Shown here one piece after another: positions 1 through 43,058 of a stretch of 43,058 nt of DNA. The translations under genes were made by a program, and so were the position numbers. The notes under the pieces are model-generated. The model was not told the DNA's origin, ran no database searches, and saw only the letters and a list, made by a program, of their open reading frames with translations. Numbering within the stretch: position 1 is the stretch's first letter; the number at the start of each line of letters is the position of its first letter. The DNA comes from a virus: the IMG/VR virus record IMGVR_UViG_3300025759_000187, positions 1-43,058 of that record; one strand, 5' to 3'.

Positions 1-12
1 CGATCCGCCATG

Positions 13-39
13 CCGTCATAAGTCGTTACGGGACAAGGG
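13..39 (-). repeat. 27-nt terminal repeat, copy 1 (inverted)
   Basis: Read on the minus strand this 27-mer starts CCCTTGTCCCGTAACGACTT and aligns without gaps to 128-154, 422-448 and 42811-42837. The shared core is GTAA, two variable bases, then ACTTAYG. It lies inside the terminal repeat, so it is present again at 42879-42905. Short repeats beside the terminal repeats are known in T7. Here a role in concatemer processing or replication is inferred from position only. Confidence 0.7.
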
Positions 40-127
40 TTTACGAGTGCAAATTTTCGTATAAGTACGTTCCCCTAAGTGTTTTCAGCCTACGCCACTA
101 GGTAGATACCCTGAGGAATGCCGTAAG

Positions 128-154
128 TCCTTGCACTGTAACGACTTACGGCGA
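128..154 (+). repeat. 27-nt terminal repeat, copy 2
   Basis: It begins TCCTTGCACTGTAACGACTT and continues TACGGCGA. It aligns gaplessly with copies 1, 3 and 4 and lies in opposite orientation to copy 1, giving the terminal repeat a 108-nt-spaced inverted pair. The right-end equivalent is 42994-43020, with one substitution inside the unit (position 151). Confidence 0.65.
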
Positions 155-179
155 CACTCCGACCCCTAGGTGATGGGCC

Positions 180-203
180 TAGTACCTATACAGAGTAGGG
201 AGA
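180..203 (+). promoter_or_regulatory. candidate phage RNA polymerase promoter 1 (rightward)
   Basis: The element starts TAGTACCTATACAG and ends TAGGGAGA. T7 promoters start TAATAC and end TATAGGGAGA, so both ends resemble the T7 consensus, with one extra base in the middle. A second copy follows 45 nt downstream. It points toward the rightward tail-fibre genes at 1180-4500, which otherwise lack a visible late promoter. The element straddles the edge of the terminal repeat. Its assignment to this phage's polymerase is inference. Confidence 0.4.
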
Positions 204-224
204 ACCCTAGTGTCAGGGTAGGGT

Positions 225-247
225 TAGTACGTATACAGATAGGGGAA
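225..247 (+). promoter_or_regulatory. candidate phage RNA polymerase promoter 2 (rightward)
   Basis: This 23-mer starts TAGTACGTATACAGATAGGG. It aligns without gaps to the T7 promoter consensus at about 14 of 23 positions, including TA-TACG at the start and ATAGGG around the expected initiation site. It repeats the element at 180-203. T7 has the phiOL promoter at a comparable place near the left end. Weaker echoes of the upstream half occur near 364-373 and 391-397. Confidence 0.42.
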
Positions 248-421
248 GAACAATCGGGTCACGTAGGGAAAGCCCTAGGCCGAAAAGGGTAAGCACCTAA
301 GATGCCAATCGGGCACTGGATACTGGCGGATCGGGACCCAAACAGAACCCAAACAGACCAGGGTCAGTACCTAACATCACCCGAACAGCTACCTATCATT
401 GCCCTAACGAGGCAAGCTAAG

Positions 422-448
422 CCCTTGTCCCGTAAGTACTTACGGCGA
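422..448 (+). repeat. 27-nt terminal repeat, copy 3, with 16-bp palindrome
   Basis: This copy begins CCCTTGTCCCGTAAGTACTT. Its centre, 430-445, is a perfect 16-bp palindrome (CCGTAAGTACTTACGG). It lies outside the 192-bp terminal repeat, so the motif is not only a consequence of the end duplication. A protein-binding or processing site is a reasonable guess but is unproven. Confidence 0.65.
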
Positions 449-530
449 TTCAGCACCACCACGACCAGGGAGGGGTAGGGTAAACACTGTTAACCTACCG
501 GGTTTATAGGTATATGACCGCGGGAAAACC

Positions 531-550
531 CTGCCCCCCTTGGGGGGCAG
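531..550 (-). terminator. GC hairpin terminator after the leftward small genes
   Basis: CTGCCCCCC (531-539) pairs perfectly with GGGGGGCAG (542-550) around a 2-nt centre. On the minus strand the stem is followed by GGTTTTCCC, a short T run. It lies 50 nt beyond the stop of the leftward gene at 601, the expected place for a terminator. On the plus strand no U-tract follows immediately, so rightward transcription from 180-247 may pass through. Confidence 0.55.
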
Positions 551-600
551 CGCCGTCGCTATAACGTTTTTATAGGGCTCACATTTTTGGCCCAAACATT

Positions 601-711
601 TCACCGCTTCTTCGCCGTCTTCTTCTTAGCCTTGAACTGATCCGTTCGGGTCATCTTACCGCTCATGGGCTTTTTCTTGCTCATCTTCTTCTTACCGTAG
701 TGGCCGGGCAT
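601..711 (-). CDS. small lysine-rich basic protein
   Basis: This 36-residue protein starts MPGHYGKKKMSKKKP and is almost half Lys or Arg. It is too small and basic for an enzyme. Binding nucleic acid or packaged DNA is a guess. The start at 711 was chosen over a longer upstream reading because AGGAGA lies 8 nt before this ATG and because the upstream part would overlap the next gene. It is the second gene of a two-gene leftward unit with 749-1003 and is followed by the hairpin at 531-550. I recall similar short MPGHYGKK proteins in marine T7-like phages, without a known function. Confidence 0.7.
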   Translation of the reverse strand: MPGHYGKKKMSKKKPMSGKMTRTDQFKAKKKTAKKR

Positions 712-748
712 AGCTACTTCTCCTAACTGTAGAAATCCTAACAAATGA

Positions 749-1003
749 CTACCACTTGGCCTTATTGGCCCAGTAGGCGGCAGACATCTTACCTTTCGCG
801 ATGTTCTTAGCGTGGCGGGCCTTGAAAGCCTTGTTGCGCTTAGAGCCATCAGGAGAACCAGAGACACCTTGCTGACCGAACCGGATCATTTTAACAGTGC
901 TGCCCTGCTTGGCAAGAACTGCGTGCGACTTTTTCGGGTGCCCTGGAGTTCGCTTCGGCTTGTTATAGCCAGAAAACTTCTCTCCTCTATAGTTAATACT
1001 CAT
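749..1003 (-). CDS. small basic hypothetical protein
   Basis: An 84-residue, strongly basic protein beginning MSINYRGEKFSGYNKPKRTP and ending AAYWANKAKW. No enzyme motif is visible. The spread of Lys and Arg would suit a nucleic-acid or virion-DNA-binding protein, but this is inference. The ATG at 1003 is preceded by an AT-rich stretch without a clear Shine-Dalgarno sequence. It is divergent from the rightward gene at 1180, with a 176-nt control region between them, and is 37 nt upstream of the second basic-protein gene. Its placement beyond the tail-fibre module, near the packaging end, is unusual for a T7-like map. Confidence 0.65.
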   Translation of the reverse strand: MSINYRGEKFSGYNKPKRTPGHPKKSHAVLAKQGSTVKMIRFGQQGVSGSPDGSKRNKAFKARHAKNIAKGKMSAAYWANKAKW

Positions 1004-1021
1004 AGTATATATATAGTTATA

Positions 1022-1043
1022 AGTAATACTTATAAGTATTACT
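1022..1043. promoter_or_regulatory. 22-bp perfect palindrome in divergent control region
   Basis: AGTAATACTTATAAGTATTACT (1022-1043, centre between 1032 and 1033) is its own reverse complement. It lies 19 nt upstream of the leftward start at 1003 and 137 nt upstream of the rightward start at 1180, next to a TATATATATAG run. A perfect dyad in a divergent intergenic region is typical of an operator. Each half also contains TAATAC, the first six bases of T7 promoters, so a bidirectional polymerase site is another reading. Confidence 0.45.
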
Positions 1044-1179
1044 AAGGTTCTTCTTATAGATCAGACTCCCTAGCGGGAGCGTTATCTCTGTCGCTCATCT
1101 TAGAGTCCCCCATCTATACCCGCGGATAAAAAGAAGGGTTTTTAAGAATTCTAGACCTGCGGTTTGGTATAACACCTGT

Positions 1180-1503
1180 ATGGATTTAGACTCGCCCCGC
1201 CGGATTCTACAACTAACGCAGCAGACAGAAGCGTTTGATGACCCTTTGCGGTACTGCGGACCTCCAGTCCGTAGATCAGCGGATCAAATAGAAGATGCTA
1301 TCAGGAGTCTTCAACAAAAGTACGATAGCCTGCGGGATTCTGGAGCATTTCTCGAAGAAGATCTTGAACCGGGCGAGAAGCCTTTGGAAGCTGGGATCTT
1401 ACCCGGCTGGCACCTGCACCCCAAGGGCATCTTGCGGGGCTTGTACTCGGTTCCCCCCAGCCGGGTCAAGGTTAGACGGACCTCAGGGGACACCATTCTA
1501 TAG
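1180..1503 (+). CDS. hypothetical protein at start of tail-fibre module
   Basis: A 107-residue open frame, MDLDSPRRILQLTQQ at the start, with a predicted helical stretch (residues 39-58) and a Pro/Gly-rich second half. No family is recognised. It is the first gene of the rightward module and ends 3 nt before a strong hairpin (1507-1528). There is no Shine-Dalgarno sequence before the ATG. Instead a TATAAC box lies at 1168-1173, so either the start is wrong or the message is nearly leaderless. Coding status is moderately supported by its length and by the absence of a better frame. Confidence 0.5.
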   Translation: MDLDSPRRILQLTQQTEAFDDPLRYCGPPVRRSADQIEDAIRSLQQKYDSLRDSGAFLEEDLEPGEKPLEAGILPGWHLHPKGILRGLYSVPPSRVKVRRTSGDTIL

Positions 1504-1506
1504 AAG

Positions 1507-1528
1507 GCGCTGTAAGGCCCTACAGCGC
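1507..1528 (+). terminator. hairpin behind the 107-residue ORF
   Basis: GCGCTGTA (1507-1514) pairs perfectly with TACAGCGC (1521-1528) around AGGCCC. It sits just after the stop at 1501-1503. No U-tract follows, so it may be an RNA-processing or attenuating hairpin rather than a full terminator. It separates the first rightward ORF from the fibre genes. Confidence 0.45.
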
Positions 1529-1599
1529 ATCCAGCAATCAACGTGAGCCTAGGGTCAGGGCTACTACTACAAGCGGCACAGAAGGCCGCACAGAGCGAT

Positions 1600-1722
1600 A
1601 TGAGCGACACGGACAACAAACAGAAGACTGACAAGGACCTGACGGCTATTCTGGAGCAAGCTATCCGCGATCTGGACTGGCTGCTGGATCAGGAGGACGA
1701 AGAGGAGGGAGAGGATGAGTGA
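1600..1722 (+). CDS. small acidic protein upstream of tail fibre
   Basis: A 40-residue acidic protein, MSDTDNKQKTDKDLT at the start, with a central helix-like segment (ILEQAIRDLDWLL) and an Asp/Glu-rich tail. The stop overlaps the tail-fibre start (ATGAGTGA), the coupling typical of this genome, which supports translation. An in-frame GTG at 1543 could extend it by 19 residues, but no good Shine-Dalgarno sequence precedes either start. The function is unknown. A fibre-assembly partner is only a positional guess. Confidence 0.55.
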   Translation: MSDTDNKQKTDKDLTAILEQAIRDLDWLLDQEDEEEGEDE

Positions 1723-2974
1723 GGCACGTAGACAGCGAGCCCAGCGCCTTGTTCTAGACCAGCAGCTACAGAACCTTCAGAATGAGCAGAGAGCGAAGGC
1801 GGCTGCGCTTGATGCTGAGTTGGCTAATAAGGTGGATGCTTCTGAGTTTCCCACCAAGAGCGCGACTGATGCTGATAAGTTTCTATCCGTAGCTGATGAC
1901 GGATCATACACGCTGGTAGCTGCCGCTGCGGGTCCTACTGGACCGCAGGGACCGCAGGGACCTCAGGGTCCAACGGGTCCGCAAGGGCCTCAGGGGCCTA
2001 CTGGTTCTGGAGGAGACAGCGCCGAGGCGATCATGGGCAAGCTGAACTATCAGCTGTCCTCGCCGTTCTTCTCGACGACGAACGCGGGCAACACGAACAC
2101 CTACCCCAATCCGCTCATCATGTTCGACGACATGATTACGGATCGCCTGTACGGGAGGGGGTCCGAGATCGTGGTCACGCGAACCACTGCGTCGGGCGGG
2201 ACGTACACGCTGTCGGCCAACGAGCGTCGAGTCATCACGGACGGTAACTACGACAGCAACTATCAGGTTGCGCGAACCACGCACTCGGACTACGGCGAGG
2301 ATGTCACGCTAAACATCGACTTCCTCACCAACAAGCTCAGTAGCCCCACGCACGGGTTCGTCTACCCGCAGGGTTATATGTTCATCACCTGCTACGCAGG
2401 GCGAGGCATCAAGGCGATCTCCGGTCGCCTGAAGAAGAACAACGGAACGTGGTTTACCCTCAACTCGTGGGACATCGAGAAAGTCTACGAGTACGGGGGC
2501 AACACTAGCGGGTGGCGCATCCGCACCAACCTGACGGGCAACTTTCTCGTCGAGGTCGAGCTTACCTTGACGCCCTACACGATTGCGGCAGGCGACAGCG
2601 TCGACAGCGAGATATGGATCAACGCAATCACCTACCACGGTACGCGTTCGGGCGCAGAGCAGGGTCCCATCGTGACCTGCGGTGGCGGCAAGTATTTCGG
2701 TGACATGAAGGGCGTTGCCGCTGGCACGACGAACTGGACGATCACGCCGAGCGGGAGCGCCGACTTCGAGGGCGACATCAAGCACCAAGGCCGTCCCGTC
2801 CTCCCAGTCAACCAATTCTTCGACGCCACCAACGGCTACGTCTACACCGTCTACGGCGTCAACTACAACTGGAAGGCGACACGCGCCGGGTCGGCGGGTA
2901 TGGCACAGACGGCGGTGCAGACTGGCAATGTTCTAACTTCTTTGTCCCAACTTCAGGGTCTCACTTACTCATGA
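1715..2974 (+). CDS. tail fibre protein with collagen-like repeats
   Basis: This 419-residue protein is a probable trimeric receptor-binding fibre. Residues 1-38 are helical and Gln/Ala-rich (probable coiled coil). Residues 73-99 are nine Gly-X-Y triplets of GPT and GPQ type (nt 1931-2011), which form collagen-like triple helices in phage fibres. The rest is Gly/Thr/Asn-rich beta structure. The T7 gp17 N-terminal tail-attachment domain is not recognisable. GAGGAGGGAGAGG precedes the ATG. From about 2015 to 2890 almost every third codon position is G or C, unlike the flanks, so the distal part looks recombined in. It overlaps the next fibre gene by ATGA. Confidence 0.85.
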   Translation: MSEARRQRAQRLVLDQQLQNLQNEQRAKAAALDAELANKVDASEFPTKSATDADKFLSVADDGSYTLVAAAAGPTGPQGPQGPQGPTGPQGPQGPTGSGGDSAEAIMGKLNYQLSSPFFSTTNAGNTNTYPNPLIMFDDMITDRLYGRGSEIVVTRTTASGGTYTLSANERRVITDGNYDSNYQVARTTHSDYGEDVTLNIDFLTNKLSSPTHGFVYPQGYMFITCYAGRGIKAISGRLKKNNGTWFTLNSWDIEKVYEYGGNTSGWRIRTNLTGNFLVEVELTLTPYTIAAGDSVDSEIWINAITYHGTRSGAEQGPIVTCGGGKYFGDMKGVAAGTTNWTITPSGSADFEGDIKHQGRPVLPVNQFFDATNGYVYTVYGVNYNWKATRAGSAGMAQTAVQTGNVLTSLSQLQGLTYS

Positions 2975-4044
2975 CTAACGTTTACGCACTTCGCTGCCTC
3001 GATAACACAGTGGCGAAGAACAAATCACTTTGGATTCGCGCAGTGCGGGCTCGTAGGGCAGAGCGGCGACCTGTTGCTGCCCTTGGAGATATGACCTTGT
3101 GGCCGGAAACGTCAGTCACATGGGAAGATCTTGAGTCTTGCCCCGGTCCGTCAAACCAGTGGTCATCTAACCTGCATCGAAAGGAGCTAGTTAGGCGGCA
3201 AGGTGAGTATGTCTGGAAGAATATCGGCATCACGGGTAAGCACTACGCGCTGAAGTGGGGCACGCGGGAGTACAATGCACCCGGTCGCAGCTTCATCAAC
3301 TGCGATTTCAGTAACATTCCGCAGGAGCACGGGCTGTATGTATCGAACTCAGCCAGCACATACGTGGATAACTGCACGTTCGTTAGGTGCGGCAGTCAAG
3401 GAGTGCAGTGGGCGCACCGGGATATGCCCTACCAGCAGTATGACGCGGACAATATGCCCTATGCCGCACGCCCAGTCCATGTGATTTCGGGCACCCACTT
3501 CCTTGATTGCGGAGTTAATGGCACGCGCCCCAGCTTTAACGCAACGTACTTCAACCCCGGCTCCTCAATGTTTCCGGGTAGCGTGTCTTTTCAGGACTCT
3601 ACCTTTGTGGCAGACTGGGGGAAGGATGACGCGGGGCAGAAAGGCAACCGCTCAACTGGTGCTTTCGTTGTGACACCCAGCCAAGGTGCCCTTCCACCTG
3701 AGCCGGGGCTGCACATGGTCACCACGTTCCACGTGAATAACTGCGTTTTCGACTATACGCGAGGCGACCGACCCATCGGTATTGTCCGTGCAGCGCGGGG
3801 AATTGAGTTTCAGAACTCTTGCTTCATTGCAAGGGATCACAATCAGCCGTACATTGATGTCAATGACAAGCCGGAGTACCCTGCAACGCAGCATATCCAT
3901 GTTCGCAACTGTGTTTCGCAGGGCGTTTACCTTAGGATTTGGGACGAGAACGGCGTGCGCCACTCTCATAGTCTTCATGGTCCTAAGCTAGAGAGAATCT
4001 ACAACGGTCGAACCGGAGAACTTATTGAGGAGAAAGAACTTTGA
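2971..4044 (+). CDS. tail spike or fibre, probable beta-helix
   Basis: A 357-residue protein. From about residue 107 onward it shows repeated short strands with regularly spaced Asn, Cys and Phe (INCDFSN, VDNCTFVRCG, FLDCGVN, VNNCVFDYT, QNSCFIARD, VRNCVSQGV), the pattern of a right-handed parallel beta-helix as in phage tailspikes and pectate-lyase-like folds. No catalytic residues can be assigned, so polysaccharide binding or cleavage is inference. It is coupled to the upstream fibre gene by ATGA overlap and to the downstream gene by TGATG, which suggests the two fibre proteins are made together and may form one adsorption device. Confidence 0.75.
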   Translation: MTNVYALRCLDNTVAKNKSLWIRAVRARRAERRPVAALGDMTLWPETSVTWEDLESCPGPSNQWSSNLHRKELVRRQGEYVWKNIGITGKHYALKWGTREYNAPGRSFINCDFSNIPQEHGLYVSNSASTYVDNCTFVRCGSQGVQWAHRDMPYQQYDADNMPYAARPVHVISGTHFLDCGVNGTRPSFNATYFNPGSSMFPGSVSFQDSTFVADWGKDDAGQKGNRSTGAFVVTPSQGALPPEPGLHMVTTFHVNNCVFDYTRGDRPIGIVRAARGIEFQNSCFIARDHNQPYIDVNDKPEYPATQHIHVRNCVSQGVYLRIWDENGVRHSHSLHGPKLERIYNGRTGELIEEKEL

Positions 4045-4268
4045 TGTTCAGTGTTAGAGGACACACCTGCGACATTGTTATCGAGCCTCTTGGTAACAAG
4101 GTCTATGAAGTGTGGGTGGAGGAGTACACGGAAAAGAAACCGTTTTCTGATAGTATGCGCTACACCGCAAAGGACCGCACACAGTTGCGGCAGATTCTTG
4201 AAGGCCACCTAGACTCTATTGAGTTTGGTCAACTAGAGGAGGAGATTTGTGCTCAAGAAGACGATTGA
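4044..4268 (+). CDS. small hypothetical protein downstream of fibre genes
   Basis: A 74-residue acidic protein starting MFSVRGHTCDIVIEPL. The ATG at 4044 shares a base with the fibre stop codon (TGATG), and AGGAGA lies 12 nt upstream. No domain is recognised. It overlaps the next gene by 20 nt. Its place behind the fibre genes would fit a fibre chaperone or assembly factor, but nothing in the sequence proves that. Confidence 0.65.
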   Translation: MFSVRGHTCDIVIEPLGNKVYEVWVEEYTEKKPFSDSMRYTAKDRTQLRQILEGHLDSIEFGQLEEEICAQEDD

Positions 4269-4500
4269 AGTTCAGACTGAGGGTGGCCGAAGTATTGAAG
4301 TCGGCTGCATTGGTGAGAACTTCTACATCCAGATCGGCAAGGCGTATGCAGAGTTGCTGCCCGCAGAAGCCAGCGAGGTGATTGGGGCGCTTCGGGAGGT
4401 TGCTGGTGCAAACTACAGCCCCCCTGCACCTGCTGCCAAGCCTGTTAGGGTCACCCGTCCGAATACCCCGGACTTTGACTACCCTATCAACCCGCAATAA
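4249..4500 (+). CDS. small hypothetical protein, last gene of rightward module
   Basis: An 83-residue protein with a GTG start preceded by AGAGGAGGAG at good spacing. The N-terminal half is beta-rich (KKTIEVQTEGGRSIEV), followed by a helix and a Pro-rich tail ending FDYPINPQ. No family is recognised. It ends at the convergent junction with terminase, just before the hairpin at 4503-4527. Confidence 0.65.
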   Translation: MLKKTIEVQTEGGRSIEVGCIGENFYIQIGKAYAELLPAEASEVIGALREVAGANYSPPAPAAKPVRVTRPNTPDFDYPINPQ

Positions 4501-4527
4501 AACCACCGCCGGGGGGCACGACGGTGG
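4497..4527 (-). terminator. intrinsic terminator of the leftward late operon
   Basis: CCACCG (4503-4508) pairs with CGGTGG (4522-4527) around a G/C-rich centre that can pair further. On the minus strand the stem is followed by TTTTATTG, a good U-tract. It ends leftward transcription after terminase and prevents run-through into the convergent fibre genes. On the plus strand the stem is followed by AAAAG, so it is not a clear terminator for rightward transcripts. Confidence 0.7.
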
Positions 4528-4561
4528 AAAAGATACACCCAAAACCCCCGGCAATCACCTC

Positions 4562-6307
4562 CTACAGGAAAGCAGAAGACTGGTCAAGATCGAAGGAGCA
4601 CCAGCCTTCGACTTTAGCGTCATCGTCAGTACACCACTCATCAAGGTCTTCTAGATCTCGCTTTCTCTTCTCGTTTGCTGCGTTTCTTGCAATCGTATCT
4701 GTCAGATAGCGACTTGCCATCTCAAGAGCATCAATGCGGTCGTCATGAGGCAGACATCCGCGAGTCTCTTCTAGGTGGCACCACTGCCAGAAGAGGTTTC
4801 GGGCACGCGCCCTGTCTTCCGAGTCGTTAGCCAGCTTGCTGGACTGCTGGTCGATGACGCGCGTGTGGAAAACGAAGCGGTGGTTCTCGGAAATAGGGGA
4901 GAGGGTTTCGAGAATACGAAGTTCCTTCCGCATAGTGTTACGCACTTCTTCGATTTGGCAGGGCCAGATGCGTTGAAGGACAGGCTTCATTAGCTCTGTG
5001 AACGCACCGTCACCAAAGTTGCTTTCAACAAGTACGGTATGCACCTTGTACTTGCGAGCTTCCCTAGCAATAGCCTCCAAGGCGGGCTGAGAGTACGATC
5101 CGGGGATGCCGCGCACTGAGTGTACGAACTGGTAGCCGCTGAGGGAAGAGACCACGGCCACACCTGTCTCGTCAGCGCCTCGACCCGAAGGGTCAACCGA
5201 CATAACTGTATGCTCGAAAGGGACTTGCACACCGTCCTCGGACCCAGGGCTGTAGAATCCGTCGCCCGGTAGTCCGGGGTTGTCGTATTGAAGGCGGTTG
5301 GCGGGGTGATTGCTGTGCAGGTAGATCTCTTTTGCGGACTCTTCGTGGAACTCAGTAAACATACAGTCACGGATCTTAAGCGGAAACTTCTCCGCATCGG
5401 ACAGGTCCGTGCTCAGCAGGTACTGGCGGTTGTAGCTGGCGCGGCTGAACCGCATCTTGAGCCCCGCGATCTCCACACCCGTGAAGCGTGTCGGCTCCAT
5501 CGGGGTGCCGGGAGGAACGTCAGCAAGACGGCAAAGGTCTGCCAGCCTGTGAGTTTCTGTGCTAGCGTTGTAGCCGTAGGCTTCCTCAACTGAAGGTTCA
5601 GGCTTTTCAATAGGCCAAACGCGCGAGTCGTAGCCTAGCGTTTCTAGATTACGGTAGATCGTGTGCGTACTCTGTGGCGTACCGAGCACACGCACCGTGG
5701 GGTATACATCGAGTTCAGGGTTAGGGGGCAACAGCAGCGCGGAAATCTCCTCGATTCGCCCTAGCAGCTTCTCGCGTAGCGCAGGCGTGTCGCTGTTGTT
5801 CGGAACCTCAACGTCATCTAGAATGATGACTGACCCGCGGTCACCCGTAATGGTGCCCCCGATACCCTTACTGTTGACTGACGGGCTCTTCTTGACAGTG
5901 GCGCAGCCGCACTGGAAGGACACCGCGGAGTCTTGGTCGCCACGTGCAGCGTCCGGGCGTAGGTGGTTTAGTTCCGGCACCTCGTCGATCAGGCGGCGAC
6001 CGAAGCGGCAGATCTGGTCAGCCGTGTTCTTAGCGGCGCTGAGGATGACGACGATCTCGTCCGGGTTGAGATACAGTCGCCACAGGTAGTAGCCTACAGT
6101 GATGTACGTTTTACCCGCACCTCGGAAGGCTTGGATCTGTAGGTGGGTCGGGCCGAACTGTAGGTAATCGCAGAAGTCCGCTTGGATCGGGGTCAGCTTG
6201 GGCAGACCCGCGTAGCTCCAGATAAGCCGAGCGAAGTTACGGAATAGACGAAACGGGTGGTCGTCCGGTAGCTTGTCAACTAGCGGCTTAAGCGGATAGT
6301 CTTCCAT
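4562..6307 (-). CDS. terminase large subunit (T7 gp19-like)
   Basis: A 581-residue DNA-packaging ATPase and nuclease that pumps concatemeric DNA through the portal and cuts it. The Walker A motif RGAGKT is at about residues 62-67 and Walker B in VIILDDVEV. The C-terminal nuclease acidic residues are visible in MSVDPSGRGADETG, VLVESNFGDGAF and HDDRIDALEMA. The length matches T7 gp19. The ATG at 6307 shares a base with the stop of the small zincin gene (TGATG). A TTG one codon earlier is less likely. It is the last gene of the leftward late operon, before the terminator at 4497-4527. Confidence 0.95.
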   Translation of the reverse strand: MEDYPLKPLVDKLPDDHPFRLFRNFARLIWSYAGLPKLTPIQADFCDYLQFGPTHLQIQAFRGAGKTYITVGYYLWRLYLNPDEIVVILSAAKNTADQICRFGRRLIDEVPELNHLRPDAARGDQDSAVSFQCGCATVKKSPSVNSKGIGGTITGDRGSVIILDDVEVPNNSDTPALREKLLGRIEEISALLLPPNPELDVYPTVRVLGTPQSTHTIYRNLETLGYDSRVWPIEKPEPSVEEAYGYNASTETHRLADLCRLADVPPGTPMEPTRFTGVEIAGLKMRFSRASYNRQYLLSTDLSDAEKFPLKIRDCMFTEFHEESAKEIYLHSNHPANRLQYDNPGLPGDGFYSPGSEDGVQVPFEHTVMSVDPSGRGADETGVAVVSSLSGYQFVHSVRGIPGSYSQPALEAIAREARKYKVHTVLVESNFGDGAFTELMKPVLQRIWPCQIEEVRNTMRKELRILETLSPISENHRFVFHTRVIDQQSSKLANDSEDRARARNLFWQWCHLEETRGCLPHDDRIDALEMASRYLTDTIARNAANEKRKRDLEDLDEWCTDDDAKVEGWCSFDLDQSSAFL

Positions 6308-6597
6308 CAATGTTCACCAAAGATCAAGCGGTACAGTCCTGAGTAACACACACCCCACACAGCATTAGCCTCAGGACCGTAGTAGCCGTTTACGCAGGCG
6401 TGTGCGTATTCATGGCAGAGAACTTCCGCCCGCTGATCCGCATCCACGGCAGTCGAAATGCAGATGACATGCCCATCTTCGTCAGAATAGTCGTAGGTGC
6501 CTTCAACGTCAGACAGGTCTTCAAGTTTAAGAGTGACTTTGGAATCTAAGGGATAGTGGTGCTGTATTACGGAGAATGTAATCCACAGATCAGCCAT
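6307..6597 (-). CDS. small zincin-like metallopeptidase (HExxH)
   Basis: A 96-residue protein with the zinc metallopeptidase signature HEYAH at residues 62-66, in the context VLCHEYAHACVNGYYG, followed by a C-terminal helix ending LYRLIFGEH. The start at 6597 was chosen because ATGGCTGA overlaps the stop of the upstream gene. A longer reading to 6732 would overlap that gene by over 140 nt. It sits between the terminase genes, where T7 has the Rz-type lysis gene 18.5, and no other endolysin is visible. Cleavage of the peptidoglycan stem peptide is therefore possible, as is a host-protein protease role. The substrate is unknown. Confidence 0.75.
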   Translation of the reverse strand: MADLWITFSVIQHHYPLDSKVTLKLEDLSDVEGTYDYSDEDGHVICISTAVDADQRAEVLCHEYAHACVNGYYGPEANAVWGVCYSGLYRLIFGEH

Positions 6598-6889
6598 TTG
6601 GATCGAGCGGGTCAAGCGTAAATGAGACAGATTTGATCGAATCGCTGCCTGCCTCTTCTTCAATCTCCTGTAGCCACGCCAAAATCTTCTTAACCTCAGG
6701 GCGGTTTTCAATGTTGTCGGCTTCCGTTTCATAGCGCAGTGTGGAACCGTCGTCCCGCTCGATTTTGATTACGCGCTTGTAGCCGGGAGTACGCTTCAAT
6801 TTGAGAGCCCATCGAACAATAGCAGCTAATAGTCCAGAAGATAGTAAGCCTGTGGCAATAGCCTCAATCAGTTCGTTGTCCTTCACGTT
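6590..6889 (-). CDS. one-helix membrane protein, holin candidate
   Basis: About 99 residues. A hydrophobic segment near the N-terminus (ATGLLSSGLLAAIVRWAL) is followed by a basic patch (KLKRTPGYKR) and a charged acidic C-terminal part with a helix (KKILAWLQEIEEEAG). One transmembrane helix with a charged tail, located between the terminase genes, fits a class III-like holin or another lysis protein (T7 holin gp17.5 lies nearby on its map). A GTG start at 6889 gives a short overlap with the small-terminase gene. A TTG at 6910 is the alternative. Family membership is not recognised. Confidence 0.6.
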   Translation of the reverse strand, partial: NVKDNELIEAIATGLLSSGLLAAIVRWALKLKRTPGYKRVIKIERDDGSTLRYETEADNIENRPEVKKILAWLQEIEEEAGSDSIKSVSFTLDPLDPNG

Positions 6890-7100
6890 TACTAACTCTA
6901 ACGTCCTCAAAATCTAGGTTCGACCAGTCGCTAGTCTTGGCCTCGTTCGGGACATTAAAGCCTTGAGTAAAGGTGGCTCCACCGCGCGAAGACCTGTCAT
7001 TAAGGTACTTACGACACACCTCTAGCTCTGACGCAGTAATGTCGTCTTGTTGAAGTTTCTCCAGCACGCGCTGGTACATCAGGTCGTCAGGGTCGATCAT
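6864..7100 (-). CDS. probable terminase small subunit (T7 gp18-like)
   Basis: A 78-residue protein, MIDPDDLMYQRVLEKLQQ at the start, with an N-terminal helical segment (residues 3-32), a Gly/Ser turn and a charged tail. T7 gp18 (89 residues) recognises DNA and recruits the large subunit. The identification rests on size, helical start and position directly after the gp16-like gene and before the large subunit. Sequence alone is weak evidence. It overlaps the giant ejection-protein gene by ATGA. Confidence 0.6.
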   Translation of the reverse strand: MIDPDDLMYQRVLEKLQQDDITASELEVCRKYLNDRSSRGGATFTQGFNVPNEAKTSDWSNLDFEDVRVSKREGQRTD

Positions 7101-10100
7101 TGGTAAAGAGAAGGTCTTGCCGCTGCGCGGCGGGCACGGGAAATGCGACGGGCCTGCTTGTACTGGCTGGCAAGCTCAGGTTCTTCTTTCAGCATTTCGC
7201 GGAAAGCCTTGTCGCGGAATCGTCGGATCTCTGCTTCGATCATGCGAACCCGCGGACTCACGTTGCCGTCGTCGTCAAGGTACGGGGAGATTGACTGGTA
7301 CTTCTGTGACCCGATAATGCGCCTGAGTGACTGCCGCAGGTCCATGCCACGCAGTTTGATCTCTGTGGATCGCTGTTGCCAGCGGTCGTATAGAGTGCGA
7401 CCATTACGCATCAAGCTTTCATCCATCATGTCTACTTGCTTGTACTTGCGCGGAGCAAGTTGCCAAGCGTTAGACAGCCGGGCAATCTCCGACGAAATCT
7501 TCTGGTCGTTGATCGTGCGAACGTTAGTCGGGGCGAAGTCGAACAAGATGCTGTCGCCCACAAGTTCGCGCTTCACCTTGTAGCCCAGCAGATCTCTCCG
7601 AGAATCTTTCACCTCATCAGTCCAGCCCGGAATAGACACAAGCATTTTATCCGCCCATGTGCGGGTGGCGCGTAGGTCCTCGTCACCGTTGATGTGGTCA
7701 GCATACTTCGCAGCATCGCGGACAGAGTTAGGGATCAGTAGCGAGCGCACTCGATCCGACAGCCAGCGGTTCGTGTGATCCATGTCGCCAGACAGAATCT
7801 GGAACAGGTCACTAAGACCTCGGGTGAAGTTCTTATCCGTAAGCTGACGGACCAGAGAGCCCGACAGCGCAGCAGTAGCTGCACTCATTCCAGCCTCAGC
7901 AGTCTCATATTCATTGCTGTTGCGGTAGTAATGCGCGATCTGCACAGAGTCAGCCAGAAGGCCAAGCCACGAAGCAATGGGTTCCACTCTCTGATATGAG
8001 AAGTATTGGTCTCCGACCCGCACACTGTAAGGTTGCCAGCCTGCGTTAATCATAGCCCGCTTCATCTGCAAGTCTTTCGGCCCGCCACCAGTGATCGTCG
8101 GCAGGACTTGAGACTCTGTGGGCACCACCATGCCATCGCGGGACAGAAGCGCACCAAACGAACCTACGACCATTGAAGCCATGTACATGTTCGTTGCCGC
8201 AGCTTGCGCTCGCTCCGGGTTTGAGTGCCGCATTTGCTGTAGAAGGGCCTCAACTCCCGGCAGTTGACCGAAGCCTGTAGCCTGTCCCGCCCGCACCATT
8301 GCCTCCAAACTGCCACCAACCGTGTTCTCAAGGCCCACAGCGGCAACGTTAACCGGAACAGTCAGGAACGGGGCGAAGAAGCGCAGCGACGGGTGCTTGC
8401 GAACCATGCGGGTGGCGCTTGCAGCTAGGCGTGTAGCCCCCTGCGTGAACCGACTCGCAACTTCAGTCTCACTTTCGGCAAGCTCTTGCACCGGGCGGTT
8501 GAATGCCACTCCTTGTGCCCGCACCCGCGCCTTATCAACGTCGGCGCGGAGCAACTCATGGTTTGTACGAGTGCTTTCAATCTCGCGCAAGACGGCTTGA
8601 TTGATCCCAACCTCGTCAATGTCCTCAGCCCGACTGGCTCTCTTAAAGATCTCGTCGCCTAGGAACTGCTGCTCCATCTTTTCCGGCTCCTTCATGACGA
8701 CAACAGCCGTCTGATAAGCCTTCTCAGCAGCCTCAGCGTGGTCAAGCCCAGCAGCAATGTGCCGTTCGTACAGGTCAGACTCCAGCTTAGCTTGATAGAC
8801 CGCAAGCTGGGACACCCGGTCGATCATCGGCATCACATGCTTGCCGGGTAGAGTGGCAACAGACGTAGCCCCCGCGGCCCGGACAATCGCTCCACCGACA
8901 ACATCCCCAGTCAGGTCACCAAGGCGCTGCCCAGCACGCTGAATCATGCTGGGGTTATCTAGGCGGTAACGCACAGCAAGGCCAGTTTGCCGCATCATCG
9001 TCTGAAGCTCATCACGCCCAGCAGCATTGAACACTTTCTTCGTGTTCTGCATCGCGTACCGCATAGACTTGAACATCACACGGTTCTCCCGCTTGACGGC
9101 ATCTACAATCTTTTGCATGTTGGCGTCACCATCCGCCGCCGACTGCACATTCACTTCGCCCAGAATGTTGCGGGCCATCCGGTACGGCTCCACAAGGAAA
9201 GGCGAAGCCAGCGCAGTGGTGATAGTCTTGACACCGCTAATGATGTTGACTGCGTTAAGGTCAGCCAGTTGGGACAGGCTGCTTTTAAGTGTCCACTTAT
9301 CAACAAGACCGTCTACCTTTTCCGCGAACTCACCGATGTTGGTTGAGCTTTCGTAGGCTCGAATAACCTTACGCTCGAAAGCTTTGAGGTGTCGCTCAGC
9401 AGACTTGTCCGTCCCGGCACGCACGATAAGTTCGTTGTACACCTCATGGATCGGTCGTCCTTCAACGTCAATGCCGATCTTACGTTCAGCGTAGGTGTCG
9501 AGACTTTCAGTAATCCGCTGCACACCCGTCCGCTTTTGGAACGACTTAAGGCCACGTCCAAAGTTACTGGACACCTGCCTGTACCCTTCAAGGGCCTCGA
9601 ACATCGTACCAAGCGCAACACCTAGAGCACGCCGTGAGCCTGCGTCTTCGGGTGCCTTGCCGTCCTGAATTGCGCGGGCAAGATCATGGATATCCTTACC
9701 CAGCTTCTCCGAGAAGCGGCGAGACTTGCGAGCCCAGGAAGCAAGGGTGAGAAGCTCTTTCGGGCGGTTCTTAAGACGCCCCAAGTGCTCCCTCGTTTCA
9801 GTGACGTTCCGCGCCAGCGCATCTTGATCTTGCTTCAGAGTGTTGCTGGCAGACACCACAACCTCGTCCACATTGGTTGCTGCATTAACGTCTTGCCTGA
9901 GTGCGTCATCAGGATCAAGGTCGTCCAGCAGCCCGCGCAAGTCGTCCATTTCGTCAGCTTGCGTGCGCGTCACTAGCTTGTCGAAGACCTTACGCATCTC
10001 CGGGTTGATGCGAACGTTAATAGAAGAGCCCCGCACACGGTCGTAGATGGCACGCATGTACGCAGCCATCTTCTTGAACATGTTCTCCATCGCAGGGATA

Positions 10101-12847
10101 GGAGCCTTACCGTCGCGAAGGTACTTCTCAAAGCCGACAGCAAACCGCTCTTCTGCGGCCTCGTCCCACACGCCGTTCTTTGCGCCAGCCCATTTTTCAG
10201 CAACTGCAATGTCGTCCTCCGAAATGCCCTGCCGCTGCTGGATGTCGATGTCACGGTTAAACAGGCGGCGGCGAGCAACGTGAGCAACTTCGTGGACGCC
10301 TGTTGAGAAGTTGGCGGATTCAAAGCCTTCGATTAGCGCACGCCCGTCTTCAAGAAAGCTGACCTGTCCTTGAATTTCCGCGTTGCGCTGGTACATGCGC
10401 GTAATTTCAAAGTCTTGGTCGCGGAATAGAACGTAGTTGAAGTCCGCGTCTTTTAGTGTATCGTAGTTCCTTTTGTTTCTGATACCTCCGTTTTGATATT
10501 TGATGCCGTAAATTCCGTAATCTGCGAGTCGGAGTGATGCGGTTTTTTGAGCGTCAAAGAGGTCCTTTGCCTTTCGAAGGTTCTTCTTTCCGCTCACGTT
10601 AATCATCAGTTGCCTGTAAAAGCGACCACCGTCTCCGTCAATAAACTCAGAGAACATTTCAGCGCCAGGGTCTGTTCCGAAAACTTCCTGTAGAATGCGC
10701 TGAACGTTAGGGTGTTGTTTGCTAAACGGGCGATCCCAAAGAAGCATTTGATCTTCTTTGATCTTCATATCGACTTCAAAGGTTCGCCCAGGCTGGCCAA
10801 CATAAGCACGCCACTCAACGTTAATATCTTGTGTTGGAGATTTAACTTTTTCATTGACGTTGTTAAGTAGCTTTTTCCCAGTCTCGTATTTTTGTTTTGT
10901 GTTTTTGTACGCAATAGAGGAAGTGTCTCCTCGGGATTCAAAGCGCGACATTGACGATCTAAAGCTTTTGACTAGACCTTCAAGCTCGGCCTCCATGTAG
11001 TCCCCCAGATCTTCTGGTGAAAGCTGACGGTCGTTTCTAAACGAAAGCTCTGACAAAATATCCGCTGCGGCGGTAAGTTCGTCTAGCGGGCTCAACTCCT
11101 TACCTTCCCTGGCTAGTCTTTCGTTTTGGTTTCTATGGCTCTGAAGCAGACCTTGAGCAGTTTCCTCGTCAATGACAAATTCTTCATCCACCACTTTCTG
11201 GGGCGGACCTTGAATGTCCGGATTATTTTCACGCCAAAAGCCAGGATAAGTCAAATTGTCGCCGCCGATTGCAAACGCCGCAGAAGGCATACGTGCTGAA
11301 TTTTGTCGGCGGTAGTGTCGGGCAACCCACTCTGCGCCACCAAAGTAAACACCCCAGCCAAACGCCTGAGCACCTTCCCCGGCTCGTCCCCCAACGTAAT
11401 TGACGGAAAGCGACGTGTGCTTGCCGCCCGTGCCGTGGAAAACAGTTTGCTTTAGAGAGTCCGGGTCAACCGCCTCGCCACGGCGGAACAGGAAGGTGTC
11501 TCGGTCAAACCCAATAGCGTCAATGAGGCCCGCGATGGCCGACGCCTCCTCGTTGGTGACACCAAGAGCACCAACGATGTCGTCCTCGAACGTCCAGTTC
11601 TTCTCGTTATGTTTGCCCGCCTCCTTAAGACGCCTGCGGTCAAGAACCTTTTTTGCCTGATCACTCAGGTTCTGATAGGTGACGTAGTTGTAGATCTGGC
11701 CGTACCGCAGACCCCAACCATTGGGCTGGTTGAAAGTTCCCACATCCCCATACGTGATTCCTTCCCCGTCGAAGATCTCGTCTTGCTGCTTGGCCCGCTC
11801 CGACAGCTTGGTGGAGTCAATGTCCATTGCCCGACCGTCAGCCCGTTGGGCACTGGTGGCAGTGCCCGTCACGTAATCAATGGTCTCGCGTGCCGTACCC
11901 TCAAGCCGCAGCAGTGACAGAAAGTCATCGCGGTCGATAGCGCCCTCGACGTAATCTTCAAAGATTGCCTTGGCCCGCTCCCCCGCCTCCGGGTCCATGC
12001 GGTGCAGATCCAGATTGTCCAGAGCTTCCGGGCTCATACCGGATTCATCAAGAGGCTCCTTGAGTGATGCGTCAATCAGTTCCTCTTCGGCTTCCTCCTC
12101 GATCTTAGCTCGCTGCTCCGGTGTAAGGTTACCCACAGTGCGACGAGCCGCCCTGTAGATAGCCTTCATGCTTTGGAACACAGGCTCAGCCACAGCGCCA
12201 GCGACCATGCCATCCAGCACGTTCTTAAGCCTACCCTCCATGATGGAGTCGTCGCCGTCGCCTTCGATGTAGTTGAACAGTTCGTTCTGTAGAGGCTCGT
12301 ACTGATTGATAATGCTGACCAGACGCCCTTCATCGGCAGCGAACGCAGCGCCGTCAACAAGCGGAGCCTGAGCAAAGAACTCAAATCCAATCCGCTTCAG
12401 ACCTTTGGCCTTCATACCTTTCTCGTACATGCGCTTACCTTTGAGCGCAAGGCTACCGCCTCGCATCAGCATGGTAGCGATGGCCCCACCTGCCAGCGCA
12501 GCCGCGCCTCCGGTCGCCACGCTGACGGCACCGAAGATGGCGGTGACAGCCATGTACGTCAGGGCGCTGCCTGCGAGGTACTGACTAAAGCCTCCAGCGA
12601 TCTGCCCAACAGTGGTGTCGGGTGCGTCCACTAGGTTCCAATCAACCTTGTCGTCCTCAGCCCCGAACGTGTATTCCGCCAGCCCGACGAACGAGCGGAT
12701 GGCTTCCTCAGCCCCGTTGACGACACCTAGGCCCACATCTCCAGCGGTATCTAGGAAGCCTTCACCGAAGAATCCATTGTCTTCAACTTGCCCGCCAACT
12801 TGTCCGTACAGTTGCTGGTAATAAGGATCAGTGTTGCGTGCAGTCAT
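7097..12847 (-). CDS. giant gp16-like ejection protein with ADP-ribosyltransferase and zincin domains
   Basis: A 1916-residue internal virion protein D (T7 gp16 is 1318). Residues about 90-135 are hydrophobic. Residues about 467-815 resemble the ADP-ribosyltransferase domain of phage polyvalent proteins: HGT at 471-473, then GAGEGAQAFGWGVYF-like spacing with Tyr501, and a closing strand NYVLFRDQDFEI from 804. Residues 852-856 are HEVAH, with a candidate third zinc ligand at Glu899/Glu900 in AEERFA, as in metallopeptidases of polyvalent proteins. The C-terminal third is helical and contains the FFAPFLTVPVNV motif common in such proteins. No lytic transglycosylase motif is seen. It is presumably ejected with DNA, as gp16 is, and may modify host proteins. 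The ART-coding DNA is AT-rich compared with the gene's ends. Confidence 0.85.
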   Translation of the reverse strand: MTARNTDPYYQQLYGQVGGQVEDNGFFGEGFLDTAGDVGLGVVNGAEEAIRSFVGLAEYTFGAEDDKVDWNLVDAPDTTVGQIAGGFSQYLAGSALTYMAVTAIFGAVSVATGGAAALAGGAIATMLMRGGSLALKGKRMYEKGMKAKGLKRIGFEFFAQAPLVDGAAFAADEGRLVSIINQYEPLQNELFNYIEGDGDDSIMEGRLKNVLDGMVAGAVAEPVFQSMKAIYRAARRTVGNLTPEQRAKIEEEAEEELIDASLKEPLDESGMSPEALDNLDLHRMDPEAGERAKAIFEDYVEGAIDRDDFLSLLRLEGTARETIDYVTGTATSAQRADGRAMDIDSTKLSERAKQQDEIFDGEGITYGDVGTFNQPNGWGLRYGQIYNYVTYQNLSDQAKKVLDRRRLKEAGKHNEKNWTFEDDIVGALGVTNEEASAIAGLIDAIGFDRDTFLFRRGEAVDPDSLKQTVFHGTGGKHTSLSVNYVGGRAGEGAQAFGWGVYFGGAEWVARHYRRQNSARMPSAAFAIGGDNLTYPGFWRENNPDIQGPPQKVVDEEFVIDEETAQGLLQSHRNQNERLAREGKELSPLDELTAAADILSELSFRNDRQLSPEDLGDYMEAELEGLVKSFRSSMSRFESRGDTSSIAYKNTKQKYETGKKLLNNVNEKVKSPTQDINVEWRAYVGQPGRTFEVDMKIKEDQMLLWDRPFSKQHPNVQRILQEVFGTDPGAEMFSEFIDGDGGRFYRQLMINVSGKKNLRKAKDLFDAQKTASLRLADYGIYGIKYQNGGIRNKRNYDTLKDADFNYVLFRDQDFEITRMYQRNAEIQGQVSFLEDGRALIEGFESANFSTGVHEVAHVARRRLFNRDIDIQQRQGISEDDIAVAEKWAGAKNGVWDEAAEERFAVGFEKYLRDGKAPIPAMENMFKKMAAYMRAIYDRVRGSSINVRINPEMRKVFDKLVTRTQADEMDDLRGLLDDLDPDDALRQDVNAATNVDEVVVSASNTLKQDQDALARNVTETREHLGRLKNRPKELLTLASWARKSRRFSEKLGKDIHDLARAIQDGKAPEDAGSRRALGVALGTMFEALEGYRQVSSNFGRGLKSFQKRTGVQRITESLDTYAERKIGIDVEGRPIHEVYNELIVRAGTDKSAERHLKAFERKVIRAYESSTNIGEFAEKVDGLVDKWTLKSSLSQLADLNAVNIISGVKTITTALASPFLVEPYRMARNILGEVNVQSAADGDANMQKIVDAVKRENRVMFKSMRYAMQNTKKVFNAAGRDELQTMMRQTGLAVRYRLDNPSMIQRAGQRLGDLTGDVVGGAIVRAAGATSVATLPGKHVMPMIDRVSQLAVYQAKLESDLYERHIAAGLDHAEAAEKAYQTAVVVMKEPEKMEQQFLGDEIFKRASRAEDIDEVGINQAVLREIESTRTNHELLRADVDKARVRAQGVAFNRPVQELAESETEVASRFTQGATRLAASATRMVRKHPSLRFFAPFLTVPVNVAAVGLENTVGGSLEAMVRAGQATGFGQLPGVEALLQQMRHSNPERAQAAATNMYMASMVVGSFGALLSRDGMVVPTESQVLPTITGGGPKDLQMKRAMINAGWQPYSVRVGDQYFSYQRVEPIASWLGLLADSVQIAHYYRNSNEYETAEAGMSAATAALSGSLVRQLTDKNFTRGLSDLFQILSGDMDHTNRWLSDRVRSLLIPNSVRDAAKYADHINGDEDLRATRTWADKMLVSIPGWTDEVKDSRRDLLGYKVKRELVGDSILFDFAPTNVRTINDQKISSEIARLSNAWQLAPRKYKQVDMMDESLMRNGRTLYDRWQQRSTEIKLRGMDLRQSLRRIIGSQKYQSISPYLDDDGNVSPRVRMIEAEIRRFRDKAFREMLKEEPELASQYKQARRISRARRAAARPSLYQ

Positions 12848-15762
12848 CGGTTACTCCGGTTAGTCTCGATGAGGAGAAAGTGATTGACAAGAGCGCCAAG
12901 CGCAGCCCGCTCAGCAAGAGGCATGTCTCGGTCTAGTTGCGACGGCTTCACGCCGCGACGAATTTCAAAGACCTTCTTAGCGTTACTAAGCGCGTTCGCT
13001 ACAACAGGGTTGCGATCAGCCGCTTGCTGCAACTCTGAAGGGTTAATAGCTGAGAGACCTGTTTTTGTTGAAGTTGTTAGAAACGAACTTCGTGCAATAA
13101 GAGCTTTTTGTACATAGCCGTCTCTCAACTGCATGACAGTTGCACGCGACACATTTTCAGGTGATCCGAAAGTGACGGCGTTAGCAAGGTTGTCGTATTC
13201 TTTACCTTTGATCGTTTTGGGAACACGAAAGGACGTAATCGGCATTTTACTGATGTCGTAAGAGATAGCGTCAGGCCGACCTTCAAAGGCCCCAACTTTG
13301 AGATTTGGGAATCGTGAAGGGTTTTCTCGGATTACCTCAGCAAGTCCCTTATCCTTGAACAGCGTTTCAAGATGCCCCCTACCCGAATAAGCAAGTTGCC
13401 CTGCTAGAAACGGTTGCTTAGGGATTAGATTGACGAGAGTCCTTTCCAATTGCCCCTGCATCTCAGGGCTAAAGAATCCGTAAGTGTCGTCATAAACACT
13501 TTGCTCATTAACAATGTTGAGCAGGATCTCATCTTCAATGAAATTATAAAGTTGCTCGCGATGTTGTTGTACAAACTTTGAGCCGATCTTACGTTGATTG
13601 AGGTATGCGTCATCAAAACGATCTTTTGTTTTTGCACCTTTACCGTAGTCGCCTGCCTTTGGTTGGTAATCAGTTCCAAACAGAAGGCGGCTAATGTGAG
13701 CGGCTTGAAGGTAAACAGAGTCTAGAGCGCGTCCTCCGTACTGGACCTCTGTGATGCGTGTACCCGTGGGCTCACCCTCGGCGGTCTCACCTGTCGGCTC
13801 TAGAATTGGACCACTAATTTCATAATCTTCTAGATCTCTAACTGCGCGCAGAACCGACGAATTTTTTCTACGAGCAAGCTCGTTGCGTTCTATACCTGTA
13901 AAGACTAGACGCCCGCTAGGTACTTGCGCCCTTTCAGCAATTACCTCCTCAGTTTCTGTTCTAATTTCTTCTTGGTCAGTTGCAGCCAAAACGTCTAGTT
14001 GAACTGGGGCGTCTGCTTCGACAAGCTTCTGTAGACTTTGCGCGATTTGTTCTCGCATCTCAACAGTCGAAATCTCCCCCGCTTCATGCCGCTTTTCAAT
14101 CGATCGAAGACTGCCCCCCATAAACTCCGCAAGAATTTTGTGGGCGTCTTGCGTGATTTCAACTTGCTCATCAGGGTCCTTGAGGATGAAAGGAGTAATC
14201 AGCGTACCCTTTTGTGCCATCGAGATAGCAGACAGGAGCGCGTTTCTGTTAGTAACTACAGTTCGCTCATCTCTACGCTTGTAAGCTTGGTCCGTAATTA
14301 TCTTTATTGCCTCCGGGCGATCATCGGGCCGGAAGTTAGTATTAACAAACTTCTCTATCTCCTCAAATGATTCACCTCTCAAGCCCATTTCGTAGGCTTC
14401 GAGCGCGTTACCTTTCACCCTAGCCAAGTTGTTAGCTTGAGTCCGATCTTCGCTACCAGAATCGTCTCGCGCAAGGCGGCTATGGTGATTCCCAACCATC
14501 GTCTCAAAGCGGTAACCCAAAGCCGGGTCTTCCTGCATGATGTCTTCGATGTACTCACGCTGCCTGTCTCGTTGCTCAGGCGTTTGATCGTCTGGGCGCA
14601 CGTGATACCAGTCAGTACCCATAGACGCCTCAAGAATAAGTTGGGCGGCTTTTTCATTTTGTTCGTTGTCGCCTTGACCCGCGTAAGCCTTTTCTCGCCG
14701 CGTTTCATCAATAAAGGCGTCCGACTTCTCTAGCACCTTTACCATAGCTGCGCTGCCCTCAGAGAAGATCTTGTTCCCAGAGCCTGACTTAGCCTCAAGG
14801 AACGTGTCTCGCAGTGCCGCTAGAGCTTCTTCCTGATCGTCGAAGTCTTTGACATCAATCTGGATCTGCCGACTCATCGCGCTATAGAGGTTAAGCAGCG
14901 CCTCTCTGCGCTCTTCCGGCGTCCCCGTCTCTAGCGTGCCGTCCCACCACTGAGTCAACTCCGTAGACAAGATACCAACAGACTCGTCGATATCTAGATC
15001 CTCGTTACCGTCAGCCGTTAGCTTTGATGTCACATCACTTAGAGCCAAGAAGGCGGCGGAAGATTTACCCTCGACAATCTTTGCCGACGCCCGCGTCTCT
15101 ACCTCCGATGTTGCCGCAGCCCGCGCCTTGGCGACGGTCTCCGATAGAAGCTGCGTACCTAAAGTCTGGCCGTACTCAGAGAGGCCACCGAAGAAGTCAT
15201 TCTGCTCGCTCTCTAGGATCTGTGCAAGCTTCTGGTCCGCAGCCATCGCCGCCCACTCACCACCCGTCATGATGGTACTGGCGTCAGGGAACGCAAGCTG
15301 CTGCTCAATAGATTCAATGACCTCAGGTAGGCGTGACATAATACCTGCCTGAGCCTCAGCAGCGCGTCCCCGCACAACAGCTTCTTCAAAGCTGCGAACA
15401 AAGAAGTCATTGTCAAGCTTGGACAGGTCCCCAACGGTAGACGCCTTTGCTAGGTCCGCACGTAGCTGCCGCGGCGTCTTACCGCTATCCACGTACTCAG
15501 CTACAACCTTATTGAAATCTTCGCCCGCAGCAACTCGGACTCCAATTTTAGTCGCAACCTCAGAGACTCTTTTGTTCTCTGCCTTTTGCTCGGTGCGGGC
15601 AAGATCTGCAATAGTCTGTAGAAACTTGTCTACTTCTGGTGCCGCCGACTCATAGCCTTCTGTCCTTTGGATAGCGTTGGACGTAGGCGTAAACGTCTCC
15701 AAGGGCCTGACGGTCGGCTGCACCATAAAGGGCCTTAGCCTTTGAGGATCTTGTCTTGCCAT
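12844..15762 (-). CDS. internal virion protein C (T7 gp15-like)
   Basis: A 972-residue, largely helical and charged protein, larger than T7 gp15 (747). In T7, gp15 forms with gp14 and gp16 the internal core, which is ejected to build the trans-envelope DNA channel. The assignment rests on gene order (gp14-like, this gene, gp16-like), length and helical composition. No enzymatic motif is recognised. The middle of the gene (about 13000-14500) is visibly more AT-rich than its ends. It overlaps the gp16-like gene by ATGA. Confidence 0.85.
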   Translation of the reverse strand: MARQDPQRLRPFMVQPTVRPLETFTPTSNAIQRTEGYESAAPEVDKFLQTIADLARTEQKAENKRVSEVATKIGVRVAAGEDFNKVVAEYVDSGKTPRQLRADLAKASTVGDLSKLDNDFFVRSFEEAVVRGRAAEAQAGIMSRLPEVIESIEQQLAFPDASTIMTGGEWAAMAADQKLAQILESEQNDFFGGLSEYGQTLGTQLLSETVAKARAAATSEVETRASAKIVEGKSSAAFLALSDVTSKLTADGNEDLDIDESVGILSTELTQWWDGTLETGTPEERREALLNLYSAMSRQIQIDVKDFDDQEEALAALRDTFLEAKSGSGNKIFSEGSAAMVKVLEKSDAFIDETRREKAYAGQGDNEQNEKAAQLILEASMGTDWYHVRPDDQTPEQRDRQREYIEDIMQEDPALGYRFETMVGNHHSRLARDDSGSEDRTQANNLARVKGNALEAYEMGLRGESFEEIEKFVNTNFRPDDRPEAIKIITDQAYKRRDERTVVTNRNALLSAISMAQKGTLITPFILKDPDEQVEITQDAHKILAEFMGGSLRSIEKRHEAGEISTVEMREQIAQSLQKLVEADAPVQLDVLAATDQEEIRTETEEVIAERAQVPSGRLVFTGIERNELARRKNSSVLRAVRDLEDYEISGPILEPTGETAEGEPTGTRITEVQYGGRALDSVYLQAAHISRLLFGTDYQPKAGDYGKGAKTKDRFDDAYLNQRKIGSKFVQQHREQLYNFIEDEILLNIVNEQSVYDDTYGFFSPEMQGQLERTLVNLIPKQPFLAGQLAYSGRGHLETLFKDKGLAEVIRENPSRFPNLKVGAFEGRPDAISYDISKMPITSFRVPKTIKGKEYDNLANAVTFGSPENVSRATVMQLRDGYVQKALIARSSFLTTSTKTGLSAINPSELQQAADRNPVVANALSNAKKVFEIRRGVKPSQLDRDMPLAERAALGALVNHFLLIETNRSNR

Positions 15763-15763
15763 A

Positions 15764-16342
15764 CTACGTTAGGGGCTTACCTGTGAATGCGTTAATTCGT
15801 TGACCGCCTTCACCGTACCCCACACCAGACATGTAGCCTGTCGCTGCGGAGGTGCCGACGTTGAGAAGAGTGCCCAGCATGTTGGGCATTGGAATCGGTG
15901 TAGGCTGCGCTGCATTAATACGACCTTGTGTCTGTGCGCGTTCAGCCAGTTTCTGGTTTTCGAGGTCTTGCTGCGTGAACTCACGCTGCTTGGCGATGGA
16001 TGCGTACCGCAGCGTTTCCACCATACGCACCTCTTGGTTCAAATCCTGCATAGACCCGCCTTCCACGCCCGCCGCTGCTTGGCTCGCGCGGCTACCACCT
16101 TGGGCGTAGTACGCCTCAGCCGCCGCCTCGCGCATCTGCTGCCCAGTCGCGTAGTCTTCTTGGGACTCACGCTGCCCAAGCATACGCATAGAGTTAATCA
16201 TTGCTTCTGAAGCAGCAGCAACGTTTCTTTTCGCAATCTCTTGGTTTGCGCGGTTCGTCTGCTTAATCGCGCTACGCTCAGACATGGCACCAAGAAGGGA
16301 ATTTCCCCCCATAGCCATTGCCATTGCAGTGGGACTACACAT
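15764..16342 (-). CDS. internal virion protein B (T7 gp14-like)
   Basis: A 192-residue protein, matching T7 gp14 (196). It starts MCSPTAMAMAMGGNSLLGAM, an Ala/Met/Gly-rich segment, followed by a long Gln/Ala-rich helical region (QTNRANQEIAKRN onward) and a Gly-rich C-terminus. gp14 inserts in the outer membrane during ejection in T7. The start at 16342 was chosen because AGGAGG lies 8 nt before it. The longer reading to 16465 would run deep into the upstream gene. It overlaps the stop of the gp13-like gene by 8 nt. Confidence 0.85.
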   Translation of the reverse strand: MCSPTAMAMAMGGNSLLGAMSERSAIKQTNRANQEIAKRNVAAASEAMINSMRMLGQRESQEDYATGQQMREAAAEAYYAQGGSRASQAAAGVEGGSMQDLNQEVRMVETLRYASIAKQREFTQQDLENQKLAERAQTQGRINAAQPTPIPMPNMLGTLLNVGTSAATGYMSGVGYGEGGQRINAFTGKPLT

Positions 16343-16835
16343 TCGCGGACCTCCTGTGTGGATAATTGTTGCCGTAACGCAAGTAAAGAGAGAACTTCTC
16401 GTCGTTAATATATGAGTGGGCGGCGCGTCTAAACCCAGAGCGCAGCAACCAGCGGCAGTGTACAAGGTTTTTAGACATTACAAAGTTACCATACACGCCG
16501 TAAAGCTCGTCTAGAAGTGGGAAGATGTACCTGCGAGCATAGGCAGTCATTGCCCAACCGTACTTTTCAAACAGGTTGTCGTCCGCAAGCAGCCACACGT
16601 AGGCCAAACCAGACCGCACGTTACCGGACAGCCAGTTACCGTGACCCCATACGGCATGGATCACCTTGTCCTCCTCCGTACTGATGACAAACGAATACTC
16701 TGAAGTCTCGATAGACTTAGACAGAAGAAGCCCTGGATCTTCTGTGCCATTCCAGCACAGCCGTAGCTCCTCAAGGTCATGCTGACGCAGCGACGGTCCT
16801 AGCGCATACCCATCATCTGGGTGCGCGGGCTCCAT
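16335..16835 (-). CDS. internal virion protein A, GNAT-like (T7 gp13 position)
   Basis: A 166-residue protein whose layout resembles GNAT acetyltransferases: an N-terminal strand-helix unit (RQHDLEELRLCW), central strands (SFVISTEEDKVIHAVWGHG, SGLAYVWLLADD), then helices and a late FVMSKNLVHCRWLLRSGFRR segment. In marine T7-like phages the gp13 slot is often filled by such proteins. Whether it acetylates anything is unknown. The start at 16835 shares a base with the gp12 stop (TAATG). A longer reading to 16883 would intrude on gp12. Confidence 0.75.
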   Translation of the reverse strand: MEPAHPDDGYALGPSLRQHDLEELRLCWNGTEDPGLLLSKSIETSEYSFVISTEEDKVIHAVWGHGNWLSGNVRSGLAYVWLLADDNLFEKYGWAMTAYARRYIFPLLDELYGVYGNFVMSKNLVHCRWLLRSGFRRAAHSYINDEKFSLYLRYGNNYPHRRSANV

Positions 16836-19800
16836 TAGAAGACCCCGGAAACGCCTGACTGTCGGTTCTGCGTTGACACCCATTCAATGCCTGTGATGTT
16901 GGAGGGGAACGGACTGTCGTTCGTAATGGACATCCGCAGGTTGTGCGCGGCTCCATGCAGCGGAACCCGAACGGTGCCGGACTTGATGCTGTCAATGTCT
17001 TCGCTATCAAAGCCTTCGACAGGTCCGATTCCAATGGAACTGCTCTCGTCGTTGCTGAAGGTAGTAGTATAGCTGCTACCTGCTTTATGATCCAACACGA
17101 CTTGAAAGTAGCGCGAGCGATCAAACGACACTCTAGCTTCTGAGTTTACTGTGCGTCTTCCGCGGGTAGGTGTGCCGTCCTGAGTGCGGGGCAGCACTCG
17201 GTTAGCTGACCACTTAAACGTGTAGGGAACACCGAACCAAACTTTTGTGTTAGTTGGTACGCCACGCACAATGATAGAGTTAGAGCCGCGGTCTAGAACA
17301 GTAAGTTCAGTGCCCGGTTCAATGGCACCATCCACGGCTGTGACTGCCGTGATAGTGGGGCTAGTGTCGGGGTCGTATACAGCCGCCGTGGAAAACGTGT
17401 ACGTAGTTGTGTCTTGATTGCCGTAGGAGGGGTTGTCCGGAGTAAAGGTTACGGTAATTCCACCACCTGAACCACCGAAATACTTCTTACGGTCCAAATG
17501 CATTAAGAGATCTGAATCTTCGTCAGTCTGGCCGGGACCAAACTCAATCTTTTCGAGTGCCGTGCCGTTCTCGGCCCCGTTTTCGTAGAACATAACAAGG
17601 TACAGCGTCTCGTTGAGCATCACCATATCCTGTACTTCTCCGGTAAACGTCCACTTATTCCAAGCAGCAAAGCTGTACTCAGTATCGGACTGCTTTAGAT
17701 ACTTGAAGCAGTATAGCGTGTTAGGGTCAGCCGCCGAGTGGGCGAAAGCAATGCTATCGTTCGGGTTAGTGACGATGCGAACGCTCTCATTTTGTGGGAT
17801 GAGTCGCGGAACGTTTTGCGTCAGATCAACAGGGGCAAAATCATTTAGGTCGCCAAAGGGTATAAGCTCCCTGATCCCTACATACGCCGCGTTGCGGTAG
17901 GGCATCATGATGGAGCGACCAAACGGCACGGGCGGTCCATCAGTCAAACCTTCAAACCTAGAGACAAGCGGAGCTTCAATGGTGCGCGGGCTTAGCACGC
18001 CGGATCGGCTACCTAGGGCAATCTGACTGTCTTGGGTAAACGCCAGTAGGCGCTCGTTCATGGGCACCACGTAGTTGATAACCCTTCCGCCGCCCTCCGT
18101 GGACGCCACATCAATACGCTCATCGTCAGGCACTGACAGTTGCGTAGTGCGCCAGAAGTTGTATAGCTCTCCCGTCTGCGACATGCAGACGTTAGCTTCA
18201 CTGGTGAAGCCTAGACGGCCTTGCCAGTAAAAGATCTCTTGCAGCTTTTTCCCGACAAACGATGGCGCTTTGTTGTTTTTAGTTGAGCCAACAGTGCGCT
18301 CACCCCACTCGTCCGTAAAGCGAACGTCGAAGAAAATGCTGTCAGCGTTGCTAGTGTACGTCCCAAGGTTATCATCGACAGAGCGTCGAATCATGACAGG
18401 CATGGTAGACTTCGTGAGCTTTCCCTTACCCGCCTCCGGTAGCGCAGCCTCTAGCCACAGTCCGGGGCCAAAGTGCGAAACGTAGTCTGGGTTATTGAAC
18501 TGGTCAAAGTCCCGCTCTGTCTCTTCGGCCCACTTGTCGGACGAGAACCGAACCCAGTAGCCTGCGTCACGCACACCTTCCAGGCCAGACACGTACACTA
18601 GAGCACCGTGGCGGAACTCTAGCGGCAGGTCCGTGATGTCTTCCACTTCCGAAGTCCAGCCCGTGGCGTAGGTGTTGCCCACGCTGTCGGTGACGCTGAA
18701 CTCAAGAATGTCTTGTTCAGTTTCGATTAGGAATGACGAGCCACCCGTCCGAAGTGCGGGGGTGACAGTGTCGATTCCCGTTGTAGCGGTGCCGCGGGCT
18801 TCGATCTGCTCACGCAGGGTGTGGCAGACAAACTCTGTATTGATGGGGTAGCTGCGGTTAACTTGAACTTTTGGTTCGGTGTTAGTAAATTTACTCGTGT
18901 TAGCGCTTACCAGAGCAGCAGGCGGCACAATGCCGAAATAAAGGTCGGCGGTCGAGCTTCCTTGAATCAGCTTAGCCACCCGCGTTGCCGGATCAAAGGC
19001 AAACGCTCCTACGCCAAAATCCGCAACGTCGGCTTGGACGCCACTAGCAGGATCAGCAAAGAGCATTTGGCTCGAATCGACAAACGGCTCGGCTTCTTGA
19101 AACACTGAACTGCCGCTAGACATGTCAGTTTCAAGAATCCATCCATCAACAACGGGGTCATGATTAAACTGAACCCAAGTTCTAGGATAGTCGTTCTCCG
19201 CTGCTGGACCTAGAGCATAGGTAATCTTGTTCGTACCAGTGCTGTATTTAAACACCGACTCTTTCGGAGTGCCGCCGGGGTTGGCAACCTTGATCTTAAT
19301 GGTAACCGAGGTTCCCCAGTTGAACTGCCGAATAAACACACCAGCAGTTCTTTTGGGTACGTCCCAAGATACTCGCGTCGGACCTACTTCCTCGGCCACG
19401 ATGACGTTGCGATTGACAACGAAAGCAGTATCTACAACGACAGCCGCTCGCAAGTCGTCGCGTCCTGCGGCGTAAGTTCCAAGAGCGCCGAAGTATTCAC
19501 CAGCACTACCTGCTACCGTTTGCAGAGCGTAGCCGCCCGCTGCGTTTTCGGTGTCACGGACAGGCACTTCGTCCCCGTCCGCATCAAAAATGCGGACTGT
19601 GCCCCCGCCGCACATGATAAGATATTGCTCATCGTCCCGATCCATAGTAAAGATGAATCGGTCAAGCTTGCCTGAACCCGTAATGGAGGCAACATGTTGC
19701 GACGGCATTCGCTTAGCCGCACCGTCCAGCGGACTAAGGTAAGCGTTCTCGCATTCGCGGGCTTGGTTAAGTAGGCGGGTCTCTTCAGGCTGCTGGCTAA

Positions 19801-19840
19801 GACCACCTAGAATATTTTTAGAAATCTGTGTGCTGGTCAT
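16835..19840 (-). CDS. tail tubular protein B (T7 gp12-like)
   Basis: A 1001-residue nozzle protein, longer than T7 gp12 (794). It opens MTSTQISKNILGGLSQQPEE, the pattern of this family's N-terminus, and continues as a beta-rich protein with many Asp/Asn/Gly turns. It forms the distal tail tube that carries the fibres. The C-terminal 250 residues are Thr/Ser/Gly-rich and may be extra surface domains. It is coupled by ATGA overlap to tail tube A and by TAATG to the gp13-like gene. Confidence 0.92.
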   Translation of the reverse strand: MTSTQISKNILGGLSQQPEETRLLNQARECENAYLSPLDGAAKRMPSQHVASITGSGKLDRFIFTMDRDDEQYLIMCGGGTVRIFDADGDEVPVRDTENAAGGYALQTVAGSAGEYFGALGTYAAGRDDLRAAVVVDTAFVVNRNVIVAEEVGPTRVSWDVPKRTAGVFIRQFNWGTSVTIKIKVANPGGTPKESVFKYSTGTNKITYALGPAAENDYPRTWVQFNHDPVVDGWILETDMSSGSSVFQEAEPFVDSSQMLFADPASGVQADVADFGVGAFAFDPATRVAKLIQGSSTADLYFGIVPPAALVSANTSKFTNTEPKVQVNRSYPINTEFVCHTLREQIEARGTATTGIDTVTPALRTGGSSFLIETEQDILEFSVTDSVGNTYATGWTSEVEDITDLPLEFRHGALVYVSGLEGVRDAGYWVRFSSDKWAEETERDFDQFNNPDYVSHFGPGLWLEAALPEAGKGKLTKSTMPVMIRRSVDDNLGTYTSNADSIFFDVRFTDEWGERTVGSTKNNKAPSFVGKKLQEIFYWQGRLGFTSEANVCMSQTGELYNFWRTTQLSVPDDERIDVASTEGGGRVINYVVPMNERLLAFTQDSQIALGSRSGVLSPRTIEAPLVSRFEGLTDGPPVPFGRSIMMPYRNAAYVGIRELIPFGDLNDFAPVDLTQNVPRLIPQNESVRIVTNPNDSIAFAHSAADPNTLYCFKYLKQSDTEYSFAAWNKWTFTGEVQDMVMLNETLYLVMFYENGAENGTALEKIEFGPGQTDEDSDLLMHLDRKKYFGGSGGGITVTFTPDNPSYGNQDTTTYTFSTAAVYDPDTSPTITAVTAVDGAIEPGTELTVLDRGSNSIIVRGVPTNTKVWFGVPYTFKWSANRVLPRTQDGTPTRGRRTVNSEARVSFDRSRYFQVVLDHKAGSSYTTTFSNDESSSIGIGPVEGFDSEDIDSIKSGTVRVPLHGAAHNLRMSITNDSPFPSNITGIEWVSTQNRQSGVSGVF

Positions 19841-20469
19841 GAAGAGTCCCTTGACTTAAACGGATCGTTGCCGAAGAACGCTGCACTACCCGTGTAGACA
19901 GAGCCTCCGCTAAGACCAGCGTGCATGTCAGGCGAGTCGAACATGCTGTACGCCCCTGCATCAAGATCGCCGTCAAGGATTAGGCGGCGAGCCTCACGCT
20001 CATCCATGATAAGTGATTGAAGAGAGTCGTCAGTTCCAACGTGGTACTGGTGGAACCGCCGCGCAGCCTTCTTGGTGATGTACGTCTTAACTTCTTCGAG
20101 AAGATCGTCCCACTCAATGAAGTAAATCGCCGTACCTTTAACGGCTTCACCGATAGCTTCCGTTTTGTTAAGTCGGTCGTAAATGAAACGACCGCGTGCA
20201 ATGTAGTACGGCACTTCTCGCGGGTCGAAGCGCAGCATTGTAGTCGGAATGGCTACCTTGTTCGTGAGTTCCGCTGCCTCAAGAGACACTTCGTACTCTG
20301 TGTTCCAGTGCCAGCCTTCGTTAAGAACTTCTCGGTGGCACGTATCAAGCTGCTGTACAGCTAGGGTTGCTTCAGCGGTAGTACCTGCCGCAATCGTCGT
20401 AACAGGCATCATGTCCGATGATGCGAGAATGAGGTTAACTGCCTCAAGTTCAGTCAGTCGTGAAGCCAT
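19837..20469 (-). CDS. tail tubular protein A (T7 gp11-like)
   Basis: A 210-residue adaptor (T7 gp11 has 196) that joins the portal to the nozzle. It starts MASRLTELEAVNLILASSDM and has the family's LDTCHREVLNEGWHWNTEY segment at about residues 41-59. It lies directly after the capsid gene and its terminator, as in T7. TAGGAT just before the ATG is a weak Shine-Dalgarno sequence. Confidence 0.93.
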   Translation of the reverse strand: MASRLTELEAVNLILASSDMMPVTTIAAGTTAEATLAVQQLDTCHREVLNEGWHWNTEYEVSLEAAELTNKVAIPTTMLRFDPREVPYYIARGRFIYDRLNKTEAIGEAVKGTAIYFIEWDDLLEEVKTYITKKAARRFHQYHVGTDDSLQSLIMDEREARRLILDGDLDAGAYSMFDSPDMHAGLSGGSVYTGSAAFFGNDPFKSRDSS

Positions 20470-20485
20470 ATCCTATAAATGTAGT

Positions 20486-20515
20486 GGCGGGCTGAAGCCG
20501 AAACTCCAGCCCGCC
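20486..20515 (-). terminator. hairpin behind the capsid gene (T-phi position)
   Basis: GGCGGGCTG (20486-20494) pairs perfectly over 9 bp with CAGCCCGCC (20507-20515), with a 12-nt loop. On the minus strand it is followed by ACTACATTTATAGG. T7 has its main RNA polymerase terminator, T-phi, at this position after gene 10, where it boosts capsid transcripts over downstream genes. There is no long U-tract, so termination is probably partial, as in T7. Confidence 0.7.
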
Positions 20516-20554
20516 GAGTCAGCAGCGAAGCTCCTACCAAAGGCAGGAACTATA

Positions 20555-21598
20555 TCAGGTGGTCAGCGTGATCGCGCACTCAGGGCGCAGAACACCGTGA
20601 CCCTCGACAAAGTAAGAAAGGATCAGGTCGCCCAGGATCTCTTCCTTACGGGTGCGCGAGGTCGTCAGACCCTGACGGCGCACAGAGCCGATGCAAGACT
20701 TGTGGAACGCCAGCGCCTTCACCGCGGTGAAGTCACGACCCGCGGCACTGTCAGAGTAATTCTCACCAAACGTACCTGCTTCGCTACCGACAGCGGCTTG
20801 GGGTAGGTGGTTGGTGTAGAAGATCTTGAAGCCAGCGATGCGGTTGATCGCCGTCTTGTCGCTGACATCTCCGTTCGGGCCGTTCTTGTTGGTCTCGTAC
20901 TTGATGAAGGGCGAGTCTTCGACCGTGAGCGCCGCGAAGTAATCTTGCGGCGTCATGGCAACATAGATTTCCTCCATCGGAACGTTACGCTCAGCCATGC
21001 GAGCAGCAGCAGCGCCGATAGTCTTGATAACCGACTCAGCAGCCGTCTTGTTGGCAAAGCCCCACGCAGTGCCGCCAGCGGTGGTGGCGCTAATGGTGCC
21101 ACCCTTCTCCACGCTACCAGAACCCAAAGGCTCCAGCGACGTGTCGAGGGCCGGGTCCGTCTGAGACGCAATGTGAATCAGTTGCAGAAGCTGCTTGTCG
21201 CGCTTACGGGCAAGGGCGTTGCCTTGCTCTTCAGCGAGACGGGAAGCGGCTTCCCAATGATTAATCATGTCATCCCAATCATCAGTAGTTCTAGCTGAAA
21301 CGAGCGGGCGGTCGATGAAGATCTCACGCTCGGCCATCTGAATCTGGTTCAGATAACCGTTCGCGGGGTCCAGCATGTTTTCGCCCCTGAGGTGGTATTT
21401 CGCCTCAGCGCGGCCCACAACTGGAAAGGTAAATGATTTCCCTGAGGAAATCGTTTGCACATCGACCATGCCTTCCATAACGTTTTTCGTTTGGAAGGTA
21501 TCGAGGACCCGACCGCTATACATCTTAAGGAATAGCGCCTCCTTGGGTCCGGAAAGTTGATTCTGACCGACAGCCGTCGGATCAATTTGAGAAACCAT
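20555..21598 (-). CDS. major capsid protein (T7 gp10-like)
   Basis: A 347-residue HK97-fold capsid protein (T7 gp10A has 345). Family features visible are the N-terminal LFLKMYSGRVLDTFQ segment, the GKSFTFPVVGRAEAKYH segment, and DRPLVSARTTDDWDD with the following long helix. It has its own terminator downstream and a 144-nt non-coding leader upstream, the pattern expected for the most highly expressed gene. No strong Shine-Dalgarno sequence precedes the ATG (TTAATACT). There is no sign of a gp10B-type frameshift extension before the stop. Confidence 0.95.
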   Translation of the reverse strand: MVSQIDPTAVGQNQLSGPKEALFLKMYSGRVLDTFQTKNVMEGMVDVQTISSGKSFTFPVVGRAEAKYHLRGENMLDPANGYLNQIQMAEREIFIDRPLVSARTTDDWDDMINHWEAASRLAEEQGNALARKRDKQLLQLIHIASQTDPALDTSLEPLGSGSVEKGGTISATTAGGTAWGFANKTAAESVIKTIGAAAARMAERNVPMEEIYVAMTPQDYFAALTVEDSPFIKYETNKNGPNGDVSDKTAINRIAGFKIFYTNHLPQAAVGSEAGTFGENYSDSAAGRDFTAVKALAFHKSCIGSVRRQGLTTSRTRKEEILGDLILSYFVEGHGVLRPECAITLTT

Positions 21599-21742
21599 AG
21601 TATTAAGGTATCAGTTGAAAGGAAAGAATTGTGAGCTTAGAGCCCAGAACCCTAGAGGCTGTCCGTTCAACGTCCTCACCTTGATCCACCGTAGCGGAGG
21701 TGCTGTTGGTCAGGGGCCTGTACGGGGTGCCGTACTCAAATA
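21599..21742 (-). promoter_or_regulatory. capsid gene leader, probable promoter region
   Basis: A 144-nt gap upstream of the capsid gene. It is one of the few gaps in the otherwise overlapping leftward genes, so it is the best place for a late promoter like T7 phi10. On the minus strand it holds a small hairpin (GTACGG CACC CCGTAC near 21721-21736) and a second imperfect one (CCTCCG CTA CGGTGG). I could not match it to the T7-like elements at 180-247, so no exact promoter is assigned. Confidence 0.35.
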
Positions 21743-22195
21743 TCAGTTAAGCTCGATCTGAAGGCCGAACAGGTTAACTTCGCCAGCGCCTTCGGTGTCA
21801 ATGACAAGCTGGTAAGCGCCAGAGCCAGACTCCACGCCGTCAATGGTAAAGGTCACGTAGACATAGGTAACGCCATCAATGGTCATTTCATGGTCAGTAA
21901 CCACTTCGGTGCCTAGCGTGCCCGGGTCAACCGCAGCGACAGACGACGAGTTGTCGCGGAAGCACTTCACGAACTGCCCAGTGGTGAACACACCAGCGGC
22001 AGACGCAGCAGGGCGAACGCCCACATGGAAGGTGGAAGCATCGCTGCTCGCCTTTTCGTAGGCAAAACGAATCGTGCCAGTGCCTGCCGTGGTAGTCACA
22101 TCATCGGCATACGTAACCTCGGCAACTTCCATGACCCGGATTTTGTTATCCAGCAAGAACGCCGACGTAATGGCGTTATCATCAAGATTAGTCAT
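21743..22195 (-). CDS. possible head decoration protein
   Basis: A 150-residue Thr/Val/Gly-rich protein, probably all-beta (for example VTYVYVTFTIDGVE and GAYQLVIDTEG). No catalytic motif or signal peptide is visible. T7 has no gene between scaffold and capsid. Small beta-sandwich proteins beside capsid genes in phages are often decoration or head-fibre proteins, so that role is inferred from position and composition. It is separated from the capsid gene by the 144-nt leader and from the upstream lipoprotein gene by a hairpin. Confidence 0.6.
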   Translation of the reverse strand: MTNLDDNAITSAFLLDNKIRVMEVAEVTYADDVTTTAGTGTIRFAYEKASSDASTFHVGVRPAASAAGVFTTGQFVKCFRDNSSSVAAVDPGTLGTEVVTDHEMTIDGVTYVYVTFTIDGVESGSGAYQLVIDTEGAGEVNLFGLQIELN

Positions 22196-22203
22196 AGTAA
22201 AAT

Positions 22204-22222
22204 ACCTGAGCCTCTCTCAGGT
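22204..22222 (-). terminator. hairpin overlapping the lipoprotein stop codon
   Basis: ACCTGAG (22204-22210) pairs with CTCAGGT (22216-22222) around CCTCT. On the minus strand the stem is followed by ATTTTACT. It includes the stop codon of the gene at 22217-22669. It could terminate part of the transcripts, or protect and process the message ahead of the gene at 22195. Confidence 0.45.
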
Positions 22223-22669
22223 AGAAGGGGGTAGAGGCTGCTGGCGGAACCGACGAGCGGCACCACTAGCAGCAGGTACACTTGCGCCGCCAAGAATCCC
22301 GGCGAGCAAGAGGTCTAGTAGGGGATTGCCAGTAATCGGAGACGACTTGCTGGCTTGGAGGATGGCGGTCGTGCGCTCGCGGATTGAGTCTACGATGGCT
22401 TCAGCCGACATCCCGGTCTGATCGACAAGATCCTCAATCTTCTGCTTGGCGTCAGCCTGCACAGTTTCAAGGTCTTCGATCTTTTGGTCTTGTGAGCGTT
22501 GGTTGTCAGCAAGGATCTGCTTAATTTCGTCCTGACGCTCGTCTTCAATTTGCTGGAAGCGGACCAAAGCTTCGCGCTGTACTGCCCCGAAAGCCTCAAG
22601 GTCTCCAGGCATGACGCAGCTTACAATAAGCGTAGCCACGCACAACGCTACAACAACAAGTCTAACCAT
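22217..22669 (-). CDS. predicted lipoprotein with coiled coil
   Basis: 150 residues. A signal sequence (MVRLVVVALCVATLIVSC) ends in a lipobox-like IVSC with Cys18. Residues about 28-90 are a Gln/Glu/Asp-rich coiled coil, and about 112-132 is a hydrophobic stretch (NPLLDLLLAGILGGASVPA). A lipidated helical envelope protein in a phage could be a unimolecular spanin, a superinfection-exclusion lipoprotein or an ejection aid. The second hydrophobic stretch near the C-terminus favours a spanin-like or membrane-linking role. T7 has no counterpart between scaffold and capsid. The family is not recognised. Confidence 0.65.
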   Translation of the reverse strand: MVRLVVVALCVATLIVSCVMPGDLEAFGAVQREALVRFQQIEDERQDEIKQILADNQRSQDQKIEDLETVQADAKQKIEDLVDQTGMSAEAIVDSIRERTTAILQASKSSPITGNPLLDLLLAGILGGASVPAASGAARRFRQQPLPPST

Positions 22670-22670
22670 A

Positions 22671-23348
22671 CTACGATCCCGGTTGAATGTAACCCATTTG
22701 AATTGAACGATCCAACTTTGCCATAACCTTATTGCGGTACGCCGGGTCGTTCATGCGGCTCGTATCACGCAAAGCCTCTTGGAAAGACTCTTCATCCTCG
22801 AAGTAGTCCGTCATGACGCCACCACTGTCCGCAGAAACAATACCTGTCTCTGCCCCAGACTGAGCAATAAGCGACTGCATCGCCATCGCAGCAATCTCAA
22901 CGTCGGTGGACTGTAGCTGATTGTTAATCGCCACCTTCTGCGCCTCCGTAAGGTTCTGCGCTGCCCAAGCAAGAGCCTTTTCAGCAACTTGAGGTCCGCC
23001 GACTTGGTTAATAACCTTCTGCGTGCGGAGTTCAGCCATTGCCATCTCCGCAGCAAGCAGTCGATCCGCCACTACTCGGCTGTGCCCGTTACTTTCAAAC
23101 TCTTTATAGAGTTCTTCGGTAAACTTACCGTCGTTTGCAATAACAGAATCCATGATACGGCCGTAGTCGTTTTCAAAGAACTGCTCAACAGTTTTGTTAG
23201 GCTTATTTTCTACTTTAAGGGTAGTAACATCTTCGACCGGGGCGTCCGCCACAGGCGCAGGGGCGACAGGCTGTTCCTGTACCACCTCCGCGCCTTCAGT
23301 AGCCTGCTCCGTAGATTCAATCGTGACTTTGCTGCTGGATTCACTCAT
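22671..23348 (-). CDS. scaffolding protein (T7 gp9-like)
   Basis: A 225-residue acidic, helix-rich protein (T7 gp9 has 307) that directs procapsid assembly and then leaves the head. It starts MSESSSKVTIESTEQATEG, an unstructured Glu/Pro/Val-rich head, followed by helices and a basic short C-terminus (KLDRSIQMGYIQPGS), as in scaffold proteins whose C-terminus binds capsid. Position between portal and capsid supports it, although the SGNH hydrolase gene intervenes upstream. Confidence 0.85.
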   Translation of the reverse strand: MSESSSKVTIESTEQATEGAEVVQEQPVAPAPVADAPVEDVTTLKVENKPNKTVEQFFENDYGRIMDSVIANDGKFTEELYKEFESNGHSRVVADRLLAAEMAMAELRTQKVINQVGGPQVAEKALAWAAQNLTEAQKVAINNQLQSTDVEIAAMAMQSLIAQSGAETGIVSADSGGVMTDYFEDEESFQEALRDTSRMNDPAYRNKVMAKLDRSIQMGYIQPGS

Positions 23349-23350
23349 AA

Positions 23351-24883
23351 TTAAGAGGCGGTAATTCTGCTGACAGTTGCGGTAACTTCTTCAACTTGGA
23401 GTCCCTTATCAACAAAGGTGCTCCAGTAAAGGTCGCCTAGCTCATAGCCAAGCTGGTCAATGGCGGTGGCGCTGAGGTGAACGTTGTCACTGCCGATGCG
23501 GACAGTGTTAACGCTACCCTTGTAGAACAGACGCTTCACCACAGAATACGGGTCACCTGCGATGGCGTCAGCGAGACTCTTACGGCCAATCCGTCCGTAG
23601 TCTTTAGAGTCCGTGGGTGGGTTATTGGTATCAGTCTGAAGAATGTCTAGATAGATGGTCGGCACGTTGGTGATGCCAAGCGCCGTCTTGATGGCACCCG
23701 TAATCTTAACAAGCTCCGGGCCAACGTTACTGGCAGGGCTAGTTCCATTCGGGTTGTTGAGGAACTGAGCCTGCGTAGTGTTGTACAGCCTGCTGCAATC
23801 CTTTGAGCCCAGTGCCACAATCATGCCAGCAATGTAAGGTTTCTTGCCAGCACCTTGAAGCGCATCCATCGCAGGCTTCAGGTACATATCGTTCCACTGT
23901 TGGTAAGCAGACACCTGATCCGCATTGTTCGGTTGACCGGGAGCAGAAGTATCTTCAGCCGGGGCCGCGTAATCCGGCGAGAACGAGGTCCGGCGCACAC
24001 TGCCGACCGTCAGTTCGTGGGCCGCAGCACCAGACACTGCGAAGTGAACGTAGTGGGGTTGAGTAAAGTTATTGTTTGCAGTTCCATTGCGGAAAACTCC
24101 CCCAACCGGACCACCTTGAATGGACGGGTTGTAAAGCATCCACTGCCCAAACGTCCAAAGGAAGCTATTGTCGCGTAGTTCCGTGTCAAAGCTAGGCGCG
24201 TTTTGATCCAGCGGGTAGAACCTGTTAGCTGCGAAACCCATGTACGGGTGCATGTCAGCAAAACTTGCTGCACCCCACCCCGCATCTGCCGGGTCAGGAC
24301 CCGTGGCCGTGTGTGCGGTGCGAGCATCACAGAGACCCGCCACAAACTTGTCGGAGTCTGCACCTGCTGCACCGTTACTGTAATACCTACCAGACCCCCG
24401 AGCGCCATACACTGAAGCCAGCCGCTCATCGCTCATCCACTTGGTAGTCTTAGTCCAATACTCCTCCCAGTCGCTGGCGGTGCCGGGCTGCTTTCCCGTA
24501 TGAGCGGCGATGCAGCGGTAGTAGTTGCGGTCAAGATCAGCCGTAACCCACACAGTGTCGTCTACGCTGTAGCTAGTGCCGCCTTGCCACTGCACTGTCT
24601 TGGCTTTAGAGAGACCCTGATCCCAATACTTGAATAGGAATGTTGTAGCACCACCAGCGGTCTTTGTATCTAGGTAGCCCGGACCAGAAAACGATTTGGG
24701 GTACGGGTGAACCTTGGACGTAAACGCAAGGTTTCCGTCGTGCGTCTTCTCGCCTTTATCTACGTGCCCACCGACAGAGCCAGAACAGGTCGAGTCACCG
24801 AAAACAAGGAACACCGGAACAGCGTTGGCTCCAAGGTTAATGGTGCCGTCCGCGGTGGATGTAAGGGAAACAGGGTTAGGCAT
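23351..24883 (-). CDS. SGNH/GDSL-type hydrolase with carbohydrate-binding-like module
   Basis: 510 residues. GDS at 29-31 provides the nucleophile Ser31, VALGSKD is the probable block with the oxyanion residue, and D466-x-x-H469 (DNVHLS) completes the catalytic set of SGNH esterases. An insert at about 97-145 (WQGGTSYSVDDTVWV through TASDWEEYW) resembles family 5/12 carbohydrate-binding modules, with conserved aromatics. It probably deacetylates or de-esterifies a surface polysaccharide. It lies between portal and scaffold, overlapping the portal stop by TAATG, so it is expressed with head genes and may be virion-bound. T7 has no gene here. There is no secretion signal. Confidence 0.8.
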   Translation of the reverse strand: MPNPVSLTSTADGTINLGANAVPVFLVFGDSTCSGSVGGHVDKGEKTHDGNLAFTSKVHPYPKSFSGPGYLDTKTAGGATTFLFKYWDQGLSKAKTVQWQGGTSYSVDDTVWVTADLDRNYYRCIAAHTGKQPGTASDWEEYWTKTTKWMSDERLASVYGARGSGRYYSNGAAGADSDKFVAGLCDARTAHTATGPDPADAGWGAASFADMHPYMGFAANRFYPLDQNAPSFDTELRDNSFLWTFGQWMLYNPSIQGGPVGGVFRNGTANNNFTQPHYVHFAVSGAAAHELTVGSVRRTSFSPDYAAPAEDTSAPGQPNNADQVSAYQQWNDMYLKPAMDALQGAGKKPYIAGMIVALGSKDCSRLYNTTQAQFLNNPNGTSPASNVGPELVKITGAIKTALGITNVPTIYLDILQTDTNNPPTDSKDYGRIGRKSLADAIAGDPYSVVKRLFYKGSVNTVRIGSDNVHLSATAIDQLGYELGDLYWSTFVDKGLQVEEVTATVSRITAS

Positions 24884-26439
24884 TAGGCTTGGGGTTGCTG
24901 GTTAGACGCGACAGCGTTGACAACATTAGGAGCGGCCCTCTCGGCAAGGGCCATCATTTGCGCCTGCTGCTGCTCTTGTTGCAGTTGTTCAGGCGACTTA
25001 AGAAGAGCGTCAGCATCAAGGCCAACAGAAGTAAAGATCTGGACTAGCGTTGCTCGCGGGTCCATAGCAGACACTGCCGACTCCGGGCCAAGCACTTGCT
25101 GTGCAATGCCTCCTGCCTGCATAAGTTTAGCTGCCATCTGTCCGCGCGTAATTGCATCAAGTCCAGTAGAGACGATAGGAGTAATCTCCTTCGGTAGCTT
25201 CGGTACATTTTGGCGGGCCAGCACATCAGCTAGAATGTTATCAACGATAGGTTTCTGCACGTTCTCCGCAAGACTAGAGAACACACCACCAAGACCGTCT
25301 TCAAGTTCTTGAATTACAGACCGCACCTCTTCCGCCGTCACTCGCTCAGCCTGACGCTGGAACGTAATGAGGAACGCAAGCTGAAGTCGCTGCTCAATAG
25401 CTACGGCTCGCCTTTCAGCGACCGCGAAGTCTGCTCCCTTGTCAAGTCGGAACGCACCCACATCCTCAGGGTTGCCCTGCTTGACCGCTCCGTTAGGTGA
25501 GGTCGCCACCGTGCGGGGGTGGATCGCAGCGCCGGGCCGGACAAGGATAAGAGTCTTAGCTGCAACAAGACTCGCCTCAGTCATGCTGCGCGACAGCATT
25601 TCTAGGGCCAGTAGATCCCCGTCAAGCTCCTCAACGTAAGAGGAAGCATAGTTCTCACCGCTCACAGCAGTGAACCGGAGAACAATAATAGGAAGCTTCT
25701 CCTTAGTGTACATGCGGGGCTGGTTAATAACCTGCCCATCAATTTCCTGATAGAACTTATAGCGACCATCAGGCATCAGCATGGCCCCGGTGTACATGGA
25801 CACTGAGTCCTCGTCCGAAGTGCCGTACACATCGTCAATGTCAGGGGGACCGTCAGGCAGATCGAACCCCTGCGGCACAAGCTGCGATGCGCGGGTCCGG
25901 TCAATCTTCTGGTGGATGATAACTTTAACGACGTTACCTTCCGGGTCCCGCTTGACTACAAACTTACGCAGATCAATAAACTGGATACCCGCACCAGTCT
26001 TCAGTACGCAACCGTTACCTGTTACGATAAGATGGCGCATGGCCTCAGCCATGACAGGTCTCCAGCCACCAGTCTCGAACTCGATCCTAGCTGTCTCTTC
26101 AATGAGACCTAGGTTCTTATCAATCTGCGCCTGCGTTTCTTGGATACTCTTGACTGAGTTCTCCGGGTTCTTGTTAGCGATCTCCCTCTTGAGGTAGGGG
26201 TCAATCGCCAGCCGGAAGAACGGCAGTTGCGTGGGGAACAGGGTCAAACCAATCTTAGCTGATAGGTTGTTGACCCCGCGAGCCCCCACGCTTTGGTAGT
26301 TCTGCGGTAGACGGTCACGACCTAGCCCCTCACGCGGAAGAACAGAAGGAATCGTCAGGGTGGCAGAGCGATAAGCTCGCTCCAGAAACTCTGAACGAAA
26401 TCGTTCTAGGTGCCTATACGTTTCGGCTAGGGATTGCAT
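24883..26439 (-). CDS. portal (head-tail connector) protein (T7 gp8-like)
   Basis: A 518-residue protein (T7 gp8 has 536) that forms the dodecameric DNA channel at the head vertex. Family features include the N-terminal LERFRSEFLERAYRSATLTIP segment, LSAKIGLTLFPTQLPFFRL, and a Gln-rich C-terminus (LQQEQQQAQMMALAERAA). It is preceded by the gp7.3-like gene, as in T7, and followed directly by the SGNH hydrolase gene. Confidence 0.95.
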   Translation of the reverse strand: MQSLAETYRHLERFRSEFLERAYRSATLTIPSVLPREGLGRDRLPQNYQSVGARGVNNLSAKIGLTLFPTQLPFFRLAIDPYLKREIANKNPENSVKSIQETQAQIDKNLGLIEETARIEFETGGWRPVMAEAMRHLIVTGNGCVLKTGAGIQFIDLRKFVVKRDPEGNVVKVIIHQKIDRTRASQLVPQGFDLPDGPPDIDDVYGTSDEDSVSMYTGAMLMPDGRYKFYQEIDGQVINQPRMYTKEKLPIIVLRFTAVSGENYASSYVEELDGDLLALEMLSRSMTEASLVAAKTLILVRPGAAIHPRTVATSPNGAVKQGNPEDVGAFRLDKGADFAVAERRAVAIEQRLQLAFLITFQRQAERVTAEEVRSVIQELEDGLGGVFSSLAENVQKPIVDNILADVLARQNVPKLPKEITPIVSTGLDAITRGQMAAKLMQAGGIAQQVLGPESAVSAMDPRATLVQIFTSVGLDADALLKSPEQLQQEQQQAQMMALAERAAPNVVNAVASNQQPQA

Positions 26440-26440
26440 A

Positions 26441-26623
26441 TTAAGTATTCAGTCCAGGGATTTGGAGCCGGAACCTATTAAGGATGCCGCCACGCTGCGT
26501 GTCTACCTGCTCTGCCTTAGCTTCTCCGCGCCTAGCTCTCTTCGCCGTAGGCTGCGGAGCCTGCATCGCGGCTGGAGCGGGCGGCGGCGTCGGCGGCGCT
26601 TCGATCTTCGGGGCCAAACACAT
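26441..26623 (-). CDS. gp7.3-like tail assembly protein
   Basis: A 60-residue protein starting MCLAPKIEAPPTPPPAPAA, then a basic KRARRGEAK segment and a hydrophobic end (LNRFRLQIPGLNT). T7 gp7.3, needed for tail assembly and host range, has the same plan of an Ala/Pro-rich part, a KKARAG-type basic patch and a short hydrophobic tail, and it also directly precedes the portal gene. The start at 26623 is set by GGAGAA at 8 nt. The first 92 nt overlap the preceding gene in another frame. Confidence 0.7.
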   Translation of the reverse strand: MCLAPKIEAPPTPPPAPAAMQAPQPTAKRARRGEAKAEQVDTQRGGILNRFRLQIPGLNT

Positions 26624-26828
26624 CGACTGGATTCTCCGGTACAGGAAAAGACTGAGGTTCACCGGACAGTTCCGCAATGTGGCGGATCACTTGCTCCCGT
26701 CCCTCTCGGATAGCCATGTTCCACAGGAATTCAAACTGGCTACCGCTTGGGTAAAGGTCACCCGGTGCGGTGTACGGGTACTGCTGTCGCAGCACCTTGA
26801 CTAGTTGTCGTAGACTGGAATCCCCCAC
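26532..26828 (-). CDS. hypothetical protein between exonuclease and portal
   Basis: A 98-residue protein. The N-terminal half is helical (RQLVKVLRQQYP, FEFLWNMAIREGREQVIRHIAEL). The C-terminal half is Asp/Ser/Ala-rich and is encoded over the first part of the gp7.3-like gene. The GTG start at 26828 shares a base with the exonuclease stop, with GGAGG 9-10 nt upstream. An ATG at 26852 is the alternative. No function is recognised. Confidence 0.65.
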   Translation of the reverse strand: MGDSSLRQLVKVLRQQYPYTAPGDLYPSGSQFEFLWNMAIREGREQVIRHIAELSGEPQSFPVPENPVDVFGPEDRSAADAAARSSRDAGSAAYGEES

Positions 26829-27592
26829 TATACTTCTACCTCCATAAGCCAAGGGCGCGGGACGCCGGGGTCGTCGTGCATAAGGTGGGCCACAGTTGCA
26901 TTTAATTTAGCCTCATGTTCTTCGTGCCCGCAATGCGCGAACAGCCGTTCGACTTCGTACCACACATCCTCAACTTCATGCGGCTGTACCTCCTCAATGA
27001 CTTTAACAATATCGTTAAGGAACTTAGCTGATCGCTTCGGACCATACCCAGTACAGCCAAAGTACCCATCAACTCTATCCCCAGAAATAGTCTGAAGCAT
27101 GTGGTTAAACCTAGCCGCGGCGGGCTGCGTCACAACTGACGGCTCCGGTGCCATGTCGCTTTGCAGGCGGATGAAGCTGCCGGGGACAGAGTAGAAGTCT
27201 TTGTCTTGGCTGACGACTGTGCAGTCCCGGCGGGTAGTCATGTTAATTGCAATCAGGTCATCCGCCTCTAGCGTCTCCTCCATCATTGCGCCCTGCTCCT
27301 CCAGCAACCAGTCCTTTGTACGTGCATAGCACAAAGGCTTACGGTCTGTACGATTAGACTTGTATGAAGGCAGGACATGGTGCCGCCAGTTTGACCAGCC
27401 GCTTAGGTAAACCTCGTAGCTTGTATGCTTAATGGTGTCAAGCATATCTTCAAGCACGCGGGTGTACTTGTCCTTTGCATCATCAAAGGAACTGAACAGT
27501 ACGTGGTGATCAGGTCCAAACTGTTCTTCAATTTCTACTGCTTTACAGGCGCGGTACAGTAGACCGTCGCCATCAATGAGGAGAGTCGTCAT
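26828..27592 (-). CDS. 5'-3' exonuclease (T7 gp6-like, FEN family)
   Basis: A 254-residue exonuclease that degrades host DNA, removes primers and supports recombination. Metal-binding residues are visible at Asp7 and Asp9 (LLIDGDG), in EADDL (109-113) and in QDKDF (129-133). LPSYKSNR matches the family's arch basic segment. A helix-three-turn-helix follows (SGDRVDGYFGCTGYGPKRSA). It overlaps the homing endonuclease gene by ATGA. Confidence 0.92.
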   Translation of the reverse strand: MTTLLIDGDGLLYRACKAVEIEEQFGPDHHVLFSSFDDAKDKYTRVLEDMLDTIKHTSYEVYLSGWSNWRHHVLPSYKSNRTDRKPLCYARTKDWLLEEQGAMMEETLEADDLIAINMTTRRDCTVVSQDKDFYSVPGSFIRLQSDMAPEPSVVTQPAAARFNHMLQTISGDRVDGYFGCTGYGPKRSAKFLNDIVKVIEEVQPHEVEDVWYEVERLFAHCGHEEHEAKLNATVAHLMHDDPGVPRPWLMEVEV

Positions 27593-27945
27593 AGTTTCTT
27601 AAGATCGTGGAGCATTCGAGTCAATGATTCCTTTGCGTGCGGGCGGGGTTCAAAGCGTGCGTTGATTAGCAGCGCAGCCTGTGCTTGTTTCTCACGAAGG
27701 TGCGGCAGTAGCTGCTTGCACACGTTAATTGCAGAGTCGCCGTAGACATACCACTCAAACATTTGGCGGCGTTCTCCATCTCCCACGCCCCGGTCGCGCA
27801 CAGTTCCTCCGAACTGGTCGCGCAGCCTATTCAGTGAGGGGAGGTGTGTGTTACTTGCATAGACTCGCGGACTATTACGGTGCATGGTGAAGCAACCTTC
27901 ACCGTCAAGGAACCCAGCGTAGTAACGTGCGGTACTCTTATTCAT
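27589..27945 (-). CDS. LAGLIDADG-type homing endonuclease
   Basis: 118 residues with one LAGLIDADG motif, YYAGFLDGEGCF, at about residues 8-19. It contains the catalytic acidic residue of that motif and the family's later elements (PSLNRLRDQFGG, a basic beta segment, and CKQLLPHLREKQAQA). Single-motif members act as homodimers. It is free-standing, coupled by TGATG to DNA polymerase and by ATGA to the exonuclease, with no sign of an intron or intein. It probably cuts a related phage lacking the gene in this interval and so spreads itself. Confidence 0.85.
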   Translation of the reverse strand: MNKSTARYYAGFLDGEGCFTMHRNSPRVYASNTHLPSLNRLRDQFGGTVRDRGVGDGERRQMFEWYVYGDSAINVCKQLLPHLREKQAQAALLINARFEPRPHAKESLTRMLHDLKKL

Positions 27946-29789
27946 CAGTGCGTCTCTAGCCAAGAGTTACCTGTCTTCACCTCGCAGCGTAGGGGCACGC
28001 GCAAGTTAAGCGCATCCCCGACACGCTTAAAGGATTCCTCAAAGGCTTGGGTAAAGATAGACACATGCTCAGACTTGATGCTCCCTTGCACCTCGTCGTG
28101 TACATGCAGACATGGAATGTAATCCTGTCCCCACTTTAGTCCTCGTTTCTCAAGCTCCTGCCTCAGGAATATAAACTGCCAGCGCATGACTACTGCGCCA
28201 GCAGACTGAAGCAAGCTGTTCAGTGCGCTGTGCTTTGCGCGGGTGGCTACCCGCCTACCGTCCAGTGACTTGACTGCACCCTGCCGCCCGCGGAAGTGCT
28301 CGATCTCCCGCAGCAGTGGCTTCATGCCTTCGATCTTAGCTGCGAAGCTGGCACGAATCAGGCGACCACGGCGATAGTCACCCCCACCTAGACGGCCAAG
28401 GTGATCGTCACCAGCCCCATACAGCCACGCGTATTCAATTGTTTTGGTTTCCGGCCTGCTTACTTCAATGCCTACGGAATGCAGGATCTCCATAAACATA
28501 GAGTGGATGTCACCTGAATCGACGATCGCAGCGTAGCGACCACCGTCCCATCGCCCAAGGTAGTGGGCCAGCATCCGCTGCTCCAGACCAGACGCATCGC
28601 CGCCGATCAGCAGCATACCCGGCTCAGGCTTAAAGAGGCTGCGGATCTCCTTACCCCACGGCTTGCGTACACTGGTCGGGTTGCCAAGGTTGGGGCGCGA
28701 ATGGCTACAGCGGTGGGTAATAGTACCGATGTGCATGGTCCGCGCATGGATGCGGCCATCCTTAACTAGGTTAAGATAGCTACCCCTTCCCTCTTCAAGG
28801 ATACCGATGCGTGCATTAACAATGTACAACTCTGCTGCCCACTTGGCTTCTTCGTACATGTCTGCTAGTTGCAGCATGATCTCTTCCACCATCGCAGGCC
28901 GCTGCTTCCCATCATCAGTAAACTGTGAAGGGACCCAGCCATACTTAGATTGTAGACGCCGCGCAAGCTCCAGCCTTGAGCCGGGGTTGAACGGCTCCTC
29001 CCGGTAGTCTACCAGTTGGCCTTCTGAATTACGGCGCTGCGCTCGTTTACCTGTACGCTTGTTGATCGCGTACAGAATCTTCTTAGGCGGGAACGCCTTG
29101 GCAAGCTTAGCCTCTAGCTTTAACTTGCGTGGGTACAGTTGGGCCAGCAGGTCCTCGGCCCCGTCTACGTCGAAGCATACCCCCTGCTTACCTAGCGCCT
29201 CCATCTCAATCGAGAACGCCTGTTCGAGTTGAAGAGTAGTGAAGCCGTCCGCTTGAAATCGAGGCAGTCTAGGCTCCAAGTGTTTATACAAGGCAAGCGT
29301 GACTACCACATCTTGCTTACCATACACCAGCATCTCTTCATCTAGCTTGAGGAAGTCACCAGTGTAGTCACCCTTAGCTACTTCAAGTCTGTGTCCCCAG
29401 GCTCCGAGGCTGTGGCTTCCGGTGTGCCTTGCACACTCATGTCCTTTAGGCCAGCGAGAATAGTCTTTCTCGCGGAGGTCACTGTAGACAAGTCTTGAAG
29501 CGACGAGAGTATCAACCAACTCCGCGCTGTGTTTGAATCCACAGATCCATTCGAGGCGCGGCAAGTCAAAGCCTTGAATGTTGTGGCCGACAAGTTTCTT
29601 AGCTGACGCGAGACGTTGCAGCCCGTCTTCAATCGTACCAGTTCGTTCCAACTCAGGGTTGTCGTGGTACGCGCAGACTTTCTCTTCTTCATGTAGATCA
29701 ATAAGAGTAATAAGCCAGAGGTGATCCGCCTCAGGTAGAGGAGTCGTCTCGATGTCGAAGATGATAGTCGAGTTTAGTTCGGATGTCAT
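27945..29789 (-). CDS. DNA polymerase I family replicase (T7 gp5-like)
   Basis: 614 residues from the chosen start. The 3'-5' proofreading domain shows FDIETTPLP, VGHNIQGFDLPRLEW and the YGKQDVVVTLALY motif. The polymerase domain shows motif A GGDASGLEQRML (Asp398), motif B KTIEYAWLYGAGD and motif C LHVHDEVQG (Asp565). T7 gp5 has 704 residues. The 76-residue thioredoxin-binding loop of T7 is not obvious, so processivity may be achieved differently. An ATG 9 codons upstream (29816) is possible. Both starts overlap the kinase gene. Confidence 0.95.
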   Translation of the reverse strand: MTSELNSTIIFDIETTPLPEADHLWLITLIDLHEEEKVCAYHDNPELERTGTIEDGLQRLASAKKLVGHNIQGFDLPRLEWICGFKHSAELVDTLVASRLVYSDLREKDYSRWPKGHECARHTGSHSLGAWGHRLEVAKGDYTGDFLKLDEEMLVYGKQDVVVTLALYKHLEPRLPRFQADGFTTLQLEQAFSIEMEALGKQGVCFDVDGAEDLLAQLYPRKLKLEAKLAKAFPPKKILYAINKRTGKRAQRRNSEGQLVDYREEPFNPGSRLELARRLQSKYGWVPSQFTDDGKQRPAMVEEIMLQLADMYEEAKWAAELYIVNARIGILEEGRGSYLNLVKDGRIHARTMHIGTITHRCSHSRPNLGNPTSVRKPWGKEIRSLFKPEPGMLLIGGDASGLEQRMLAHYLGRWDGGRYAAIVDSGDIHSMFMEILHSVGIEVSRPETKTIEYAWLYGAGDDHLGRLGGGDYRRGRLIRASFAAKIEGMKPLLREIEHFRGRQGAVKSLDGRRVATRAKHSALNSLLQSAGAVVMRWQFIFLRQELEKRGLKWGQDYIPCLHVHDEVQGSIKSEHVSIFTQAFEESFKRVGDALNLRVPLRCEVKTGNSWLETH

Positions 29790-30270
29790 CGGCTGCTTCG
29801 CTTGGCGTCCCTTCATTTTCGATAGTGTAGTCTACGTACTTAAGTAGTTCAGTTGTGTTGCGTTCGCTGGCATGGTCGTTAACTGGACCAGAACCAGTGC
29901 GGCTCACGCCGAAGATAACACCACCGAAATTCCTGCGGACAAACGCAAGCTCATTCTCATATCGGATATCAGTGAAGACAGCATTCATCGGAACGCCAGC
30001 ATTGTTTAGCTTGTTAATCCAATAGTCCTTATCTACCTCCCGCATGAACTGCCCGAGGTTCTGCAACTTCTCCCTAGTGTGGAATGAGTTGTCTCGCTTG
30101 TTGCGCTCCAGAACCCACAGGCTTTTCTGGTAGTGGGGGTCAAGCTCAAGCAACAGTTCCTTTACTGCGTCACCAAAAGCAAACCGTTGGTAGCCATACT
30201 TGTCGCATAGCTCTGCGGCAAGAGTATCCTTACCCGTATTCGGGTAGCCGACTAAGCCAACTACTGTCAT
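29731..30270 (-). CDS. deoxynucleoside monophosphate kinase-like protein
   Basis: A 179-residue P-loop kinase: GYPNTGKDT at residues 8-16 (Walker A), then AFGDAVKELLLEL, REKLQNLGQFMREVDKDYW and a DIRYENE segment. These features match the phage dNMP kinases that supply dNDPs for replication. T7 gp1.7 has this activity but is unrelated in sequence. It lies between primase-helicase and DNA polymerase and is coupled by ATGA to the former, so it belongs to the replication operon. Confidence 0.8.
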   Translation of the reverse strand: MTVVGLVGYPNTGKDTLAAELCDKYGYQRFAFGDAVKELLLELDPHYQKSLWVLERNKRDNSFHTREKLQNLGQFMREVDKDYWINKLNNAGVPMNAVFTDIRYENELAFVRRNFGGVIFGVSRTGSGPVNDHASERNTTELLKYVDYTIENEGTPSEAADDIRTKLDYHLRHRDDSST

Positions 30271-31877
30271 TGCATGTCTGCCTCAGTGAAGTCATGCACT
30301 GACTGTAGTCTACCCGTCTCCATGTCAAACGACAGGTGACCCGCGGGTCCGGTTCGTCCAGAGTAGCGGTTCTTAAGTACACGCAGTGTGGAAATGTGGC
30401 GCTCCGTCTCGTCCGTCGCTTGCTGGTCACGCTCCAATCCAATCACCATGTCGCTAAGCTGGGCCAGCGCAGCCGAGCCACGCAGTTGAGACAGTGACAC
30501 CATCGCCCCGTCTTCGTGCCCCTTACCTTGCGGTCGCTTCAGGTGGCTAACGAGGAACAGAGCAATGCCAGTCTCTTCCACAATCTTACGCAGCCGAGTC
30601 ATGAGCGAGTCGATAGCCTTACGCTCATCGTCCACATCCATTGCGGATATAACAATACTAACGTGGTCCAGTACAATCACCTTAGTATCCAGACCCTTGG
30701 CAATGTAACGCAACAGCGCACACAGTTCGTCCGGGTCAGACCACGCGAACCCATCGAACACATAAAGCTTGTCGCCCCACTCCTTATGTGCAGCCTCGAC
30801 AGCCTGTCTACTTTCATCGGAGTGGTCAGTGATGAGGGGCCTGCCAGCGTGGACAGTATAGATGCCGCGCACCGTCCGGTACGGATCCGCTTCGAGGGCT
30901 ATGACTGCTACACTTTCCTCTTGCTTTAGACAGTGCGCGGCAATTTCATTACACAGTGTACTCTTACCTACGCCGGAACCAGCACACAACATTACTAGTT
31001 CACGGAACCGGATGCCTCCGGTCAGTTCGTTCAGATCATCGTAAGGGTACGGGCCAAGCTCAGCCACGTGGCGCTCAGTTGCCCGGCGCAGTAGCTCGTC
31101 ACCATGCAGCAGGCTATCAGGTGTCCAGCGTGGGGCATCCCAAATAGCTCGATAAAGCTCGTCCCCTCGGTGGGCCTTGAGCATCTCGCATGGATCCTTG
31201 AGGGGCAGGCGAGCCACGCGCAGTCGGCCCGGCTCGATCAGGTCACGGCAGTCAGCCACTGCCTGCCGCCCCGCCTCGTCCTCGTCGAAGCAGAATACTA
31301 CCTGCTCAAAGTTCTGAATCCATTTCAGATCTTTCTTAATGTACTTGCGTGCTTGCTGTGCGCCGTGCGGGACAGACACAACAGGGTACTTGTTACCAAA
31401 GACCTGACTAACGGCAAGCGTGTCAAGCTCACCCTCAGTGATAATTAGAATACGGTTCGCAGAACGAACGCGAGACTTACCCCAAAGACCGATAGCAGAA
31501 CTATCACCGAGGGTACGAAAATCTTTTTTGCCTGTCTCAGGGTCTGCGAAGCGTAGCTTCTGAGCAACGACAGTACCTGTCGCATCCTCGAACGATGCAA
31601 CCTGCACCTCCTTACCCTTCCAAACAGCGAAGCCGTAGCCATAACGTTCACAAGTTTTCTTTTCAATTCGTCTACTCCCAATCGGTCTGATGTCTACGCC
31701 AGAAATAAGCTTGCTCGTAGCGATAGGCATGAAGTCGTTCTCCGTTTGCTTAGTGTAACCAGTGCCTCCGGCGTGAGCCCCACACGAAAAGCAGTGACCC
31801 CCACCGCTGTCGTCAGTAGCCCAGCCTCGTCGCGCCCCGCAGTGGGGGCATGTCTCACGTTTGTTTTTTAAAGCCAT
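30267..31877 (-). CDS. primase-helicase (T7 gp4-like)
   Basis: A 536-residue bifunctional enzyme. An N-terminal zinc-binding module is built from Cys10, Cys13, Cys29 and Cys32. The Toprim primase core has Glu148 (ITEGE) and FDEDEAG (197-203). The RecA-like DnaB-type helicase has Walker A GSGVGKST (300-307), Walker B VIVLDHVSIV and a late SHLKRPQGKGHE segment. The start at 31877 is an ATG. A TTG three codons earlier is the alternative. It overlaps the RuvC-like gene by 23 nt. Confidence 0.95.
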   Translation of the reverse strand: MALKNKRETCPHCGARRGWATDDSGGGHCFSCGAHAGGTGYTKQTENDFMPIATSKLISGVDIRPIGSRRIEKKTCERYGYGFAVWKGKEVQVASFEDATGTVVAQKLRFADPETGKKDFRTLGDSSAIGLWGKSRVRSANRILIITEGELDTLAVSQVFGNKYPVVSVPHGAQQARKYIKKDLKWIQNFEQVVFCFDEDEAGRQAVADCRDLIEPGRLRVARLPLKDPCEMLKAHRGDELYRAIWDAPRWTPDSLLHGDELLRRATERHVAELGPYPYDDLNELTGGIRFRELVMLCAGSGVGKSTLCNEIAAHCLKQEESVAVIALEADPYRTVRGIYTVHAGRPLITDHSDESRQAVEAAHKEWGDKLYVFDGFAWSDPDELCALLRYIAKGLDTKVIVLDHVSIVISAMDVDDERKAIDSLMTRLRKIVEETGIALFLVSHLKRPQGKGHEDGAMVSLSQLRGSAALAQLSDMVIGLERDQQATDETERHISTLRVLKNRYSGRTGPAGHLSFDMETGRLQSVHDFTEADMQ

Positions 31878-32349
31878 AGTGTGCAATAGCTAGTGCGTCA
31901 GCCATGCCGTCGTGCGGCTTCTTGCTTCGCGGAGTTGCAAGCAAGTTAACAGTAGGGTACTGATGCCGTAGGAAAGCAATCGTACCTAACTTGTCGTGCT
32001 CGTAGTTAGCACCAAGCACGATCTTCTTCCAAGTCCGGGGAACTACGAGGATGTAGTCAGCAGACATAGCCCCAAGTATCCCAAGCAGTCCACCGTAGTT
32101 AGCCCCGAACTTAAACGTGGAGCTAACGCCTTGCCCAGTGAAGGCGTGAACCTTTTCAATTACAACTGTCGTCTTCTTGGCAGGTTCCCAATGGCTGAGG
32201 AGGCGGTACACTTTGTTCCAATCAATAGGCGTACCGTAGTGCGCCGCCTCCTCGGCGTCATGTCTTGGCATCGGCCACACATCAATAGATCCCGGCGTGA
32301 TTCGTGCTAACCCACCACGCTGGCCGGGGTCGATGCCAATGTAATTCAA
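31855..32349 (-). CDS. RuvC-like Holliday junction resolvase
   Basis: A 164-residue RNase H-fold nuclease: GIDPG with Asp7, TVVIEKV with Glu65, and HDGMADALAIA with Asp147 and Asp151 form the RuvC acidic set. It occupies the slot of T7 endonuclease I (gp3), between SSB and primase-helicase, so it probably debranches replication concatemers before packaging. The start codon is TTG (32349), overlapping the SSB stop. No ATG fits. Confidence 0.88.
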   Translation of the reverse strand: MNYIGIDPGQRGGLARITPGSIDVWPMPRHDAEEAAHYGTPIDWNKVYRLLSHWEPAKKTTVVIEKVHAFTGQGVSSTFKFGANYGGLLGILGAMSADYILVVPRTWKKIVLGANYEHDKLGTIAFLRHQYPTVNLLATPRSKKPHDGMADALAIAHYGFKKQT

Positions 32350-32972
32350 TCCCCGAAGTCGGACAGCGCCGCCTCGTCTGCGTCCATGACGTAACCATCA
32401 GCGGTCACGCCAGAGAAGTCCTCAATCGGAGACGACTCACGCCAGACAGGATTGTGGATCTGCACAGCACGCAGCGCCCACGTGATTCCAAAGATGCCAG
32501 ACATGTAGTAAGCCTTAGCATCAAAGCTCACAACCATTTCAGTCCCCCGACCTAGGCGAGTAGTCTTATCGACAGGCAGGCGGTTACCCTGCGTGTCAAC
32601 TACAGGCACATCAACAGGGAACAGACGCCCGTCCTTCTGCTTGCGGTGTGCTTTAGTATTGAACTTGAAGAGGAGGTTACCAGTTTCATTACCGTCGCGG
32701 TCCTCTTCGTTCTTCATTGGAATCAAAGGCTCACGGCGTTGCAGTTTCTTTTTACCGGAGGCGTCGAGGTACTCTTGGTAAAGCTCCTCAGCCATAGCTT
32801 CCATAGTAATACGGAAGTCAGTAACTTCGTCAGGGTCAGCGGATAGTGACACACTGTATCCACCCTCTTTGTCGTCTGAGTTATAGAACTTAGGTTCACC
32901 CAGCGTCAGGTAGAACGCGCGGAGTTTAGGAGTAAAGAGTTTCTGTCGTTGAACGTAAATGCGGCCAGCCAT
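32346..32972 (-). CDS. single-stranded DNA-binding protein (T7 gp2.5-like)
   Basis: 208 residues (T7 gp2.5 has 232). An OB-fold-like beta-rich body (RIYVQRQKLFTPKLRAFY, LLFKFNTKAHRK, VSFDAKAYYMSG) is followed by an acidic C-terminal tail (MDADEAALSDFGD) ending in the aromatic-acidic pattern used to contact polymerase and helicase. The start at 32972 lies one base after the RNA polymerase stop. A longer reading would run into that gene. Confidence 0.88.
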   Translation of the reverse strand: MAGRIYVQRQKLFTPKLRAFYLTLGEPKFYNSDDKEGGYSVSLSADPDEVTDFRITMEAMAEELYQEYLDASGKKKLQRREPLIPMKNEEDRDGNETGNLLFKFNTKAHRKQKDGRLFPVDVPVVDTQGNRLPVDKTTRLGRGTEMVVSFDAKAYYMSGIFGITWALRAVQIHNPVWRESSPIEDFSGVTADGYVMDADEAALSDFGD

Positions 32973-32973
32973 G

Positions 32974-35460
32974 CTATGCGAAGAAGTAAGTTGATGCGGT
33001 GAGTTGGTTGATGTCAAGACTACCCGGCAGCGGTGCATCAGGTAGCTGTGTACTAGGAGCTAGTGTAGTTTGCACTTCGTGCTTAAGCTTTGCAAGCAAG
33101 TCGTCACTAAAAATTTCACGATAGACATTTCGTAGACAACGATTCATTTGCGGAATGTAGTGAGCGTGACACCCGAAGCTATCATGAATCATCATGAAGT
33201 CCGTAACGCCTAGCTCAGCCATCTTGTTTACAGTAAGAGTAGCGGCGGCGGCATCAAGTGAGTGGATGTAGTTAGGACAGAAACCGTTGGCTGACTTACG
33301 GCGATCAACCTGATCGCTCCAGTCCCGCAGGTACACCTTTACTTTACGTTGCGCCTGCACCTCAACCGTGCGAGCCGTTGACTTACAGTAGTTCTGTTTG
33401 ATGCGGAGGCCAGTCGGTGCCGTCCAAGTTAGATGAACGTTCTGCTTGCTGGCTTCGTCCGCTAGTTCTCTCATCCACGCCATCGCTTGGCTTGCCGCAG
33501 AAACCGTTAACGAAAGTGCCTCCGAAATTTTTTGGGCCAAAAAATACGTGGCCTTGTAGGTGGAGCGTGGCGGGAAGGGTGCCGGGTCGAGCCGCTGGTT
33601 GCGGACAATATCGTAGTACCATTCACTGACGTAGTGCTGCCTGCTGTACATCGTTGACGAGTACACATCAGTCATGACTACTTTCTTTGTAGCTTTGCGC
33701 GGTAGGCTACCGTTGCATAGGTTGAGCCAAGCGACAGCTAGATCCTTATCCTTACTGTTGCTGCCTGCTACCTGCCGCAGTAGCTCGGTCGTCCGGTCAG
33801 CCACGTCTTGGTAGATATCACTCGGCTGATCCTGCGCTACAATATTAGTAGCCTTACCGCCCACCGGGTCACGCAGTAGTAGGCTGTAGATCTGAAGCCC
33901 GTTGTTACTACCATCAACAGAGATAGGCAGGCGGCTCAGGTGCCCCGGCTGCGGGTTGGCAAGGAAGGGCGCTGCTTCAAGACACCACGATAGGAACAGC
34001 CACGGCTTGTCGGCTGAAGTCCACCACCTATTCTCAATAGGATCGTTGTATACCTCTTGGATCTTACTCTTGTTCTGGATGCACCACCGCACCCGCTCGC
34101 GCAGGCTAACCTTATCGTAGCCGTAGCAGTTGGCACCATGAGCTAAGTACCAGTCCGCTGCTTCTTTTGTTTCAAGGGGGAGTGACTTCGAGAAGCAACA
34201 CAGTGCTCGCTGAATGTCATCGCCTTGATAGTTGAGCGCCGAGGTAGTCGGATAGATGCGGCCACGAAAGTCAATGCCATGAACAAGGCAATGATAATCT
34301 CTTTTGGAATAGAAGTCCGCAAGGAACAGCAGCCTGCCGTACTGCGCCCGGCGCATATCCCAATCTTGGATATCCCGGTGGTACTGGCGCATGGCGTTGG
34401 CGTAGTGTCGCCAGTCTGCGCCGCCTGCCTCACGCACATCGTCGCCGGGATAGGTTGGCTTGCTCGGCGGCTCGCTCGTCGGTAGCTCAAGGCTATCGTC
34501 GAGCCAGCCCGCAGTCACGGCTTCGCGCAGCACCTCCAGCACATCGGTATTCACTACCCACTTCGTTCGTTGAAGTGTGTTAATAGCAGAGAACACAGGA
34601 GCGCAGTCGCTATCCTTCATTGCTTCTAGTTGCGATGAAGCATAGGTGCTCATGATCGGACGGCGGTACGCTGCGTTATCGTAGAATCCACCATCGTACA
34701 TACCAGTCCAGTCATTTAACTCAGAGACAGGTAGATGTAGTGGAGTAACCTCAGTGTATAGTTCTTCGATACGCTCGATCTGTTTGGAGAACTCCAGCGT
34801 AAACCGTAGGTACGATTTGTTTTTGTTTCGCCCGCGCTGTTGGAAGTCAGTGATCTGGTTTACTTCAAACACATCCGGGCAAGAGGATAGCAGTAGCTCA
34901 AGGAGCACAGTGCCTGCAACGTCTGCCTCCTCCTTAGTAATAACATCTTGATACGGCTCGTCTGCTGTTAGCCTGATGTTACTTAGAAGCTTTTCGAAAT
35001 CAGCACGGCTCTTACGTTTCACATCATTCAAGTATCCCTTGACTGATGCGAACATCTTAGGATTAGCTACGGCGTGAGCAGTGAGCCGCAAGTGGCTATG
35101 AATATTCTGCCCGATCTTCCTGCGTAGCTCAGTAACACGGTGCGTCCGCTCACTAGCGATAGCGTTGACCGCTGTCTCGATGCTAATGGCGGACGCACTG
35201 TGCGGCGATAGTTTAGACAGAACTTCTTGAGCCCGCTGCCTAGGGCTAACACCCGTCTTGCGGCGAAGTGTCTTAGCTTTGAGGTAGGCTTGAATAGAAA
35301 TGATATGGCGTCGGCTAATCTCTTTGATGATAGCTGCGCCGGGACCAGTGGACGAGAACTGCCCACTGGTCTTCATCTTCTCTAACCTACCACGCCCATC
35401 GACACAGCGCATGTCGTAGGCCAGTTGATAGATGTCACGGTCTACCTCAGAGTAAGTCAA
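32974..35460 (-). CDS. single-subunit RNA polymerase (T7 gp1-like)
   Basis: 828 residues (T7 has 883). Catalytic Asp516 lies in SVDGSNNGLQIYS, Lys592 and Tyr600 in TKKVVMTDVYSS, Asp760 in MMIHDSFG, and FRGRIYP occurs upstream of these. This enzyme transcribes the phage's middle and late genes from its own promoters. The start is TTG with a strong GGAGGT 4 nt upstream, coupled to the integrase stop (TTGA overlap). It is the gene that defines the T7-like lineage. The sites at 180-247 are the best candidates for its promoters. Confidence 0.96.
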   Translation of the reverse strand: MTYSEVDRDIYQLAYDMRCVDGRGRLEKMKTSGQFSSTGPGAAIIKEISRRHIISIQAYLKAKTLRRKTGVSPRQRAQEVLSKLSPHSASAISIETAVNAIASERTHRVTELRRKIGQNIHSHLRLTAHAVANPKMFASVKGYLNDVKRKSRADFEKLLSNIRLTADEPYQDVITKEEADVAGTVLLELLLSSCPDVFEVNQITDFQQRGRNKNKSYLRFTLEFSKQIERIEELYTEVTPLHLPVSELNDWTGMYDGGFYDNAAYRRPIMSTYASSQLEAMKDSDCAPVFSAINTLQRTKWVVNTDVLEVLREAVTAGWLDDSLELPTSEPPSKPTYPGDDVREAGGADWRHYANAMRQYHRDIQDWDMRRAQYGRLLFLADFYSKRDYHCLVHGIDFRGRIYPTTSALNYQGDDIQRALCCFSKSLPLETKEAADWYLAHGANCYGYDKVSLRERVRWCIQNKSKIQEVYNDPIENRWWTSADKPWLFLSWCLEAAPFLANPQPGHLSRLPISVDGSNNGLQIYSLLLRDPVGGKATNIVAQDQPSDIYQDVADRTTELLRQVAGSNSKDKDLAVAWLNLCNGSLPRKATKKVVMTDVYSSTMYSRQHYVSEWYYDIVRNQRLDPAPFPPRSTYKATYFLAQKISEALSLTVSAASQAMAWMRELADEASKQNVHLTWTAPTGLRIKQNYCKSTARTVEVQAQRKVKVYLRDWSDQVDRRKSANGFCPNYIHSLDAAAATLTVNKMAELGVTDFMMIHDSFGCHAHYIPQMNRCLRNVYREIFSDDLLAKLKHEVQTTLAPSTQLPDAPLPGSLDINQLTASTYFFA

Positions 35461-36278
35461 ATAACCTCCTTCACCTTCTCAAAATCCTCATCCATAACGT
35501 GGGCATACTGCATCGTAGTCTGAATGTTTGTGTGACCTAGCACACGCTGCACTACGTGGATGGGTACACCGTTACGCAGTAGCTTAGTTGCATAGCTGTG
35601 TCGTAGCTGGTACGGGGTCAGGTCCGATCCAATCTCTTGACGGACGGCGGTGTTCCACACTGTACGCAGGTTACTAACTTCTCTAGGTAGGAACAGGTGA
35701 TCGTCTTTAGTTAGATGATTGAAGTCGATGTGATGGATAAGAGCAGTAGACAGATGCAGGTTCAGCGGGCACTTACGTTTAATCTCATAGCCACCCTTCT
35801 TGGCGGATACCGTCAACGTACCGCGCAAGGTGTCGAGGTCGCGCCGTCGTAGCTGCAACAGTTCGGAGCCGAAGCCGCGGAGACCTAAGCCACTAACAAG
35901 ATCAAACATAAGTAGCAGAGTTGCGTCATGCCGCTCATAGATAGAACGAATCTGTTTGATCTGATCTTCGGGAATGATGTCCCGGCGCAGCACTTGAACC
36001 CGCGGCGGGTCCACGAATAGTTGCGAGTCTAGCTCGCCGTAGCGTTGGCCTGTTCTTACCATAGATTTAAATACATTAGCGACACGGCGTGCCGTTGTTG
36101 GGTTTTGCCAGAGGCGTTGGATAAGCAGAACACAGTCGTCGATAGCACGCTGGTCTACTACACTTGGATTAAACTTACCGAGGATCTTAGTCATCTGCGA
36201 GTGCATCGAGCACTGATGATCTGATCTCCTCCACTTTGTTTCGACTGCTAGTTGCAGTGCTTTCTCAAGGGGTTTCAT
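35457..36278 (-). CDS. int: tyrosine recombinase (integrase)
   Basis: 273 residues. The catalytic set is Arg134 (GLRGFGSELLQL), Lys160/161, Arg226 (TPYQLRHSYAT), His249 (LGHTN) and the nucleophile Tyr258 (TTMQYAH). The first His of the usual HxxR box is Tyr223 here. The N-terminal core-binding helices are present, but an arm-binding domain is missing. The preceding ORF encodes an AP2-like domain that could supply it. Integrase directly upstream of RNA polymerase is known from marine T7-like phages and suggests possible lysogeny. No repressor and no attP could be identified. Confidence 0.93.
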   Translation of the reverse strand: MKPLEKALQLAVETKWRRSDHQCSMHSQMTKILGKFNPSVVDQRAIDDCVLLIQRLWQNPTTARRVANVFKSMVRTGQRYGELDSQLFVDPPRVQVLRRDIIPEDQIKQIRSIYERHDATLLLMFDLVSGLGLRGFGSELLQLRRRDLDTLRGTLTVSAKKGGYEIKRKCPLNLHLSTALIHHIDFNHLTKDDHLFLPREVSNLRTVWNTAVRQEIGSDLTPYQLRHSYATKLLRNGVPIHVVQRVLGHTNIQTTMQYAHVMDEDFEKVKEVI

Positions 36279-36453
36279 TTTGGATAGTTACATTTTCTAG
36301 TATCCATCGGCACCATAGGAAGATCTTCCGTGCCTCTTCTTCAGAGTCAAAGTAACCAAGGGATACAGTCTCACCGCTGCGGGTAATGGTGGAGTGCCAC
36401 ATACCCGCAGCTTTGTCATAGTAGTAGTTACTCTTAAGACTTGAACGCGCCAT
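36265..36453 (-). CDS. AP2-like DNA-binding protein, possible split integrase arm domain
   Basis: 62 residues. YYYDKAAGMWHSTITRSG, then LGYFDSEEEARK and a helix match the plan of AP2-type DNA-binding domains (three strands with Trp, a GYFDSEEEA turn, one helix), which also occur at the N-terminus of tyrosine integrases. It overlaps the integrase start by 14 nt in another frame. It may act as an excisionase or accessory factor, or be the detached arm-binding domain of the integrase. Confidence 0.7.
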   Translation of the reverse strand: MARSSLKSNYYYDKAAGMWHSTITRSGETVSLGYFDSEEEARKIFLWCRWILENVTIQNETP

Positions 36454-36517
36454 ACAAAGTCTTAAAGAACCACAGCAGCACAGCTAGATATAAGACAGAG
36501 AACACAATCTCAAACAT
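36434..36517 (-). CDS. 27-residue single-helix membrane protein
   Basis: MFEIVFSVLYLAVLLWFFKT followed by LYGAFKS is one hydrophobic helix with a short basic end. GGAGG lies about 10 nt before the ATG, the ATG overlaps the upstream stop by 8 nt, and the stop overlaps the AP2-like gene by 20 nt, so it fits the tight packing of the operon. The function is unknown. Tiny inner-membrane proteins in phage early regions can affect the host envelope or superinfection. Confidence 0.6.
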   Translation of the reverse strand: MFEIVFSVLYLAVLLWFFKTLYGAFKS

Positions 36518-36794
36518 CGTGCTTGTACCTCCGCTCATCTTCTTCTACTTCCCACCGTTCCCATTCAGTACAAGCGTAGGTATCGCAAGCAACACGTAGC
36601 TCCTCCGCGGTTACCGGGAACGGTAGATCATGGTCATCCCGCCAGCCTTTAACGTGGCGGGTAGCGCACTCGAACAGATCATCATCTGATTTATGTTCGG
36701 GGTGGTCAGCGCGTAGCATCGGCAGGTTAACAGATGCGTGCCTCAGTAGTGCCATCAAACGTGCCACTACTACCTCGTTGTATTGCTTAACCAC
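36510..36794 (-). CDS. hypothetical early protein
   Basis: A 94-residue acidic helical protein. The start is a GTG that overlaps the upstream stop (GTGGTTAA). Sequence features are HPEHKSDDDLFECATRHV and a C-terminal run rich in Trp, Glu and Arg (ACTEWERWEVEEDERRYK). No family is recognised. It belongs to the early cassette upstream of the integrase. Confidence 0.65.
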   Translation of the reverse strand: MVKQYNEVVVARLMALLRHASVNLPMLRADHPEHKSDDDLFECATRHVKGWRDDHDLPFPVTAEELRVACDTYACTEWERWEVEEDERRYKHDV

Positions 36795-37002
36795 GGCGGC
36801 GGAAGACCGGGCGCAGCGGGTGGCAGGGCTGGACTAGATCACAGTCTACCGCGTTAGCGATATGCTTCATGATCTTATTGGCGGTCCAGCTATCATGCGC
36901 CGCCCAGATGTGTGAGGTTTTCAGTAGCTGTTTAACTGTGTGCTCCTCGCTGATGGTTAGTTCAGGAGTATCAATGTGCATGGTCAGGGGTTGGGTAGTC
37001 AT
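36787..37002 (-). CDS. hypothetical early protein
   Basis: A 71-residue protein beginning MTTQPLTMHIDTPELTISEE, with a basic C-terminus (HPLRPVFRRRG). AGGAGA lies 8 nt before the ATG. It overlaps the next gene by 8 nt. No domain is recognised. The small size, basic end and early position would suit a regulator or host-takeover protein, but this is only a guess. Confidence 0.65.
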   Translation of the reverse strand: MTTQPLTMHIDTPELTISEEHTVKQLLKTSHIWAAHDSWTANKIMKHIANAVDCDLVQPCHPLRPVFRRRG

Positions 37003-37004
37003 AG

Positions 37005-37274
37005 TTATTTCTCCTCGTTCCAGAAGTCGTTGATGATTTCGTCAGGTGCATTGAGTAGCACCATTTCATTTAGAGTGTGAGCAACACGGAGCAGGTCGCG
37101 CCGCGTGCATCGGTTCATAACAAAGTTTCTATAGGTGATAAGCAGTCTACGTTTATCTTTGTTGCTTAGCTTGCGGATGTCGGGGACGACCGCATCTACG
37201 AAGCCTAGCATATCGAATGGCTTGGCTTCAAGACCAAAGTCAAAACGCGGACGCGGCTCGGCTTCATCGTGCAT
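37005..37274 (-). CDS. hypothetical early protein
   Basis: 89 residues beginning MHDEAEPRPRFDFGLEAKPF, helical after residue 20 (DIRKLSNKDKRRLLITYRNFV). The ATG at 37274 overlaps the upstream stop region by 11 nt. A TTG seven codons earlier is possible. The Arg/Lys-rich helix could bind nucleic acid. No family is recognised. Confidence 0.6.
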   Translation of the reverse strand: MHDEAEPRPRFDFGLEAKPFDMLGFVDAVVPDIRKLSNKDKRRLLITYRNFVMNRCTRRDLLRVAHTLNEMVLLNAPDEIINDFWNEEK

Positions 37275-37422
37275 CGTAATACTTGCGGTGTTCAAAGACT
37301 CGACAGTACAAACACAGTTGAACTATCTCACCGTCTAGCTCTACCTCCTCGACAAAGCTGGGGAGGCGCTCCATTACGATAGCGTACTGCTTCTCGCACT
37401 GCTCGCAATAGTCAGTCGGCAC
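37264..37422 (-). CDS. small zinc-ribbon-like protein
   Basis: 52 residues with two CxxC pairs: YCEQCEK near the start and LCLYCRVFEHRKY near the end, spaced as in a treble-clef or zinc-ribbon. The GTG start at 37422 is preceded by GGGGACAAG and overlaps the upstream stop by 11 nt. An ATG 17 codons earlier would overlap that gene by 62 nt. It may bind RNA, DNA or a host protein. The function is unknown. Confidence 0.55.
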   Translation of the reverse strand: MPTDYCEQCEKQYAIVMERLPSFVEEVELDGEIVQLCLYCRVFEHRKYYDAR

Positions 37423-37606
37423 TTTCTTGTCCCCGTTTCTCGTCGGGTTGGAAGATGAATTCAATGAGTACATGGCTGATTGATTCTAGTTCTGAGTCGT
37501 TGAAGTTTGCGTAGTTAATAAGGTACGGGTCGAGACGTTCGGACAGGAACTCACTTTCGTCGATAAGATCACGAAGGGGAACCTGCATTCGGACTGCATC
37601 TTTCAT
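37412..37606 (-). CDS. hypothetical acidic early protein
   Basis: 64 residues starting MKDAVRMQVPLRDLIDESEF. The start at 37606 lies one base behind the upstream stop (TGATATG), which decides it over a longer reading. Acidic throughout (SDEF-rich, ESISHVLIEFIFQPDEK), as is common for host-inhibitory DNA mimics and anti-defence proteins. That possibility is inference only. Confidence 0.6.
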   Translation of the reverse strand: MKDAVRMQVPLRDLIDESEFLSERLDPYLINYANFNDSELESISHVLIEFIFQPDEKRGQESAD

Positions 37607-37607
37607 A

Positions 37608-37928
37608 TCAGTTTTTGCGGGGAGAGGTAACAGAGCCAAGCATCTGGCGCAGCGGACCCGGACCATCACCAGCCCACGCTCGCATACCAGTGTCTTCAAT
37701 CTCAAAGCCAAGCACACGCTCGGCTTCTTCTTTACAGTGATTATAGAATAGGTTCATGAGTAGCTCGGCACCCGTGTCAGGGTCAGGGCCTAGCCACAGT
37801 TCAAAGTATTTTACTCCTCGTTTCGTTTTTGATTCGATGTTGCTGAAGCCCCACTGTTGAAGAACCTTAGGAGTAAGGTAGAAGATAAGGGACGAAGGGA
37901 TCTGAACGCTTTCGCTTTGTTTAGTCAT
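37608..37928 (-). CDS. hypothetical early protein
   Basis: 106 residues starting MTKQSESVQIPSSLIFYLTP. The middle contains KYFELWLGPDPDTGAE and a helix with CKEEAERV. The start at 37928 overlaps the upstream stop. No family is recognised. Confidence 0.6.
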   Translation of the reverse strand: MTKQSESVQIPSSLIFYLTPKVLQQWGFSNIESKTKRGVKYFELWLGPDPDTGAELLMNLFYNHCKEEAERVLGFEIEDTGMRAWAGDGPGPLRQMLGSVTSPRKN

Positions 37929-38151
37929 GGTTAGTAGTAGTAGTTTTCCGAATGATAAGTGCGAGGGGTGAGATAGAACTACCGCACTCCGTTGCAGGGT
38001 ACTCACACCAGATGTGAGTAGTACCCATCCAGGCATTACGTCTTCCGCCCACCAAGAACTGATCTCCCTTTTGAATCTCGCCCGCCTCAATGACAGAGAA
38101 ACCATCAGGTATAACCACCTCGACATCACGTACTTTGGTTTTGATAATCAT
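37921..38151 (-). CDS. hypothetical small beta-rich protein
   Basis: 76 residues starting MIIKTKVRDVEVVIPDGFSV. The pattern GEIQKGDQFLVGGRRNAWMG suggests a small beta-barrel (SH3-like). No strong Shine-Dalgarno sequence precedes the ATG, which lies behind the hairpins at 38159-38220. A longer in-frame reading to 38220 runs through those hairpins and is less likely. Confidence 0.55.
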   Translation of the reverse strand: MIIKTKVRDVEVVIPDGFSVIEAGEIQKGDQFLVGGRRNAWMGTTHIWCEYPATECGSSISPLALIIRKTTTTNHD

Positions 38152-38158
38152 AGTTAGT

Positions 38159-38220
38159 ACCGAACTACACCCGTTCGGTGAGGGTGGAAGGTGCCGGGTA
38201 CTAGGCCCCCGGCGGGGCAC
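38159..38220 (-). promoter_or_regulatory. two hairpins between the DUF932 gene and the next gene
   Basis: ACCGAAC (38159-38165) pairs with GTTCGGT (38173-38179), and GCCGGG (38193-38198) pairs with CCCGGC (38208-38213) inside outer GTGCC/GGCAC ends (38191-38195, 38216-38220). The 74-nt gap is one of few in the early operon. The hairpins may terminate part of the DUF932 transcripts or be processing sites. No U-tract follows either. Confidence 0.4.
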
Positions 38221-38225
38221 GTGAC

Positions 38226-39212
38226 TCAGCTAGACAGGGCGAGACTCATCTGCTCTTGCAGTTGAGCCTTACGCTTACTGTTAACAGAGCGTGGATCGAA
38301 TCGCTGAGAGGCACGGTCCACGACCTTAGGCATGTCGAAGTCCATGTACTCAGTGACCGCATTCCACACACCGTAAGCAGTACCCTTAGTTGCACTGGTC
38401 TGGCAGGTCTTGGAGTTTAGCACGCGGCTAATCTCCTGACCGAAGGCCATCTTAGCACGTAGCCAGCGGGTCTTCTTCTTATCGTCGGCATCCTTAGCAG
38501 GCTCAGGGCGCAGCAGGCTGAATGAATTGTTAACCAATCCGTTCAGTTCCTTGCCAGTAAGATTCTTCCAGCCAGCCATGCGGCGGCAGAAGTCCTCGAA
38601 CTCTTGGCGTTCCTGATTGCCTGCATTGAAGGAGTCAGCAAACAGATCAAGTCGGAAGCTTAGCGAACCAGTATGTTTAGCAGTGAACAGTGAGCCACCC
38701 TTACGGGCCTCGCCAACCATCTGCGTATACATGTTGTCGCATTCAGGACGACGGGCGGAACCGAAGACTTCGATACCTTTACCGCCGTGACCTGCTCCGA
38801 AGTTCTGATTAAACTCCATCTTATCGCCGTCGATATTGAACCCGCCAACACGGAAGCTAAGGAAGCCACGCTTACCATTGGCAAGCGAGACCAGAGCATC
38901 GGGGTCAGCGAAGTCGTAGTGCTCAATGATTCTTTCAGCAAAGTCCAGTAGCTCGACGTACTGGAACACTTCGTAACGATCACCGACAGTAGCATAGTAG
39001 TTATGCGAACCGTCATCGTTAGAACGAACCAGACCGTACTCGTTACCAGCGCGTTGCCCGTTAGACAGGAACAGTTCCTGTTTCTCTACCTCAAAGTTGA
39101 GGCCAGACAAAGCGAACGCTTCGCGCACTGTAGTGCCGGGCTCGATAACAGTACCGAGGCCATGCCAAGCGGGACGGGAAAGGTAAGCACCATTTTCGAC
39201 GTTAGCAGTCAT
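38226..39212 (-). CDS. DUF932 / TIGR03299-type phage-plasmid protein
   Basis: A 328-residue protein that I recognise as the phage/plasmid-like family DUF932: GAYLSRPAWHGLGTVIEPG near the start, then FEVEKQELFL, ATVGDRYEVFQYVELLDFAE and a late VWNAVTEYMDF segment. The biochemical role of the family is unknown. Members are common in plasmids and phages. It is the largest gene of the early region and has its own upstream gap with a promoter-like dyad, so it is probably transcribed strongly by the host polymerase early after infection. Confidence 0.85.
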   Translation of the reverse strand: MTANVENGAYLSRPAWHGLGTVIEPGTTVREAFALSGLNFEVEKQELFLSNGQRAGNEYGLVRSNDDGSHNYYATVGDRYEVFQYVELLDFAERIIEHYDFADPDALVSLANGKRGFLSFRVGGFNIDGDKMEFNQNFGAGHGGKGIEVFGSARRPECDNMYTQMVGEARKGGSLFTAKHTGSLSFRLDLFADSFNAGNQERQEFEDFCRRMAGWKNLTGKELNGLVNNSFSLLRPEPAKDADDKKKTRWLRAKMAFGQEISRVLNSKTCQTSATKGTAYGVWNAVTEYMDFDMPKVVDRASQRFDPRSVNSKRKAQLQEQMSLALSS

Positions 39213-39283
39213 AGTAGTTTTCTCTAGTTGTCAGAGATGGGTAAGCGCCAGCAGTTAACCGGGCCAGCGATCCGGTGTACGGA

Positions 39284-39319
39284 CGGTAGGTAAGATAACC
39301 TACCGACAGGGAGAGTCAA
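39284..39319 (-). promoter_or_regulatory. candidate sigma70 promoter with dyad around the -10
   Basis: On the minus strand TTGACT (39314-39319) is followed after 16 nt by TATCTT (39292-39297). The -10 lies exactly between the arms of an 8-bp inverted repeat, CGGTAGGT (39284-39291) and ACCTACCG (39298-39305). Such a dyad is a plausible operator. It lies 72 nt upstream of the DUF932 gene. The hairpin could alternatively terminate transcripts of the gene at 39341, though it lacks a U-tract. Confidence 0.45.
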
Positions 39320-39340
39320 GTCTGCTTCCCTGATTTTATA

Positions 39341-39625
39341 TCAGTCGAGTAGGGCAACGGACCAGAAGCCGAAGTCGGAACCATCGCCGGGGTGCGCGCC
39401 GAAGTAGTAACCCTCCGGAGCCAAGACTTCGAGGTCGTCCATGAGACTGTTGATCTCCTCAACCCAACAGTCTTCGGGAACATCGGACAGTCTCTCACTG
39501 TACCCTTGCACCTTGTCCGGAGACAGCATCTCCAGTACGGAACGGAACAAGGGATACAGGTGCTCGGTGTTAAGGGTTCCACCGATGAGGGTGCGGTTAC
39601 ACAGTTCGTTGATTTGGATCGTCAT
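39341..39625 (-). CDS. hypothetical early protein
   Basis: 94 residues starting MTIQINELCNRTLIGGTLNT. The start at 39625 follows the upstream stop by one base (TGATATG). Acidic, with SLMDDLEVLAPEGYYFGAHP and a late SDFGFWSVALLD end. No family is recognised. Confidence 0.65.
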   Translation of the reverse strand: MTIQINELCNRTLIGGTLNTEHLYPLFRSVLEMLSPDKVQGYSERLSDVPEDCWVEEINSLMDDLEVLAPEGYYFGAHPGDGSDFGFWSVALLD

Positions 39626-39626
39626 A

Positions 39627-40109
39627 TCAGTAGCCTTTGAAGTAGTCGCGGATAAGTCGGTAAGGTTTGGTGATTTGATACCACGCAGTGTGATACCAAC
39701 GTTGGGCAGTAGCATCTAGCACTAGCTTATGTACTGCATTGACTAGAGTTACTAGTTGATCGTGCCGTTTAAGTTGCTCGTTAAGTTTACGGTTAAGTTC
39801 ATCGAGTCTATCAGGTGCGTCGAGAACTTCAGTAACCATATGAGTCTCTAGGTAGTTATCAACAGCATCTGTAATGCTGTCTTTGATATCGGCATACCGT
39901 ACTAGATCAGCGGCAATATCATCAGAGTCTGGTAGGTATTCCGTTAGATCCCAAGTAGATAGCTCGCTACTAACTACCTCTTCGAAGCAGTAGTCATTAA
40001 TGCTACGCTCTACAGACTCATCTAGTTTATCGGATACAACAGAGTTGATGATTTCTAGTAGTTGATCCGACCCGATGTTGTCAGTTTCGATAGTGATTTT
40101 GTTAGTCAT
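39627..40109 (-). CDS. hypothetical acidic helical protein
   Basis: 160 residues starting MTNKITIETDNIGSDQLLEI. It is mostly helical and acidic (SELSTWDLTEYLPDSDDI), with a heptad-like central stretch (LDELNRKLNEQLKRHDQL) and a basic C-terminal end. The start at 40109 is four bases after the upstream stop. No known family. The coiled-coil suggests oligomers. Confidence 0.65.
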   Translation of the reverse strand: MTNKITIETDNIGSDQLLEIINSVVSDKLDESVERSINDYCFEEVVSSELSTWDLTEYLPDSDDIAADLVRYADIKDSITDAVDNYLETHMVTEVLDAPDRLDELNRKLNEQLKRHDQLVTLVNAVHKLVLDATAQRWYHTAWYQITKPYRLIRDYFKGY

Positions 40110-40113
40110 TTGA

Positions 40114-40599
40114 TTACTCTTCAAGTGCAAGGGTTACAGCTTTGTCGAAGTCACTACGGAAGATGCGCTGCATCTTAGAGCGTGTCTCTCTAAGCAAGTT
40201 GTAAGTATCAACCGCATCGGCGGGGTGCATATCGCAACCCATATCATCGCACCATTCTCTAAAGGTTAGCTCTGGATCTATGCTAGCGTCTAGCAGTAGC
40301 GAGCAGACTAGATCTTTAGTGCTCGGCTTATACTTAAGGCGTTCTCGTTCTAGTACGCCTACATTGTAGACCGTTGGGCTCATACCATACTTGTAACTAG
40401 GCAGATGCCCAAAGCCTACACTGTAGTTGCCAGTGATACCGCCGTGGTCTGCCGATAGTGTATAGGCAAAGTGCATTGGACGGCTATAGTGGTGACCATC
40501 ATATTTGCATAGGCCGTCACTACGCTCTTCGATAAGCGTAACACCTGATGTAATACCATAGCGGTCGATAAGAGTTTCGAGTGTGTTTGTGTCAGTCAT
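40114..40599 (-). CDS. hypothetical phage protein
   Basis: 161 residues starting MTDTNTLETLIDRYGITSGV. There are His/Tyr/Gly-rich segments (KYDGHHYSRPMHFAYTLSAD, GFGHLPSYKYGM) and a helical C-terminal half with FREWCDDMGCDMHP. Proteins of this type occur in phage early regions, but I cannot assign a function. It overlaps the upstream gene by one base (TAATG). Confidence 0.7.
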   Translation of the reverse strand: MTDTNTLETLIDRYGITSGVTLIEERSDGLCKYDGHHYSRPMHFAYTLSADHGGITGNYSVGFGHLPSYKYGMSPTVYNVGVLERERLKYKPSTKDLVCSLLLDASIDPELTFREWCDDMGCDMHPADAVDTYNLLRETRSKMQRIFRSDFDKAVTLALEE

Positions 40600-40871
40600 T
40601 AGACAATCTCGTCGAGTAGATCCCAGACTTTTAGTTTCAGTTTATCGGACATGCAAGTACCAGCAGCCTCGCCTAGTTCTTGCCATTCGAAGTGGAAGTC
40701 CCATACCATTGAATTGGTAAACTTGTAGACAAGCTTATCGCCTACCCACTCTTCAGTGTCAGGTAGTTTGGGTGCGTAACCTCTTTCAGTAAAGAAGTCC
40801 CAGGAGTTGTATTCGTCTTGCGTTAGAGTTAGTTTGTACACTTTGCTAGGTAGGTAGAAGAAGCCGTCCAT
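40599..40871 (-). CDS. hypothetical aromatic-rich early protein
   Basis: 90 residues starting MDGFFYLPSKVYKLTLTQDE. Rich in Trp, Phe and Tyr and acidic (SWDFFTERGYAP, MVWDFHFEWQELGE). TAATG overlaps at both ends. No family is recognised. Confidence 0.65.
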   Translation of the reverse strand: MDGFFYLPSKVYKLTLTQDEYNSWDFFTERGYAPKLPDTEEWVGDKLVYKFTNSMVWDFHFEWQELGEAAGTCMSDKLKLKVWDLLDEIV

Positions 40872-41095
40872 TAGTTAATCTCTTTTTCTTTAAGTAGCCT
40901 ATCGCACTCGTTCAAGTAGTTACACAGCATATTCTCAGCCCTACGGTAATGAGGTAGTGCTTTCGCTGCCTCTTTCTGCCAGTCGGTAACTTGGCGCGAC
41001 GCCCAATCATAAGTACTTTCCCATTCGTTACACGTTTGTTGCAGTTGGTCAATCTTAGCTTGTTGCTCTTTAGTGTACTTGTTGTAGTTAGGCAT
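40871..41095 (-). CDS. hypothetical coiled-coil early protein
   Basis: 74 residues starting MPNYNKYTKEQQAKIDQLQQ, helical throughout and rich in Gln, Glu and Trp. The ATG shares a base with the stop of the tiny membrane ORF upstream (TGATG). No family is recognised. Confidence 0.65.
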   Translation of the reverse strand: MPNYNKYTKEQQAKIDQLQQTCNEWESTYDWASRQVTDWQKEAAKALPHYRRAENMLCNYLNECDRLLKEKEIN

Positions 41096-41172
41096 CAGAT
41101 GAAGAACGTTAGGGAGAGGAGCAAGGCGATCACAATGAGGTCACCGATGAAGTCTTTAGTATTGTCAGTCAT
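41095..41172 (-). CDS. 25-residue single-helix membrane protein
   Basis: MTDNTKDFIGDLIVIALLLS followed by LTFFI. A short polar head and one hydrophobic helix. The start overlaps the upstream stop (ATGACTGA) and the stop overlaps the next start (TGATG), strong contextual evidence for translation. The function is unknown. Confidence 0.6.
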   Translation of the reverse strand: MTDNTKDFIGDLIVIALLLSLTFFI

Positions 41173-41410
41173 TCCAAATTACGTCCCGGATAAGGCATCC
41201 CTTAGAGTCTACGCCCGGTTGCATACCATCAAGGCAGCGTTGCAGCCTACGCACTAGGAACTCAATATCCTTAGTGAATAGTGTAAGGGAGCCGAATTGA
41301 TCCTGTTTGCCGGGATCTTTAGTAACCCATTCGAGGGTAAGGCAATCAGAATACTTACCGTAAGCCTTGTTGATTCGGACGTTGTTAACGCTGTGGAGGT
41401 TGATATCCAT
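41165..41410 (-). CDS. hypothetical early protein
   Basis: 81 residues starting MDINLHSVNNVRINKAYGKY, with beta-strand-like segments (DCLTLEWVTKD, GSLTLFTKDIEFLV) and then a helix with RRLQRCLDGM. No family is recognised. A 31-nt gap separates it from the upstream gene. Confidence 0.65.
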   Translation of the reverse strand: MDINLHSVNNVRINKAYGKYSDCLTLEWVTKDPGKQDQFGSLTLFTKDIEFLVRRLQRCLDGMQPGVDSKGCLIRDVIWND

Positions 41411-41441
41411 TGTAGTTAGGTTTGGCTAAGTGTTAGTGTTA

Positions 41442-41711
41442 TCAGGCAGGGATGAACTCGTAGTCGTGGTTACCGTACGAGATAACCTTACCGTGTACCG
41501 CTAGATCGCCGCGGACTAGACTAGGCTTTACGCTTTTGCGATGCGTACCACTACCGACTCGGATATAGCCGTCGTTAGTGAACTTGAAAGTCTTCCATTT
41601 GAAGACGATACCATACTCGTCCAACAAAGCGACTCGACCGCGAAGAATGCCGTCTGCAATCGTTTGGCTGTGTGCAGTGGTAGTCACACCGTTACGTACT
41701 TGTAGTGCCAT
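41442..41711 (-). CDS. hypothetical beta-rich early protein
   Basis: 89 residues starting MALQVRNGVTTTAHSQTIAD. AAGGAG lies 7 nt before the ATG. Short strands with Gly, Lys and His (FKWKTFKFTNDGYIRV, HGKVISYGNHDYEF) suggest a small beta fold. No family is recognised. Confidence 0.65.
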   Translation of the reverse strand: MALQVRNGVTTTAHSQTIADGILRGRVALLDEYGIVFKWKTFKFTNDGYIRVGSGTHRKSVKPSLVRGDLAVHGKVISYGNHDYEFIPA

Positions 41712-41741
41712 AGTAAGCTCCTTTTGTTATGCGTTAGTGAA

Positions 41742-42089
41742 TCAGTCGCAGTAGGCCATACCGATGGAATAGATGCGCGAGCCATCGTTATAGGTATACA
41801 TCTTGCCCATGATGTTAAGATCAGTGCGCTCAGTCCACGCAGCATCCATATCATGAGCAAAGTCAGGGATGCTAATGGGTTGGCAAGGCTTATTCCAATC
41901 TGCGTCAACGTAGATGGGAGAGGATTCTACCATACCCATAAAAGCCTGCACCGTATGCATAAAGTGCTCCTTATAGCACTCGTCCGCAGTATCGCATTCG
42001 AGCACTTGTCCCGTAGTACTATCCAACACAATACGCCAAGCGTAAGAGGGAAGGCTAGTAAGTTGGTACTGTTCTTGGTAAGTCTGCAT
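41742..42089 (-). CDS. hypothetical first early protein
   Basis: 115 residues starting MQTYQEQYQLTSLPSYAWRI. It is the first leftward gene behind the long right-end leader, so probably the first phage protein made. Its leader AACTAGAGAAAATT resembles that of the DUF932 gene. Contains CDTADECYKEHFMHTVQAFM and a C-terminal GSRIYSIGMAYCD. The function is unknown. In T7 this position holds anti-restriction gene 0.3, but there is no visible resemblance. Confidence 0.65.
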   Translation of the reverse strand: MQTYQEQYQLTSLPSYAWRIVLDSTTGQVLECDTADECYKEHFMHTVQAFMGMVESSPIYVDADWNKPCQPISIPDFAHDMDAAWTERTDLNIMGKMYTYNDGSRIYSIGMAYCD

Positions 42090-42322
42090 AATTTTCTCTA
42101 GTTTTGTTGTTAGCTTTGTATGAACCCCAAAGCGATAGGGTGAAGTCCGGTTGCCAGTCCCAATCGACCCGATAGTTTGGAAGGCTATCGTTAGGCTTTA
42201 GACTGTCGCAAGGGGTTACCACTCCCGCGACTCGCTGACCGTTAGCAGCGACACTAGTTTATTCGGTAGGCTTACCCAGCCGCCGTCACTAGTAACATCA
42301 GGCCCCAAAAAAGGTTGTTCGA

Positions 42323-42348
42323 TAGTAGTTAGGCAGTACTAACTACTA
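42323..42348. repeat. 10-bp-stem hairpin in early leader
   Basis: TAGTAGTTAG (42323-42332) pairs perfectly with CTAACTACTA (42339-42348) around a 6-nt loop. On the minus strand a T run (CCTTTTTTGG) lies about 12 nt behind it. It may be an operator or a leaky terminator in the early leader. Confidence 0.5.
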
Positions 42349-42373
42349 ACAGGCGTTCGAGTTGTTAATGAAA

Positions 42374-42395
42374 CAAGTAGCCCTATTGCTACTTG
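42374..42395. repeat. 8-bp-stem hairpin in early leader
   Basis: CAAGTAGC (42374-42381) pairs with GCTACTTG (42388-42395) around CCTATT. On the minus strand TTTCATT follows, so it could attenuate early transcription. Confidence 0.45.
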
Positions 42396-42423
42396 CCATC
42401 CAATCGGGTTACTTGCGAAACCG

Positions 42424-42439
42424 TAGGGGTAAACCCCTA
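42424..42439. repeat. 16-bp palindromic repeat, copy 1
   Basis: TAGGGGTAAACCCCTA occurs identically at 42424-42439 and 42520-42535. Each copy is a 7-bp stem with a 2-nt centre. The flanks AGGCCAGAT (behind copy 1) and ATCTGGCCT (behind copy 2) are inverted relative to each other. Confidence 0.6.
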
Positions 42440-42519
42440 GGCCAGATCTGCCACGAATGAATGCGGGTATTCCCTTATCCGCCAGTGCCTCGGCCTAGCG
42501 GGACCCCAACGTCGGCAAC

Positions 42520-42535
42520 TAGGGGTAAACCCCTA
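42520..42535. repeat. 16-bp palindromic repeat, copy 2
   Basis: Identical to 42424-42439, 96 nt away, and directly next to the GC-rich block at 42539. Confidence 0.6.
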
Positions 42536-42538
42536 TCT

Positions 42539-42703
42539 GGCCTCGGCTGGCATGTGGGTCCACCGATGGCGCGACGTAGGCGCTGGCGGTCGCGATATCG
42601 CATCGCTACGTCGCGCCGTTCCCGCCAGCCGAGGATGCCGGGAGCGTCGCTTGCCAGCGCCTCGGTAGCCGAGGCACGTGGACCCGCCAGCCGAGGCGCT
42701 GGC
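42539..42703. repeat. GC-rich nested inverted repeats (cruciform or structured RNA)
   Basis: Four sets of arms occur within 165 nt. GGCGCGACGTAG (42568-42579) pairs with 42606-42617 (12 bp, perfect) and encloses GCGATATCGC. GCCAGCGCCTCGG (42653-42665) pairs with 42691-42703 (13 bp, perfect). GCCTCGG (42659-42665) alternatively pairs with 42669-42675. The 24-nt arm at 42540-42563 pairs imperfectly with 42678-42697. The region is much richer in GC than the genes around it. Open frames across it look like composition artefacts. Confidence 0.65.
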
Positions 42704-42810
42704 CTCGGTCGCGGGACAGGAACAGGAAGAGAAAGAGCCGGGACGCCACGAGGGCAGCCCCACCCTTAGCGGAATGAAAGAAGGGAAACGCGCGCGATGG
42801 GCGTCGTAAA

Positions 42811-42837
42811 CCCTTGTCAAATAAGGACTTATGTCGC
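42811..42837 (+). repeat. 27-nt terminal repeat, copy 4
   Basis: It begins CCCTTGTCAAATAAGGACTT and aligns gaplessly with the left-end copies. It lies 29 nt before the right terminal repeat. The minus strand of this copy contains TTGACA, but no -10 follows at a suitable distance. Confidence 0.6.
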
Positions 42838-42866
42838 CTCTCCCCCGATGTGCGAATAGCGGTACC

Positions 42867-43058
42867 CGATCCGCCATGCCGTCATAAGTCGTTACGGGAC
42901 AAGGGTTTAGGAGTGCAAATTTTCGTATAAGTACGTTCCCCTAAGTGTTTTCAGCCTACGCCACTAGGTAGATACCCTGAGGAATGCCGTAAGTCCTTGC
43001 ACTGTAACGACTTACGACGACACTACGACCCCTAGGTAATGGGCCTAGTACCTATACA
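42867..43058. repeat. right copy of direct terminal repeat (window ends inside or at it)
   Basis: It matches 1-192 with four substitutions. The window stops at TAGTACCTATACA, in the middle of the sequence that forms the first candidate promoter at 180-203 in the left copy, so the real repeat may be longer. No gene is seen. Confidence 0.85.

What the first reader, a model, noticed from the sequence alone, without database searches (positions are those of the whole stretch)
7097..12847. Ejection protein carrying an ADP-ribosyltransferase and a metallopeptidase
The gp16-like protein contains an HGT box (471-473) with GWGVYF at 498-503, a strand set closing at 804-815, and HEVAH (852-856) with AEERFA near 900. 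These are the hallmarks of the ADP-ribosyltransferase and zincin domains of phage polyvalent proteins. T7 gp16 is ejected into the cell with the DNA. T4 Alt shows that injected ADP-ribosyltransferases can modify host targets. A T7-like virion delivering two effector enzymes inside its DNA channel protein would be a notable host-takeover or anti-defence system.
Basis: partly seen in the sequence, partly recalled or inferred. Interest (0 to 1): 0.9.

Follow-up and report, generated by a model that had tools for sequence, protein, structure and literature searches.

The report
Ejection protein with swappable ADP-ribosyltransferase
A T7-like virus carries, inside the protein it shoots into the cell ahead of its DNA, what looks like an enzyme that tags host molecules with ADP-ribose plus a protein-cutting enzyme, and near-identical viruses carry very different versions of the tagging enzyme, as if it were an exchangeable weapon.

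Summary
The gene sits where T7 gene 16 would, after gp11-, gp12-, gp14- and gp15-like genes. Residues 22-260 and 1398-1914 resemble marine Autographiviridae internal virion protein D; the ART-zincin module lies between them. P0001 itself hits no Pfam ART model, but 71 of 75 relatives hit ART-PolyVal, His471 and Tyr501 are invariant in all 120 relatives covering them, and a compact relative models at pLDDT 92 and matches ART folds (RES, ParT, tankyrase, diphtheria toxin). Its best match is chain 9k3a_B of the cyanophage A4 pre-ejectosome, so an ART-like domain has been solved inside a podovirus ejectosome. HEVAH plus downstream Glu is conserved, but no zincin fold match was obtained. New here: contig L082 is about 98.5% identical to the window except for the ART (44% nt; catalytic His and Tyr kept) and the gp15 C-terminus (72%). 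Two phages with ~30% identical capsids share an 82% identical ART. The strand-5 Asp reported for the family is Arg809 here. Best reading: an ejected, exchangeable ART effector. Activity and target are untested.

The parts
7097..12847 (-). gp16-like ejection (internal virion) protein, 1916 aa, with ART and zincin-type domains
12068..12784 (-). N-terminal gp16 scaffold, residues 22-260, similar to internal virion protein D of Pelagibacter phage Gjalp and Roseobacter phage CRP-114
10379..11473 (-). ADP-ribosyltransferase-type domain, residues 459-823
   Evidence: fold of a relative
11429..11437 (-). HGT 471-473, strand 1 (His invariant)
11342..11359 (-). GWGVYF 497-502, strand 2 (Tyr501 invariant)
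10403..10438 (-). NYVLFRDQDFEI 804-815, last ART strand; N804 nearly invariant, R809 where relatives have D
9959..10372 (-). zincin-type metallopeptidase domain, residues 826-963
10280..10294 (-). HEVAH 852-856
10139..10156 (-). AEERFA 898-903; E900 invariant (E907 also)
7106..8656 (-). C-terminal gp16 scaffold, residues 1398-1914 (phrog_6651 internal virion protein; internal virion protein D)
10340..11620 (.). divergence island 1: ART region, 51% nt identity to L082 (44% at 10448-11432) between flanks of 98.7% and 98.2%
12800..13999 (.). divergence island 2: C-terminal ~40% of the gp15-like protein, 71.9% nt identity to L082
12844..15762 (-). gp15-like protein, 972 aa (assigned by position only)
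15764..16465 (-). gp14-like internal virion protein (PF24072 T7_gp14, E 2e-22; true start probably downstream of the listed TTG)
16835..19840 (-). tail tubular protein (gp12-like, phrog_457)
19837..20469 (-). tail tubular protein (gp11-like, phrog_446)
4562..6310 (-). terminase large subunit with T7-type RNase H domain (PF22530)

Best explanation
The protein is the gp16-type ejection protein of a T7-like podovirus (relatives are mostly marine) into which an ART-zincin module was built between the N-terminal and C-terminal parts of the scaffold. It is packed in the capsid core and ejected ahead of or with the DNA. Its ART-type domain then uses NAD+ to modify a host macromolecule (or destroys NAD+) in the first moments of infection, and the zincin most likely cuts the polypeptide to free the ART from the channel. 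The ART is an exchangeable cassette: phages of the same lineage replace it wholesale while the scaffold and zincin stay almost unchanged, which suggests pressure from a host target or defence that varies. Shown: gene position and scaffold homology, the conserved ART and HExxH signatures, the ART fold in a relative, and the replacement. Inferred: ejection, catalytic activity, target, self-cleavage.
For: Scaffold and position: phrog_6651 internal virion protein, T7_gp14 upstream, gp11/gp12/T7-type terminase/RNA polymerase, N- and C-terminal matches to Autographiviridae internal virion protein D. ART: 22 of 24 and 71 of 75 relatives hit PF18760, some also PARP PF00644; H471 and Y501 invariant; compact relative at pLDDT 91.8 matches 9k3a_B, RES, ParT, tankyrase and diphtheria toxin. 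Physical precedent: 9k3a_B is A-4L ORF27, an HGT...GSGTYF protein of the solved cyanophage A4 pre-ejectosome. Same theme elsewhere: L089 and L088 fuse ART, zincin and gp16 C-terminus; L164 carries the ART as a separate gene between gp15 and gp16; OP947163 has a giant ART protein after gp14 and gp15-like genes. Exchange: window versus L082; L164 versus L149, ART 82% while capsid 31% and tail tubes 27-32%.
Against: Pfam does not hit P0001's own ART and relatives whose scores were printed lie below the gathering cut-off. The family's reported strand-5 Asp (PMC5512222) is Arg809 in the window and in L003. The window's own 536-residue model is mediocre (pLDDT 68) and finds nothing significant in the PDB. 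The scaffold shows no sequence match to a solved T7 gp16. The within-lineage swap rests on one pair of contigs. I know of no virion proteomics or enzyme assay for this phage.
Confidence: 0.6

Rival explanations
1. The module is for virion assembly: the zincin trims gp16 during maturation, as inferred for phage P1 DdrB, and the ART modifies phage or host proteins late in infection rather than being delivered.
For: Iyer et al. 2017 (PMC5512222) note that P1 DdrB is processed before packaging and that some MPTase domains may act before packaging. The zincin stays ~99% identical where the ART is swapped, as expected of a processing enzyme.
Against: The same paper notes that N4 virion RNA polymerase with its MPTase is packaged unprocessed. 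An ART-like domain is present in a solved pre-ejectosome. A purely internal role does not predict wholesale exchange of the ART.
Confidence: 0.15
2. The ART fold is a catalytically dead binding or structural domain of the ejectosome.
For: Arg809 in place of the family's Asp and Asn804 rather than Glu/Asp/Gln at the start of the last strand.
Against: H471, Y501, Y512 and the GWGxYF box survive in L003 although the domain is otherwise about 60-75% different; H and Y are invariant in 120 relatives. Arg at that position could be compensated by Asp810 (inference).
Confidence: 0.12
3. The ART-type domain acts mainly as a NAD+ hydrolase, draining or clearing NAD+ (takeover, or counter to NAD+-based defence), rather than a macromolecule modifier.
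For: Second-best fold matches are RES domains, of which known members degrade NAD+ (own knowledge).
Against: The sequence family is ART-PolyVal/PARP-like, predicted to modify proteins (PMC5512222).
Confidence: 0.1
4. The divergence islands are ordinary mosaic recombination without selection on the ART (this can be true together with the effector reading).
For: Only one pair of contigs; the gp15 C-terminus is also divergent; phage genomes are mosaic in general.
Against: The island coincides with the ART domain inside a single gene while zincin and scaffold stay ~98.5% identical. An independent case has the ART moving between phages with very different other virion genes.
Confidence: 0.25

Closest known systems
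Phage polyvalent proteins with ART + zincin (Iyer et al. 2017, PMC5512222), e.g. N4-like virion RNA polymerase of Roseovarius Plymouth podovirus 1
   Same: One large virion-associated polypeptide with an H-Y type ART and a zincin-type metallopeptidase; predicted injection
   Different: The carrier here is a T7-type gp16 ejection protein, not an N4-type virion RNA polymerase. Arg replaces the strand-5 Asp. P0001 is below Pfam thresholds. The ART is exchanged between near-identical phages. The paper's main text has no mention of gp16 or internal virion proteins
Cyanophage A4 (Anabaena phage A-4L) pre-ejectosome protein ORF27, PDB 9k3a_B (Hou et al. 2025, cited in PMC12810830; paper not readable here)
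   Same: Podovirus ejection-protein slot; ART-like fold match E 3.2e-4 and HGT...GSGTYF
   Different: No detectable full-length sequence homology, no HExxH; whether its authors call it an ART is not known to me
T4 Alt
   Same: ART packaged in the head and injected with the DNA
   Different: Different ART clade per PMC9503650/PMC5512222 (Alt/VIP2); not part of a DNA channel protein; no zincin (own knowledge)
T7 gp16 / marine Autographiviridae internal virion protein D (Pelagibacter phage Gjalp, Roseobacter phage CRP-114)
   Same: Gene order; N- and C-terminal sequence similarity
   Different: No ART-zincin match found in these two proteins; P0001 has no transglycosylase domain detectable by Pfam
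Sulfitobacter phage phiGT1 gp5 (MT584811) and the ART gene of L164/L149
   Same: ART-PolyVal-type domain in the structural gene block; phiGT1 gp5 is 37% identical to the L164 type over the matched part
   Different: Separate gene, not fused to the ejection protein; no zincin noted

Membership tests
ART-PolyVal (PF18760) | Pfam match to the protein itself | tested here: not met
   No hit for P0001 even at E 10; relatives 71/75 hit at E<=0.01, those whose scores were printed below the 31.2-bit cut-off
ART-PolyVal (PF18760) | His in strand 1 and Tyr in strand 2 | tested here: met
   H471 and Y501, invariant in 120 relatives
ART-PolyVal (PF18760) | Asp in strand 5 (PMC5512222) | tested here: not met
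   Likely column is D in 67/75 but R809 in window and L003; neighbouring D810 present
ART superfamily | ART fold | tested here: met
   Compact relative L100, pLDDT 91.8, matches RES, ParT, tankyrase 2, diphtheria toxin (moderate to low probabilities) and 9k3a_B at probability 1.00; tested on a relative, not on the window's own domain
Zincin-like MPTase of polyvalent proteins | HExxH helix followed by a second helix with Glu | tested here: met
   HEVAH 852 and E900/E907 conserved; both lie in predicted helices
Zincin-like MPTase of polyvalent proteins | Zincin fold or Pfam MPTase-PolyVal match | tested here: inconclusive
   No MPTase-PolyVal hit; profile gives only a weak Spartan (SprT) match, E 0.11, over the HExxH helix; no Foldseek PDB match
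T7-type gp16 / internal virion protein D | Gene order gp11-gp12-gp14-gp15-gp16 next to terminase | tested here: met
T7-type gp16 / internal virion protein D | Sequence homology to internal virion proteins | tested here: met
   phrog_6651 E 1e-23; Gjalp and CRP-114 both ends; no match to solved T7 gp16
T7-type gp16 / internal virion protein D | Presence in virion and ejection into the cell | not testable with these tools
   No proteomics for this uncultivated phage
Any active ADP-ribosyltransferase | NAD+-dependent modification of a target | not testable with these tools
   Needs assay

The most novel reading that the evidence does not exclude
T7-type podoviruses use the gp16 ejection protein as a reloadable delivery platform: an ART effector is cut out by an adjacent, nearly invariant zincin after ejection, and alleles of the ART are exchanged between phages in step with variable host targets or defences, with the gp15 C-terminus co-varying.
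Probability: 0.35. Interest if true: 0.8.

Novelty: new variant of a known kind. Interest (0 to 1): 0.66.

Why it matters
T7-like ejection proteins are usually seen as plumbing: cell-wall cutter and DNA channel. If some also deliver enzymes, these small phages have a first-strike effector system like T4 Alt, acting before any phage gene is expressed. The swapped ART between near-identical phages offers a natural experiment: two alleles in one scaffold, to be tested for different targets or for different defended hosts. The cyanophage A4 pre-ejectosome gives a solved structure in which the idea can be examined now.

Tried and rejected
Pfam on P0001 directly: no ART or zincin hit. PHROGs give only the scaffold and phrog_9880 over the zincin region. 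phmmer and profile searches of PDB sequences: nothing significant for ART, weak Spartan for the zincin, none for the C-terminal scaffold. Foldseek of the 536-residue window model against PDB: nothing; against BFVD the hits include ART-PolyVal-like phage proteins, probably found partly through sequence kinship, so I do not count them as independent. The ART HMM E-value for the window is circular because the window was in the training set. I considered whether L082's islands are an assembly chimera: both are open in frame and homologous with gradual borders, and the window side is covered by L001, L083 and L169 at 99.9%, so I reject it, though L082 is a single assembly. I searched papers for gp16, ejectosome or internal virion protein together with ADP-ribosyl or polyvalent terms and found no prior description of this architecture; the library lacks most subscription papers. 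I could not read the A4 structure paper. A scan of bacterial genomes with the ART-zincin alignment gave only distant relatives, not pursued.
Full report
WHAT IS THERE. The finding is a single open frame on the minus strand, window 7097-12847, 1916 aa. In 2000 shuffles of the protein the ART double motif never appeared and HExxH appeared 40 times.

THE CARRIER. Reading the minus strand, the order is major head protein, gp11-like and gp12-like tail tubes, a small internal virion protein, T7_gp14 (PF24072, E 2e-22), a 972-aa gp15-like protein, P0001, then terminase with the T7 RNase H domain. A T7-type RNA polymerase and DNA polymerase and a primase/helicase lie elsewhere in the window. P0001 residues 1467-1706 hit phrog_6651 internal virion protein. 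Direct comparison with two Autographiviridae proteins annotated as internal virion protein or internal virion protein D aligns P0001 22-260 and about 1398-1914 with their two ends. The ART and zincin therefore sit between the two halves of a gp16-type scaffold. There is no sequence match to a solved T7 gp16, so the link to T7 itself rests on synteny and family annotation.

THE ART DOMAIN. Pfam does not hit P0001, but relatives found by tblastn in viral contigs do: 22 of 24 and 71 of 75 match PF18760 ART-PolyVal, and a few also PF00644 PARP. In 120 non-identical sequences covering them, the columns of H471, G472, G497, G499, Y501 and Y512 are invariant, and N804 is Asn in 107 of 114. A compact relative (L100, no insert) folded with 75 sequences gave pLDDT 91.8. 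Foldseek against the PDB gave 9k3a_B first (E 3.2e-4, probability 1.00), then Xre-RES toxin, ParT, tankyrase and diphtheria toxin at weaker E-values (0.03 to about 1): nearly all of the top matches are ART-superfamily structures. One defining feature fails: Iyer et al. describe H, Y and an Asp in strand 5 (PMC5512222). The likely column is D in 67 of 75, but R809 in the window and in L003. Which residue is catalytic in this strand is my inference, so I keep the claim at 'ART-type domain related to ART-PolyVal'.

THE SOLVED PRECEDENT. 9k3a_B has the sequence of ORF27 of Anabaena phage A-4L, a 1717-aa 'tail protein' next to a peptidase/transglycosylase ORF28 that is also in a solved chain called 'Internal protein'. 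ORF27 contains HGT at 1426 and GSGTYF at 1444, and hhalign pairs exactly this segment with the ART profile, though with low formal probability. The entry is titled Cyanophage A4 pre-ejectosome. An ART-like domain thus appears to be physically present in a podovirus ejectosome; that the fold match falls on the HGT region is inferred, since the search does not print residue ranges. I could not read the paper.

THE ZINCIN. HExxH is conserved in 28 of 29 aligned relatives (the other has a gap) and E900, E907, Y909, G913, P916 in all 29. The ART-zincin pair is adjacent in 94 cases among 115 proteins that have both (the set was collected with the pair as query, so this is biased). No Pfam MPTase-PolyVal hit, and the fold was not confirmed. 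The role as releaser of the ART follows the proposal of Iyer et al. for polyvalent proteins and is inference here.

THE EXCHANGE. Contig IMGVR_UViG_3300007539_000875 (L003/L082) is the same kind of phage: 98.5-98.7% nucleotide identity over window 14000-21072 and 8969-10299 and 98.2% over 11621-12799, but 44.3% over 10448-11432, the ART, and 71.9% over 12800-13999, the gp15 C-terminus. In codons, gp16 1-400 differs by 12 synonymous and 7 non-synonymous changes and 860-1265 by 14 and 3, while the ART is 24-42% identical in 50-residue blocks. The L003 ART keeps His, the GWGMYF box and NYVIF. In a tree the two ARTs are sisters (support 0.94) but 2.9 substitutions per site apart. That is far too much for point mutation in the time the flanks allow, so the ART was replaced, probably from within its own clade. 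The opposite pattern is seen in L164 and L149: capsid 31% and tail tubes 27-32% identical, gp14- and gp15-slot proteins not recognisably alike, yet the ART half of their ART gene is 82% identical. In L164 this gene lies between gp15 and a gp16 with phrog_6651. Together these show that the ART is a mobile cassette of the ejection locus. Selection is inferred, and the within-lineage case is a single pair.

OTHER FUSIONS. L089 (1500 aa, 5' open; ART, zincin, gp16 C-terminus; a terminase lies downstream) and L088 (3443 aa; ddrB-ParB, weak LPD14, ART, zincin, weak gp16 C-terminus) show that the architecture recurs. Rhodobacteraceae phage LS06-2018-MD07 (OP947163) has a >3000-aa ART protein, annotated methyltransferase, right after gp14 and gp15-like genes. 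Sulfitobacter phage phiGT1 gp5 is an ART-PolyVal-type protein in the head gene block.

MECHANISM. Most likely: packed in the core, ejected, zincin cuts, the ART modifies a host target in the first minutes. Rivals are assembly processing, a dead structural fold, a NADase, and neutral mosaicism. The kind (polyvalent proteins; injected ARTs such as T4 Alt) is known. The carrier and the allele exchange are the new variant.

Noticed in passing
window 12800-13999 (gp15-like residues ~551-972): Second divergence island between window and L082: 56-88% aa identity against 94-100% in the rest of gp15. Possibly co-varies with the ART.
   Followed up: partly
window 35457-36278, minus strand: Tyrosine-recombinase-type integrase (phrog_1, E 2e-32) directly beside the T7-type RNA polymerase gene in a T7-like phage: possible temperate lifestyle.
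   Followed up: no
L175 20116-25269 (Anabaena phage A-4L ORF27, PDB 9k3a_B), residues ~1420-1620: ART-like domain (HGT 1426, GSGTYF 1444) in a solved pre-ejectosome protein annotated as tail protein; weak relatives in Leptolyngbya and Phormidium podoviruses, some annotated ParB-like partition nuclease.
   Followed up: partly
window ~541-624 versus L083 12448-13071: Window bases 601-624 occur twice in L083, about 540 bases apart, so L083 holds extra or rearranged DNA next to window 600, upstream of the plus-strand tail-fibre-like gene at 1715.
   Followed up: no
L166 4918-6081 (Sulfitobacter phage phiGT1 gp5): Hypothetical protein of an isolated lytic phage scores 30.0 against ART-PolyVal (cut-off 31.2); a cultivable system for testing a virion ART.
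   Followed up: partly
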